Source of the DNA: Bolinopsis microptera
Taxonomy: Eukaryota > Ctenophora > Tentaculata > Lobata > Bolinopsidae
DNA: 64,000 nucleotides
Assembly (NCBI RefSeq): GCF_026151205.1
Contig: NW_026971778.1
Location: 1 to 64,000, forward strand
Direction: 5' to 3'
Shown piece by piece: positions 1 to 64,000 of this stretch (the first letter of the stretch is position 1; each line of letters begins with the position of its first letter). The notes beneath the pieces are model-generated. The model searched no databases. It was not told the origin of the DNA and worked only from the letters and a program-made list of their open reading frames with translations. Made by a program: the position numbers and the translations under genes.

Positions 1-128
1 AAAAAACCACATCGCAGCCAACTCAATGTTTGGTTGATGTAAAAAACAAAATTTTGGGGTACAAAAGGCTCCAGGGGGGAGGGGCACCAAAAAACTGTAG
101 GCAGGAGGGGCACAGACAGAGACTACCA
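1..128. other. Unassigned left edge
   Basis: No gene or recognisable repeat is visible. The segment contains two similar AGG(C)AGGAGGGGCAC stretches near 70-115 and ends where LINE-P homology begins. Confidence 0.3.
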
Positions 129-1271
129 AAAAACACTACCAAAAGATATACTCTGCATTATTGGAATCACATCTTGCTTACGGAATAAGTGTTTGGGGCT
201 CAGCCCTCAAAGACCAACCAAACGATAAGCTGTTCATAACTCAGAAACGTTGTATAAGAATCCTTTTTGGAGACCTAAATGCATGGTTAGGAGCTGCTTT
301 TTTCGAAAAGGAGCACACCAAGCCCATTTTTAATCGACTAAAATTGCTTACTGTTCAAAACCTGTACAAATACCACTGTATATCTGAGATATTTCGAATT
401 ATGAAATTTCGCACTCCATACTCGTTGTATTGTACTATAAACTTATCAAAACGTGATACAAGTAATGTCATAATCCTCCCAAGAAAAACCAACATGTTTC
501 TTTATATAGCCTCCAAATTGTGGAATAGCATACATAAACGGATTCTAAATGAGAATGGGGAAATCCTCACTACTTCTGTATCTTTGGTTAAATTACGCTG
601 TAAAAGTATCATCCTGGGATCCCAATCCATCAACAATAATAACACCTGGACTTACCACAACTTTCACATCGCCCCTCACTCAGTCACAGACCAAACCAGT
701 TCATCACTCACTCACCAAATTGCCGACCCAATATCTATTGAAGTGGCGAAAATTTTCTAGACAAATGACATATCCATATTATTGCTGCAGCAGATACAAA
801 TACCAACATTATTATATTCCCAAACGTTTGAACCATTAAATTAACTAGGAAATTCAATCCTCAACTTAACATTTACTGTTTTAAACTAATATGATGATAT
901 TAACTTAACTTATTTTTTTTTAAAAACATACTCCTTCTTAGTGTGGTGACTGGGGCCATAAATATAACAATACAAGCTGATAAACCAAAAAGAACAACTG
1001 GGGTAGGTAGGTAGCCCTGGTGGGTGCGTAAACTTTACGGTCTGCTCTCTCCAAGATCAGCCTGCTTCTCCATTTTACCATGAAGCCTAATTTCTAGTTT
1101 TTATAAATACAATGCAAGTGCAGGTTTACTAATCTTAATCTACTTAACAACTCAATAGCCCAAGTCACCATACCCGTAGTATATTCCATGGTAATAGAAG
1201 AAGTTTAAAGTTTGCTATAATTGATTTAAATAAAAAATTGTTGTTTTCTTGAAAAATTGTTGTTTTCTTGA
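129..1271 (+). mobile_element. LINE-P, 5'-truncated 3' fragment
   Basis: This is the 3' end of a CR1-like non-LTR retrotransposon. It matches, in the opposite orientation, the 3' end of the full copy at 56037-62677: the last ~200 codons of ORF2, then a ~430-bp 3' UTR. The 3' UTR contains the shared block around 1010-1045 (GTAGGTAGGTAGCCCTGG, then the reverse of the accgtaaagtttacgc stretch). It ends in two copies of a ~19-bp unit reading AAATTGTTGTTTTCTTG, the short 3'-terminal tandem repeat seen on every LINE-P copy here. A 5'-truncated copy with an intact tail is what target-primed reverse transcription usually leaves. Confidence 0.85.
131..760 (+). pseudogene. LINE-P ORF2 C-terminal remnant
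   Basis: The frame encodes the C-terminal region downstream of the reverse transcriptase (ESHLAYGISVWG ... KLRCKSIILGSQS), almost identical to the end of the 1167-residue ORF2 at 56570-60073. It has lost about 54 bp (18 residues) near position 283: the stretch with the CARARPY motif in the intact copy is missing, so FGDLNAW runs straight into LGAAFF. No endonuclease or polymerase domain is present, so this is a dead fragment. Confidence 0.85.
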
Positions 1272-1315
1272 CAGATACAGATATAAACAGATAAGAGACC
1301 AACAAAGAAAGAAAA

Positions 1316-1414
1316 CATTTTTTTAAGAAAGAGAAAATATGTATTTACCACAAAACAATCAATACACAATGTTATATTCATAAATGAATTCAAATTTGAA
1401 TTTCAACCATATAT
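1316..1414. repeat. Left part of an interrupted interspersed repeat
   Basis: The segment TTACCACAAAACAATCAATACA followed by AAATTTGAATTTCAACC also occurs near 44100-44180. The right part of the repeat (ACATCCCGCC, CACAGCCA) is found at 9486-9510, after the LINE-Q block, and matches 44187-44210. The LINE-Q block was therefore inserted into this older repeat. Confidence 0.6.
1392..1414. repeat. Target-site duplication, left copy (23 bp)
   Basis: The 23 bp from AAATTTGAATTT to CCATATAT are repeated exactly at 9463-9485. The two copies bracket the whole LINE-Q block, and the flanking repeat continues outside them, as expected for a TSD made by target-primed reverse transcription. Confidence 0.75.
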
Positions 1415-2321
1415 CAACCATATAGACACGATCTATTGTAGAGCTTTTTGATTGAAATAAATTTTCGTGCACATACAGAATGAATGGTTAATAATTTAAT
1501 ATATATGTAGACCAAGGTCTGTGCACGGGATGCTTCCTGGAAGAATCCAGTTCTTTTAGCGGGGCACCCTACCTAAAGCCAAATTGAGATATAATAATCA
1601 TATTCCTAGAGAAATAATCAGAAATCGAATACCAATCAAATAATATGATATATAGGAGTAGTAACCATATTTACTATGCAAAATGCCCCAACCACATAGT
1701 GTAAATTTATATAGAATTCAAATTCCATATCATCATTAAACCTCAATAGTCAATATAATAGCCCAAGCAAAATTAAATAACTTCTTATATACCTTACTGT
1801 CATACTACAAATTAATACCTATTTTAACCTAATGCAAGTGAAATAATTTAGATGCAATAATGAATGCCTAATGTGAGTATCATCTGTCAATGTCCTTGTA
1901 AAAAAGTCTGTAAAAGAGATATGAGTAACTAATATAGAAGAAAAAACAGGAAGTTGTCGTCTGTTGAAAAATAAATAAAATATCTAGAATATAAATTAGA
2001 ATATAAAATAACATTCAGTCAATGTGTCGTCAATAAACTGTACAATTATCAAATGTTAAAACTGGGTGATACAGTCACCAAAAATAAATACTAAGTATAA
2101 TAAGTAAATAAATTAAATGTGGTCTATAAAACTACCACTAGGTATAATAGGTCAATAAATTAAAAGTGGTTTATAAAACTACCACTGTGCGAACCCTTCC
2201 TCCAGTTAAAACATGTCAGTCATGTGCAAAATCAATCAAAAAGGTAAGGTGGTAAAAAAAGGGAAAATCCTTTCGATACATCAATTATATATGCCTCAGA
2301 TTTAAAAGAATTAGAAGATAC

Positions 2322-5297
2322 TTAGTTATCGTCGACTATGATTGCAGTGTAAAATTTGTCATATGAATTGTCGACGGTATAATTAGGGTCTGTTGTTATA
2401 GATGAGAGTAGCTGTTTCTTATACGAATCACTTAAGCTTTTAACATCGGGCAGATTTCGTAGATCTGTTGGAACATTATTCCAACATTTTGCCCCCAAGT
2501 ATTGAAAGTTTTTATGTGATGTTGATCTATTAACATATAGGTTGCAGCTTTCGCCGCTCCTACTACCTCCTGATATGTAACTAAATTTGTTCATAAAGTT
2601 TGTAGGACAATTGTCATGGATGATTCTAAACATATAATTTGACAGATGGAGTTGTCGTCTAAGATGGAGTGGTAACCATTTCATGTCTCTATAAACATTA
2701 AGGCTGCTCTCTGTTTGTGGAACGTTGAGAGCTATTTTGGCTACCTTTTTGTACAGAGTGTCAAGTTCAGCAAGTTTTGTCTTGCCAGCTCTACAATAGA
2801 TCGTGTCTAAATAATCGAATTGTGGCAACATGAGTGCATTGGCAAACATTTTCCTATATTTAATGGGTAGCAGTGCTTTACTTCTATACATGGCACCAAT
2901 TCTCTTCATGACCTTCTTAATAATATAATCTACATGGCTTTTGAAGTTTAATTTACTATCTAGAATGAGGCCAAGATATTTTGTCTCTTTGCACTCCTTG
3001 ATTGTGAAAGTTACCTCATTACATTCAATGGTTAATTCATCATGTTGATCAACAGAATCAAACAATAGGAATTCAGTCTTCGTTTCATTGAGTGATAATT
3101 TATTTACACTGAGCCATTTAAAGATTGTCATAAGTTCTATTTTCATGTTTATAAATGTGCTTCTGCAGGTTTGATCAAAGAATAGTGCACCATCATCTGC
3201 AAATAGAAAGGGCTTAGATAGGTTACAGGCATAAATGATGTCATTTATGAAGATACTAAATAATATAGGCCCAATGATGCTTCCTTGTGGTACACCACTC
3301 AGAACTTCTAAAAATGAACTTAGTTTGCCATTGATCCTAGTGCATTGATATCTACAAGATAAGAAGTTCTTAAACCAGGTTAAAGCAATGCCACCAATTC
3401 CATAATATGCCAATTTTTGAAGCAATATTTCATGATTCACTGTGTCAAAGGCCTTCTTAAGATCAAGAAAGATGATTCCTGGTTTATAAGACTTAGATTT
3501 ACTCATATATATTTCGTCCATCAGATCGTACATCAAATAAGTTGTGGAGTGATTTTTCCGAAAGCCATATTGATGCCGGATGAAAAGTTTGTTCTCTTCC
3601 ATGTAATCAGTGAGTTGCTTGCCGACAAAGTATTCTATAAGTTTTCCTACAAGTGGAAGGATGGATATTGGCCTGTAATTATTAGGATCATCTTTCATTC
3701 CTGCCTTATGGATGGGAGTTACTCTAGCTTTTTTACAAAGGGTTGGTACAACACCTGTATTAAGGCTCAAATTGACAATATGGGTCAGTGGCTCAACTAT
3801 GTGTGGTACAGCTTGCTTAAGTAAAAATAGAGGCACATCGTCATATGAGGCCTTGTCATTCTTGAGTGTTTCGACATACATTAGGATATCAGTTTCATTT
3901 ATTTCTTGGAATCTATCAAATGAGATGTTAGAAGTTCTAGGAGGTAAAAAATCAGTAAAACTAACTCTTTCAATATTGGGGGCCTGATTTTGTAATCTTG
4001 ATCCAACATTTGCAAAATGAAAGTTAAATAGCTCAGGATCATTCTCATTGATAGTTTGACAATTAGTTGTACCAGGGGTCATATTTGATGCCAGTTTGAT
4101 AGTTTTCCATACCCCTTTAAGATCATTCTTGGCACTTTTAACTTTTAGATCATCGATTACATTAGCCTTTTTGCAGGTTTTAGCTAATTTATTTCTAATA
4201 TTTCTCTGAATCTTGTAGCAATCCCAGGCCTCATTACACTTTATACATTTGCTACATATACCACATTTATTGCAATTTCCATTGTCTCTCTTATCCTTCT
4301 TTTTACGGAATTTCTTTAGAAGAAAATGTGTATGATTAATGGCATTTAAAAGTTCAGTAGAAGGTTTATGTATGAACTTTTCATGCCTTTCTATGGTCTT
4401 GCAAGGGAAGAAGGTTGCATATGCCTGTTCAATATGATGACAAAGGCCAGCAGTGATAGCTTCAACATCTGTACTTTCCAATAGTGGACTGTAATCAGAA
4501 CAGGTATCTAGATAGTCTAAGAATTGTTTAACATTACGTTTACAATGATTTCTAATTTCAACCTTTTCAAATTTAGGAGCTATAGGTACTTTACAATCTA
4601 TCTCACACATAATAGCTTGATGATCCCCAATACGTTCATCAAGAACAGAAGATTGAACAAAATCTGCATAACAGTTAGTGAATATTACATCAATAGTAGT
4701 CTGGGTAAAATTGTCTCCACGTTTAGCAACTCTAGTTATCCCTTGAATGGTTTGAACTAGATTGTAACATCTCAAGGTCATATCTAATTTTTTGTACTGG
4801 GTGGATGAGATATTATTCTGGTCAATGTTTATATCCCCAATCCAGATAACCTTTTTCCCGTTCAATTTTTTCATGCAAAAATTAATGTACTCAATAAAGT
4901 TATCAACACTGCAATAATTTCCAGAGCGATAGAAGCAGCAAACATTGATCTTGCTATTCTTAAGCTTCACCCATAATGCTTCAATGTTATCAAGCTTACT
5001 ATCCATAACTAATTCTGTGTAAGCTAGTTTTTTGTTTATCATCAAGCCACAACCACCCCTAGAACTGTTTGGCCTGTCGCATCGCATAATGTTGAAGGAG
5101 GAAGGAATATTTATGGTGTCTGTGTCAATAGTATCATTAAGATTCATCTCATTTAGGGAAAGTATGTCTAGCTTATGATCTCGAATGAGTTGAGTAAGTT
5201 CATTACTTTTAGCTAAATTTAGGAGACCACCTTGAATGTTACAGTGACCAATGCAAAGGTTATGAAATTTGTCAGCTGAGTTGTGAATATTTGTCAT
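2322..5297 (-). CDS. LINE-Q ORF2: endonuclease-reverse transcriptase
   Basis: This 991-residue protein copies the element's RNA into a nicked chromosome. Residues ~1-235 form an APE-like endonuclease: HCNIQGG, the glutamate motif SLNEMNL, FYRSGN, WIGDINID and a terminal GDHQAIM. Residues ~337-360 hold an odd cysteine cluster (C-x2-C repeated five times, then another C) between the endonuclease and polymerase. The reverse transcriptase follows: RPISILPLVGKLIE, motif A FLDLKKAFDTVNHE near 610, motif B SGVPQGSIIGP near 670, and catalytic motif C as FADD near 697. The C-terminal LINE domain (LPLHLRRQLHLSNYMF) is also in the plus-strand copy at 8192. The frame has no stop, so a young or recently active copy is plausible. 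No RNase H or restriction-like endonuclease is visible. Confidence 0.93.
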   Translation of the reverse strand: MTNIHNSADKFHNLCIGHCNIQGGLLNLAKSNELTQLIRDHKLDILSLNEMNLNDTIDTDTINIPSSFNIMRCDRPNSSRGGCGLMINKKLAYTELVMDSKLDNIEALWVKLKNSKINVCCFYRSGNYCSVDNFIEYINFCMKKLNGKKVIWIGDINIDQNNISSTQYKKLDMTLRCYNLVQTIQGITRVAKRGDNFTQTTIDVIFTNCYADFVQSSVLDERIGDHQAIMCEIDCKVPIAPKFEKVEIRNHCKRNVKQFLDYLDTCSDYSPLLESTDVEAITAGLCHHIEQAYATFFPCKTIERHEKFIHKPSTELLNAINHTHFLLKKFRKKKDKRDNGNCNKCGICSKCIKCNEAWDCYKIQRNIRNKLAKTCKKANVIDDLKVKSAKNDLKGVWKTIKLASNMTPGTTNCQTINENDPELFNFHFANVGSRLQNQAPNIERVSFTDFLPPRTSNISFDRFQEINETDILMYVETLKNDKASYDDVPLFLLKQAVPHIVEPLTHIVNLSLNTGVVPTLCKKARVTPIHKAGMKDDPNNYRPISILPLVGKLIEYFVGKQLTDYMEENKLFIRHQYGFRKNHSTTYLMYDLMDEIYMSKSKSYKPGIIFLDLKKAFDTVNHEILLQKLAYYGIGGIALTWFKNFLSCRYQCTRINGKLSSFLEVLSGVPQGSIIGPILFSIFINDIIYACNLSKPFLFADDGALFFDQTCRSTFINMKIELMTIFKWLSVNKLSLNETKTEFLLFDSVDQHDELTIECNEVTFTIKECKETKYLGLILDSKLNFKSHVDYIIKKVMKRIGAMYRSKALLPIKYRKMFANALMLPQFDYLDTIYCRAGKTKLAELDTLYKKVAKIALNVPQTESSLNVYRDMKWLPLHLRRQLHLSNYMFRIIHDNCPTNFMNKFSYISGGSRSGESCNLYVNRSTSHKNFQYLGAKCWNNVPTDLRNLPDVKSLSDSYKKQLLSSITTDPNYTVDNSYDKFYTAIIVDDN

Positions 5298-5432
5298 TTC
5301 ACAAAACGTGTTAGTCGTTGTGTCTGATTAAACTAAAATCAGGTGAAAATTATCCGCCTGTAAATATTTTCAATAGAAAAGTTTTAAACTTGAAATCAAA
5401 ATAAATATTCAGGTGGAAATGTCATGTCGATT

Positions 5433-7733
5433 TCAATGGTGGGCATGGTACTTGATGTGCTTTGCTAGTTTAAAGATACCATCGCTGTTTAGATGCACAT
5501 TGTCTTCCCCAAATCTACTAAAACAAGATGATTTCCTAAATCCAGATCTATCACTAAACAAAAATCGATTCATCTCTGTGGGTATAAAGCTAACAAACGA
5601 GTATTTGGAAGGAATCTTAGATAAAAAGATATTGATGTCATTTATCACTTTATTTCTAGCAAAACTTTCTCTTGGTAAAATGTTTATGATCTTAATTTTT
5701 GCAGCTGGAGCCCACGAGTGAAGTGACTGGATCAGATTATCAATAGAGCGATTGGTGTTATCAAGGGCCTTTGCTTTTCCTGTGAACTCATCGGGTGACA
5801 ATAATCTATTCCTCATGTGTCGAGGACTCTCTAGGATTAAGTCTACATCATTAGTTCCACACATGAGTACGATGGTCTTCACATTATTTGCATCAATTGA
5901 CCTCTTTCTTTCATCTGAGTGGAAGCGTTCATTGATACCGTTTGCAATGCCACCAGGATAGTGAAATACATGTGCTTCTTGATGAGCAGAGGATCCCAGT
6001 GACATAAAGTGAGGAATCTAAGAATCTAATTCCTAGCCATATTAATTTCCATAGCCACGCCGACTAATTTTTGTCAACAAAATTATTAAATCAACTTTAA
6101 AATAGTCGCTCTCGGTTGTTACACACTGTAACGCCGCGCACTGTACTTTAATTTTATATTTATCCGAGAAGATGTTCGAATCGAGCGCAAATGCCAGATT
6201 CCTGCAGGATCCTAGTTCTTGCGCTTAACTTGCGCGTTACCAAATAATCCAAGATATTTCTGTCAGGATCCAAGATTTTCCTACTACCAGTATGGTAGTA
6301 TGGACTGTTTGGTAGTATGGTAGTATGGTAGTTGCAGGAACGCGCGAAGATCTATATGTAAATATTACGAAAGCGTACATGGAATCGTAGCCTAGCCGGT
6401 TAATCCGTCGGTACTATGGTAGCAGATCGCGAGTTCGAGACCCGGAAAGGAATTCTTTCACAATCTTTTGGCAATTATGAATAACTATACTAATGAATTA
6501 ATAACTATACTAATGAATAACTAAACCTCTGTAATATAACTAGCAAAGTAAAATAAAATCGTTATCCGGCCGCGGAGCGGCCGAAAAATTTATGGTAGTC
6601 GTTTTAAAAATATATGGTAGCCGTTTTTTCTTTCCAGACTGGATTCCTAGTCCCTTTTTAAATTTATGTCACTGGGCAGAGGATAGTTTTGTAGCATCTA
6701 ACTTGGAGAACATGCTTGAGCTAACATACACAGCAAGGGATTTGCTTTTGACTGAAGCAGGGGGTACGGTGCTCTTATGAGTGATTTTGTTGGGTGATGA
6801 TTTCCCTTTGATTGAGGGTTCAGTTTCTCTTACAGTAACGAAAGGCTTACTTGAGGTATCGGGTGGAGCAGACAAGGTTGCACTGCCATCAATCTGGCGC
6901 AGAGTAATGCTAATTCTCATGTCATCAGTATGGTCCTGAATAAGGCTGTGTTCAAAGCTGTCCTGAGATTTTCTGGTCATAATCATTATGTCGCCATGGG
7001 AGAGAGTAAGATTGGCAACGTGGACTTTGCTTTTAGACCTAAAACTGAGGACTCTTGTTGCTCCTAACGATATGGTGGAAATCATGGAGCCTGGTGATAT
7101 GGACCTCTCATCATCTGAATGGAATGGTATTCCTTGCTTGCCATTTTCATACTTGGTGATCATGGCGCTGTTAAATTTCAGACTTGGGAACTGTGAGCGT
7201 AAACGTTCTAAAATAGACTTTAATAAGGGATTGTCATTTAACGGCCTTGTGTTATGGAAGCCTCCATTGTAGGCATATGGGAAATCCCCATAGTATGCTA
7301 CAGCCCTATTGTTGAACGTTTGTGTGTATTGTGTTTCCATATCCAACTTGAGAGTATCAATAAACCTGAATACACCTCGACTCAAATCATGATATGGATT
7401 GATGGACTTACCCACAACATTAACACTGGTTGAAGATTGTTTGTTAACATCAGAAGAATTCACAAGAGATGGGTTGCTATTAAGTTCAGTCACACTGCTA
7501 ACTTCACAGTTTTGAGTTTCTGATTCATGTTCAGAGATAAGAACATTGTCCCCGCAAGAGAATGGAACCGCAATTTTGTCATGGCCTGAGCCTTGGGTAA
7601 GTTTGGTTAGACGAGCAATTTGTCTCCTCAAATTGTCGTTTTCAAGACTTAGTGATACACAGGTAGAACATTTTGCTTTTGCACTGTTAGGTCTGTCACG
7701 AAGGCTGTAATTTCTGATTGGGATACCGGACAT
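5433..7733 (-). pseudogene. LINE-Q ORF1: AlkB-like dioxygenase + SGNH hydrolase, interrupted by a MITE
   Basis: Two frames (7733-6685 and 5994-5433) are continuous once the MITE and one 8-bp TSD are ignored (1611 bp, 536 residues). The N-terminus has a CSTC pair and a leucine-rich, probably coiled-coil stretch. Residues ~150-275 look like an ALKBH2-type 2-oxoglutarate/Fe(II) oxygenase: ITKYENGKQGIPFHSDDE with the HxD iron ligands near 206, the distal His in FEHSLI near 259, and the RISITLR arginines near 273. Next is an SGNH-like domain: a strand VYVSSSMF where block I usually has GDS, HYPGG, CGTND (block III) and DNVHLNSDG (block V). The missing GDS serine context could mean altered chemistry. 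The MITE falls between SGNH blocks I and II, so this copy cannot make full ORF1. Confidence 0.85.
5995..6676. mobile_element. 682-bp MITE, copy 1 (8-bp TSD, hAT-like)
   Basis: Terminal inverted repeats CCCAGTGACATAAA / TTTATGTCACTGGG are flanked by the direct 8-bp duplication CAGAGGAT (5987-5994 and 6677-6684). An 8-bp TSD is typical of hAT elements, though the 5' CC is unusual. The interior has repeated GGTAGTAT, a tRNA-like stretch with an A-box (TAGCCTAGCCGG, 6388-6399) and a B-box (GAGTTCGAGAC, 6431-6441), and a CCGGCCGCGGAGCGGCCG palindrome near 6566. There is no transposase. Copy 2 is at 49649-50331. Confidence 0.88.
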
Positions 7734-8089
7734 AGTTCAAATAAACACAATAATGCAAAGAATTCAGGATAGAGTCTAAAACCGATGCTACTGTTTATAG
7801 TTATTTAGTTGTTGATTACAGTACCTTTGCAGCAATTCAGAAGATGGGAATGAGTGGTGTCTGATATTCTTTAGGTGATAGATGGGTGATAGGTGATAGA
7901 TGGGAGTTAACAGCTCTTAAAAACGATGTCTGATAGTCTTTAGGATGTCTTTAAATAAACTATCATGCAACAACCATTTACATCGACATACAACCTGTAA
8001 TGGTTGCTACATTTGATTGAGGTGTTAATTCCCACTAGGGGTCCTCAATAAATGTAATAGATTTGTAGTGTTGTAATTAGTTTAAAACT

Positions 8090-8554
8090 GGCAAGACAAA
8101 ACTTGCTGAACTTGACACTCTGTACAAAAAGGTAGCCAAAATAGCTCTCAACGTTCCACAAACAGAGAGCAGCCTTAATGTTTATAGAGACATGAAATGG
8201 TTACCACTCCATCTTAGAAGACAACTCCATCTGTCAAATTATATGTTTAGAATCATCCATGACAATTGTCCTGCAAACTTTATGAACAAATTTAGTTACA
8301 TATCAGGAGGTAGTAGGAGCGGCGAAAGCTGCAACCTTTATGTCAATAGATCAACATCACATAAAAACTTTCAATACTTGGGGGCAAAATGTTGGAATAA
8401 TGTTCCAACAGATCTACGAAATCTGCCCGATGTTAAAAGCTTTAGTGATTCGTATAAGAAACAGCTACTCTCATCTATAACAACAGACCCTAATTATACC
8501 GTCGACAATTCATATGACAAATTTTACACTGCAATCATAGTCGACGATAACTAA
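8090..8554 (+). pseudogene. LINE-Q ORF2 C-terminal fragment
   Basis: This is the last ~150 codons of ORF2 on the plus strand (GKTKLAELDTLYKKVAK through AIIVDDN). It differs from the minus-strand ORF2 by only a few residues, for example CPAN for CPTN and KSFSDS for KSLSDS. There is no catalytic domain; it belongs to the truncated plus-strand copy. Confidence 0.88.
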
Positions 8555-9462
8555 GTATCTTCTAATTCTTTTAAATCTGAGGCATATATAATTGATATAT
8601 CGAAAGGATTTTCCCTTTTTTACCACCTTACCATTTTGATTGATTTTACACATGACTGACATGTTTTAACTGGAGAAAGGGTTCGCACAGTGGTAGTTTT
8701 ATAAACCACTTTTAATTTATTGACCTATTATACCTAGTGGTAGTTTTATAGACCACATTTAATTTCTTTACTTATTATACTTAGTATTTATTTTTGGTGA
8801 CTGTATCACCCAGTTTTAACATTTGATAATTGTACAGTTTATTGACGACACATTGACTGAATGTTATTTTATATTCTAATTTATATTCTAGATATTTTAT
8901 TTATTTTTCAACAGACGACAACTTCCTGTTTTTTCTTCTATATTAGTTACTCATATCTCTTTTACAGACTTTTTTACAAGGACATTGACAGATGATACTC
9001 ACATTAGGCATTCATTATTGCATCTAAATTATTTCACTTGCATTAGGTTTAGAAATTTATTCTCTGGTTAACAGATTTCAAATGTTTAATTAATTTGTAG
9101 TATGACAGTAAGGTATATAAGAAGTTATTTAATTTTGCTTGGGCTATTATATTGACTATTGAGGTTTAATGATGATATGGAATTTGAATTCTATATAAAT
9201 TTACACTATGTGGTTGGGGCATTTTGCATAGTAAATATGGTTACTACTCCTATATATCATATTATTTGATTGGTATTCGATTTCTGATTATTTCACTAGG
9301 AATATGATTATTATATCTCAATTTGGCTTTAGGTAGGGTGCCCCGCTAAAAGAACTGGATTCTTCCAGGAAGCATCCCGTGCACAGACCTTGGTCTACAT
9401 ATATAATATTAAATTATTAACCATTCATTCTGTATGTGCACGAAAATTTATTTCAATCAATA

Positions 9463-9485
9463 AAATTTGAATTTCAACCATATAT
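9463..9485. repeat. Target-site duplication, right copy (23 bp)
   Basis: Exact repeat of 1392-1414. It marks the 3' end of the plus-strand LINE-Q insertion. Confidence 0.75.
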
Positions 9486-10016
9486 ACATCCCGCCACGCA
9501 CACAGCCAACAGAGACAACAATGCATATTTTAAAATAATAATAATAATAATCTAAACTTTTATATTATAGTGGCACAACTTAAAAATGCACAGGTGTGCC
9601 ACGAAAATAGTTCAAGACACAATACAACCTGAAAAAGCAATCCACATTTATATTTTAAACCAGGCAAGGGTATTAAACTTTATATACTAAATAAACGTTA
9701 ATGTGTATGCATTTTCCAGCGCATGTCACTGTGAGAAGCCTCGTTGAGTGCGCGGCGCAGCACAGTAACGCATCGCACTACACTTTTAATGGCAGCTCAT
9801 TTCATAATTTAGGGCTAACTTTCTGAAATTATCTTTCTTCATATTGTAAATGCAGTATGCACCCTAAGCCTAGGTTCAGTCAATTAGATAAAATGATTAT
9901 AGTTTGCAATTTAAAAACAGAACTTAAATAATTTTGGTTTAAAGACACACCCAGATAAAATTTAGCCTACGAAAACTTTTAAAGATTAAATAAAAAAGGG
10001 TATGTGATTAAATATT

Positions 10017-10114
10017 GTCCTACGTTGTATGACCCGCCGCGCACGACTGCGCGGTTCCCCTGTATCGTAGAAACTCTACACCATGGTGAAGCGACTGTGT
10101 GGTCACAACGTGAT
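10017..10114 (-). repeat. ~100-bp palindromic repeat, copy 1
   Basis: The ends are TACGTTGTATGAC and GGTCACAACGTGATA, with a GCCGCGCACGACTGCGCGG core and the TGTATCGT block. It lies opposite in orientation to the other four copies. Confidence 0.65.
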
Positions 10115-10577
10115 AAAAGTTAAATAAGGGGAAACAAAATTGTGAAAATATGCAAACGTTTCGTCCCCTATTCCAGGCACGTAGCCAGGGGGTCAGGGGG
10201 TTGAATCACGATGTCAATCCTTTGCATCTCTTATTCTAATGGCGCACGTTATATCTCCGCCAAAAGCACATCCAATTTGATACGTATAAAATATGTTTAT
10301 AACTTGCTTGATTCTGCACTAAGTTGGCGCTCCTCGACCAAAATTGAACGGGGAATCATTTGACATACGTTGCATGCCACTTTTCGCGCGCGAAGCGCGC
10401 GCCGCCGAAGGCGGAAAAATAATATCTCTGATATTTGGATACGAAACATGTATCAAGGAATCATTTAAAATCATTTTAAGGCACCTCGACAAAAGCTTCC
10501 TACTCTATTGTACTTTTTATGGAGAAATACGTCAGTAGTGTTCTTGAGCTTGTTATTCTCTTTCAAAATTATTCTTG

Positions 10578-10690
10578 TATCACGTTGCAACCCCCACGGT
10601 CGTTTCACTATGGTGAAACCCCTTTATCGTCCTGAAGATACAGGGGGAGCCGCGCACTTCGTGCGCGGCGGGTCATACAACGTATGACAA
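10578..10690 (+). repeat. ~100-bp palindromic repeat, copy 2
   Basis: ATCACGTTGCAACCCCCACG ... GATACAG ... perfect hairpin core GCCGCGCACTTCGTGCGCGGC in two halves ... GGTCATACAACGTATGACA. Slightly longer than the other copies. Confidence 0.7.
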
Positions 10691-12398
10691 AAGTATTCCA
10701 AATGATTTGTATAAGTGCATATATTATCTTTGTATACATTGCAAAATAGTTTATCTCGATTCATGAAGTTTGAAAGAAGTTACAGCAATGCGCGCAATTT
10801 GGGGAGTGTGCTTTTAGCGGAGATTAAAACTGCGCCTATTCTGATCTTACCTGGGGACCTCAGGCTTTTATGTTCATAAACATTTAATAGAGATTTGGCG
10901 GAATGACAGGCTGAGCGCGGCCCAGTAACGCCTATTTTAATTAGAACCCTAATTCGCTCGCCAAAAAATTTCACGTGACTTTGGTTTTTATGGTTTTACA
11001 GCCGTACAAAACGGTTTTACATAAACCCTAATCCCAACCCTAACCATAACCTTAATTGACGATATCAATTCATCGCAGCTCGGCGAGGCACTGTAGCGCA
11101 TTTCGCCGATCTAGCGCTAAGCCTCATGCATTGAGTGCGCGGCGCGGTACAGTAACGCATCGTGCTACAAACCTTACCTGGGGACCCCAGGCTATTATGT
11201 TCACTGTAGTGCTAGGGGGTGCACCATAAAAATAAACTTGCTCGGATTTAAAAATTTTTTGTACCATTGTTTTCTAGAGACTGTGAGAATTTTCACAGTA
11301 CCAAATTTGTTATACCTTTTTGGAAAGATCAGTGAGTTTCGTCTAGGTGCCATATTTGATGGTGCGCGGCTTTTGGAGCAAAATTAGCTGTAAAAGTCGC
11401 GTAATTTGACCAAATTTGACCAAATTCGTTGATTTATGTCGTATTATTTGGATATATCTTCAGTTCCTTGAATGAGATCATTCTGAAAATTGGTGACGAC
11501 CTTCCAATAGGGCTTTCACAACTGTCCTAAAAATTTGGTAGATATCGGGGTTGATATAGTGATCAAAATGGGGCAAAATACGCTGCTTTTAGCTGTAACA
11601 TAATGTCTGATGGTTGGATATGCTTTAAACTTTTCGGACACTTTCCTTGTAAGTCTATGAGTAAGCTTACCAATTTTTGTTGCAATTAGAGGTCGGGAAG
11701 GATACTTACTTGAGGACCCCAGGCTTTAATGTTGTTAGGCGGAATGAAAGGCTGAGCGCGGCCCAGTAAGAAGGATACTTAATATCTATTTGTTTGAAGA
11801 AAATTGTGCTGGCCGAAATTAGCGCTAAAAAACCATCCTAGAGTCGGCACGCGCGGCTCACTGTCGATAGCGCACTACCTAGTAGTGCGACCAGCGACAG
11901 TGTCGGCCTTGAAAATTCTCTGTCGCACTAGGGTACGTGTCGCACTACGATCCAGGTAGCGTACTTTTGACTTTACCGCGACAGTGTCGATTTTGGAGGT
12001 TTCGCACTTGGGTACGTGTCGCACTAGAGTACGTGAACCTCCTATCCGGGCGCAAATGGTTCACGTACTGTAGTATGTGCGACACGTACCCTAGTGTGTA
12101 GGCTTACAACCTACCAGGACGCGCGCCGAGTTGGACGCCTGGACGGTCCAATATCAAATATATGGAACAGATATTTTAAGAGTATCACCCGTTTAACCCT
12201 AGTGCGAAACCTCCAAGATCGACACTGTCGCTACCTGGATCGTAGTGCGACAAGTACCCTATTTGCGCCGGATCCGATAGGTTTTACATTTCCTATCGGG
12301 TCCGAGAGAAAATCCTATTGCCTCTCGGAATTGGAGGACTTCGCCGCTCCGACTAGCATTCTTGCTTCGCATCTGACACGATCTGGAAGGGTTGACTT

Positions 12399-12489
12399 GT
12401 ATCACGTGGTGACCCCCACTGTCGCTTCACTATAGTCGACGATACAGGGGCCGGAGCCGCGCACTTCGTGTAATACAACGTATGACAAG
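12399..12489 (+). repeat. ~100-bp palindromic repeat, copy 3
   Basis: TATCACGTGGTGACCCCCAC ... GTCGCTTCACTATAG ... GATACAGG ... GCCGCGCACTTCGTG, with the second half of the hairpin deleted, then TAATACAACGTATGACA. Confidence 0.65.
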
Positions 12490-12699
12490 ATATATCCTAG
12501 GGGAATCCTATCTAATTCAGAAGACGTTTCCCTGTATTTTGTAGTGGATTTTGTAGTGGATTTTGCGCGCCGCACGTACGTTAAAATATTTATCATTGTA
12601 GAATCTACGACGGTAGAAGTCAGAAGTTTCAATAAACTGCTCGTACTTATACTTTTATAGACACTTATAAGATATGAAAATCTAAGTAACACATCCAAC

Positions 12700-15600
12700 C
12701 CCACTCAGGCCGCCCATCCCAAAGTCCCAAATAACTTGAAATCTGTGACAAATCCCTAAAAATCCAGAATGAGAATCTTTACCCCTGGGCCTTGAAGGGG
12801 ATTTGTGTTGCTGAGTATTTGAAACATGTTTTGGTGGTTAAATATGTAGTACATATCCCAAACCATCACAAAGACCAAGTTTTAAGCTCTTGAACCACTC
12901 AAGCCACTCCCAGAGGCAATGCCAATCCCAAAATTACTGAAATCCAGCTAAAATCCAGACTTTAAAATCTTTACCCCTGTAGTGCTTTTATGTTCCGGGT
13001 AGGTGGGACATGTTTTAGTTTTAAAATGGGTTCTGCCTGTCCCAAACCATCATAAAAATCAAGTTTCGACCTCTCAACCCACTCGGGCCACTCCCAGGGG
13101 CCACGCCCATCCCAAAATGACCGAAATCCAGCTAAAATCCAGACTTTAAAATCTTTACCCCTGTAGTGCTTTTATGTTCCGGGGTAGGTGGGACATGTTT
13201 TAGTTTAAAAATGGGTTCTGCCTGTCCCAAACCATCATAAAAATCAAGTTTCGACCTCTCAACCCACTCGGGCCACTCCCAGGGAAAACGCCCATCCCAA
13301 AATGACCGAAATCCAGCTAAAATCCAGACTTTAAAATCTTTACCCCTGTAGTGCTTTTATGTTCCGGGGTAGGTGGGACATGTTTTAGTTTAAAAATGGG
13401 TTCTGCCTGTCCCAAACCATCATAAAAATCAAGTTTCGACCTCTCAACCCACTCGGGCCACTCCCAGGGGCCACGCCCATCCCAAAATGACCGAAATCCA
13501 GCTAAAATCCAGACTTTAAAATCTTTACCCCTGTAGTGCTTTTATGTTCCGGGGTAGGTGGGACATGTTTTAGTTTAAAAATGGGTTCTGCCTGTCCCAA
13601 ACCATCATAAAAATCAAGTTTCGACCTCTCAACCAACTCGGGCCACTCCCAGGGGCCACGCCCATCCCAAAATGACCGAAATCCAGCTAAAATCCAGACT
13701 TTAAAATCTTTACCCCTGTAGTGCTTTTATGTTCCGGGGTAGGTGGGACATGTTTTAGTTTTAAAATGGGTTCTGCCTGTCCCAAACCATCATAAAAATC
13801 AAGTTTCGACCTCTCAACCCACTCGGGCCACTCCCAGGAGCCACGCCCATCCCAAAATGACCGAAATCCAGCTAAAATCCAGACTTTAAAATCTTTACCC
13901 CTGTAGTGCTTTTATGTTTCAGGGTAGGTGGGACATGTTTTAGTTTAAAAATGGGTTCTGCCTGTCCCAAACCATCATAAAAATCAAGTTTCGAACTCTC
14001 AACCCACTCGGGCCACTCCCAGGGGCCACGCCCATCCCAAAATGACCGAAATCCAGCTAAAATCCAGACTTTAAAATCTTTACCCCTGTAGTGCTTTTAT
14101 GTTCCGGGGTAGGTGGGACATGTTTTAGTTTAAAAATGGGTTCTGCCTGTCCCAAACCATCATAAAAATCAAGTTTCGACCTCTCAACCCACTCGGGCCA
14201 CTCCCAGGGGCCACGCCCATCCAAAAATGACCGAAATCCAGCTAAAATCCAGACTTTAAAATCTTTAACCCTGTAGTGCTTTTATGTTCCAGGGTAGGTG
14301 GGACATGTTTTAGTTTAAAAATGGGTTCTGCCTGTCCCAAACCATCATAAAAATCAAGTTTCGACCTCTCAACCCACTCGGGCCACTCCCAGGGGCCACG
14401 CCCATCCCAAAATGACCGAAATCCAGCTAAAATCCAGACTTTAAAATCTTTACCCCTGTAGTGCTTTTATGTTCCGGGGTAGGTGGGACATGTTTTAGTT
14501 TAAAAATGGGTTCTGCCTGTCCCAAACCATCATAAAAATCAAGTTTCGACCTCTCAACCCACTCAGGCCACTCCCAGGGGCCACGCCCATCCCAAAATGA
14601 CCGAAATCCAGTTAAAATCCAGACTTTAAAATCTTTACCCCTGTAGTGCTTTTATGTTCCGGGGTAGGTGGGACATGTTTTAGTTTAAAATGGGTTCTGC
14701 CTGTCCCAAACCATCATAAAAATCAAGTTTCGACCTCTCAACCCACTCGGGCCACTCCCAGGGGCCACGCCCATCCCAAAATGACCGAAATCCAGCTAAA
14801 ATCCAGACTTTAAAATCTTTACCCCTGTAGTGCTTTTATGTTCCGGGGTAGGTGGGACATGTTTTAGTTTTAAATGGGTTCTGCCTGTCCCAAACCATCA
14901 TAAAAATCAAGTTTCGACCTCTCAACCCACTCGGGCCACTCCCAGGGGCCACGCCCATCCCAAAATGACCGAAATCCAGCTAAAATCCAGACTTTAAAAT
15001 CTTTACCCCTGCAGTGCTTTTATGTTCCGGGGTAGGTGGGACATGTTTTAGTTTAAAAATGGGTTCTGCCTGTCCCAAACCATCATAAAAATCAAGTTTC
15101 GACCTCTCAACCCACTCGGGCCACTCCCAGGGGCCACGCCCATCCCAAAATGACCGAAATCCAGCTAAAATCCAGACTTTAAAATCTTTACCCCTGTAGT
15201 GCTTTTATGTTCTGTGGTAGGTGGGACATGTTTTAGTTTTAAAATGGGTTCTGCCTGTCCCAAACCATCATAAAAATCAAGTTTCGACCTCTCAACCCAC
15301 TCGGGCCACTCCCAGGGGCCACGCCCATCCCAAAATGACCGAAATCCAGCTAAAATCCAGACTTTAAAATCTTTACCCCTGTAGTGCTTTTATGTTCCGG
15401 GGTAGGTGGGACATGTTTTAGTTTAAAAATGGGTTCTGCCTGTCCCAAACCATCATAAAAATCAAGTTTCGACCTCTCAACCCACTCGGGCCACTCCCAG
15501 GGGCCACGCCCATCCCAAAATGACCGAAATCCAGCTAAAATCCAGACTTTAAAATCTTTACCCCTGTAGTGCTTTTATTCTCCGGGGTAGGTGGGACATG

Positions 15601-16978
15601 TTTTAGTTTAAAAATGGGTTCTGCCTGTCCCAAACCATCATAAAAATCAAGTTTCGACCTCTCAACCCACTCGGGCCACTCCCAGGGGCCACGCCCATCC
15701 CAAAATGACCGAAATCCAGCTAAAATCCAGACTTTAAAATCTTTACCCCTGTAGTGCTTTTATGTTCCGGGGTAGGTGGGACATGTTTTAGTTTAAAAAT
15801 GGGTTCTGCCTGTCCCAAACCATCATAAAAATCAAGTTTCGACCTCTCAACCCACTCGGGCCACTCCCAGGGGCCACGCCCATCCCAAAATGACCGAAAT
15901 CCAGCTAAAATCCAGACTTTAAAATCTTTACCCCTGTAGTGCTTTTATGTTCCGGGGTAGGTGGGACATGTTTTAGTTTAAAAATGGGTTCTGCCTGTCC
16001 CAAACCATCATAAAAATCAAGTTTCGACCTCTCAACCCACTCGGGCCACTCCCAGGGGCCACGCCCATCCCAAAATGACCGAAATCCAGCTAAAATCCAG
16101 ACTTTAAAATCTTTACCCCTGTAGTGCTTTTATTCTCCGGGGTAGGTGGGACATGTTTTAGTTTAAAAATGGGTTCTGCCTGTCCCAAACCATCATAAAA
16201 ATCAAGTTTCGACCTCTCAACCCACTCGGGCCACTCCCAGGGGCCACGCCCATCCCAAAATGACCGAAATCCAGCTAAAATCCAGACTTTAAAATCTTTA
16301 CCCCTGTAGTGCTTTTATGTTCCGGGGTAGGTGGGACATGTTTTAGTTTTAAAATGGGTTCTGCCTGTCCCAAACCATCATAAAAATCAAGTTTCGACCT
16401 CTCAACCCACTCAGGCCACTCCCAGGGGCCACGCCCATCCCAAAATGACCGAAATCCAGCTAAAATCCAGACTTTAAAATCTTTACCCCTGTAGTGCTTT
16501 TATGTTCCGGGGTAGGTGGGACATGTTTTAGTTTAAAAATGGGTTCTGCCTGTCCCAAACCATCATAAAAATCAAGTTTCGACCTCTCAACCCACTCGGG
16601 CCACTCCCAGGGGCCACGCCCATCCCAAAATGACCGAAATCCAGCTAAAATCCAGACTTTAAAATCTTTACCCCTGTAGTGCTTTTATGTTCCGGGGTAG
16701 GTGGGACATGTTTTAGTTTAAAAATGGGTTCTGCCTGTCCCAAACCATCATAAAAATCAAGTTTCGACCTCTCAACCCACTCGGGCCACTCCCAGGGGCC
16801 ACGCCCATCCCAAAATGACCGAAATCCAGCTAAAATCCAGACTTTAAAATCTTTACCCCTGTAGTGCTTTTATGTTCCGGGGTAGGTGGGACATGTTTTA
16901 GTTTAAAAATGGGTTCTGCCTGTCCCAAACCATCATAAAAATCAAGTTTCGACCTCTCAACCCACTCGGGCCACTCCC
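12700..16978 (+). repeat. ~185-bp satellite array, forward block (~23 units)
   Basis: A tandem repeat with ~185-bp period (for example TTACCCC recurring at 13155, 13340 and 13525). Unit landmarks: CCCATCCCAAAATGACCG, AAATCTTTACCCCTGTAGTG, GTAGGTGGGACATGTTTTAG and CTCGGGCCACTCCCAGG. The first two units (12700-13100) are clearly diverged, while inner units are nearly identical. That is the usual sign of homogenisation by unequal exchange with ageing edges. No protein frame is conserved. Confidence 0.97.
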
Positions 16979-17320
16979 CACTTGGGATGGGCGTGGCCCC
17001 TGGGAGTGGCCCGAGTGGGTTGAGAGGTCGAAACTTGATTTTTATGATGGTTTGGGACAGGCAGAACCCATTTTTAAACTAAAACATGTCCCACCTACCC
17101 CGGAACATAAAAGCACTACAGGGGTAAAGATTTTAAAGTCTGGATTTTAGCTGGATTTCGGTCATTTTGGGATGGGCGTGGCCCCTGGGAGTGGCCCGAG
17201 TTGGTTGAGAGGTCGAAACTTGATTTTTATGATGGTTTGGGACAGGCAGAACCCATTTTTAAACTAAAACATGTCCCACCTACCCCGGAACATAAAAGCA
17301 CTACAGGGGTAAAGATTTTA
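16979..17320 (-). repeat. Satellite, inverted block (left of the transposon)
   Basis: At ~16977 the array switches orientation abruptly (GGGCCACTCCCC then ACTTGGGATGGGCG). Nearly two inverted units follow before the transposon at 17321. The same inverted orientation resumes at 21328. Confidence 0.93.
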
Positions 17321-20300
17321 GGGCACTTTCAAAAACATCTGTCACGGAAAAAATGTTAAAATTTGTCAAAAATCAGTTTTTGTGGCATAATTTGGTGGAT
17401 AATTTTTGGAACGGGATGAAACTTCAGGATATGGTGTGCTAAACCCCAACCTTTACTATCTGCCACTTTTTGTTTCGATTTAGGGCTAAATCTGGTGGAT
17501 AAAAGTGAAACAGACCAATCCACTTCAGGTGGCCTTTAAAAATATTTAATTCCATCTAAACTCCTAAAATATGATTGAGACTTATAAATAATCGTTATAA
17601 CTTCACAATTTCATATGTAGGGCCGGGATTTTTCTTAAGGGCCAAATTTGGTGGATATATTTTTTTACCTCTTTTTTAAGACTGTTATTTGTTAGCTAAC
17701 ATCAATTTACTGGTCTTAAAATGGTGCAAAGGCAATGTTAAATCTATGGCATCAACTATAAAGTTCGAGATTCAAGTGAAAAGGCTATTTTTGGTGGATA
17801 TAATGATGTTAATTAGTTAAACACGTAAATGCTACCAAAATATCAATAAATAAGACATTATCATGATTAGAAACAGTTGAAAAAGATGAAATATAGGATG
17901 TTGAACATTAATATAAAAGGTAGTATGGTATTTTAAGCTTTTAGGGCCAATTTGGTGGATAATTAACTCAAAAATACTTAAAATATCGACCTGGATATTT
18001 TGATATCCATCAATTTTGGCCTTAAAAGTCGGCTTGAGCTTATCACATTTTGTGCTGAACAAGAAAAAGGTCTAAACAAACCAATATCAGTGTATGATTT
18101 CATAATTTAGCAAATCTAAGGCCAAAAATAGTGGATAAAAAAGCAAATTTAACCGTTTTTAAGCTAATTTCTTAGGCATTTATCCACCAAAAACGGCCCT
18201 AAATGGAGAATGTTTGGAACGTTTACTTGAAACTATAGCCCTCCTTTACGACCTCAGAGCAATAATTTTAAGCTATTTTAACTTTGGGATGGAATAATTT
18301 ACGATTAAAAGTGGATAACATACGTTATCAGTAAAGAAATCGTTATTTCAATCGCTGAGGTAGGTTATTCACATTTAATATCCACCAAATTGGGCCTCAA
18401 AAGGCAGGTTTCGGTTATTATTTTATAAGGTCACCCAGAAAATGGTCTAAACTAACTAAAATCATTCATGATTTCAAAATTGAACAAATCTAGGGCCAAA
18501 TATAGTGGATACAAAAGCAAATTTTCCCGTTTTAGAGCTTTTATCCACCAAAAACATCTCTAAAGGCTGAAAGGAAACAGTTTGTTAAGTTCGTATGAAA
18601 CTATATCCATTCATTATGGCCCTAGAGCAATAATTGTATACATTTTCAGCTTCTAGACGAGATAATTGGGGTCTAACAATGGATAACCTGAATTATTGAC
18701 ACAGAATTTGACTTAAAAATAAAATCAATCTTGAAGCTCCAATATATCCACCAAAAATGGCCTAAAAATTAAATCTTCTATGCTGTCATAAACTTGAAAC
18801 GATTTCCAACCTGATACGTTCACTGAGTAAAGCTGGTGAACTTGTTGACCAATATAATTTTTTCAGTTGAAAATTTTCGGTATTGAATTTTATTTCATCG
18901 TTTTATTATCCACCATATCTAGCCTTAAAATTGAAATCTTTCTTTTTTTTCGCCTTTTATCATAGAGGCATATCGATTTGCTACAATTCTATCTTTAAAG
19001 GACCAGTTAACTGAAAAATTTGTAGTCTCCAATTTGGCTAAGATTTAAATCAGCTGTGACAAACTGGTAAAGAATCGTATCGCCGAAAGAACCAACTCTC
19101 TATCGTACGTGTAACGCGTGTTATTGCAATAATAAGCTGTGGCCTCGTGACGTCATAAAGTCCCTCAGTGCGCGCTTGCATAGCGTAATTTACATTACAA
19201 ATGTTTATCATCGTCAATAAAACACATGTAACTCACTCAAATTTTAGAATTATGACTATTACCCTAGTTCTCCAAAATCCTTATAGTTTTGGCTATCATT
19301 CTAACTAAAGGAATAGCTGATTGGATGTACAGTGCTCACGTCATGATTTTAAACAGTGATATAGGTTCTTGAACAGTGGCGGGTGAATGTACGGTTAGAA
19401 AGTTTCTGCTATTACAACTTATGTCATATGTGATAATTTTGGATTGCTTTCATTGCTTAATTACACAAGCAGCTAGGGAGACTGTACCGATTATTTTTGT
19501 CCATGAAACTCTAACGAATTTAGAAAGGATCTAGATAAGTAGGAGTTTGTTCAATTCCGAGAGCAATTATATTTATAGCATATAGCGAAATTTATAACTT
19601 TAATCCGCATGTGTCAGCCAGTGCCCAGTACAGGAGACAAGAAGTCTGGCTACTTTACGGCCGTTCCTCTGGGACCATTAGTAGAAGTAGCTTCTATCAG
19701 AACAGTGCCGTGGGAACAGAATTCCCGCCAAAATACCTGGTCTCGGGTCTACCAAACAGTAATACTGTTCGGAGTGTACGGTGTGCAGTGTGTTTTGAAT
19801 TAGACTTACGGCTTACCTAGTTGTTATCCTAATTGCATTATCATCGGTACATAACATAAATAAACTACTGGTAAGTTTAAATACCAAGTGCAAACGTGTT
19901 CAGTCAATCGACCCACTGAACAATTATAGAATTTCCAAGACCCTATTATTCTCTAGCCATATATTACGGCACGATCGATTGTTAGATGGCTAAACGACCA
20001 ACGTTATAATCTATACAATTCTAAAACTATGAGCTAGCACTTTAATCTAAAAATACACTTTTTATATTACTCCTGATTTTTACATTTCACGTAAAACATT
20101 GTCGCCACAGGTTGATCATGGACACTAACAGCTTAATTTGAGATAAATGACTTATGACTTTCTCTAAAGTTAACTCTTAAGTTGTGTACTCCAGTCATTT
20201 ATGGACATTTATGGAAATGAACCTGCAAATGTTCAAATACTCTCGAAACTTTGCACAGACCTTCCTTAAGGTATGAATAAACGATTTTCGTTTGGAGACA

Positions 20301-21327
20301 TTTTTTTGACCGTGGAGAAAACCCAGGAGGGCCACGCCCATATTGACCCAATAACGTAACCGACCCCTTGCTTCTGAAGGTCGTAGAGGCTTCAAAATAG
20401 GCTTAAACGAAGCCGCATATGCATATTTATATAGGATTTATTGAGCAACACATGGCCTAAAATCCTTACTTTTCGAGAAATTCGCCAAAAACCATTTTGG
20501 GCGTGGTGCTGAGCCCATTTTCGATAGGATCGTGATAGAGTCTTTAGACAGGGTGCAAAAGAACCGCAATTAGCATATTAATATATGACTTACGAACAAA
20601 CATATGCCTTAAAGTGCTTACTTTTTCAGTTATTGGCGAAAAACTGATTTTCGGTTCCAGAAATCATACAAAACTATGGGTATCTGGTAACTTGGGCTAT
20701 GAAGGCCCTAAAGGTTTTTGAATGTGTGCAAATTGTGCAGAATGGCCATGTTTATATACAACTTATGAAGCAACATGTACCCTAAATTACTTACTTTTCG
20801 AGTTATTTGGGGGAAAAGATTGTATTATGTCCATTTTCTACCTGTAAAATACAGTCTCACGAGCTCTTCTGCGCGCGGGAGGGACTTTATGACGTCATCG
20901 CCAAAATAATACAAACGCTATTTACACGCGTTAGAGAGCAGTTAGAGATTTAGGAATTTCGACTCGTTGCTTAGTTTGCTATTTGTCACAATGTGTCAAA
21001 ATATGAGGATAACTTTTTTTTCAGTTAACTGGTCCTTTAAATAATCACCATAAATTAACCACACGTAAAGTTACAGGCCAACAAATGATATATCCACCAA
21101 ACCCCTCTGAAAAGTATATCCACCATTATTAGCCCTGATTTAAATGCGTGTATCTCTGCTCATAGATATAGTAGACATTTGATTCTTTTTGTAAAAGTTG
21201 AACTATCGCAAATCCTATGCTGAAAAAAAGTTTAATCAAAATATTGAGTTTATCCACCAAATGAGAGCTTCTAGAAGTTGAAATTTTTCCCGTGACAGAT
21301 TCGTTAACATAGTTTTTGAAAGTGCCC
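17321..21327. mobile_element. 4.0-kb non-coding DNA transposon inside the satellite
   Basis: Terminal inverted repeats GGGCACTTTCAAAAAC / GTTTTTGAAAGTGCCC are flanked by TTTA (17317-17320 and 21328-21331), which fits the satellite sequence GATTTTAAAG as a 4-bp TSD. The inner ends are also inverted (CTGTCACGG / CCGTGACAG). It has no substantial ORF. It carries about 17 copies of a motif close to GGCCAAATTTGGTGGATAA, pointing right in the left part (17391, 17491, 17645, 17791, 17946) and left (TATCCACC) in the right part (18745, 18905, 21090, 21116, 21250), with mixed orientation between. Without the nested element at 18999-21036 it is ~1.97 kb. Superfamily not identified. Confidence 0.88.
18999..21036. 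mobile_element. 2.0-kb nested element with TTAA target duplication
   Basis: The ends AGGACCAGTTAACTGAAAAA and TTTTTTCAGTTAACTGGTCCT are inverted repeats flanked by TTAA (18995-18998 and 21037-21040). The ~200 bp at each end are also imperfectly inverted (GTGACGTCATAAAGTCCCTC near 19147 versus GAGGGACTTTATGACGTCAT near 20880). At 20400-20830 there are about three diverged tandem units containing CTTACTTTT(C/T)(G/A)AG and TTATTTGG-like stretches. There is no transposase frame. TTAA targets are used by piggyBac, Kolobok and ISL2EU elements; which one applies cannot be told. Confidence 0.82.
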
Positions 21328-24096
21328 TTTAAAGTCTGGATTTTAGCTGGATTTCGGTCATTTTGGGATGGGCGTGGCCCCTGGGAGTGGCCCGAGTGGG
21401 TTGAGAGGTCGAAACTTGATTTTTATGATGGTTTGGGACAGGCAGAACCCATTTTTAAACTAAAACATGTCCCACCTACCCCGGAACATAAAAGCACTAC
21501 AGGGGTAAAGATTTTAAAGTCTGGATTTTAGCTGGATTTCGGTCATTTTGGGATGGGCGTGGCCCCTGGGAGTGGCCCGAGTGGGTTGAGAGGTCGAAAC
21601 TTGATTTTTATGATGGTTTGGGACAGGCAGAACCCATTTTTAAACTAAAACATGTCCCACCTACCCCGGAACATAAAAGCACTACAGGGGTAAAGATTTT
21701 AAAGTCTGGATTTTAGCTGGATTTCGGTCATTTTGGGATGGGCGTGGCCCCTGGGAGTGGCCTGAGTGGGTTGAGAGGTCGAAACTTGATTTTTATGATG
21801 GTTTGGGACAGGCAGAACCCATTTTTAAACTAAAACATGTCCCACCTACCCCGGAACATAAAAGCACTACAGGGGTAAAGATTTTAAAGTCTGGATTTTA
21901 GCTGGATTTCGGTCATTTTGGGATGGGCGTGGCCCCTGGGAGTGGCCCGAGTGGGTTGAGAGGTCGAAACTTGATTTTTATGATGGTTTGGGACAGGCAG
22001 AACCCATTTTTAAACTAAAACATGTCCCACCTACCCCGGAACATAAAAGCACTACAGGGGTAAAGATTTTAAAGTCTGGATTTTAGCTGGATTTCGGTCA
22101 TTTTGGGATGGGCGTGGCCCCTGGGAGTGGCCCGAGTGGGTTGAGAGGTCGAAACTTGATTTTTATGATGGTTTGGGACAGGCAGAACCCATTTTTAAAC
22201 TAAAACATGTCCCACCTACCCCGGAACATAAAAGCACTACAGGGGTAAAGATTTTAAAGTCTGGATTTTAGCTGGATTTCGGTCATTTTGGGATGGGCGT
22301 GGCCCCTGGGAGTGGCCCGAGTGGGTTGAGAGGTCGAAACTTGATTTTTATGATGGTTTGGGACAGGCAGAACCCATTTTTAAACTAAAACATGTCCCAC
22401 CTACCCCGGAACATAAAAGCACTACAGGGGTAAAGATTTTAAAGTCTGGATTTTAGCTGGATTTCGGTCATTTTGGGATGGGCGTGGCCCCTGGGAGTGG
22501 CCCGAGTGGGTTGAGAGGTCGAAACTTGATTTTTATGATGGTTTGGGACAGGCAGAACCCATTTTTAAACTAAAACATGTCCCACCTACCCCGGAACATA
22601 AAAGCACTACAGGGGTAAAGATTTTAAAGTCTGGATTTTAGCTGGATTTCGGTCATTTTGGGATGGGCGTGGCCCCTGGGAGTGGCCCGAGTGGGTTGAG
22701 AGGTCGTAACTTGATTTTTATGATGGTTTGGGACAGGCAGAACCCATTTTTAAACTAAAACATGTCCCACCTACCCCGGAACATAAAAGCACTACAGGGG
22801 TAAAGATTTTAAAGTCTGGATTTTAGCTGGATTTCGGTCATTTTGGGATGGGCGTGGCCCCTGGGAGTGGCCCGAGTGGGTTGAGAGGTCGAAACTTGAT
22901 TTTTATGATGGTTTGGGACAGGCAGAACCCATTTTTAAACTAAAACATGTCCCACCTACCCCGGAACATAAAAGCACTACAGGGGTAAAGATTTTAAAGT
23001 CTGGATTTTAGCTGGATTTCGGTCATTTTGGGATGGGCGTGGCCCCTGGGAGTGGCCCGAGTGGGTTGAGAGGTCGAAACTTGATTTTTATGGTGGTTTG
23101 GGACAGGCAGAACCCATTTTTAAACTAAAACATGTCCCACCTACCCCGGAACATAAAAGCACTACAGGGGTAAAGATTTTAAAGTCTGGATTTTAGCTGG
23201 ATTTCGGTCATTTTGGGATGGGCGTGGCCCCTGGGAGTGGCCCGAGTGGGTTGAGAGGTCGAAACTTGATTTTTATGATGGTTTGGGACAGGCAGAACCC
23301 ATTTTTAAACTAAAACATGTCCCACCTACCCCGGAACGTAAAAGCACTACAGGGGTAAAGATTTTAAAGTCTGGATTTTAGCTGGATTTCGGTCATTTTG
23401 GGATGGGCGTGGCCCCTGGGAGTGGCCCGAGTGGGTTGAGAGGTCGAAACTTGATTTTTATGATGGTTTGGGACAGGCAGAACCCATTTTTAAACTAAAA
23501 CATGTCCCACCTACCCCGGAACATTAAAGCACTACAGGGGTAAAGATTTTAAAGTCTGGATTTTAGCTGGATTTCGGTCATTTTGGGATGGGCGTGGCCC
23601 CTGGGAGTGGCCCGAGTGGGTTGAGAGGTCGAAACTTGATTTTTATGATGGTTTGGGACAGGCAGAACCCATTTTTAAACTAAAACATGTCCCACCTACC
23701 CCGGAACATAAAAGCACTACAGGGGTAAAGATTTTAAAGTCTGGATTTTAGCTGGATTTCGGTCATTTTGGGATGGGCGTGGCCCCTGGGAGTGGCCCGA
23801 GTGGGTTGAGAGGTCGAAACTTGATTTTTATGATGGTTTGGGACAGGCAGAACCCATTTTAAAACTAAAACATGTCCCACCTACCCCGGAACATAAAAGC
23901 ACTACAGGGGTAAAGATTTTAAAGTCTGGATTTTAGCTGGATTTCGGTCATTTTGGGATGGGCGTGGCCCCTGGGAGTGGCCCGAGTGGGTTGAGAGGTC
24001 GAAACTTGATTTTTATGATGGTTTGGGACAGGCAGAACCCATTTTTAAACTAAAACATGTCCCACCTACCCCGGAACATAAAAGCACTACAGGGGT
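21328..24096 (-). repeat. ~185-bp satellite array, inverted block (~15 units)
   Basis: The same unit as 12700-16978 read on the other strand (AAAGTCTGGATTTTAGCTGG, GGGATGGGCGTGGCCCCTGG). Units are nearly identical with single-base differences. It ends abruptly after ACTACAGGGGT at ~24096. Confidence 0.96.
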
Positions 24097-25571
24097 GAAA
24101 AGCACTACAAATCCACTACAAAAATCAAGGAAACGTGCTCTCATCTAATTAGAATCTCAGAAATCGACGTTCTGCTTAATGAACACTCTTGCAGGTACCA
24201 CCCGTATTCACACTCAGACCTGAGTTTAGTCCTTTCCCGATACGAGATTGGGGACGGGTTCTATAAACAAACAAACAAACAAACAATCGACGTTCTGAAC
24301 AGCCGTGATCGATTAAGGCGCGCGTATTTTGAATGCGTTTCATAGTTTGTATTCCAAGTTATTATTTGATTCGGCAGTCGCGCCGGCCGACTAAGACAAT
24401 AATTCCTCACCGTCCGTGTGAGTCGATATGATACACAGTCGTAGGTAGAGTTGGAGTTAAAAGGTTGGTTTTTTTGTAGGACTAGTGGCTACATGGGGTT
24501 GTTTACGAACCAATGGAAAATCAAAGTCTAAGAAGAGTTGAACACACTTAAATCGTATAAAAATAAAGCAGATTAGTTCGTCAATATGTTCATCTCAGAT
24601 TCTGGAAGATTTTAAAACCATCTTTTGAGATCTGTTAAAGTGTTAGGTTCATAGAAGCGGATAAAACTGCGTGAAAAACTTTTAAAGATAAACCAGTTTG
24701 CTGTACATGTTACTGAACTGCTCAGAGAAAAATGATCACCATTTACAAAAATCAATTGAACGAAAAACAGATAGACTTGAGTATAAATCTTAAACGTTAA
24801 TCGTCACGAAACAAGATTCGTTCAATAAAGAATCAGCGCTAAATTAATGTTAACGGAGCTCAACGCCACAACTTCATCAACAAAACTCAAATCGACTAGC
24901 GTAATATTCCAAACGTTAAGTACACAGGGTAACATTCAAAAATCAATATCCATGCGGTTAAGAGTCATCATCGCAGAATTTAATTAATAGCAAAATAAAG
25001 CTCATATACTTTGTGTCATACACTAGGTAGGTACACAATAAATCTCTGTGAATATCTAAATGAGTTCCTTAGTTCACGCTACGTCGATTTGATAATATAT
25101 ATGAGAAAATAAGTCGACTAAATAAACACACAATGCATTAAACAGTGATATCCCCATCTATTGTTAAAACACGTGACCGACATCGTGAGTGTTGGAAATT
25201 AAAACAATCAAATCGTGTTGGTCTACACCACACCATAATAATACAATCACGCGTCTTAGCAATAGTTGGGAACAACACGACAATCGCTCCAATTTCATCA
25301 GTCGGTTGGTTGGTTGGTAGGTATGGCACACTATTATTATAGATCTGAAATAGGGGGTAAGTGAGACATTTTGTAATTGATTTAATGACCTATTATCTAG
25401 GGAAAGTTATAATTAAAGGTGTTTTGATCAGCATAAAATCAATCGAGCATGAGATTTCAATATTTTAGTACTAGCGAGAGACACTCTGCGTTGTTATTTG
25501 AACGGAATCCAACAATTACTTTTCGAGACCGTCATTAAATGGAAGGTCAGCTTAATATACTGCGCCATGAT
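24097..25571. other. Intergenic, no gene seen
   Basis: AT-rich sequence between the satellite and the CRK 3' end, with a short (AAAC)n run at 24269-24290. Short frames near 25140-25340 overlap on both strands and resemble nothing known. Confidence 0.5.
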
Positions 25572-25577
25572 TTTATT
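25572..25577 (-). terminator. Candidate CRK polyadenylation signal (distal)
   Basis: AATAAA on the minus strand, 199 bp past the CRK stop codon. It is one of two candidates. Confidence 0.4.
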
Positions 25578-25668
25578 ATATTGTAAGTTATTGTCATTCG
25601 TTATTTTATGATCAGTTCGAGGGCCAACACCAAATCAAATCCCAACCAAAATTATCCTATTTTGAGTA

Positions 25669-25674
25669 TTTATT
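25669..25674 (-). terminator. Candidate CRK polyadenylation signal (proximal)
   Basis: AATAAA on the minus strand, ~100 bp past the CRK stop codon. Two signals would allow short and longer 3' UTRs. Confidence 0.45.
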
Positions 25675-25775
25675 CAAACGAATTTGCAAGTTCTGCAGTA
25701 AATTATTATCAAAGGGACGAAGGTGGCTGACTATAAAGAAAAAGTTTTATAAAAATGTAAAATACTGACCTAATC

Positions 25776-34356
<8,581 letters not shown>

Positions 34357-34447
34357 ACAATATTATTAGTCTCAGTATTAATGAGACTATGTATTATATA
34401 ATAATGCCACAAAATCTTTTGTTGAGTAAAGTTTAAAATAGCATATA

Positions 34448-34453
34448 TTTATT
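34448..34453 (-). terminator. Candidate EXOC5 polyadenylation signal
   Basis: AATAAA on the minus strand, 163 bp after the EXOC5 stop codon and only ~90 bp before the upstream CRK ATG. Confidence 0.45.
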
Positions 34454-34550
34454 AATGAGATAAGTGGAGTTTGCACATCACTCACCTGTATCGTATGTTT
34501 TACAAATACATAATCACCGACTCAACAGCACTGTTCATTCAACTCAAATA

Positions 34551-34614
34551 CAGCACGTGCGTGACTAAAACACAGCACGTGCGTGACTAAGAACTAGCAC
34601 ATGCGCTCGTGACC
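34551..34614. promoter_or_regulatory. Three 22-bp repeats with CACGTG E-boxes between EXOC5 and CRK
   Basis: CAGCACGTGCGTGACTAA occurs at 34551-34568 and 34573-34590, with a third degenerate copy (TAGCACATGCG..CGTGAC) at 34596-34614. The block sits just after the EXOC5 stop and 200-260 bp upstream of the CRK start. CACGTG is the E-box bound by bHLH-ZIP factors. A role in the CRK promoter is inferred from position only. Confidence 0.4.
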
Positions 34615-34616
34615 GG

Positions 34617-37600
34617 TCATTGCTTCACCTGAGCACTATAACTCGGTAGCTTACTCTGAATGTTACTCTTCCTGTAATCCGCGCGTAACTTTACAAACTG
34701 CACGAGGAAGCCGTGCTCAATGCGCGCCAAACTTCCCTCGTCCCAGATATCACGCAGCTTGTGGGGCTCTACAATCAGCAGCTGGGTAAGCTTGCTCAGA
34801 CCTTCAAATAGCTCCTCTACAAACGGCTCCTGTAAATAACCTTGTTAAAACCCTTCGTCTGTTGATTTGATTAATTAGACTGTATTAATCGATAGACTAA
34901 TAACAATAACGTCCGAGGAATTCCACAGTTGGAGGGAGATTGGGTTATTTTATCGAATCATTCAATTTAACCATTTTATATCCCATTCATTTCAACCAGT
35001 GACGTAATCAGTAATGTTGCCTGTTGCCTAAAATTGGACAAATTATATGATTTTAGAGAACACGCCATCAAAATCTCTAAAAAAGTGTGTTTCTAGAGCA
35101 AAACGCGCAGTTTTGCTAGTACCGTAGTGAAGTTTTTCCAAATTGTCCCTCATTCAAACGACGATTTGGCACTTCCCTAAGATGGCGCCCTCGGCCCCCT
35201 CTTCCCCCCCCCCTCGGCGGGGCCCTTCGTTACGCCACTGATTTCAACTACAGTGAAGCCTGTCTCTACCGGGCCTCTCGAGGGAAATGATAAATGCACG
35301 GTATAGAAAAGGCATGGTATAGCAAGGTTATCCAGTATAGCAAGGTTATCCAGTATTATACCCTCTCAAATAACCTGTCAGTGCACGCATCGTGATATGC
35401 TACAGCTCGATATAATGTACTCAATTGACCACCAAGTGCCTCAACATGCTACACAGGTTACGGACAGCTGAGTGGAGATAACTCACCTTGAAGTGGTGAA
35501 CAGTCTGCTTGTAGCGGTGTAGATCCTGTATGAGCTGCAGGGCTCCCACTATACTGTACTGGTACTGTAGCAGGTGATCAAGCAGAGCTCCGTGGAACCT
35601 GTAGAGTGTAGTTGTTATAAACTAAATTATATTATAGAACTTGTACATTACAGTTGATACACACCAAATTGTACAAGAATCATACATGTTAAACATAACC
35701 ATACGGCATACATATTACATTTGTCATAATATAATATACACATGTAATCAAACACATATTATAGTATGTGACGCGATAAACATATTCAATTTTACATACA
35801 TATGATACTATGCCGAGTGTATATAATAGTAATACACACAGCACAGAGTAAACAAATATTCTTTTATTCACACTATTTGCAGAGTGCACGTTATTTGAAG
35901 TCCAATACTGCATGGAGAATAATAATACAACATTATACAGGGTGGTCCAAAAGTCCGGCTAAGATTTACTTTTTAATAATTCTAAAATGGTGAAAGATAT
36001 TTCACTTCCCTAAAAAACCTAGAAATTATTGATGTTGAATTCCGAGTTTTGAAGGTCGCCATGACCACCAAACCAAACACAATGCAATAATTTCGAACCT
36101 TCTAAAAAACACCTTCCAGAACGTGTGGTAACGAGTTCCCATCCTCGCCACTAAACACATACTAATTGCAATTAGAACTGCCACTTTTACCTCACCACCT
36201 GGTTACTCCTGACCCAATAAATAGTGACCTCGTTTATCTTCACGAAACATTGGTATTTTATATTATGATGGTACTCGTTCAAATCAGTTAAAATGTACCG
36301 GAAAATCAGTTATTAGTGGGCACTCTTTTATCTGGTCACGTCAGCCCACAAAGTACAAACACGAACACAAAGACTAGACACTAAGCGTGTTCGTGGTTGA
36401 CAATGTAAATCAGTCTGGAGGTAACACAACAACACATACTAATTAGGTGTACTACACGAGACAAGGTACAGTCAAGAGACAATTAGCCACCAACTAACAC
36501 TACAACAAGTATTACAACACTGCAAATATTTGCGTGTTTCACTGTCGTCTAACCATGTACCAACTATTATTAACCAAGTTGAGTGATTGAGCGATTGTTT
36601 GTTAGCCGCATAGAATATATGCTCAAATGTTTTAAGAGCAGATTGTATTGTATTGTACATAATTATAGAATCTCTAATTATAGATGCGTGGAGTACGTGC
36701 ACGTGGTTCCTGACTTCCTGCACCTTTTCCACCTCAACATGGAGAAAAAACCTTCCTTCGTAACATTCATTCCTCTAAATTGAAAAACGACAGTTAAGCT
36801 GCCAAAATAAATATATAACATTCAACATACATTTGGACACGAGTCTTGAAACACCCTGTAACTATTAACTGCCACTAAAGTTACAACGTACCTGACACCT
36901 AGTTCCATCATGACATGCTGCAGGTTATCTCCGTCTACTGGTCCCTTGAAGGTGTCAATAACAGAAGAGGTGAGGAAGTTACACACTTCGTTACACGCCC
37001 GAGTGGAGCTCTGAGCTACACACAGAGAGTTGAAATCTTCCTGTGGGTGGAGTGAGAGTCAGCTGTGGTTAGAGAGTCAGTGAACTGGAGAGAAGCTGAC
37101 TTTTTAAAACTTCTGCCTTTTTCCTTTCATGCATGTTCATTATTCAAGGCACAACTATGGGAACTATTATTATATGTGAAGCGTAAAGACTAAAGTGAAA
37201 TTCATGAGAATTGTGTACCTTTTCCTGTTTAGACTTGAAGATAACTTTGATCCAGTTAATGATGATGTTAATCGAGTGGTTGATCTCGTTGGACACTTTC
37301 TCTTCTATTCTCTTCATCTCTGTTTGACGGATCTTTCTTACTTCGGTTTGAACCTGGACATCATCATGTTATACACACATTAATAGTGAACAAAACAGGT
37401 AAAATTATTGTATGATGTTGATGGCTTGAGGGATTCAAAAGGTGAAAATATTTCCCAACAAAAACTTACCTTGGGGTTTTGAATGTTGGGCAGGATGGTA
37501 TCATTGAAGAATTTATCAAGGCTGTGGTATGTGATATTTGCATTTCCCACAATCGTTAGGAATGGACTGATGATTGGCTCATTCCGAGAATCAAGAGATG

Positions 37601-39441
37601 GCCTGCAAATTGTTGATGTGAGATTAAACTTACACCTGTTGTAATAGTGCCTTGAAATGAACTGCAGCATTTAAAATTTTACAGTATTCAAAAAGTTGAA
37701 GTTCATTAATTCTGAATTTGTGTGTTGAATGAAAACCAACCTATTTGCTGTGTAGAAATCTATGGCATATTCTAAATGATTTGCAACAAAGTGTGTTAAC
37801 AATGAAGTTGCAATTTCCTTAAGAACATCTGAGCACGCTGTTTGGTCACTCAATAGCAGACATCTTTCAACTGCCTGTAAGAATAAATTGTATAATTATT
37901 GTATAATGTATTCTTCTACATTATACATGAGCATGGAACAACTATACAAACTATACAAACTATGTAAAGAAGATATATGATACATTGACGTTTATTATTT
38001 AAAATATGTACACATCACGTTTATAAATATGACAATTGGTTGACATATAATTTACCCGTTCATGAATTTTCAGAAGAGAGGTTGTTACATTGACGCTGAG
38101 AAGTTGGTCAGATGGCATTTCACTTGGCTCGTTGCTGAGCAGGTTGTTGCTACTTCCAATATTGTCTCGCAATTGATTAAACCGACTTTTAGCATTCTTG
38201 AGATGAACTTGAAGGGCATCAGAATGCAAATTCTTCTCATGCTTGATTGAATTATAGAACTGATTTAGGATTTCCTCTGATGCTTTGAGTAGATATTCTT
38301 TTTCAGTGTCACTGTATTTAGAAAGATATGAACAAAATATTGACTTCTTTATGTCATTAGCAAATGAAATGTCGTTATCATATTTTGAAAGATTTGATGA
38401 GAGCTCCATTGTCTGTGAATATAACTCTGCTAACGAGTCTAAAGACTGCTCAAGATCTTGAGATGATTGTTTTTCAGGTTCATCAAATGTATCCAGTTTA
38501 AGTGTAAGTCTCACTTTCTTCCAAATCTTGTCTTTGAATATTTTTTTGATAAACTTTGGCATGATAGTGTCATGATCTGAAAAAACTTTTGAAACTATCC
38601 CTGAAGTTTCATTGATACAATCTTTTATAGCTGAAAAAATGTTCTCACCGTAGAAAGGTGCCTTCAGCCTTGCATCAATAAAGTAATCAACAACCTCTTT
38701 ATAAGCTTGAAAACATGGTTGATTCAAAGTAGCAGCACATCTCTTCATATTCTCTAAATGTTCTTCATCAGTGTAATGATGTAAAGACATTTTGAAATCT
38801 TGAACTAACTGTTTTTCAATCTCATCAGTAATCCGTGTCACCACACCTTGTAACCTAGAAAAGTCTTTGCCACCTTTATCTGGTAAGTCTTGGGTCACGA
38901 GAGTAATCTTGTGAAGTACTCTTGCTGACTCATGTATATTAGTAACATCTGTGAAAATAGAGCTTGATATACTACCAGTCTTTTGTGCTTCGTTAATATA
39001 ATCAATCAATTCTTTTGCTTCTAGAGCACGTCTTCTTTTACCATCCATCTGCTTCAATTGATCACCCAAATGGACAACTTTTGTGGATACAAAATTGATA
39101 ACTTTATCCAAGTCCTGATATTGAGAGTCAACAACATTGAAAAACTGATCATGTTCCTTGGTCTTCCTCTTGAAAGATTCCTGCTTCTTAAGATTGATTT
39201 CTTCAACTCGCTGAACTTGTTTAGTTTTGTTTTCAAACTGAGTTTCAAGTTCTGTTAGCCTCATCTTCAATTGATCCCGTAGTGGCTTTGGATCAAACTC
39301 TGAGCCATTTTGACCAAGTATGACATTGTCTGTATTAGGTCTGGCAAGTTTTTCAATATAATGTTCTGGATTGAAGGGTTCCTCTTGAAATTGAGCACTC
39401 AATGTGTCTCTTGCACTATAGGAATCGAATGGATTGGCCAT
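34617..39441 (-). CDS. EXOC5: Exocyst complex component 5 (Sec10), 7 coding exons
   Basis: EXOC5/Sec10 is a core subunit of the octameric exocyst that tethers secretory vesicles to the plasma membrane. Coding exons on the minus strand: 39441-38056, 37874-37741, 37602-37470, 37353-37219, 37040-36892, 35598-35487, 34829-34617 (TGA). All introns have GT..AG and the phases join, giving 753 residues (human 708). Exon 1 shows EEPFNPEHYIEKL, then FDPKPLRDQL and a coiled-coil stretch, and the conserved KVVHLGDQL...RRRALEAKELI. Later exons show HLEYAIDFYTANR, DSRNEP, FNDTILPNI, VMMELGVRFH and VQFVKLRADYRKS near the C-terminus, all aligning with human EXOC5. A splice acceptor just before the ATG (AG at 39456-39455) implies a 5' UTR intron or a trans-splice site. 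The first coding exon (462 codons) is unusually long. Introns 5 and 6 each carry a MITE. Confidence 0.94.
34997..35240. mobile_element. 244-bp hAT-type MITE in EXOC5 intron 6
   Basis: Ends CAGTGACGTAA / TTACGCCACTG with a perfect 8-bp duplication ATTTCAAC (34989-34996 and 35241-35248), the hAT signature. The interior has a C/G-rich tract (35185-35225) and the TTCAAACGACGATTTG block shared with 39990. Confidence 0.88.
35938..36858. mobile_element. 921-bp Tc1/mariner-type non-autonomous element in EXOC5 intron 5
   Basis: Ends CAGGGTGGTCCAAAAGTC / ..CTTGAAACACCCTG are imperfect inverted repeats flanked by TA on both sides (35936-35937 and 36859-36860), as for Tc1/mariner insertions. No transposase frame is convincing; short frames inside lack DDE/D motifs. 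Confidence 0.7.
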
Positions 39442-39854
39442 TAAATTTCCAGACCTGAATAATAGAGTTGATTAAAATCAATATCATTATTACATTCTTA
39501 AAATTAGTAACCTCTGCCTGTCAAGGAAATGGTTTAAGGCAAATATTTGTCAGCTCATAGTGAGATGGTAAAGAATTACAACTATAAATAACGACACCTC
39601 GACTAAAAATAACAACACATTAATAATTAACTAAGTTGCATTTCATAAAGTAAAGTAAAGTAAAGTAAAATTTACGACATAACATCATCACTAATGTCTA
39701 CAAAGTATCATCATGCATCAGTGAATGGAGCACAACACCAAGTATTTGTTATGGATGTGTTCTTAATATTAATCTCGGATTTCTAAGATATCAAACATTA
39801 TTTTTAAGTCTTCGTGAAAGGATGGATACCACATTAAGGGCAAATGCCTTTGGA

Positions 39855-40045
39855 ACCAATGGCGTAACGTTGCATGTTGGCGCCCCAAGAGAATACGCCG
39901 GCAAAATCTATTTGCACAATAATGTGTTTCTAGAGCAAAACGCACAATTTTGCTAGAACTGCAGTTAAGTTGTTCAAAATTGTCCCACATTCAAACGACG
40001 ATTTGAAGCCGCGCCCTCCTAAGATGCCCCCCCCCCCCCCCACGC
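39855..40045. repeat. Degenerate relative of the 35-kb MITE, upstream of EXOC5
   Basis: Starts CAATGGCGTAACG and shares the order TTTCTAGAGCAAAACGC, TTTTGCTAG, AAATTGTCCC and TTCAAACGACGATTTG with 34997-35240, followed by a poly-C run (40027-40041). A clean right end and TSD were not found. Confidence 0.6.
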
Positions 40046-40310
40046 ATATAGAAAAGGGAGATAAATCAAGTGCGATGGTACTGAAAGTGCGATCTAAGAT
40101 CAGTTTTGCCCGCCTTTTGGTTCAGTTCGACATGTTCAGTTTAAATTTAAATTTTGTTTTACTCAAATTTTGTTTTACTTAGTGATATGTAAATTTTTGT
40201 TTTAAATAAAACAATATATACACATAATATAACAATTACCCTATATAAAATTCAATATAAATTCAATAGAAAACCCTTGAACACCCTTTAAGTAGTATAA
40301 GTAAGCCAGT
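40046..40310. other. 3' flank of the PHD-RT-RLE retroelement
   Basis: Short AT-rich stretch without a gene; probably the 3' UTR of the element on the minus strand. A clear poly(A) or terminal repeat was not identified. Confidence 0.35.
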
Positions 40311-43300
40311 TTAAAGAACTGGCTCCAAATTTATATCTAATTCTGCTATTTTTACTGCACTACTACTTTTAAACCCTCTCTCTCCTCTAAGAGCTATGAT
40401 TGTTGTTCTCAATAGGTCAAATCTTACTCTCTTCCTAATAAATGTCATTGCCTCACTATATCGTTGGCCTGATTTCCTAGATAGTTTATCCGCTAACTTC
40501 TTGAAGAACTTATTAGCTTCCCTTCCCATACCCCCAGTGGTTGATAGGACTATCGGTGTAAACGTCCCATGTTCGACTTCTACAATCCTTTTATTGTATA
40601 AATTCTTTTTCTGTCTCTCGTGGCTATTGTACATAGTGGTTGGAGATCCAAGAGCCTTATTGGAAGGAGCTTGAGCATGAAATACTCTTACATCTAAAAA
40701 TGCCCTTTCCAATGGGTTCCATACACTCCTAGCACTAACATCTAATCTAGCTCCATCTGCTTTGTTGGCCCCTGCAGGAAGTTCTCTCCCGTTGACAGGA
40801 ATGAGGAGAGGTTCAGTGGTAACATCTTTACAGCCAGCAGTTTCTAATAGCTCTGCTATCACATCTCTCAATGAATTGTGGCGGAGAGATACATACCCAC
40901 CCCTTTTGCATATCAATGAGTGGTTTATTGAGTTGTCACTTCCACATACACATTTTCTTGCAGCATCTTTTATTCCAAAGTTGTACCTAAGGGCTAGGGC
41001 GTCATTGAATTCTTGTTTGTTGAGACAGAATCCAAATGATTTGAGTGGGAGTGATGAAAGCCAGGAACTTGCCCCTTTCTCTGATGTAAGATCTAATTGC
41101 AATTTTTGGGTTTCATTCAGGTCTTTTGTAACCTCTTCTTTTCTCTCTTTGAAAAACTCTATCCTTGATTTTCGGATTTGGGTCTTGATCTCGACAAGTT
41201 TTTCCTGATCGTCATAAAAATCTGGGTTTTGTTTGTATATTGCTTCTGTCAGATCTGATGTTACTTGGCATGAGTACTTGTACTCTAGGTCAGACATCAA
41301 ACTTAGGTCATATATACCAAGACCTCCTTCTTTGACTGGTAATGCAAAGAGTTTTCTGCTTGTTTCGTTGGTTCCAAAAGATCTATCCAATATTGCTGGT
41401 ATAAAGGATTCTTGAATTTTGTATTCTAGTCTTTTAAGGTATTGACTGATGCCAGGTGTTGTTCGGCATACATAATTCCATCTTTTAGATAACCCATAGT
41501 TGAATGCAGAATAAGCTGCCTGAGGTTCCCTTTTAGCAATATCTGCTAGATCTTCAATGTCGTTATTCCATTCATCGACTTTTCTCTCCACAAATGATTT
41601 TGTCCCCTCCTCAGTTCCAATGAATGATCCAAGATATCTGTGCCCAACCTCTGATACTTGTATATTTGGGAACATTTTTTCTGCTTTCTCTTTGCAATGT
41701 GGTTTAACAATGAGCCATGTCTTGGCTGCTTTGGGATAATAGCCAAACAGTGGCCCAGTTTCATTGAGTTTTTCCCACCATCTAAGAACATCATCCAATT
41801 TCCCTCCCCCTGCTGCGTCATCTGCATACCATACCTGTTTCACATTGGTCGCATCAGGTGTTGATTGTGCAACAGTTTGAACTAGAGGCATGAGGGAGCA
41901 AGAGTATTTTCCCATTGCACAATTATCTCCCTGAGTTACCCCTTCTTCACTTAGCAGTTCCTTGTCTGAGTTGGAGATAAAGAGTCTCGCCGGATTCCTA
42001 TAAGTGTTAATGAGGTAAGTAGCAATCTCTGGGCATATGAATTGTATGTTGTGTAGCGCTGCGGTTCGGTTAAGTCTGTTGAATGCATTGTCTGCGTCTA
42101 CTAAGAGTACTGCTTCAGTTTCTTCGTCGTTAAATATCTTCCTTAAGCCATGTACAGCAGCCTCTACTCCACCTGATAGCCCAGCGCAGACTTGGATGGG
42201 AGCTGTTGCTCCAACCATATCAGATTGAAGGACTCTTGATATTGCTTTGCCAATAATGCGTCTTAGTACCTCCCCTATCCCCACAGGTCTCACTCCGGGT
42301 TTCTTATCAAGTGGTATTAATCGGCATGCTGTATAAGCTTCCAAATGTTCTGGAATGACATGTTTGGTGCAGAGTTTTCTGGCCATAGCTGCAATGTTGT
42401 CTGCCAACTGTTTTGACTTTGAGGAGAATTGTTTTGAGCAAAGAATACGCTTCCAGCCATCCGCATCAAGGCCAGATGGACCAGCAGAACCACTCATTTT
42501 CCGAGCACATAACTCAATCAGATCTCCATCAATGTTTTCATAGATGACATCCTCAACATTTTGCTTCGCACCAAGAAGTAAGGAACCCTTTCCGGCTGGT
42601 GTTGGAGGTGGATGTTTGTCTTTAAGAGTTTTCACTACATCTGGGGTCACATCTAAGACTGATGTTGCCTGAGATCCTATCCATCTCATAGCATTTGATA
42701 CTTTCCCTTGAAGCATTAGTCTGACAAATACTTTTTCTTTGTTCTCTTCTGTCTTCTTTCCCTTCGTCAGTCTCTTCTGAATTTCCATTCCTTCCCTTAG
42801 AAGTGATTGTAGGTCCCCATCTGTCCACCATTTCAGTCTCTTCTCCAAGTACTCAACATGCTTCTTTGTTTTAGATTTCCTTGATGGCTTCTGCAATAGA
42901 AGTGGGGGCATAACCATGAGCAACTTGATAGCAACTTCTTCCATTCCTGTACCATTGGTGTAGTATCCTATAGTCTTTGACATCTCTTCAATTAAACGTT
43001 TTCCCGACTTCCCAGATGGAATTTTGAAGAGATTTATTTTCCACTTGATTTTCTCTGAATAGGCATCATTTACAGCCTTTATTATATCATTTCCCTTCAA
43101 AGAATTACCCCAACGGCAGTTTTCGATGTTACTAGTAGGTGTTGCTGGTGTTGGAATAGATGGTTGTATACTTTCTTCGACCTGTCTCTTTTCTTCGACC
43201 TGTCTCCTCAAAACTCGAATAGCTTTGGAGATGGGGTTGTCTTCGTCTTCCTCTTCGTTGCTCTTCTTCTCTTCGCTACATCTTTGACATGACCACTCAG

Positions 43301-43499
43301 AATCTTCATTTTCCGATAGGTCTTTAAATTCCAACTCCGACAGTCCACTACAAGCCATGTGGAACCATCGTCCACACATCCCCTCACATAGAATACAGTC
43401 GTTCATGACTTCCTTTGAACAAGATCCACATATATCAGCTTCATTTTCAATTCGCTTTACTACTCTGGACCTAGTGTCCATTTTTCTAGTGTCCGGCAT
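40311..43499 (-). CDS. Non-LTR retrotransposon protein: PHD finger + reverse transcriptase + restriction-like endonuclease
   Basis: A single intact 1062-residue ORF. Residues ~22-75 form a PHD-type zinc finger (CGSC, CILC, RWFHMAC, WSCQRC). An acidic, charged linker follows. The reverse transcriptase carries LVDADNAFNRLN (motif A, near 471), SEEGVTQGD (motif B, near 521) and VWYADDAAGGG (catalytic motif C, near 553), then GYYPKAAKTWLIVK and RYLGSFIGT. The C-terminus (~848-950) has a C-x-C-x7-H-x3-C knuckle (CVCGSDNSINHSLIC), then RHNSLRDV, ADGARLDVSAR and RAFLDVRVF, resembling the knuckle and PD-(D/E)XK endonuclease of R2-type elements. Proteins of this type are familiar as repeats in cnidarian and sponge genomes. 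A PHD finger suggests chromatin binding, which is inference. With no stops or frameshifts this copy may be recent. Confidence 0.88.
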   Translation of the reverse strand: MPDTRKMDTRSRVVKRIENEADICGSCSKEVMNDCILCEGMCGRWFHMACSGLSELEFKDLSENEDSEWSCQRCSEEKKSNEEEDEDNPISKAIRVLRRQVEEKRQVEESIQPSIPTPATPTSNIENCRWGNSLKGNDIIKAVNDAYSEKIKWKINLFKIPSGKSGKRLIEEMSKTIGYYTNGTGMEEVAIKLLMVMPPLLLQKPSRKSKTKKHVEYLEKRLKWWTDGDLQSLLREGMEIQKRLTKGKKTEENKEKVFVRLMLQGKVSNAMRWIGSQATSVLDVTPDVVKTLKDKHPPPTPAGKGSLLLGAKQNVEDVIYENIDGDLIELCARKMSGSAGPSGLDADGWKRILCSKQFSSKSKQLADNIAAMARKLCTKHVIPEHLEAYTACRLIPLDKKPGVRPVGIGEVLRRIIGKAISRVLQSDMVGATAPIQVCAGLSGGVEAAVHGLRKIFNDEETEAVLLVDADNAFNRLNRTAALHNIQFICPEIATYLINTYRNPARLFISNSDKELLSEEGVTQGDNCAMGKYSCSLMPLVQTVAQSTPDATNVKQVWYADDAAGGGKLDDVLRWWEKLNETGPLFGYYPKAAKTWLIVKPHCKEKAEKMFPNIQVSEVGHRYLGSFIGTEEGTKSFVERKVDEWNNDIEDLADIAKREPQAAYSAFNYGLSKRWNYVCRTTPGISQYLKRLEYKIQESFIPAILDRSFGTNETSRKLFALPVKEGGLGIYDLSLMSDLEYKYSCQVTSDLTEAIYKQNPDFYDDQEKLVEIKTQIRKSRIEFFKERKEEVTKDLNETQKLQLDLTSEKGASSWLSSLPLKSFGFCLNKQEFNDALALRYNFGIKDAARKCVCGSDNSINHSLICKRGGYVSLRHNSLRDVIAELLETAGCKDVTTEPLLIPVNGRELPAGANKADGARLDVSARSVWNPLERAFLDVRVFHAQAPSNKALGSPTTMYNSHERQKKNLYNKRIVEVEHGTFTPIVLSTTGGMGREANKFFKKLADKLSRKSGQRYSEAMTFIRKRVRFDLLRTTIIALRGERGFKSSSAVKIAELDINLEPVL

Positions 43500-43723
43500 T
43501 CCAACCCAAAAACAGGTACCACTACTGTTGCCGAGTCGGTTACCAGCAGAAACTGAAGCTTACCGCTGTCAGTCTCTACTGGATACGGGTCTCCTTAACA
43601 GTAGTGGACCCAAATTCGGGATCTGATGGAGTAATCTCAACACCAGAGGATTTTACAGATTATCACACAAAATCAAGTCTTGTTTAAAGCATAGTGATAT
43701 GTATGATAGGCTAGGTGAGGTGC

Positions 43724-43800
43724 TCAGCTCAGTTTGGAAATTAACAATATCAAAGATATCGGCTAGGTGGCCGATATCACAGAAGGTCCAGGGTTCGAAT
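43724..43800 (+). repeat. tRNA-like / SINE-like segment
   Basis: A possible A-box (GCTCAGCTCAGTTTGG, 43723-43738) is followed by a B-box-like GGGTTCGAATCACC at ~43789. Between them is a 9-bp perfect hairpin (GATATCGGC / GCCGATATC). It could be the head of a tRNA-derived SINE. It does not fold into a normal tRNA by eye, so it is not called a tRNA gene. Confidence 0.35.
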
Positions 43801-44837
43801 CACCAGTTATCAGTATCTCCTAGTTAAGGGAGATTGCCAATGATCTAGTTGGATCTTTGCTAAGTTACTCATTAGTGTAATGACACAGATATGTAACTTA
43901 GCCAAATGATCGGGAAACTGTGATTGAGGGTTAAATGAGAAATCTTGCCAAAAATCCAATCTACATAATGCGATGATATTTTTTAGACATTCTCGCTAAT
44001 ACTTCATTTGATTCAAATTTTAGGAATGTTTCAAATGAAGTATTAGGGAGAATTAAAGGACCTAGCTTTTTTTTTCTTTTTTTTTTAACAAAATTTTTAT
44101 TTACCACAAAACAATCAATACATATTTAATATTATTATACATTAACAAATAAATCTAAATTTAAATTCAGCTATATACAGAATACACAGCCCGCCGCGCA
44201 GACAGCCACACATTGCTGAGAGATTCTCAGGTGCAGATGTAAGCGCCGCGCGCGCGAGGTTTGTTATCTTACAATTACATGTCACGATATATTATTAATT
44301 ATCAGAGAATTTTAGAAGCAAAATAATGTTAGTAATAAAGAGAAGCATAACGATTATCTTTATTTCCACACTTTTGTGACAAAAAGCGATTTATAAATCT
44401 TTGTTCCACCAGGAAGTATGAATAAGGTTATCTTTTGGGGATGCTTTTTGAATTTATTTCAATTTTTAAAATAAAATTGCCGTGTAAAATGTATTAATTT
44501 TTGTGGTAGGATATTTATATTTTTCCATATAATAATTTGATACTTTGTAGACGTACATGTTTAATTGACGATATCAATTCATCGCAGCTCGGCGCGGCAC
44601 AGTAACGCATCGCGCTACAACGTACATGTACGTGTGATGATCTTATATCATAATTTGTATTATATATATTATATGTCCAATGTCTATAACATATATTATA
44701 TAAAGAATATGACCCCACAATTTTTGGTGTAAAATAATTAAGCACAAATATTTGTTGTAAATATCAAGACTGTTGACGAATCCAACTCGGCGCGTGTACG
44801 CGCGTGTCTTGGTAGGTTATAAACCTACAAAAATATT

Positions 44838-44933
44838 GTATCACGTTGCATGACACCCACGGTCGTTTCACTAAATGACGATACAGGTGAAGCCGCGCAC
44901 TTCGTGCGCGGCGAGTCATACAACGTATGACAA
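44838..44933 (+). repeat. ~100-bp palindromic repeat, copy 4
   Basis: ATCACGTTGCATGACACCCA ... GATACAGG ... GCCGCGCACTTCGTGCGCGGC core ... GTCATACAACGTATGACA. This is the most complete copy. Confidence 0.75.
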
Positions 44934-45051
44934 CAAAAATAAACATGCTAAAAAGTTATTGTCCATTGTTAATGAACTAACACGGCGCGCGCTACGTTCG
45001 AGAAGAAAGCGGCGCCTACTACTTCGAAAAAAGTAGACGAGTAAAATCTTT

Positions 45052-45148
45052 GTCTCACGTCGTGACCCAATCGTCGTTTCACTGTAAAGTTTCTACGATA
45101 CAGGGGAGCCGCGCACTCGTGCGCGGCGGGTAATACAACGTATGACAA
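45052..45148 (+). repeat. ~100-bp palindromic repeat, copy 5
   Basis: TCTCACGTCGTGACCCAATC ... TACGATACAGG ... GCCGCGCACTCGTGCGCGGC ... TAATACAACGTATGACA. Confidence 0.7.
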
Positions 45149-45249
45149 TAAAATCCGTAAAATAAAGTAAATGTCGGAATTTTTGTGTTAAATATTTGAA
45201 AAGGGCCGCGCACATTTTTGTTTTTATGTGTTCATTATTAAATTAGTGA

Positions 45250-46826
45250 ATTCTCGAAGTTATGGGGGTACTCTTGTTAAATCTGATCACAAAATTGTTA
45301 TTACACGTTTCAACTTCAGTGACGCTCACCTTGTCTTCCCCAAACAGAAACCTAAAATGCATTTTGATATCACAACCCTTGTCAGTAATCCTGCTGCTAA
45401 AATGCATTACAACAACACATTGAATGATATTCTAACAGACAGCCCTGTTAATCCTAACCCTGAGGAAGAAATGAATAGTTTGTTTCACAATGTACATAAA
45501 GCTGCTGAGGTTAGTATTGGATACCTTCCTAGGAAACGCCCTAAAAACTTTTGTAATGACCTTGAAATTCGAGAGATGTCTGATGAAAAGAAAGTTCTAC
45601 AAGCTCTACTCAATCAGAACAACACCTCTGAAGATAGATCAGTTATACGTACCAAAATCAATCGTATTCAAAATGACACTCGTAAGAGAATCAAGCTCCT
45701 TCAAGAAGAGCATGCAGACACTCTTGCTGAAGAGATAAACGAAACTGATAGTTCTAGAGCATACTTTGCAGCCACTCGCCAACTAGCAGGTATCAAACGT
45801 GCTCCAACCATAAGTGTGCATGATGAAAACTCTAACTTCATAGGTACAGACACTGGAAAAGCTGCTACACTAAAGAACCACTTTGAAGAGAAGTTCACTG
45901 CAAAACATACAGTTGAGCCTATTGACACTTTCTTTGATCAACCTAGTCCTCTCGCTGACCCTATTACTGCTATTGAAGTTGAGATAGCTGCTAAAGCTTT
46001 GAAGAATGGTAGAGCCACTGGGCCTGATGATATCCCAAGTGAATTGATTAAGTATGCAAACAGAAGTGTATTTCAGAAATATGCAGACTGTATAAATACC
46101 GCATTTGAAACAAACACCACCATAACATCTATTGGAAAAGGCAACATTACTCCACTCCAAAAGCCTAAGAAACCACTTGGTCCAGCAGCAAACATCAGAC
46201 CTCTCACCCTCTCAAACTGCTCCAGAAAATTACTGTCAATGATTACCCTAAAACGTATCCAAGGCAAGCTAGATCAGTACACCGGTCCTACACAAAGTGC
46301 TCACAAGAGAGGTAGAAGTTGTGGCGATATAATTTGGTCTCAACGTATGCTAACCTCAGTGGTACTTAGAAAGCATTGGAGCTACCACAGAATGAGTATA
46401 GACATGTCAAGTGCCTTTGACACCATCAGCAGAGAAACAGTACTCAATGTTCTTGAAGATGCTGGCTGTACTAGTGATGAAATTAGGATGGTACGGCTCC
46501 TACTATCAAACACAGTGTTGAAAGTAAAAGTCAATAATACTGTATCAATTGAGTTCCAAAGCACAACTGGAGCATTTCAAGGAGATGCACTATCAGGTAA
46601 TCTATTTACTGTTGTTGAAGCCGCTGCACTTATTCACCTCGGATCTGTACTCTCCCAAGTATCATCAACACCTTACCCAGTGAATCATCCAATCCCTAAT
46701 CCTCCTATCTCAGAAGAATTCATGCCACTCGAAACAGGATACTCTGATGATATTGACTTTAATAACACTGAACTTGCTCCACTCAAAGAAATGCTTCCTA
46801 TCGCTAAAGATATATTCCAGCAGTGG
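45250..46826 (+). pseudogene. Truncated LINE reverse transcriptase
   Basis: The frame starts in the last endonuclease motif (GTLVKSDHKIVITRF; SDH is the usual C-terminal APE motif) and continues into a reverse transcriptase. Visible motifs: GRATGPDDIPSELIK, NIRPLTLSNCSRKLL, motif A SIDMSSAFDTISRE, motif B TGAFQGDALSG, and motif C GYSDDIDF (YSDD in place of the common YADD). It stops at QQWC where the copia element begins (~46827), and the N-terminal endonuclease is missing. So it is truncated at both ends, the 3' end by the copia insertion. It is not LINE-P or LINE-Q. Confidence 0.83.
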
Positions 46827-46972
46827 TGTTAATCTTATATACCATTTACAGGATGGCAGAAACTCCAGGAGGTTTTGTCTGACTTGATTTGTATTCCTCG
46901 TTTGAAGTTTATGTTTCTATCATCCACTAGTGTTACTGTCTCACTTTATTGAATTAAAAGTGATAGCAGGAA
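46827..46972 (+). repeat. Candidate copia 5' LTR and leader
   Basis: TGTTAATC at 46827 is a typical Ty1/copia LTR start and abuts the broken LINE frame. AGTGATAGCAGGAA just before the Gag-Pol ATG (46973) is a possible primer-binding site. The 3' LTR is not in the window, so the LTR end and TSD cannot be confirmed. Confidence 0.4.
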
Positions 46973-49900
46973 ATGTCGGAAAATCAAGTGAACAGTAGTG
47001 GACCACCTATCCCTAAGTTAGGAGATTCTTATCTTTTGTTCAAGAAAGAAGTGAAATTGTGGTCGGCAACCACATTGATCGAAGAAAAGCGTCAAGCAGG
47101 ATGTATTGTTTTTATGTTACCTCAGAAGGCTAAGTCTGAGGCAGTGGAAGTTCCACTTGAAGTATTACAAAATGGCAGAACAGACACAGTAGAAGGTGCT
47201 GAAGTAAAGACATCGGGATTAGACTGCCTCCTGGAGGTCCTTGATGGAATTTATCTTGAAGATTTGGCTAAGGAAAAGTTCAAGACTTATGACATGTTCA
47301 GAAAGTTAAGTCGGGAAGGAAGCCAAGATGTCAAGGAGTTTATTTCGTCATTCGAAAAAGTTGTAAAACGAATGGAAGAGCATGATATTAAGCTTCCACA
47401 ACCTGTTCTAGCGTATGAATTACTTAGAAGTTGTAATGTTAGTGATTACAAGTATTCTGTTGCCATTACTATGTGTGGCGACTTAACATACACTAACATG
47501 AAAGAAACGATAAAGAAGATCACAACTATGAAAGATCCAGAAAGTTCACACCAGAGAATGATTGGTGTAGTTAAAGAAGACTCTACATTTTATACTGGTA
47601 ACTCCTGTATTGAAAATCAGTTTAATATGTATGATGAATACGAAAATGAAAATGAAGTACTGAATGCTCAGGAAATGGAGCAGCATGCATATTACAGCCA
47701 AGGAAGAAGTGGCTATTCGGGAAGAGGATACCGGGGATATGGCTTTAGAAGAGGAAATGGTAGAGGAGCCAGAGGATACCGACAACAGAATCAACAGCAG
47801 GAAAGTCAACATCAGGTAGCTGCGGGTGTCAGAAGTGACAGAAAAATGAACCCAACAGACAAATATGGGCGGCATTTTACTTGTAATGTTTGCAAGTCGA
47901 TTTACCACTTTTCTAGAGATTGTCCAGAACGCCGCAGAATAAACAAAAGTGGAAATCAGGTAACGAGTGAGAATGTAAATCTCTTTATGAATGCTCCTGC
48001 CCAAGAAGAGAACTCAAATGTTATGGACCAATTTACCAGTGACAACTTTGGGTTAGCAGTTCTTGACAGTGGATGCAACAAAACGGTTTGTGGAAAGGAA
48101 TGGTTGAAAGTCTATCTTCAGTCGCTGTCTCCAGAAGATTTCATTAAGGTGTGCTATGAAGAGAAACATGTATCGTTTAAATTTGGAGATAATGCACCAT
48201 CAAAGTCAAGGACATGCTGCACATTCCCAGCCGTTGTATGTGACAAACAGGTGAACATTGTGGCACAAGTTGTTGATGATCAGATTCCATTACTGATTAG
48301 CAAACAGTCAATGAAAGATGCTAGAATGGTATTGGACTTTGGAGATGACACAGTGAAGGCTTTTGGTGTAAAGCAGAAAATCATCTTCAATGAATCAGGA
48401 CACTGTAGCATCCCTCTGAGCAAGAATACTATCCATCAACAAGTCTGCTTATGTAAATCAGGAGAGGAAATTGTAAACCTGACCATGGAAAGTACTGACA
48501 AAAGAAAGATAGCGATTAAGCTACATAAGCAATTCGCCCATCCCCCACCTGAAAAGTTAAAGTCACTCTTAAGAACAGCAGGACAGCTTACCAAGGAAAT
48601 TGCTCGAGAGATTGACACAGTATCGTCTAACTGTGATGTGTGCAAGAGATACAAGCGACCGAATAATCGTCCAGTAGTCTGTATGCCTTTAGCCAAAGAC
48701 TTCAATGATACCGTTGCCATGGATATTAAGGTGTACGACAAGAATAAAAACATTTACATCCAGCACATGATTGACCATAAAACCAGATTCTCTGCTGCAA
48801 AAGTTATCAGGTCAAAAGACAAGGAAACCATTGTGGAAAGTGTCTTTACACACTGGATCAACACTTTTGGACCACCGAAGAAGTTCATGAGTGACAATGG
48901 AGGGGAATATGTTAACAAAAGTTTTGTTGACCTCTGTGAGAAATTCAACGTTCATATCATCACTACTGGAGCTGAAGCACCTTGGAGCAATGCCCTTGTA
49001 GAACGGCACCATGCCCTTTTGTCTAACAGTATGATAAAGATCATGGAAGATACTAAATGCTCAGTTGAAGTTGCTTTAGCATGGGCCTGTCATGCCAAGA
49101 ACACTTTGGCAAATGTAAATGGTTTCTCGCCATATCAGTTAATCTTTGGCAAAAATCCATCTCTCACTTCTATTGATGATCCCTATGCTAGTCCAACGAT
49201 TGTTGAAGATGAGAGTCCAAGTGAAACTGTTGCCAAGAACATCTCTGCCATCTACAGTGCTCGAAAAAGAATGATGGAAAGCGAAGCTAGTGAGATGATC
49301 AGACGAGCCATTAGATCAAAAACTAGAGAAGTGTACACTGATGAGATACAGTCGGGTGATATGGTATACTACAAAAGAAATGATGATAAGCGATGGCGAG
49401 GACCAGGAACAGTTATAGGTGTGGACAAGAAAGTTGTAGTTGTAAGACATGGTGGGTATATTGTTCGATGCCACCGGATTCATGTTGTCAATGTAAATGA
49501 ACTGTACTCAAAAGATGTTTCCGAAGTAAGTGGGACCGATCCACCAGATGAGCCTAATCCCACTGTTGAAGAATTTTACAATGCAACTCAAATGCTGAAA
49601 AATGATGTTCTGTTGAACGCTTTCGATATTGCTCCTGCTGAAGAGGATCCCAGTGACATAAAGTGAGGAATCTAAGAATCTAATTCCTAGCCATATTAAT
49701 TTCCATAGCCACGCCGACTAATTTTTGTCAACAAAATTATTAAATCAACTTTAAAATAGTCGCTCTCGGTTGTTACACACTGTAACGCCGCGCACTGTAC
49801 TTTAATTCTATATTTATCTGAGAAGATGTTCGAATCGAGCGCAAATGCCAGATTCCTGTCAGGATCCTAGTTCTTGCGCTTAACTTGCGCGTTACCAAAT

Positions 49901-51704
49901 AATCCAAGATATTTCTGTCAGGATCCAAGATTTTCCTACTACCAGTATGGTAGTATGGACTGTTTGGTAGTATGGTAGTATGGTAGTTGCAGGAACGCGC
50001 GAAGATCTATATGTAAATATTACTAAAGCGTACATGGAATCGTATCCTAGTCGGTTAATCCGTCGGTACTATACTAGCAGATCGCGAGTTCGAGACTCGG
50101 AAAGGAATTTTTTCACAATCTTTTGGCAATTATGAATAACTATACTAATGAATTAATAACTATACTAATGAATAACTAAACCTCTGTAATATAACTAGCA
50201 AAGTAAAATGAAATCGTTATCCGGCCGCGGAGCGGCCGAAAAATTTATGGTAGTCGTTTTAAAAATATATGGTAGCCGTTTTTTCTTTCCAGACTGGATT
50301 CCTAGTCCCTTTTTAAATTTATGTCACTGGGAAGAGGATGATAATAATACTGTAAGCACAGATAATATACCACAAAGCAACGAAACTAATGTAGAGGAAT
50401 CAATGTCTACAAAGGAGCAGAAGTTCTGCAAAGCTAAGTCAAAGTATGAGAAGAAGAAGGTCAGTATCGAAGTGTTAAACACTGACCCCTATAAGTCACA
50501 GAAGACTGACGAAATCGAAAAATGGAAGCAAAACAATGTGTATGAAGAGGTTGAGGCTCACGAAGTAGATGATCAGTTTGTCCCCATTTCGACAAGGTGG
50601 GTCACAAATGACAATGGTCATAAGAAAAAGGCCCGTTTGGTAGCTCGAGGTTTTGAGGAAATTCCTCTTGATAGTACCGAAAGAGTCAGTCCTACTTGTC
50701 GAAAAGAATCTCTAAGACTTCTATTCACAGTAGCAGCATCAATGAAGTGGCCTATTCATTCTCTTGATATAACCTCAGCATTTCTACAAGGTAAACCAAT
50801 TGAGCGACTAGTTTATCTTACCCCTCCAAAGGAATGCTATAAACCAGGAATACTGTGGAAGCTGAACACATGTGTTTATGGACTGTCAGATGCTGCAAAG
50901 ATGTGGTACAGAAATGTAAAAGACCACAGTGAACAAGCTGGTTTAAGGAAATGTTTATATGATGATGCTCTGTTCTTTTCAAGAGTTGACAAAGAAGATC
51001 TTGCAGGAATAATGACTGTACATGTAGATGACTTCATCTATGCAGGGACCAAAGGTTTTGAGTCTAATATTCACAAAGATGTGCTGCATGGATTTGAGAT
51101 TAAGTCACAGGAAGCATCGCGATTCACATATCTTGGACTTGAGGTGGAACAAGATCCAATCTCATATGAAATCACTGTTGGACAGTCAGATTATATCAGT
51201 GCTTTAAAGACCATAGGACTATCAAGTAACAGAAGAAGCCAGAAAACACATGCTCTGACTCACGAAGAGTATGTACAGTACAGATCAGGTGTTGGACAAC
51301 TTATCTGGTTATCTGTCCAAACCAGACCAGATATTTCGTTTGATGCTTGTCAGTTGAGCAATAATCTGAAAGATCCCAACGTCTCAGACATAATGCTTCA
51401 CAACAAGATAGTCAAAAAGCTTAAAACTGATGAAGATGCCCCACTGACCTTCAGAGAACTGCCTAACATAAAGAATGGAGTAAGACTACTTACATACAGT
51501 GATGCATCGTTTGGAAATCTTAGTAACAATGGTAGTCAGTGTGGGTATCTGATACTTATTTCGGATAAAGATAGTAGAGTCAAAAACCCTGTCTGTTGGA
51601 AATCTGTAAAGTTGGACAGAGTCTGTTACAGTACTTTAGCCGCTGAAAGCCTTGCACTCCTGAAAGCGGCTGATCACACCATTTTTATTCAGCAAACACT
51701 ACAA
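46973..51704 (+). pseudogene. Copia Gag-Pol polyprotein, disrupted
   Basis: Two frames (46973-49648 and 50340-51704) are in phase across the MITE. Residues 1-300 are Gag with an RG-rich stretch (GRSGYSGRGYRGYG) and the zinc knuckle CNVCKSIYHFSRDC near 303. The aspartic protease has VLDSGCNKTV near 363. Integrase has the HHCC finger (HKQFAH ... CDVCKRY, ~517-560) and DDE residues in AMDIKVYD, FMSDNGGEY and LVERHH. After the MITE comes the reverse transcriptase: WVTNDNGHKKKARLVARG, DITSAFLQG and catalytic HVDDFIYAG (HVDD instead of YVDD). RNase H follows: LTYSDASFG and STLAAESLA. The chain breaks off at IQQTLQQ where the LINE-P tail begins. Broken twice, so non-autonomous now. Confidence 0.9.
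49649..50331. mobile_element. 683-bp MITE, copy 2, in copia pol
   Basis: The same element as 5995-6676: identical CCCAGTGACATAAA ends and colinear interior. It is flanked by AAGAGGAT at 49641-49648 and 50332-50339. The A-box region is mutated (TATCCTAGTCGG), while the B-box GAGTTCGAGAC is kept. Ignoring the element and one TSD copy makes the pol frame continuous, so pol was open when the MITE arrived. Confidence 0.9.
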
Positions 51705-52296
51705 CAGGAAAACAACAATTTCAGGAAAACAACAATTTTATTTAGTATCAGTTACAGCAAACAAAAAATATATTTTATATAATATAATATAACTAGGACG
51801 AACTTTAGTTTAGAAATCTTGGGGGACTTGGAGTAGCAAGAGATTGACTAGAAGGTATATACCTTTTACCAAAAACGTCGAAAAGAATCCTGGGTGATAC
51901 AGGATCGGAGAGTACAGACCATAAAGTTTACGCACCCACCTTTGCCTCCAGAATTCTTGGTTGGTTGAAAATGTATGCTAACTTGGTCGTTTATACTCCA
52001 AGTCCCTTTGTTAAAAGAAGTAACATTATGTACGTCTGGAGTTAACTTCATTCAATAATAACAATATCAATATAGTCAATATCAATATCAGACTAAACTA
52101 TCAAATAAATTATCAAATATTATTTGTTAATTCGATCTGAATAAAAATTTAGTTAAGTTAAGATATTAAATAATTAAAAACATTACAACAAGTGGTTAAA
52201 AACGCCCAAAATTGATCTGAGAGCTTTTCAGTCTATGATACAATCATGATAGTAATATTAAGTGTGTTAAGTGTGTGCTGCTGCGATAAGAATAGA

Positions 52297-55200
52297 TTAC
52301 TGCAATTTAAAATTGTTTGGATTCCAAGTATCTTTTAAATCAGCAGCCTGTACTTGTAATAATAGTGCCTTGGTTCTCAATTTTATCAAGTTAATGGAAG
52401 TTTCTAGGCAATTGCTTGAGGTTAGAATTTTTTTATGAACAGTGTTCCAAAGCTTGGCTGCAGTGAACAAAAAAATATTTGATTTATTAAGAAGAATAAC
52501 CGTTAAACTCGTTGTACGGTTTGAAATGTTGATGGCCTCATAAAGGGAGTATGGGCAGTGGTACTTGATAATCTTAGAGAATTCTGAAATGCAATGGTAC
52601 TTGAACAAGTTTTGAACTGTAAGAATTTTTAGTCTATTAAAAATGGGTTTTGTATGCTCCTTTTCAAAATGTTTATGGCCTAATCTTTGCATACCATATG
52701 GTCTAGTTCTTGCACATGTTGATTGTTTATCTAGATATGAGTCGAGATCACCAAAAAGGATCCTTATACAGTGCTTCTGAGTGATAAAAAGACTGTCATT
52801 GGACCGTTCCTTGATGACAACACCCCAAACACTTATACCATAACTGAGATGTGATTCAAAAAGAGCATTATATATTTTCAAGTATAGTTCAGCAGGTATA
52901 GAGTGCCGGATTCTACAGATTGCACCAGTCATGGTCCGCAGCTTTTTACGGATGTAGTGCATGTGGGCAATCCAGTTTAGCTTACTATCTATAACAACAC
53001 CTAAGAATTTGGTATCCTTGACTTTAGTAATAACCTTACCATCGATGAATATTGATCTAGATTCATCTAGCAGGTTAGCAAATGGTCTAGTCCGCGCACA
53101 GGTGTCATCATATTCAGAGGCAGGTTTAAAATGTATGTAGCAGCATTTGGACATGTTGATATGAAGTAGATTACATTTCATGTAAATCGAGACATGTTTA
53201 AGTACTAAGTTGGCTTTTTTATATGTTGCTTCTCTAGATGGTCCTGATATGAAGATATTAGTGTCATCAGCATAAAGTACAAATTTCACCTCACTGTCTG
53301 AAAAACAGTTTACTATATCGTTCATATACAGTAGGAAGAGTAGTGGCCCAAGAATTGACCCTTGTGGTACTCCAAATTTCACGTCCATTGTTACTGATGG
53401 TACATCGTTATACATAACATACTGCTTTCTGTTAGTCAAATAGCTTTTAAGTAAGGTAAGTGCTGAACCCCTAATACCGTAGGAATTTAACTTGCTTAGA
53501 AGAATATTGTGATCAAGGGTGTCAAAGGCTTTGCTCAAGTCAATGAATATGCCCAATACATGTTTATTGCTAGCCAGAGACTTTGTAACGGAGTCTATAG
53601 ATTTGTGTAGAGCATGAGTGGTAGAATGGCCTTTTCTAAATCCAAACTGTGAGTCTGTTAGTACACCTTTAGATGTGAAGAAATTATAAAGGCGTTTGTA
53701 AATGATCTTCTCAAAGATTTTTCCAAATAAAGGTAATATTGATACAGGCCGATAATTTTCAATGCATTCCTTATTGTCTTTCTTGTAAATAGGAATAACT
53801 TTACCAGTTTTAAATATACTTGGGAATGTACCACTTTGTATACATGTGTTGTAAAGCCTGGCCAAGGTACCAGCAATGAGCTTTGCCGATTTTTTTACAA
53901 CGATTATAGGTATGTCACTCGCCTTGCCATTTTGAAAATCTCTGATGACCTCGACAATCTCGTCTTCATTAGTTTCTTCAAGGTATATGGAGTCAGATAC
54001 TGAATTAGACATGAACTGAGCAAATGATTCTACTGGTTCCAGAGAAATACTATTGTTTGACAATACATTTTTATTGAGATTACTTGCAAGAGATGTAAAA
54101 TATTCACAAAATTTGTTAGCAATTATTCGTCTGCAAGTAACTCTCTGGCCATCTATGACAAAATCGTCCTTACATCTAGACAAATTTTTACCACGGAGTT
54201 CATTTATAACTTCCCAAGTCTTTTTCGAATTCATGCTGTACTTCTCGAATTTTTGAGTATAGCACATAGCCTTTGCCATATTTATTGACCTTTTGAGAAA
54301 CTTGTCGAATTCCTTGTAGTAGATGTGCTTGTTTGGGTCCCCGTCAGGTAGTTTTAATGTACAAGTCTTCTTCCATTCGAAATACAACCTAGCTTTCTTA
54401 TCGATGGAATTAATTAGGCCCTGGGTAATCCAAGGGTTGGTTATGCTGTTACGTTTAGTGGTTCTAGGAGTTAGAAGTTTGCAAGACAAATCTATCTTTT
54501 CTTGAAATAACTGCATGAAAGAATCAAATGTGTTACAGCTGTGGTGGAACCTATCTACATCGTTTTCTATTTCAAGACAGAGCTTTTCTAAGTTAGCATT
54601 ACTATAGTCGTAGTGTATAGTAATTTTGTCTGATGAATCAGGTGTTGGCACAGAGTCAGGGGAAAGTTCAATAAGAGTGAATATAGGGTGATGGTGGGAG
54701 ATCTTGTCAGATATCACACCAGAAATAAGGGTTTGATCTACTACATTGGTATGGATATTGTCAATACAGGTCCTGGAACAGCCAGGCATTTGGTGAGTTG
54801 GTACTGATATGGTTGGTATGAAGCCGTTGTTGAATATTATTTCTTGGAATTTGTCCTCTGATGGAGATGGGTCCTTCAACATGTTTATATTGAAATCACC
54901 AAGAATATATACTTTTTTGCCATTCAGTTTTGAGAGAATACATTCATATGCTTCGTTGAACAGTTCAAGTGATGCGTTTGGGGGACGGTATATAACCCCT
55001 ACAACAGTTGGGTCTTGCAAGCTAGTGATGGATACGAACAGTGATTCTATGTGTTCATTACAGAGAGATAAGCCAGGGATTTTGTTAAAGTTAAAGGAGT
55101 TGTGCAGGTAAAGACACACTCCTGATCCTTTACCCTTGAACTGGTTTTTCTTTTGACAAAAATAACGTGATTGGTAACAGGAGGAGTATCCGTTAAGCTG

Positions 55201-55701
55201 ATACAGAGTTCCATTTTCGGGATTAGTATTTGTTTCTGCAAGACCGATAACAGAGAATTTGTGGTCGATACAAGACAGCTCAACTGCAAAGTTGTCAAAG
55301 TTTGATGCATTTCCATCAATATTTAGGAATAATTTGGACAAATATTTAGCTGAATTTTTAGGTAGGATGGTAGCATTCAACTCAGTTATGGAGAATGTTT
55401 TGCAATTTTCAAGAATCTTTGAGCTATTGTAGATAGATTCAATATAATTAACTGGCTCATCATCAATGAGGCCATTGTTTGCAAAGTGTGGAGCTTGGTA
55501 GAAAGGGTTGTACCGTACAATATCATTGGCATCAGTGCATATTTTGCAGTATGTTGCATCTCGAAATTTGGTTATGTTATCATCAGTTTTACATTTTTTG
55601 TGCATTATTTTGTCACACATCTGACAAATCAAAAATGGATGTCCAGCACGCACAGGTCTATCGCAACAGCAGCAGATTTCGCATATCAGTTTGACTACCA
55701 T
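52297..55701 (-). CDS. LINE-P copy 1 ORF2: PHD-like finger, APE endonuclease, reverse transcriptase
   Basis: 1134 residues, intact frame. The N-terminal zinc finger (CEICCCCDRP...FLICQMCDKIMHKKC...YCKIC, ~8-57) looks like a PHD-type C4HC3. APE endonuclease: FLNIDGNASNFD, SVIGLAETNTNP, YILGDFNINML and a terminal SHHHPIF. RT: RPVSILPLFGKIFEKII, motif A IDLSKAFDTLDHN, motif B FGVPQGSILGP, motif C LYADDTNIF. The C-terminal LINE domain holds CARTRPYGMQRLG. It is roughly two-thirds to three-quarters identical to copy 2 by eye, so they are different subfamilies. The start ATG overlaps the ORF1 stop by 7 nt (ATGGTAG). Confidence 0.92.
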   Translation of the reverse strand: MVVKLICEICCCCDRPVRAGHPFLICQMCDKIMHKKCKTDDNITKFRDATYCKICTDANDIVRYNPFYQAPHFANNGLIDDEPVNYIESIYNSSKILENCKTFSITELNATILPKNSAKYLSKLFLNIDGNASNFDNFAVELSCIDHKFSVIGLAETNTNPENGTLYQLNGYSSCYQSRYFCQKKNQFKGKGSGVCLYLHNSFNFNKIPGLSLCNEHIESLFVSITSLQDPTVVGVIYRPPNASLELFNEAYECILSKLNGKKVYILGDFNINMLKDPSPSEDKFQEIIFNNGFIPTISVPTHQMPGCSRTCIDNIHTNVVDQTLISGVISDKISHHHPIFTLIELSPDSVPTPDSSDKITIHYDYSNANLEKLCLEIENDVDRFHHSCNTFDSFMQLFQEKIDLSCKLLTPRTTKRNSITNPWITQGLINSIDKKARLYFEWKKTCTLKLPDGDPNKHIYYKEFDKFLKRSINMAKAMCYTQKFEKYSMNSKKTWEVINELRGKNLSRCKDDFVIDGQRVTCRRIIANKFCEYFTSLASNLNKNVLSNNSISLEPVESFAQFMSNSVSDSIYLEETNEDEIVEVIRDFQNGKASDIPIIVVKKSAKLIAGTLARLYNTCIQSGTFPSIFKTGKVIPIYKKDNKECIENYRPVSILPLFGKIFEKIIYKRLYNFFTSKGVLTDSQFGFRKGHSTTHALHKSIDSVTKSLASNKHVLGIFIDLSKAFDTLDHNILLSKLNSYGIRGSALTLLKSYLTNRKQYVMYNDVPSVTMDVKFGVPQGSILGPLLFLLYMNDIVNCFSDSEVKFVLYADDTNIFISGPSREATYKKANLVLKHVSIYMKCNLLHINMSKCCYIHFKPASEYDDTCARTRPFANLLDESRSIFIDGKVITKVKDTKFLGVVIDSKLNWIAHMHYIRKKLRTMTGAICRIRHSIPAELYLKIYNALFESHLSYGISVWGVVIKERSNDSLFITQKHCIRILFGDLDSYLDKQSTCARTRPYGMQRLGHKHFEKEHTKPIFNRLKILTVQNLFKYHCISEFSKIIKYHCPYSLYEAINISNRTTSLTVILLNKSNIFLFTAAKLWNTVHKKILTSSNCLETSINLIKLRTKALLLQVQAADLKDTWNPNNFKLQ

Positions 55702-56036
55702 GACTGGATTACAGATCTACGAGAACGTGGGGAAAATCTATTTTGGGCCTTGGTAACATCACTGAACAACCTCCCATCAACGGGGCTACCTAGAATCTTA
55801 TGGGCAATTGCCCGGGAGAGTTTGAAGATACCGCTTGACCCCAGGTGGATTGGGTCATCCGGCTTCTTGTACCTACAAAACTGTTTGTTCAGTAGACCCT
55901 CCTCATCGACAAAACTATCAAAATCTAAATTTCCTATTCTAGCGTTGGTATTACAGTACCCAAACAATATACTATTAAACTCCATGGCTCTCTCATTTAG
56001 CCAGGAGGACCTAGTTGGTAGGATTGGTGAAACTAT
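55695..56036 (-). pseudogene. LINE-P copy 1 ORF1, C-terminal part
   Basis: Encodes the end of the SGNH hydrolase domain (SPILPTRSSWLNE, then KKPDDPIHLGSSGIFKL with block V DxxH). Its upstream half is displaced to 62684-64000 by the copy 2 insertion. Stop TAG at 55695. Confidence 0.87.
56030..56036. repeat. 7-bp TSD, left copy
   Basis: AAACTAT, repeated at 62678-62684; the two copies bracket LINE-P copy 2. In uninterrupted ORF1 the sequence reads GTGAAACTATAACTTTAGAG, so the copies are the two sides of one site. Confidence 0.75.
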
Positions 56037-56569
56037 CAAGAAAACAACAATTTTCAAGAAAACAACAATTTTTTATTTAAATCAATTATAGCAACAATTT
56101 GAATAACTTTAAAGTTCTTCTATTACCATGGAATATACTACGGGTATGGTGACTTGGGCTATTGGGTTGTTAAGTAGATTAAGATTAGTAAACCTGCACT
56201 TGCATTGTATTTATAAAAACTAGAAATTAGGCTTCACGGTAAAATGGAGAAGCAGGCTGATCTTGGAGAGAGCAGACCGTAAAGTTTACGCACCCACCAG
56301 GGCTACCTACCTACCCCAGTTGTTCTTTTTGGTTTATCAGCTTGTATTGTTATATTTATGGACCCCAAGTCACCACACTAAGAAGGAGTATGTAAAAAAA
56401 AAAAAAAAAAATAATAATAAGTTAAGTTAATATCATCATATCAGTTTAAAACAGTAAATGCTAAGTAGAGGATTGAATTTCCTAGTTAATTTAATGGTTC
56501 AAACGTTTGGGAATATAATAATGTTGGTATTTGTATCTGCTGCAGCAATAATATCGATATGTCATTTGT

Positions 56570-59500
56570 CTATAAAATTTTCGCCACTTCAATAGATATT
56601 GGGTCGGCAATTTGGTGAGTGAGTGATGAACTGGTTTGGTCTGTGACTGAGTGAGGGGCGATGTGAAAGTTGTGGTAAGTCCAGGTGTTATTATTGTTGA
56701 TGGATTGGGATCCCAGGATGATACTTTTACAGCGTAATTTAACCAAAGATACAGAAGTAGTGAGGATTTCCCCATTCTCATTTAGAATCCGTTTATGTAT
56801 GCTATTCCACAATTTGGAGGCTATATAAAGAAACGTGTTGGATTTTCTTGGGAGGATTATGACATTACTTGTATCACGTTTTGATGAGTCTATAGTACAA
56901 TACAACGAGTATGGAGTGCGAAATTTCATAATTCGAAATATCTCAGATATACAGTGGTATTTGTACAAGTTTTGAACAGTAAGCAATTTTAGTCGATTAA
57001 AAATGGGCTTGGTGTGCTCCTTTTCGAAAAAAGCAGCTCCTAACCTCTGTTTTGTATAAGGTCTGGCTCGTGCACAAGTGGCATGTTTGTCAAGGTATGC
57101 ATTTAGGTCTCCAAAAAGGATTCTTATACAACGTTTCTGAGTTATGAACAGCTTATCGTTTGGTTGGTCTTTGAGGGCTGAGCCCCAAACACTTATTCCG
57201 TAAGCAAGATGTGATTCCAATAATGCAGAGTATATTTTTTGGTAGTGTTCCCCTGGAACTGAATGTTTAATCCTGTTAAGTGCTCCTGTAGTGGATCTAA
57301 TTTTTTTTCTTAGATATTCTATATGTGGGCCCCAGCTAAGTTTTTCATCAATTACTACACCAAGAAATTTGGTGTTGCTAACCTTGACAATTTTGTGTCC
57401 ATTTATAAATATTCCTTGTGATTTGTCATATTCATTGGCATACGGCCTAACTCTGGCGCAGGTTTCATCAGATTCGTATGCAGGTAGAAAATGTATGTAG
57501 CAGCATTTAGACATATTTATATGTAAGAGATTACTTCTCATGAATTTGCATACGAAATCAAGAACTTTATTGGCCTTCAAGTATGTTGATTCTTTGGACG
57601 GTCCAGTGATAAATATATTTGTGTCATCAGCATAGAGCACAAATTTGCATTCATCACCTTTGTAACAGTTTATTATGTCGTTCATATATAATAAGAAAAG
57701 TAGAGGGCCTAGTATGGAACCTTGGGGAACTCCATATTTTACATTCATAGTCTCTGATGTAGTGTTGAGAAATGAAACATACTGTGATCTATCCGATAAA
57801 TAGCTTTTTAGAAGTCCTAGAGCTAGACCTCTAACCCCATAATTTTCCAGTTTCCTCAGGAGAATGCCATGGTCAAGAGTGTCAAAAGCTTTGCTTAGGT
57901 CAATAAAGATTCCTAGAACATGATTACCACTGGATGTTGATGTTGTGATTGAATGAACTGATTTGTGGAGTGCATGTGAGGTTGAGTGGCCTTTTCGAAA
58001 ACCAAATTGTTCATTACTGAGAATGTCATTAGCAGTGAAAAAGGTATAAAGCCGTTTGTATATTATTTTTTCAAATATCTTACCAAAGATTGGCAATATT
58101 GACACAGGTCTATAATTTTCAATATTTTCTTTGTTATCTTTTTTATGGATAGGAGTTACTTTGCCTATTTTGAATATGGATGGGAACGTGCCTTTTTGAA
58201 TACATGTATTATACAAATTTGCTAATATGTTGGATAAGAGATAAGCCGGTTTCTTGATAACTGCTATTGGTATATCACTGGCTTTTCCGTTAACGAATTC
58301 TTGAATTATTTCAAGAATCTCCTCAGGATGAGTTTCTTCTAGATGTATTGAACTGTTGACTGATTTCGACATAAACTCAACAAATGATTGCATTGGTTGG
58401 ATAGACAGTTGGTTGTCGGACAAAACTTTCTCATTTAAATTACTAGCTAAAGATGTAAAGTAACTATTGAATTTGTTTGCAATTGTCCGCCTACAAATTA
58501 CTCTAGTTCCATCTATAATGAAGTCATCTTTTAGCTGATTCTTCTTTTTGCCACGAAGCTCGTTGATTATTTGCCAGGTTTTTTTGGAGTTATGGCTATT
58601 TTTCTCAAACTTTTCAGCATAATACCTGGTTTTGGCAGTTTTTATGGCAATTTTAAGATATTTTGAGTAGTCCTTGTAAACATTATGTTTTTCCGGATCC
58701 CCATCTGGAATTAACAATGTTTCTGTTTTTTTCCATTCAAAATAAAGTCTGGCTTTTTTCTCCACAGAGTTGATAAGGCCGTTTGTGATCCATGGATTTG
58801 TTATGTTATTTCGTTTGGTGGTTTTTGGTGAAGCCAATTTGCAAGATATATCTATCTTTTCTTGAAACAGATCCATGAAGGATTCAAAAGAGTCACATCT
58901 GTGGTAGAATGTATCTATGTCGTTTTCAATTTCTTCACAGAGCTTATCAAGGTTTGCATTACTATAGTTATAATAAATGGTTGTTTTTTCAGGTGGTTTA
59001 TTCTGTTCCGAACTAGCATCAGAATTCATTACTTGAAGGCAGAAAATGGGCTGGTGATGTGAAGCACTATCCTGAATTACTCCAGATATAGTTGATGAGT
59101 GAATGTCATTAGTGTGTATGTTATCAATGCACGTTTTTGAGCAGTGGGGCATTTGGTGTGTGGGAATGGATATTGTGGGCGTGAACCCATGACTATAAAT
59201 AACTTCTTCAAATATATCTTCATCTGGGCCTGATAAATTGGTTATGTTAACATTGAAGTCCCCTAATATGTATGCTTTATGTCCTTTCAGTGCAGTAAGA
59301 ACTTCTTTATACTGTGCATTGAAGTTAGCAAGTGGATTGCTTGGTGAGCGGTATACAACTCCAACTGTTACTGGTTCTGGAGCATTACTTATTGTTACAA
59401 ATAGGGACTCAAAGTGCTCTGTACAAACAGATAACTTTTCAATCACACTAAAGTTAAAGGAGTTGTGAATGTAGAGAGAAACTCCACTTCCTTTCCTTTT

Positions 59501-60073
59501 TACCTGTTGTGTCTTATTAGAAACGAAGCGTTTTTGGTAACATGAAGTATAGTCTTTAAGTTGGTACAGCTGACTATTGCAGGGATCAATGTTTGTTTCT
59601 GCTAGACCTATCACAGAAAATTTATGGTCTATGCAGGCTAATTCTAAAGCCAATTTGTCAAAGTTAGTACCATTTCCATCAATATTTCGAAAGTAGTGTG
59701 AGAAAATGCTCTTTGATGTTGATTGAGGAATCTGCTTTATGAGGTTGTTGAAGTTTTTAGTAGAATATGATTGACAGTTCTCAAGAGTTTTTGAGATTGT
59801 ACCTATTGAGTCTATATAGTCGTGAGGTTCATTGTCAAGTAGTTCGTTGTTTGAAAAGTGAGGTGCTTGATAGAATGGATTATAACGAATTATATCATGA
59901 TTTTGAATACAGTTTGAGCAGTAAGTTTTTTCTCTAAAAGTGGCAATGTTTTCCTGTGTTTTACATCTCTTGTGAATGATGCAGTCACACTTATTGCAAT
60001 TTATAAATGGGTGTCCAGCACGAATAGGTTTGCTGCAGCAGACACAGTTCTCACATATACGTTTGGCTATCAT
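56570..60073 (-). CDS. LINE-P copy 2 ORF2: PHD-like finger, APE endonuclease, reverse transcriptase
   Basis: 1167 residues. Zinc finger ~8-57 (CENCVCCSKP, FINCNKCDCIIHKRC, YCSNC). APE endonuclease ~115-345: FRNIDGNGTNFD, SVIGLAETNID near 158, YILGDFNVNI near 270, SHHQPIF near 336. RT ~600-880: RPVSILPIFGKIFEKII near 655, IDLSKAFDTLDHG near 722, YGVPQGSILGPLLF near 788, LYADDTNIF near 813. C-terminal LINE domain with CARARPYTKQRLG and KLWNSIHKRI. The ATG overlaps the ORF1 stop in ATGA, so translation may depend on re-initiation after ORF1. The LDHGILL / VPQGSILGPLLF pattern is of the CR1/L2/Jockey type. Confidence 0.94.
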   Translation of the reverse strand: MIAKRICENCVCCSKPIRAGHPFINCNKCDCIIHKRCKTQENIATFREKTYCSNCIQNHDIIRYNPFYQAPHFSNNELLDNEPHDYIDSIGTISKTLENCQSYSTKNFNNLIKQIPQSTSKSIFSHYFRNIDGNGTNFDKLALELACIDHKFSVIGLAETNIDPCNSQLYQLKDYTSCYQKRFVSNKTQQVKRKGSGVSLYIHNSFNFSVIEKLSVCTEHFESLFVTISNAPEPVTVGVVYRSPSNPLANFNAQYKEVLTALKGHKAYILGDFNVNITNLSGPDEDIFEEVIYSHGFTPTISIPTHQMPHCSKTCIDNIHTNDIHSSTISGVIQDSASHHQPIFCLQVMNSDASSEQNKPPEKTTIYYNYSNANLDKLCEEIENDIDTFYHRCDSFESFMDLFQEKIDISCKLASPKTTKRNNITNPWITNGLINSVEKKARLYFEWKKTETLLIPDGDPEKHNVYKDYSKYLKIAIKTAKTRYYAEKFEKNSHNSKKTWQIINELRGKKKNQLKDDFIIDGTRVICRRTIANKFNSYFTSLASNLNEKVLSDNQLSIQPMQSFVEFMSKSVNSSIHLEETHPEEILEIIQEFVNGKASDIPIAVIKKPAYLLSNILANLYNTCIQKGTFPSIFKIGKVTPIHKKDNKENIENYRPVSILPIFGKIFEKIIYKRLYTFFTANDILSNEQFGFRKGHSTSHALHKSVHSITTSTSSGNHVLGIFIDLSKAFDTLDHGILLRKLENYGVRGLALGLLKSYLSDRSQYVSFLNTTSETMNVKYGVPQGSILGPLLFLLYMNDIINCYKGDECKFVLYADDTNIFITGPSKESTYLKANKVLDFVCKFMRSNLLHINMSKCCYIHFLPAYESDETCARVRPYANEYDKSQGIFINGHKIVKVSNTKFLGVVIDEKLSWGPHIEYLRKKIRSTTGALNRIKHSVPGEHYQKIYSALLESHLAYGISVWGSALKDQPNDKLFITQKRCIRILFGDLNAYLDKHATCARARPYTKQRLGAAFFEKEHTKPIFNRLKLLTVQNLYKYHCISEIFRIMKFRTPYSLYCTIDSSKRDTSNVIILPRKSNTFLYIASKLWNSIHKRILNENGEILTTSVSLVKLRCKSIILGSQSINNNNTWTYHNFHIAPHSVTDQTSSSLTHQIADPISIEVAKIL

Positions 60074-62199
60074 GACATAACTACGGATCTACGAGAACGT
60101 GGGGAAAATCTTTTTTGGGCCTTGGTAACATCACTGAACAACCTCCCATCAACAGGGCTACCTAGGATCTTATGGGCAATTGCCCGGGAGAGTTTAAAGA
60201 TACCGCTTGACCCCAGGTGGATTGGGTCATCCGGCTTCTTGTATCTACAGAACTGCTTGTCCAGTAGACCCTCCTCATCAACAAAACTATCAAAATCTAA
60301 AGTGCCTATTCTAGTATTAGTATTACAGTACCCAAATAATAAACTATTAAACTCCATGGCTCTGTCATTCAGCCAGGAGGACCTAGTTGGAAGGATGGGT
60401 GAAACTATAACTTTAGAGTATGGACACATATCACAAATATTCTTGAGCTTCTTTGTCAGCTCATTAGCCCAATGTTTAACATCATCCCCTCCCCTCTTGA
60501 TATTATTTACACCACAGTGTACTACAACGTTCTTGTATCCTACACAAAGAACAGGGTCTAACTGATCTATTGTGAAACATTCAATTCTTTTCCCAGGCAG
60601 TTTGTGACCAAATGTTCCTTTTCCAGCCCCAAATTTGAGGAACCGGGTGTTTGAATCACCAATAATCAAAGTCGCATTGGTGCTCCTGCTTACGTAGCGA
60701 AAGGTTATACTGTATCTCAATTCCCTCTTATCTGTGCTCTTATCAATACGGTGGTCCCACAGAAACTGGGACTGTTTGCTCATCACATAGAGACTACGTC
60801 CCTCTATTGTCTCTACGATTTCTCCTTCAAGTTGATCCTTTTTTGTGAATTTGACAGAACAATCACCACCTAAGGATACTGTAAAAATGGAACTATCATG
60901 GACCAATGATTGCTCGTTATCAGAGTGCTTAGGAAGAAAGCTGTTCCCATCGGTGTACCGATTTATCAAGCACTGATTGATTGTTGAACTAGGACATTCT
61001 TCCTTTATCTTGGAGACAAGCTGATTAAGAACCTCAGGAAATTCTGTTGATGTCGGTTTTTCAGCTTTAGCCCCCGGGTACTGATAAGGTTCGCCAAAGC
61101 TCACAACCCCATGTCCATTTTCGGAGTTACTATCAAAGGCTTCCTTCTGTTGGTCTAAGAAAACTGAAAGCTCAGAGTTCAATTTTTCATCTACAAATTC
61201 TGGGACATACGACAGAATGTGCTTGGACTTAGGGTCGTCTACACTTGCATGCTTCTGTGCATCTAGGAGAAGCTGTTCTTGGTCTGTTTCACATGGAGCA
61301 GGTGACCTTATATGGAAAGGAGGCATGGTCAGATCAGGGGTGGAAACATTTGACGACCTACTGTTTTTAAAACAGTTGATGTCAAGTTTGAGCTCAGCAA
61401 GCTTGTTGTTGATAGAGTCAAGAGTTTTGAGATGGCTATCATTGTCTTTGAGGTTCTTGATGGAGATCTGGATGGCTTCTAGAGAATGGTGTATAGAGCT
61501 ACCATCAGATGTAGTGTGACCCGTTGGCATGCTCATGCTGCAGGGAGCTGACAAGTAGGAAGGGGACTTGACTTCGTTGTCAACTCTCTGTCCATTCACC
61601 ACAGCGCAAACACTTTCAGCAAGACCTAGCAGGGATAGGAGACCTTCTGCTAGGGTGAGCTTGTTCAGAGATGAACAGCTCTTGATCATGTGTGGAGTAA
61701 TGATTGCAAACTTATTTATTTCAAGTTTTAAGATACTGCAAATGTTAATCTTGATTAAGTCTACCTCGGAGCGTAGGTTCTGTGCATGGGTTAACAGATA
61801 GGTGTCGAGGGGAGCAGATCTATTTGAGAAGAAACTAAGGAGACTGCTGACATTTTTGTCTTCTTCTGAGTCCTGATTTTCTGAATGAATTATTTTATCG
61901 ACATCTCGAAGCATTTCGTCAATATCATCAATGACTGAAGCTGAGGGGGTGGTGGGTGTATCCTGATCGGGAACCGTAGTGGACGAAGTCTGGTCTGCAG
62001 CAGGTTGAGGTTTCTCACACTTTTCTGTTTGAGTGTCAGTGGGGGTTTCCATCATGGTGAAGAAGCAATGGGGGTACCAGGCAGACCAGGGGGCACCTTC
62101 ACGTCCAACCAGCACACTCACTGAAAAGAAGGAAGAGCAGAAAGTAGTTTGAAATGTTCTGTTGTGGAAAACAATGAAAGTGTAAACTGGATTAGTCAA
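60070..62199 (-). CDS. LINE-P copy 2 ORF1: AlkB-like dioxygenase + SGNH hydrolase
   Basis: Open frame of 709 codons. The ATG at 62055 (context ACCATGATGG) is the more likely start and gives ~661 residues. The N-terminal third is Ser/Thr-rich with hydrophobic and coiled-coil-like stretches (LDSINNKLAELKLDIN). Numbering from 62199, ~365-500 is an AlkB-type 2-oxoglutarate/Fe(II) oxygenase: SFGEPYQYPGAK, LINRYTDGNSFLPKHSDNE (HxD iron ligands near 423), WDHRIDK (distal His near 483), RYSITFR (2OG-binding Arg region near 495). ~510-670 is an SGNH/GDSL hydrolase: LIIGDSNTRFL (block I Ser), HCGVNNIK (block III) and DPIHLGSSG (block V, DxxH). Esterase-type ORF1 is known in CR1/L2 LINEs; the AlkB half is the unusual part. 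Likely substrates are unknown. Confidence 0.88.
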   Translation of the reverse strand: MTNPVYTFIVFHNRTFQTTFCSSFFSVSVLVGREGAPWSAWYPHCFFTMMETPTDTQTEKCEKPQPAADQTSSTTVPDQDTPTTPSASVIDDIDEMLRDVDKIIHSENQDSEEDKNVSSLLSFFSNRSAPLDTYLLTHAQNLRSEVDLIKINICSILKLEINKFAIITPHMIKSCSSLNKLTLAEGLLSLLGLAESVCAVVNGQRVDNEVKSPSYLSAPCSMSMPTGHTTSDGSSIHHSLEAIQISIKNLKDNDSHLKTLDSINNKLAELKLDINCFKNSRSSNVSTPDLTMPPFHIRSPAPCETDQEQLLLDAQKHASVDDPKSKHILSYVPEFVDEKLNSELSVFLDQQKEAFDSNSENGHGVVSFGEPYQYPGAKAEKPTSTEFPEVLNQLVSKIKEECPSSTINQCLINRYTDGNSFLPKHSDNEQSLVHDSSIFTVSLGGDCSVKFTKKDQLEGEIVETIEGRSLYVMSKQSQFLWDHRIDKSTDKRELRYSITFRYVSRSTNATLIIGDSNTRFLKFGAGKGTFGHKLPGKRIECFTIDQLDPVLCVGYKNVVVHCGVNNIKRGGDDVKHWANELTKKLKNICDMCPYSKVIVSPILPTRSSWLNDRAMEFNSLLFGYCNTNTRIGTLDFDSFVDEEGLLDKQFCRYKKPDDPIHLGSSGIFKLSRAIAHKILGSPVDGRLFSDVTKAQKRFSPRSRRSVVMS

Positions 62200-62677
62200 A
62201 ATGATTCAAAAGATTGAAAAATTGAACAGACTGACGGACTACGACACATGGGACAAGAGAGTGAGTGAGTATGAAAAATATGAGGTGGTTGGACTGGCAA
62301 GCCCTATCATTTAATCAGAATACATTACATATAATCCATAAGCCATATATGTCAGCCTGTTCTTGGAGCACAGCCCCAAAAGTTATCAGAAGTGATGTTC
62401 AAGTTTCAAGTTTAAAATTCTTTCAACACTATCTACACATTAATCAGGGTTGTCCAATTGTCCAATTGTGGATTGTGGTGTGAATGGAGTTATACATTGC
62501 CAAACAGAAACATTATTCACTACAACTACTTAACTTCTTAACAGGTTAAGAGTGCCAGTCTTCTGTTTCAGCACCCCCTGGACCATCATAGTACCCCCGA
62601 TGCAGTTGACTTTAGCAAGCCATGGACATATTGGACATCCTCAAATTATTTGTTATATAGTAGTGTTGAAAGTATTA
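62200..62677 (-). other. LINE-P copy 2 5' UTR
   Basis: 478 bp between the displaced ORF1 half of copy 1 and the ORF1 frame of copy 2. No gene seen; the internal promoter of the LINE would be expected here. Confidence 0.5.
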
Positions 62678-64000
62678 AAACTATAACTTTAGAGTAAGGA
62701 CAAATTTCACAAATATTCGTGAGCTTCTTCGTCAGCTCATTAGCCCAGTGTTTAACATCACCCCCTCCCCTCTTAATATTATTTACACCACAGTGTACTA
62801 CAACATTCTTATATCCTACACAAAGGGCAGGGTCTAACTGATCTATTGTGAAGCATTCAAGTCTTTTTCCAGGCAGTTTGTGACCGAATGTCCCTTTTCC
62901 AGCACCAAATCGGAGGAACCGGGTATTTGAGTCACCAATAATCAATGTTGCATTGCTACTGCTGCTCACGTAGCGGAATGTTATACTGAATCTCACGTCC
63001 CTCCTTTCACTGCTCTTATCTATTCTGTGGTCCCAGAGGAACTGAGACTGCTTGCTCATGATATATAGACTGCGTCCCTCTATTGTCTCAATGACTTCCC
63101 CACTTTCTGATCCTTTCATTGAGAACTTAACTGAACACTGGCTTCCTAATGATACAGTGAAAATCGAACTATCATGCACAAGCGAGTTCTCGTTATCCGA
63201 GTGTTTAGGGAGAAAACTGCTCTCATCATTGTACCGGTTGATCAGGCATTGATTAATAACTGTTTCAGGGCAAAGCTTCTTTATCCTTGAGGCAAGTTCA
63301 GCAAGAACTTCAGGCAGGTCTTCTGATATGGGCTTAGCAGCTTTTGCCCCGGGGTAATCATATCGTTCACCAAAGCTTATAACTCCATGCCCGTTTTCTG
63401 TGTTCTTGACAAAATCATCGTTCTGTTGAGCAAGGAAATCTAATAGCTGAGAGTTCAAGGTTGTATCAATGAATTCTGGTAAATAAGACATGATGTGCTT
63501 AGACTTAGGGTCGTCTGCACTTGAAGGCTTCTGTGCATCTAGCAGGAGCTGTTCATGGTCTGTTTCACAGGCTGCTGGTGGCCCTATGATAAAAGGAGGC
63601 ATGGGCAGGTCAGGAGTGGATACGTTTGAGGATCTGCTGTTTTTGAAACAGTTAATATCAACTTTGAGCTCAGCAAGCTTGGTGTTTATGGAGTCAAGAG
63701 TCCTAAGGTGGCTATCATTGTCTTTCAAGTTTTTAATGGATGTTTGAATATCTTCTAAGGACTTGTGTATAGAGCTTTCGTTAGAAGTAGTATGACCCAT
63801 TGGAATGCTGGAGGGGGCTGACAAATAAGAAGGGGACTTAACCTCGTGGTCACATCTCTTGCCACTTATTACAGCACAGACATTTTCTGCAAGGCCAAGC
63901 AGGGATAGTAGACCCTCTGCTAAGGTGAGTTTTTTAAGAGATGGGCAGCTCTTAACCATAGATGGCGTTATGATTGCAAATTTGTTCACATCAAGTTTTA
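62678..64000 (-). mobile_element. LINE-P copy 1, displaced 5' portion (runs off the window)
   Basis: The 5' half of the LINE whose 3' half is at 51705-56036. The break is at AAACTAT in ORF1 in both halves, and both are on the minus strand. The element continues beyond 64000. Confidence 0.83.
62684..64000 (-). pseudogene. LINE-P copy 1 ORF1, N-terminal and middle part (partial)
   Basis: The frame is open to the window edge. It has AlkB-like residues (LINRYNDESSFLPKHSDNE, WDHRIDKSSERRD, RFSITFR) and SGNH block I and III (LIIGDSNTRFL, HCGVNNIK). It departs from ORF1 after CPYSKVIV, where the copy 2 insertion begins. Its C-terminal end is at 55695-56036. Confidence 0.87.

Follow-up and report, generated by a model that had tools for sequence, protein, structure and literature searches.

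A complete LINE within an older LINE copy

The window analysed here, i.e. the whole stretch of 64,000 nucleotides at positions 1 to 64,000 of contig NW_026971778.1 from the ctenophore Bolinopsis microptera, contains a complete LINE on the minus strand, inserted into an older, related LINE copy. The features of this locus are as follows:

52297..56029, minus: older LINE copy, 3′ part, comprising the remaining SGNH region and ORF2
56030..56036, no strand: target-site duplication ATAGTTT, 3′ side of the LINE
56037..62677, minus: complete LINE insertion, 6641 bp, defined by flank alignment
56570..60073, minus: ORF2, intact, endonuclease and reverse transcriptase (RT)
57350..58150, minus: RT domain, PF00078 (RVT_1), E=5.8e-40
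59042..59683, minus: AP-type endonuclease domain, PF14529 (E=1.3e-4) and PF03372 (E=9.4e-4), both under their curated cut-offs
59909..60058, minus: Cys/His-rich PHD-like or C1-like finger at the ORF2 N-terminus, based on Cys/His spacing
60070..62055, minus: ORF1 from the first in-frame Met, 661 aa
60166..60678, minus: SGNH hydrolase domain, residues 510-680, with S518, N567, D660 and H663
60691..61173, minus: AlkB-type 2OG-Fe(II) dioxygenase domain, residues 345-505, PF13532 match
60697..60717, minus: RYSITFR, arginine motif R497..R503, by motif alignment
60751..60753, minus: H485, distal iron ligand, by motif alignment
60913..60927, minus: H427-S-D429-N-E431, holding two of the iron ligands plus the Glu equated with ALKBH2 E175
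61276..62055, minus: ORF1 N-terminal region, with a heptad-like stretch read by eye
62678..62684, no strand: target-site duplication ATAGTTT, 5′ side of the LINE
62685..64000, minus: older LINE copy, 5′ part, AlkB and SGNH (PF13532, E=1e-16)

The host site was recognised from L023, which matches both flanks at 99.5-99.8 %, its two matches sharing 7 bases where the insertion interrupts it. The 5′ part of the older copy extends past the window edge. The 3′ end of the inserted LINE consists of an 18-base unit present twice, and the features of an APE-type element of the CR1/L2 kind, i.e. two ORFs, an endonuclease, an RT, a target-site duplication and a repeated 3′ end, were all observed. A Pfam search of the LINE returned no RNase H at E<=1, while the ORF2 finger yielded only weak matches to Pfam C1 (0.03 and 0.06).

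The ORF1 frame is open from 60070 to 62205 on the minus strand (711 codons), with its first in-frame Met at 62055, and its stop codon overlaps the ORF2 ATG as ATGA at 60070-60073. Pfam searches and the open frames bore out the first-pass annotation, which had described an intact ORF1 encoding AlkB followed by SGNH, upstream of an intact endonuclease-RT ORF2. In the N-terminal region of ORF1, Pfam returned nothing below E=0.09. The ORF1 proteins of LINEs are commonly viewed as packaging proteins, and a search of the open-access literature, with Repbase and subscription papers outside its reach, found no LINE ORF1 combining AlkB and SGNH.

Conserved residues of the AlkB and SGNH domains

Residues 369-503 of ORF1 were shown to match PF13532 (2OG-FeII_Oxy_2) with 68.3 bits (E=1.3e-18), compared with a curated cut-off of 31.2 bits, so that the AlkB-family assignment made from motifs is matched at the HMM level. 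The HxD pair, distal His and RYSITFR arginines on which that assignment had rested were located at H427/D429, H485 and R497..R503. Across 24 aligned AlkB domains (21 from transposons and three host-like), the HxD pair, the Glu at +2, a Tyr, the distal His and both Arg residues were invariant. Chance or sequence composition as the source of the match is ruled out by the Pfam score together with this deep conservation. The Tyr and Glu columns were equated by manual counting with Y122 and E175 of ALKBH2, which contact the amino group of m1A/m3C, and an E175A variant of ALKBH2 exhibits no activity (PMC12295762, in part). Judged from these alignments, the AlkB domain retains the residues predicted to serve iron binding, 2OG binding and base recognition.

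The GDS, GxN and DxxH blocks of the SGNH hydrolase are all present (S518, N567 and D660..H663), whereas the Pfam match to Lipase_GDSL_2 (residues 545-667) remained below the cut-off (20.2 versus 32.9 bits, E=9e-4). As a single sequence, the SGNH part had no PDB match at E<=10. A profile built from five such domains of related sequence recovered the zebrafish ZfL2-1 ORF1 esterase (4c1b, 2.4e-8), as well as the PAF-AH-like protein 2hsj (1.5e-9). By motif and profile similarity, an SGNH hydrolase akin to the esterase of the zebrafish LINE occupies the C-terminal part of ORF1.

Relationship of the AlkB domain to known AlkB proteins

A profile constructed from 14 transposon AlkB domains matched ALKBH3 (2.7e-30) and ALKBH2 (5e-25) best among PDB sequences, followed by ALKBH8 (1.4e-13) and bacterial AlkB (1e-10), and by profile similarity the AlkB domain is thus nearest to ALKBH3 and ALKBH2. 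In single-sequence searches with the AlkB domain, ALKBH3 was matched at 1.1e-6 in one search and at 2.1e-7 in another, where ALKBH8 (3.0e-7) was level with it; an ALKBH8-like identity was nevertheless rejected on the profile values. No chain named ALKBH5 or FTO was present among the 39 PDB sequences matched by the transposon profile at E<=0.01, while weak matches (1.6e-4 to 1.5e-3) came from four chains annotated as DNA N6-methyl adenine demethylase.

The arginine motif sets the transposon domains apart from both nearest relatives, as it reads RxSxTxR in 21/21 transposon rows compared with RxNxTFR (RxNxTxR) in ALKBH2/3. Because of this replacement of Asn by Ser, the transposon AlkB was not filed under the ALKBH2/ALKBH3 subfamily. 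Human ALKBH8, which to our knowledge is not a lesion-repair enzyme, also carries Ser in this motif. In a phylogenetic tree rooted on the long-branched ALKBH8, one of four transposon lineages (C, described below) grouped with host ALKBH2/3 (97/94), whereas A (the family of the LINE described above), B and D fell outside this group. The separation of A from ALKBH2/3 suggests that its substrate may have shifted. A single origin of all transposon AlkBs was weakly rejected (AU p=0.03), a result that is unsure owing to long branches. An AlphaFold model built from three sequences was poor (mean pLDDT 51); a Foldseek search with this model returned ALKBH3 and ALKBH2 among its matches, at TM 0.17-0.36.

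Recurrence of the AlkB-SGNH pair and purifying selection

The pair was also observed at the other end of the window, in a clearly different LINE lineage (B):

2322..5327, minus: lineage B ORF2, endonuclease and RT (PF00078, E=1.9e-35; PF03372, E=1.7e-7)
5433..6017, minus: lineage B ORF1 part with SGNH, here separate from the AlkB frame
6669..7736, minus: lineage B ORF1 part with AlkB (PF13532, E=2e-18)

Unlike this split copy, many other copies of lineage B encode a single 537-aa frame. Two LINE lineages that differ clearly from each other, A and B, thus combine AlkB with SGNH, the SGNH part of the latter being supported by hhalign (98.5 %, 2e-15). A further LINE lineage, C, encodes AlkB with a weak SGNH call (Pfam 0.057; hhalign 39 % probability, E=3e-4). 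Lineage D of the same genome is a Helitron, identified at one locus by a Rep-type N domain (Helitron_like_N, 3.1e-22) and a PIF1 helicase (2.8e-22) within a single protein, the open frame of which spans L062 and L069; AlkB and SGNH (hhalign 85 %, 6e-6) occur there in reverse order. The AlkB-SGNH fusion recurs in many copies and outside LINEs in the same genome, which contains at least 150 AlkB matches. Viral contigs gave no match in two scans with single-sequence short peptides, the reach of which is close relatives.

Within family A, the HxD..H..R..R residues were intact in 31/31 aligned rows (30 loci). This count excludes L025, where a stop interrupts the frame, as well as ORF fragments no longer than 440 aa, while 33/63 matches were not fetched; the best-scoring loci of each ranked list were taken, a choice that biases the set toward intact copies. 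Median dN/dS values of family A were 0.107 for AlkB, 0.103 for SGNH and 0.18 for the N-terminal region, the value of ~0.11 spanning dS up to and beyond 1. The corresponding medians were 0.123 for lineage B (9 pairs), 0.073 for C (22 pairs) and 0.203 for D (24 pairs). The neutral decay of catalytic residues against which the first-pass annotation was to be judged was not observed, and AlkB and SGNH are both present, intact and under purifying selection.

Proposed function and alternative explanations

ORF1p would probably package the RNP while also contributing two enzymes, an AlkB dioxygenase and an SGNH esterase. The AlkB domain would oxidatively demethylate A and C at their Watson-Crick face (m1A, m3C), its targets being the RNA template and first-strand cDNA in the LINE, and single-stranded DNA in the related Helitron. 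These lesions form where bases are exposed, and they stall reverse transcription; with a demethylase of its own, the element would see a larger fraction of its copies reach full length. SGNH would take on the membrane or RNP-assembly role put forward for the esterase of the zebrafish LINE, or perform some other deacylation. We give about an even chance to this reading, in which ORF1p demethylates m1A/m3C-type bases on the single-stranded intermediates of the element and SGNH acts in membrane/RNP assembly or deacylation. A substrate in the RNA or cDNA of the element itself would fit the likeness of the domain to ALKBH3/2.

An effect of AlkB on copying by a retroelement RT has been described for OTTR, which relies on an engineered Bombyx R2 element RT: AlkB removed m1A and m3C, and most 3′ tRNA halves were captured to a greater extent, a gain that the authors link to the obstacle which m1A58 poses to reverse transcription; for intact tRNA, the change in capture was modest (PMC12140624, in part). 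Helitrons lack a reverse transcriptase, so RT-unblocking alone cannot account for family D. Helitrons and LINEs have little in common but a single-stranded intermediate, and recurrence of the pair across jumping-gene families may reflect that these elements carry their own means to keep copying templates clean. This raises the question of whether transposition is limited by methylation of its single-stranded intermediates, be it damage or a mark, and whether elements bear a cost to overcome that barrier.

A doubtful, though possible, alternative is that AlkB erases a host-written RNA mark (m6A or m1A), allowing element RNA to escape recognition or decay, a role already suggested for the AlkB of orchid Gypsy elements. 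A host mark would account for AlkB in several element types, the DNA N6-methyl adenine demethylase chains weakly match the profile, and orchid Gypsy elements encode an AlkB with m6A demethylase activity (PMC9289625, in part). However, the orchid enzyme is ALKBH5-like, whereas the transposon profile matches ALKBH3/ALKBH2 best and no ALKBH5/FTO chain within the threshold given above, and in human cells m6A is reported to aid L1 and ALKBH5 to suppress it (PMC7873242, in part). To date, we know of no mark on ctenophore transposon RNA. Countering a host m6A mark thus appears less likely on these profile comparisons.

It seems unlikely that AlkB is catalytically idle and acts as a single-strand nucleic-acid binding module in place of the RRM/CCHC of other ORF1 proteins. 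Esterase-type ORF1 proteins in RepBase are described as lacking a known structural RNA-binding domain (PMC3905857, in part), and RNA binding by the orchid protein persists in a demethylation-dead mutant (PMC9289625, in part); yet binding alone should not require the iron, arginine and base-recognition residues that are invariant in very divergent copies.

We regard as improbable a two-enzyme eraser, in which AlkB oxidises a modification and SGNH then hydrolyses its ester/acyl group. Recurrence of the pair across LINEs and Helitrons, with the two domains in either order, would suit such coupling, but SGNH is also described for a LINE ORF1 of fish and next to Helitrons in fish, and AlkB is absent from the available parts of those papers (PMC3905857, PMC4021074). 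It is similarly hard to credit that AlkB and SGNH form a portable cassette, swapped or acquired by unrelated elements, namely two or three LINE lineages and Helitrons, against a host-written modification erasable by this pair alone, with oxidation by AlkB and hydrolysis by SGNH directed at the same adduct; if true, this would imply an undescribed chemical arms race in which the host marks transposon nucleic acid. We know of no modification requiring AlkB and then SGNH. Finally, captured fragments are frequent in Helitrons, but AlkB as a recently captured neutral passenger is refuted for the lineages read by the low dN/dS of family A at such dS values and by the iron and Arg residues kept in 21/21 transposon domains. 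The set of AlkB matches in this one genome represents a natural resource for the study of enzyme capture by mobile elements.

Comparison with known systems

A close LINE counterpart is ZfL2-1, a zebrafish L2 element (PDB 4c1a/4c1b) that likewise comprises two ORFs, the first of which ends in an SGNH esterase; it is a vertebrate element, and the text of its paper does not contain the words AlkB or oxygenase (PMC3905857). More broadly, the element resembles CR1/L2 (Jockey superfamily) LINEs, which have an APE-RT ORF2, a variable ORF1, PHD-type fingers and, in some cases, an esterase ORF1 (PMC4120745). The main text of that classification of 448 elements (Metcalfe and Casane 2014) also lacks the words AlkB and oxygenase (PMC4120745).

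A retrotransposon with an additional AlkB-family enzyme is represented by Phalaenopsis Ty3/Gypsy elements carrying a paALKBH5-like ORF, the product of which is active on m6A RNA in vitro (PMC9289625, in part). These differ in being of the LTR type, with the ALKBH5-like enzyme in a separate ORF2, and SGNH is not mentioned in the available part of that article (PMC9289625). Fish Helitrons with texim provide a link between an SGNH hydrolase and a Helitron, texim being related to CR1-encoded proteins; in fish, however, texim is a neighbouring gene or an intron overlap and is not in frame with the Helitron protein (PMC4021074, in part). That paper does not contain the word AlkB (PMC4021074).

Unlike the transposon AlkB, human ALKBH3 and ALKBH2 are host repair enzymes without an SGNH or RT partner; they share with it the iron, Arg and base-recognition residues common to both and represent its best profile matches.

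The window LINE and its ORF1

In the window, ORF1 of a complete LINE insertion (56037-62677) was found to carry an AlkB-type dioxygenase followed by an SGNH hydrolase, in an intact frame that is under selection and whose domain pair recurs in further transposon lineages. The features identified in the window are as follows.

Features of the window
62205 to a stop at 60070, minus strand: ORF1, open over 711 codons, with the first in-frame Met at 62055
56570-60073, minus strand: ORF2, with a strong RVT_1 match (5.8e-40) and AP-type endonuclease matches below cut-offs
62685-64000 and 52297-56029, minus strand: older related LINE copy, host of the insertion, carrying AlkB and SGNH (ORF1 part, PF13532 1e-16)
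2322-7736, minus strand: element of a second, divergent LINE lineage (B), with ORF1 split in this copy
29354-29884, minus strand: short repeat with all three minus-strand frames open, from translation
37999-39471, minus strand: Exocyst Sec10-like coding stretch of a host gene (Sec10_HB 1.6e-21)
40311-43559, minus strand: 1082-aa ORF with sub-cut-off matches to a PHD finger (1e-4) and, weakly, to RVT_1 (8.4e-5)
45192-46832, plus strand: 546-aa ORF with an RVT_1 match (4.4e-11)
46967-51782, plus strand: Copia-type element with integrase rve (2.9e-11) and RVT_2 (1.9e-30) in two frames

The insert measures 6641 bp, is flanked on both sides by ATAGTTT and ends at its 3' side in two copies of an 18-base unit. 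On either side of the insert the window aligns with a related copy (L023) at 99.5-99.8%, with a 7-base overlap; since this copy matches both flanks and ATAGTTT is present on both sides, the element is concluded to have inserted into an older, related LINE copy. The ORF1 stop overlaps the ORF2 start in the tetranucleotide ATGA, and the N-terminus of ORF2 contains a Cys/His finger with PHD-like spacing, which only C1 models match, weakly.

The AlkB-type domain proposed by the first-pass annotation was confirmed by a Pfam match of residues 369-503, in the middle of ORF1, to 2OG-FeII_Oxy_2 (PF13532; 68.3 bits versus a cut-off of 31.2, E=1.3e-18). Residues 545-667 weakly matched Lipase_GDSL_2 (20.2 bits, below the cut-off of 32.9), and the window SGNH domain as a single query returned no match at E<=10. 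The SGNH hydrolase assignment, likewise proposed from the sequence, was borne out by a profile of five SGNH domains of the window element's lineage (family A), which matched a PAF-AH-like enzyme at 1.5e-9 and, at 2.4e-8, the ORF1 esterase of zebrafish ZfL2-1 (4c1b). The lineage B SGNH profile matched the PAF-AH-like enzyme at 2e-4, and 4c1b was not among its matches. Profile comparison with family A gave probabilities of 98.5% for B, 85% for a Helitron lineage (D) and 39% for a third LINE lineage (C). An AlphaFold model of residues 326-690, built from three window sequences, had a mean pLDDT of 51; searched with Foldseek, this low-confidence model gave 21 hits at E<=0.001 that include SGNH esterases and ALKBH3. 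TM-scores normalised by target length did not exceed 0.47, and the prediction carries little weight.

Copies and recurrence across element types

The window's own assembly (264.65 Mb, 232 contigs) was searched with the ORF1 protein, and 63 matches were scored out of 959 candidates, 20 of which span residues 12-710 or more with no stop. For PF13532, 151 matches were reported and 150 of 587 candidates scored, each of the 150 listed being above cut-off; the 35 of these loci examined comprised 3 A-type, 15 B-type, 7 C-type, 7 D-type and 3 host-like domains. Lineage B ORF1 gave 117 matches among 786 candidates, many with frames open over 537, 551, 611 or 630 aa and some with many stops. Aligned with the window copy, one lineage B locus (L070, G000 C5:10638600-10639680) shows 15 substitutions against 56 gap positions, and several other lineage B matches are also rich in stops, perhaps reflecting an unpolished assembly rather than decay.

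At the three A-type loci (L044, L064 and L066), ORF1 consists of a weak PHD-finger match, AlkB and SGNH, and is followed by the start of an ORF2 with a Cys/His finger and endonuclease. AlkB is accompanied by SGNH in 14 of 15 B-type loci (in another frame at L040; L055 is too short), with an endonuclease ORF downstream in nine of the 15 within the short stretches examined; a longer stretch (L061) at the place of locus L037 contains both endonuclease and RT. The sole C-type locus covered as far as the RT (L063) shows the order AlkB, linker, weak SGNH-like domain and RT, the latter being 25-30% identical to the A and B RTs. The order is reversed in lineage D, which was covered in full at one place only, the other D-type loci being assigned by similarity of the AlkB region:

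G000 C10:16871000-16886300 (L062 plus L069): D-type Helitron, with SGNH, AlkB, Helitron_like_N and PIF1 in a single 3388-aa frame

Here SGNH is followed by a proline-rich linker, AlkB, DUF6570, Helitron_like_N (3.1e-22) and a PIF1 helicase (2.8e-22); SGNH likewise precedes AlkB at the D-type locus L035.

The association with RTs was also evident from position. Of the 150 PF13532 hits, 26 are followed at 1.5-6 kb by a listed RT hit in the same orientation, versus one each in the control positions (upstream same strand, downstream opposite, upstream opposite). For family A hits (n=63) the corresponding counts were 17 and 0, 0 and 0. Viewed from the RT side, an AlkB-list or family A hit lies upstream of 42 of the 150 listed RT hits, in the same orientation. 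All these counts are lower bounds, since 150 of 6502 RT candidates are listed.

Selection on the two domains

The family A alignment comprised 31 rows from 30 distinct loci (L001 being the window copy again), excluding L025 and pieces of <=440 aa. Across pairs with dS of 0.05-1.5, the N-terminal region had a median dN/dS of 0.18 (398 pairs), against 0.107 in AlkB (236 pairs) and 0.103 in SGNH (391 pairs). The HxD..H..R residues picked out in the first-pass annotation are retained: all 31 rows keep H427, D429, H485, R497 and R503, as well as S518 and N567, while D660 and H663 are kept in 27/27 rows, the remaining four stopping short of both. Median AlkB dN/dS was 0.123 in lineage B (9 usable pairs; 30 saturated), 0.073 in C (22 pairs) and 0.203 in D (24 pairs), from 17, 8 and 8 rows, respectively, each set holding one locus twice. 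Because the rows are the best-scoring entries of ranked lists, intact copies are favoured; comparisons between subfamilies, in which dN/dS is low at dS near 1, are less exposed to this bias. Between the window ORF1 and L016, another copy, dS was about 1.75 in AlkB and 0.26 in SGNH, and such differences between some subfamilies suggest that AlkB and SGNH modules have been exchanged between LINE subfamilies.

Relationship to known AlkB enzymes

Across 24 aligned AlkB domains, 21 from transposons and 3 host-like, the iron ligands, the distal His, both Arg and the Glu located two positions past the Asp do not vary; a Tyr column that, by our own counting, matches ALKBH2 Y122 is invariant as well. 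A profile of 14 transposon domains matched ALKBH3 (2.7e-30), ALKBH2 (5e-25), ALKBH8 (1.4e-13) and bacterial AlkB (1e-10), and weakly four chains named DNA N6-methyl adenine demethylase (1.6e-4 to 1.5e-3); no chain named ALKBH5 or FTO occurred among the 39 sequences matching at E<=0.01. ALKBH2 is reported to grip m1A or m3C by the amino group through E175 and Y122, and E175A is inactive (PMC12295762). Changing D135 of bacterial AlkB to Ile is described as making m6A demethylation possible (PMC7968990); by our matching, this residue would correspond to the Glu two after the Asp (ALKBH2 E175). The arginine motif is RxSxTxR in 21/21 transposon rows, whereas host-like rows, ALKBH2 and ALKBH3 have RxNxTxR; ALKBH8 shares the Ser with the transposon domains.

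In the AlkB tree, lineage C groups with host and human ALKBH2/3 (support 97/94), with A, B and D outside; the A+B+D grouping has support of only 66/66, and family A is not a single clade, L064 sitting apart. The topology points to two or more captures of AlkB by transposons as the likely history. A single clade of all transposon rows was weakly rejected (AU p=0.03). Each of the host-like domains lies in one open frame, L031 grouping with human ALKBH2 (100/98) and L032 and L033 with ALKBH3 (88/83).

Possible role and comparison with known systems

The ORF1 protein may coat the RNA of the element, and the AlkB part of the protein would strip m1A and m3C from the single-stranded template or cDNA. 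Helitrons have no RT and move through single-stranded DNA; a common role on single-stranded intermediates would cover LINEs and Helitrons alike. The SGNH part may target membranes, a role suggested for the zebrafish ZfL2-1 esterase (PMC3905857). The proposed AlkB role draws support from a study of OTTR, which employs an engineered Bombyx R2 element RT: AlkB removed m1A and m3C, capture of most 3' tRNA halves rose and that of intact tRNA changed modestly, the gain fitting an impediment of reverse transcription by m1A58 (PMC12140624).

Among the matches listed in open-access full texts, none was a LINE or Helitron carrying AlkB; a description may exist in Repbase or subscription papers, which lie outside that scope. 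The words AlkB and oxygenase are absent from the main text of a survey of 448 Jockey-superfamily elements (PMC4120745). The nearest known systems include the AlkB of an orchid Gypsy element (PMC9289625), the fish Helitron-texim association (PMC4021074) and the esterase ORF1 (PMC3905857). The window element combines the known esterase-type LINE ORF1 with an added AlkB, and the AlkB-SGNH pair recurs in a Helitron.
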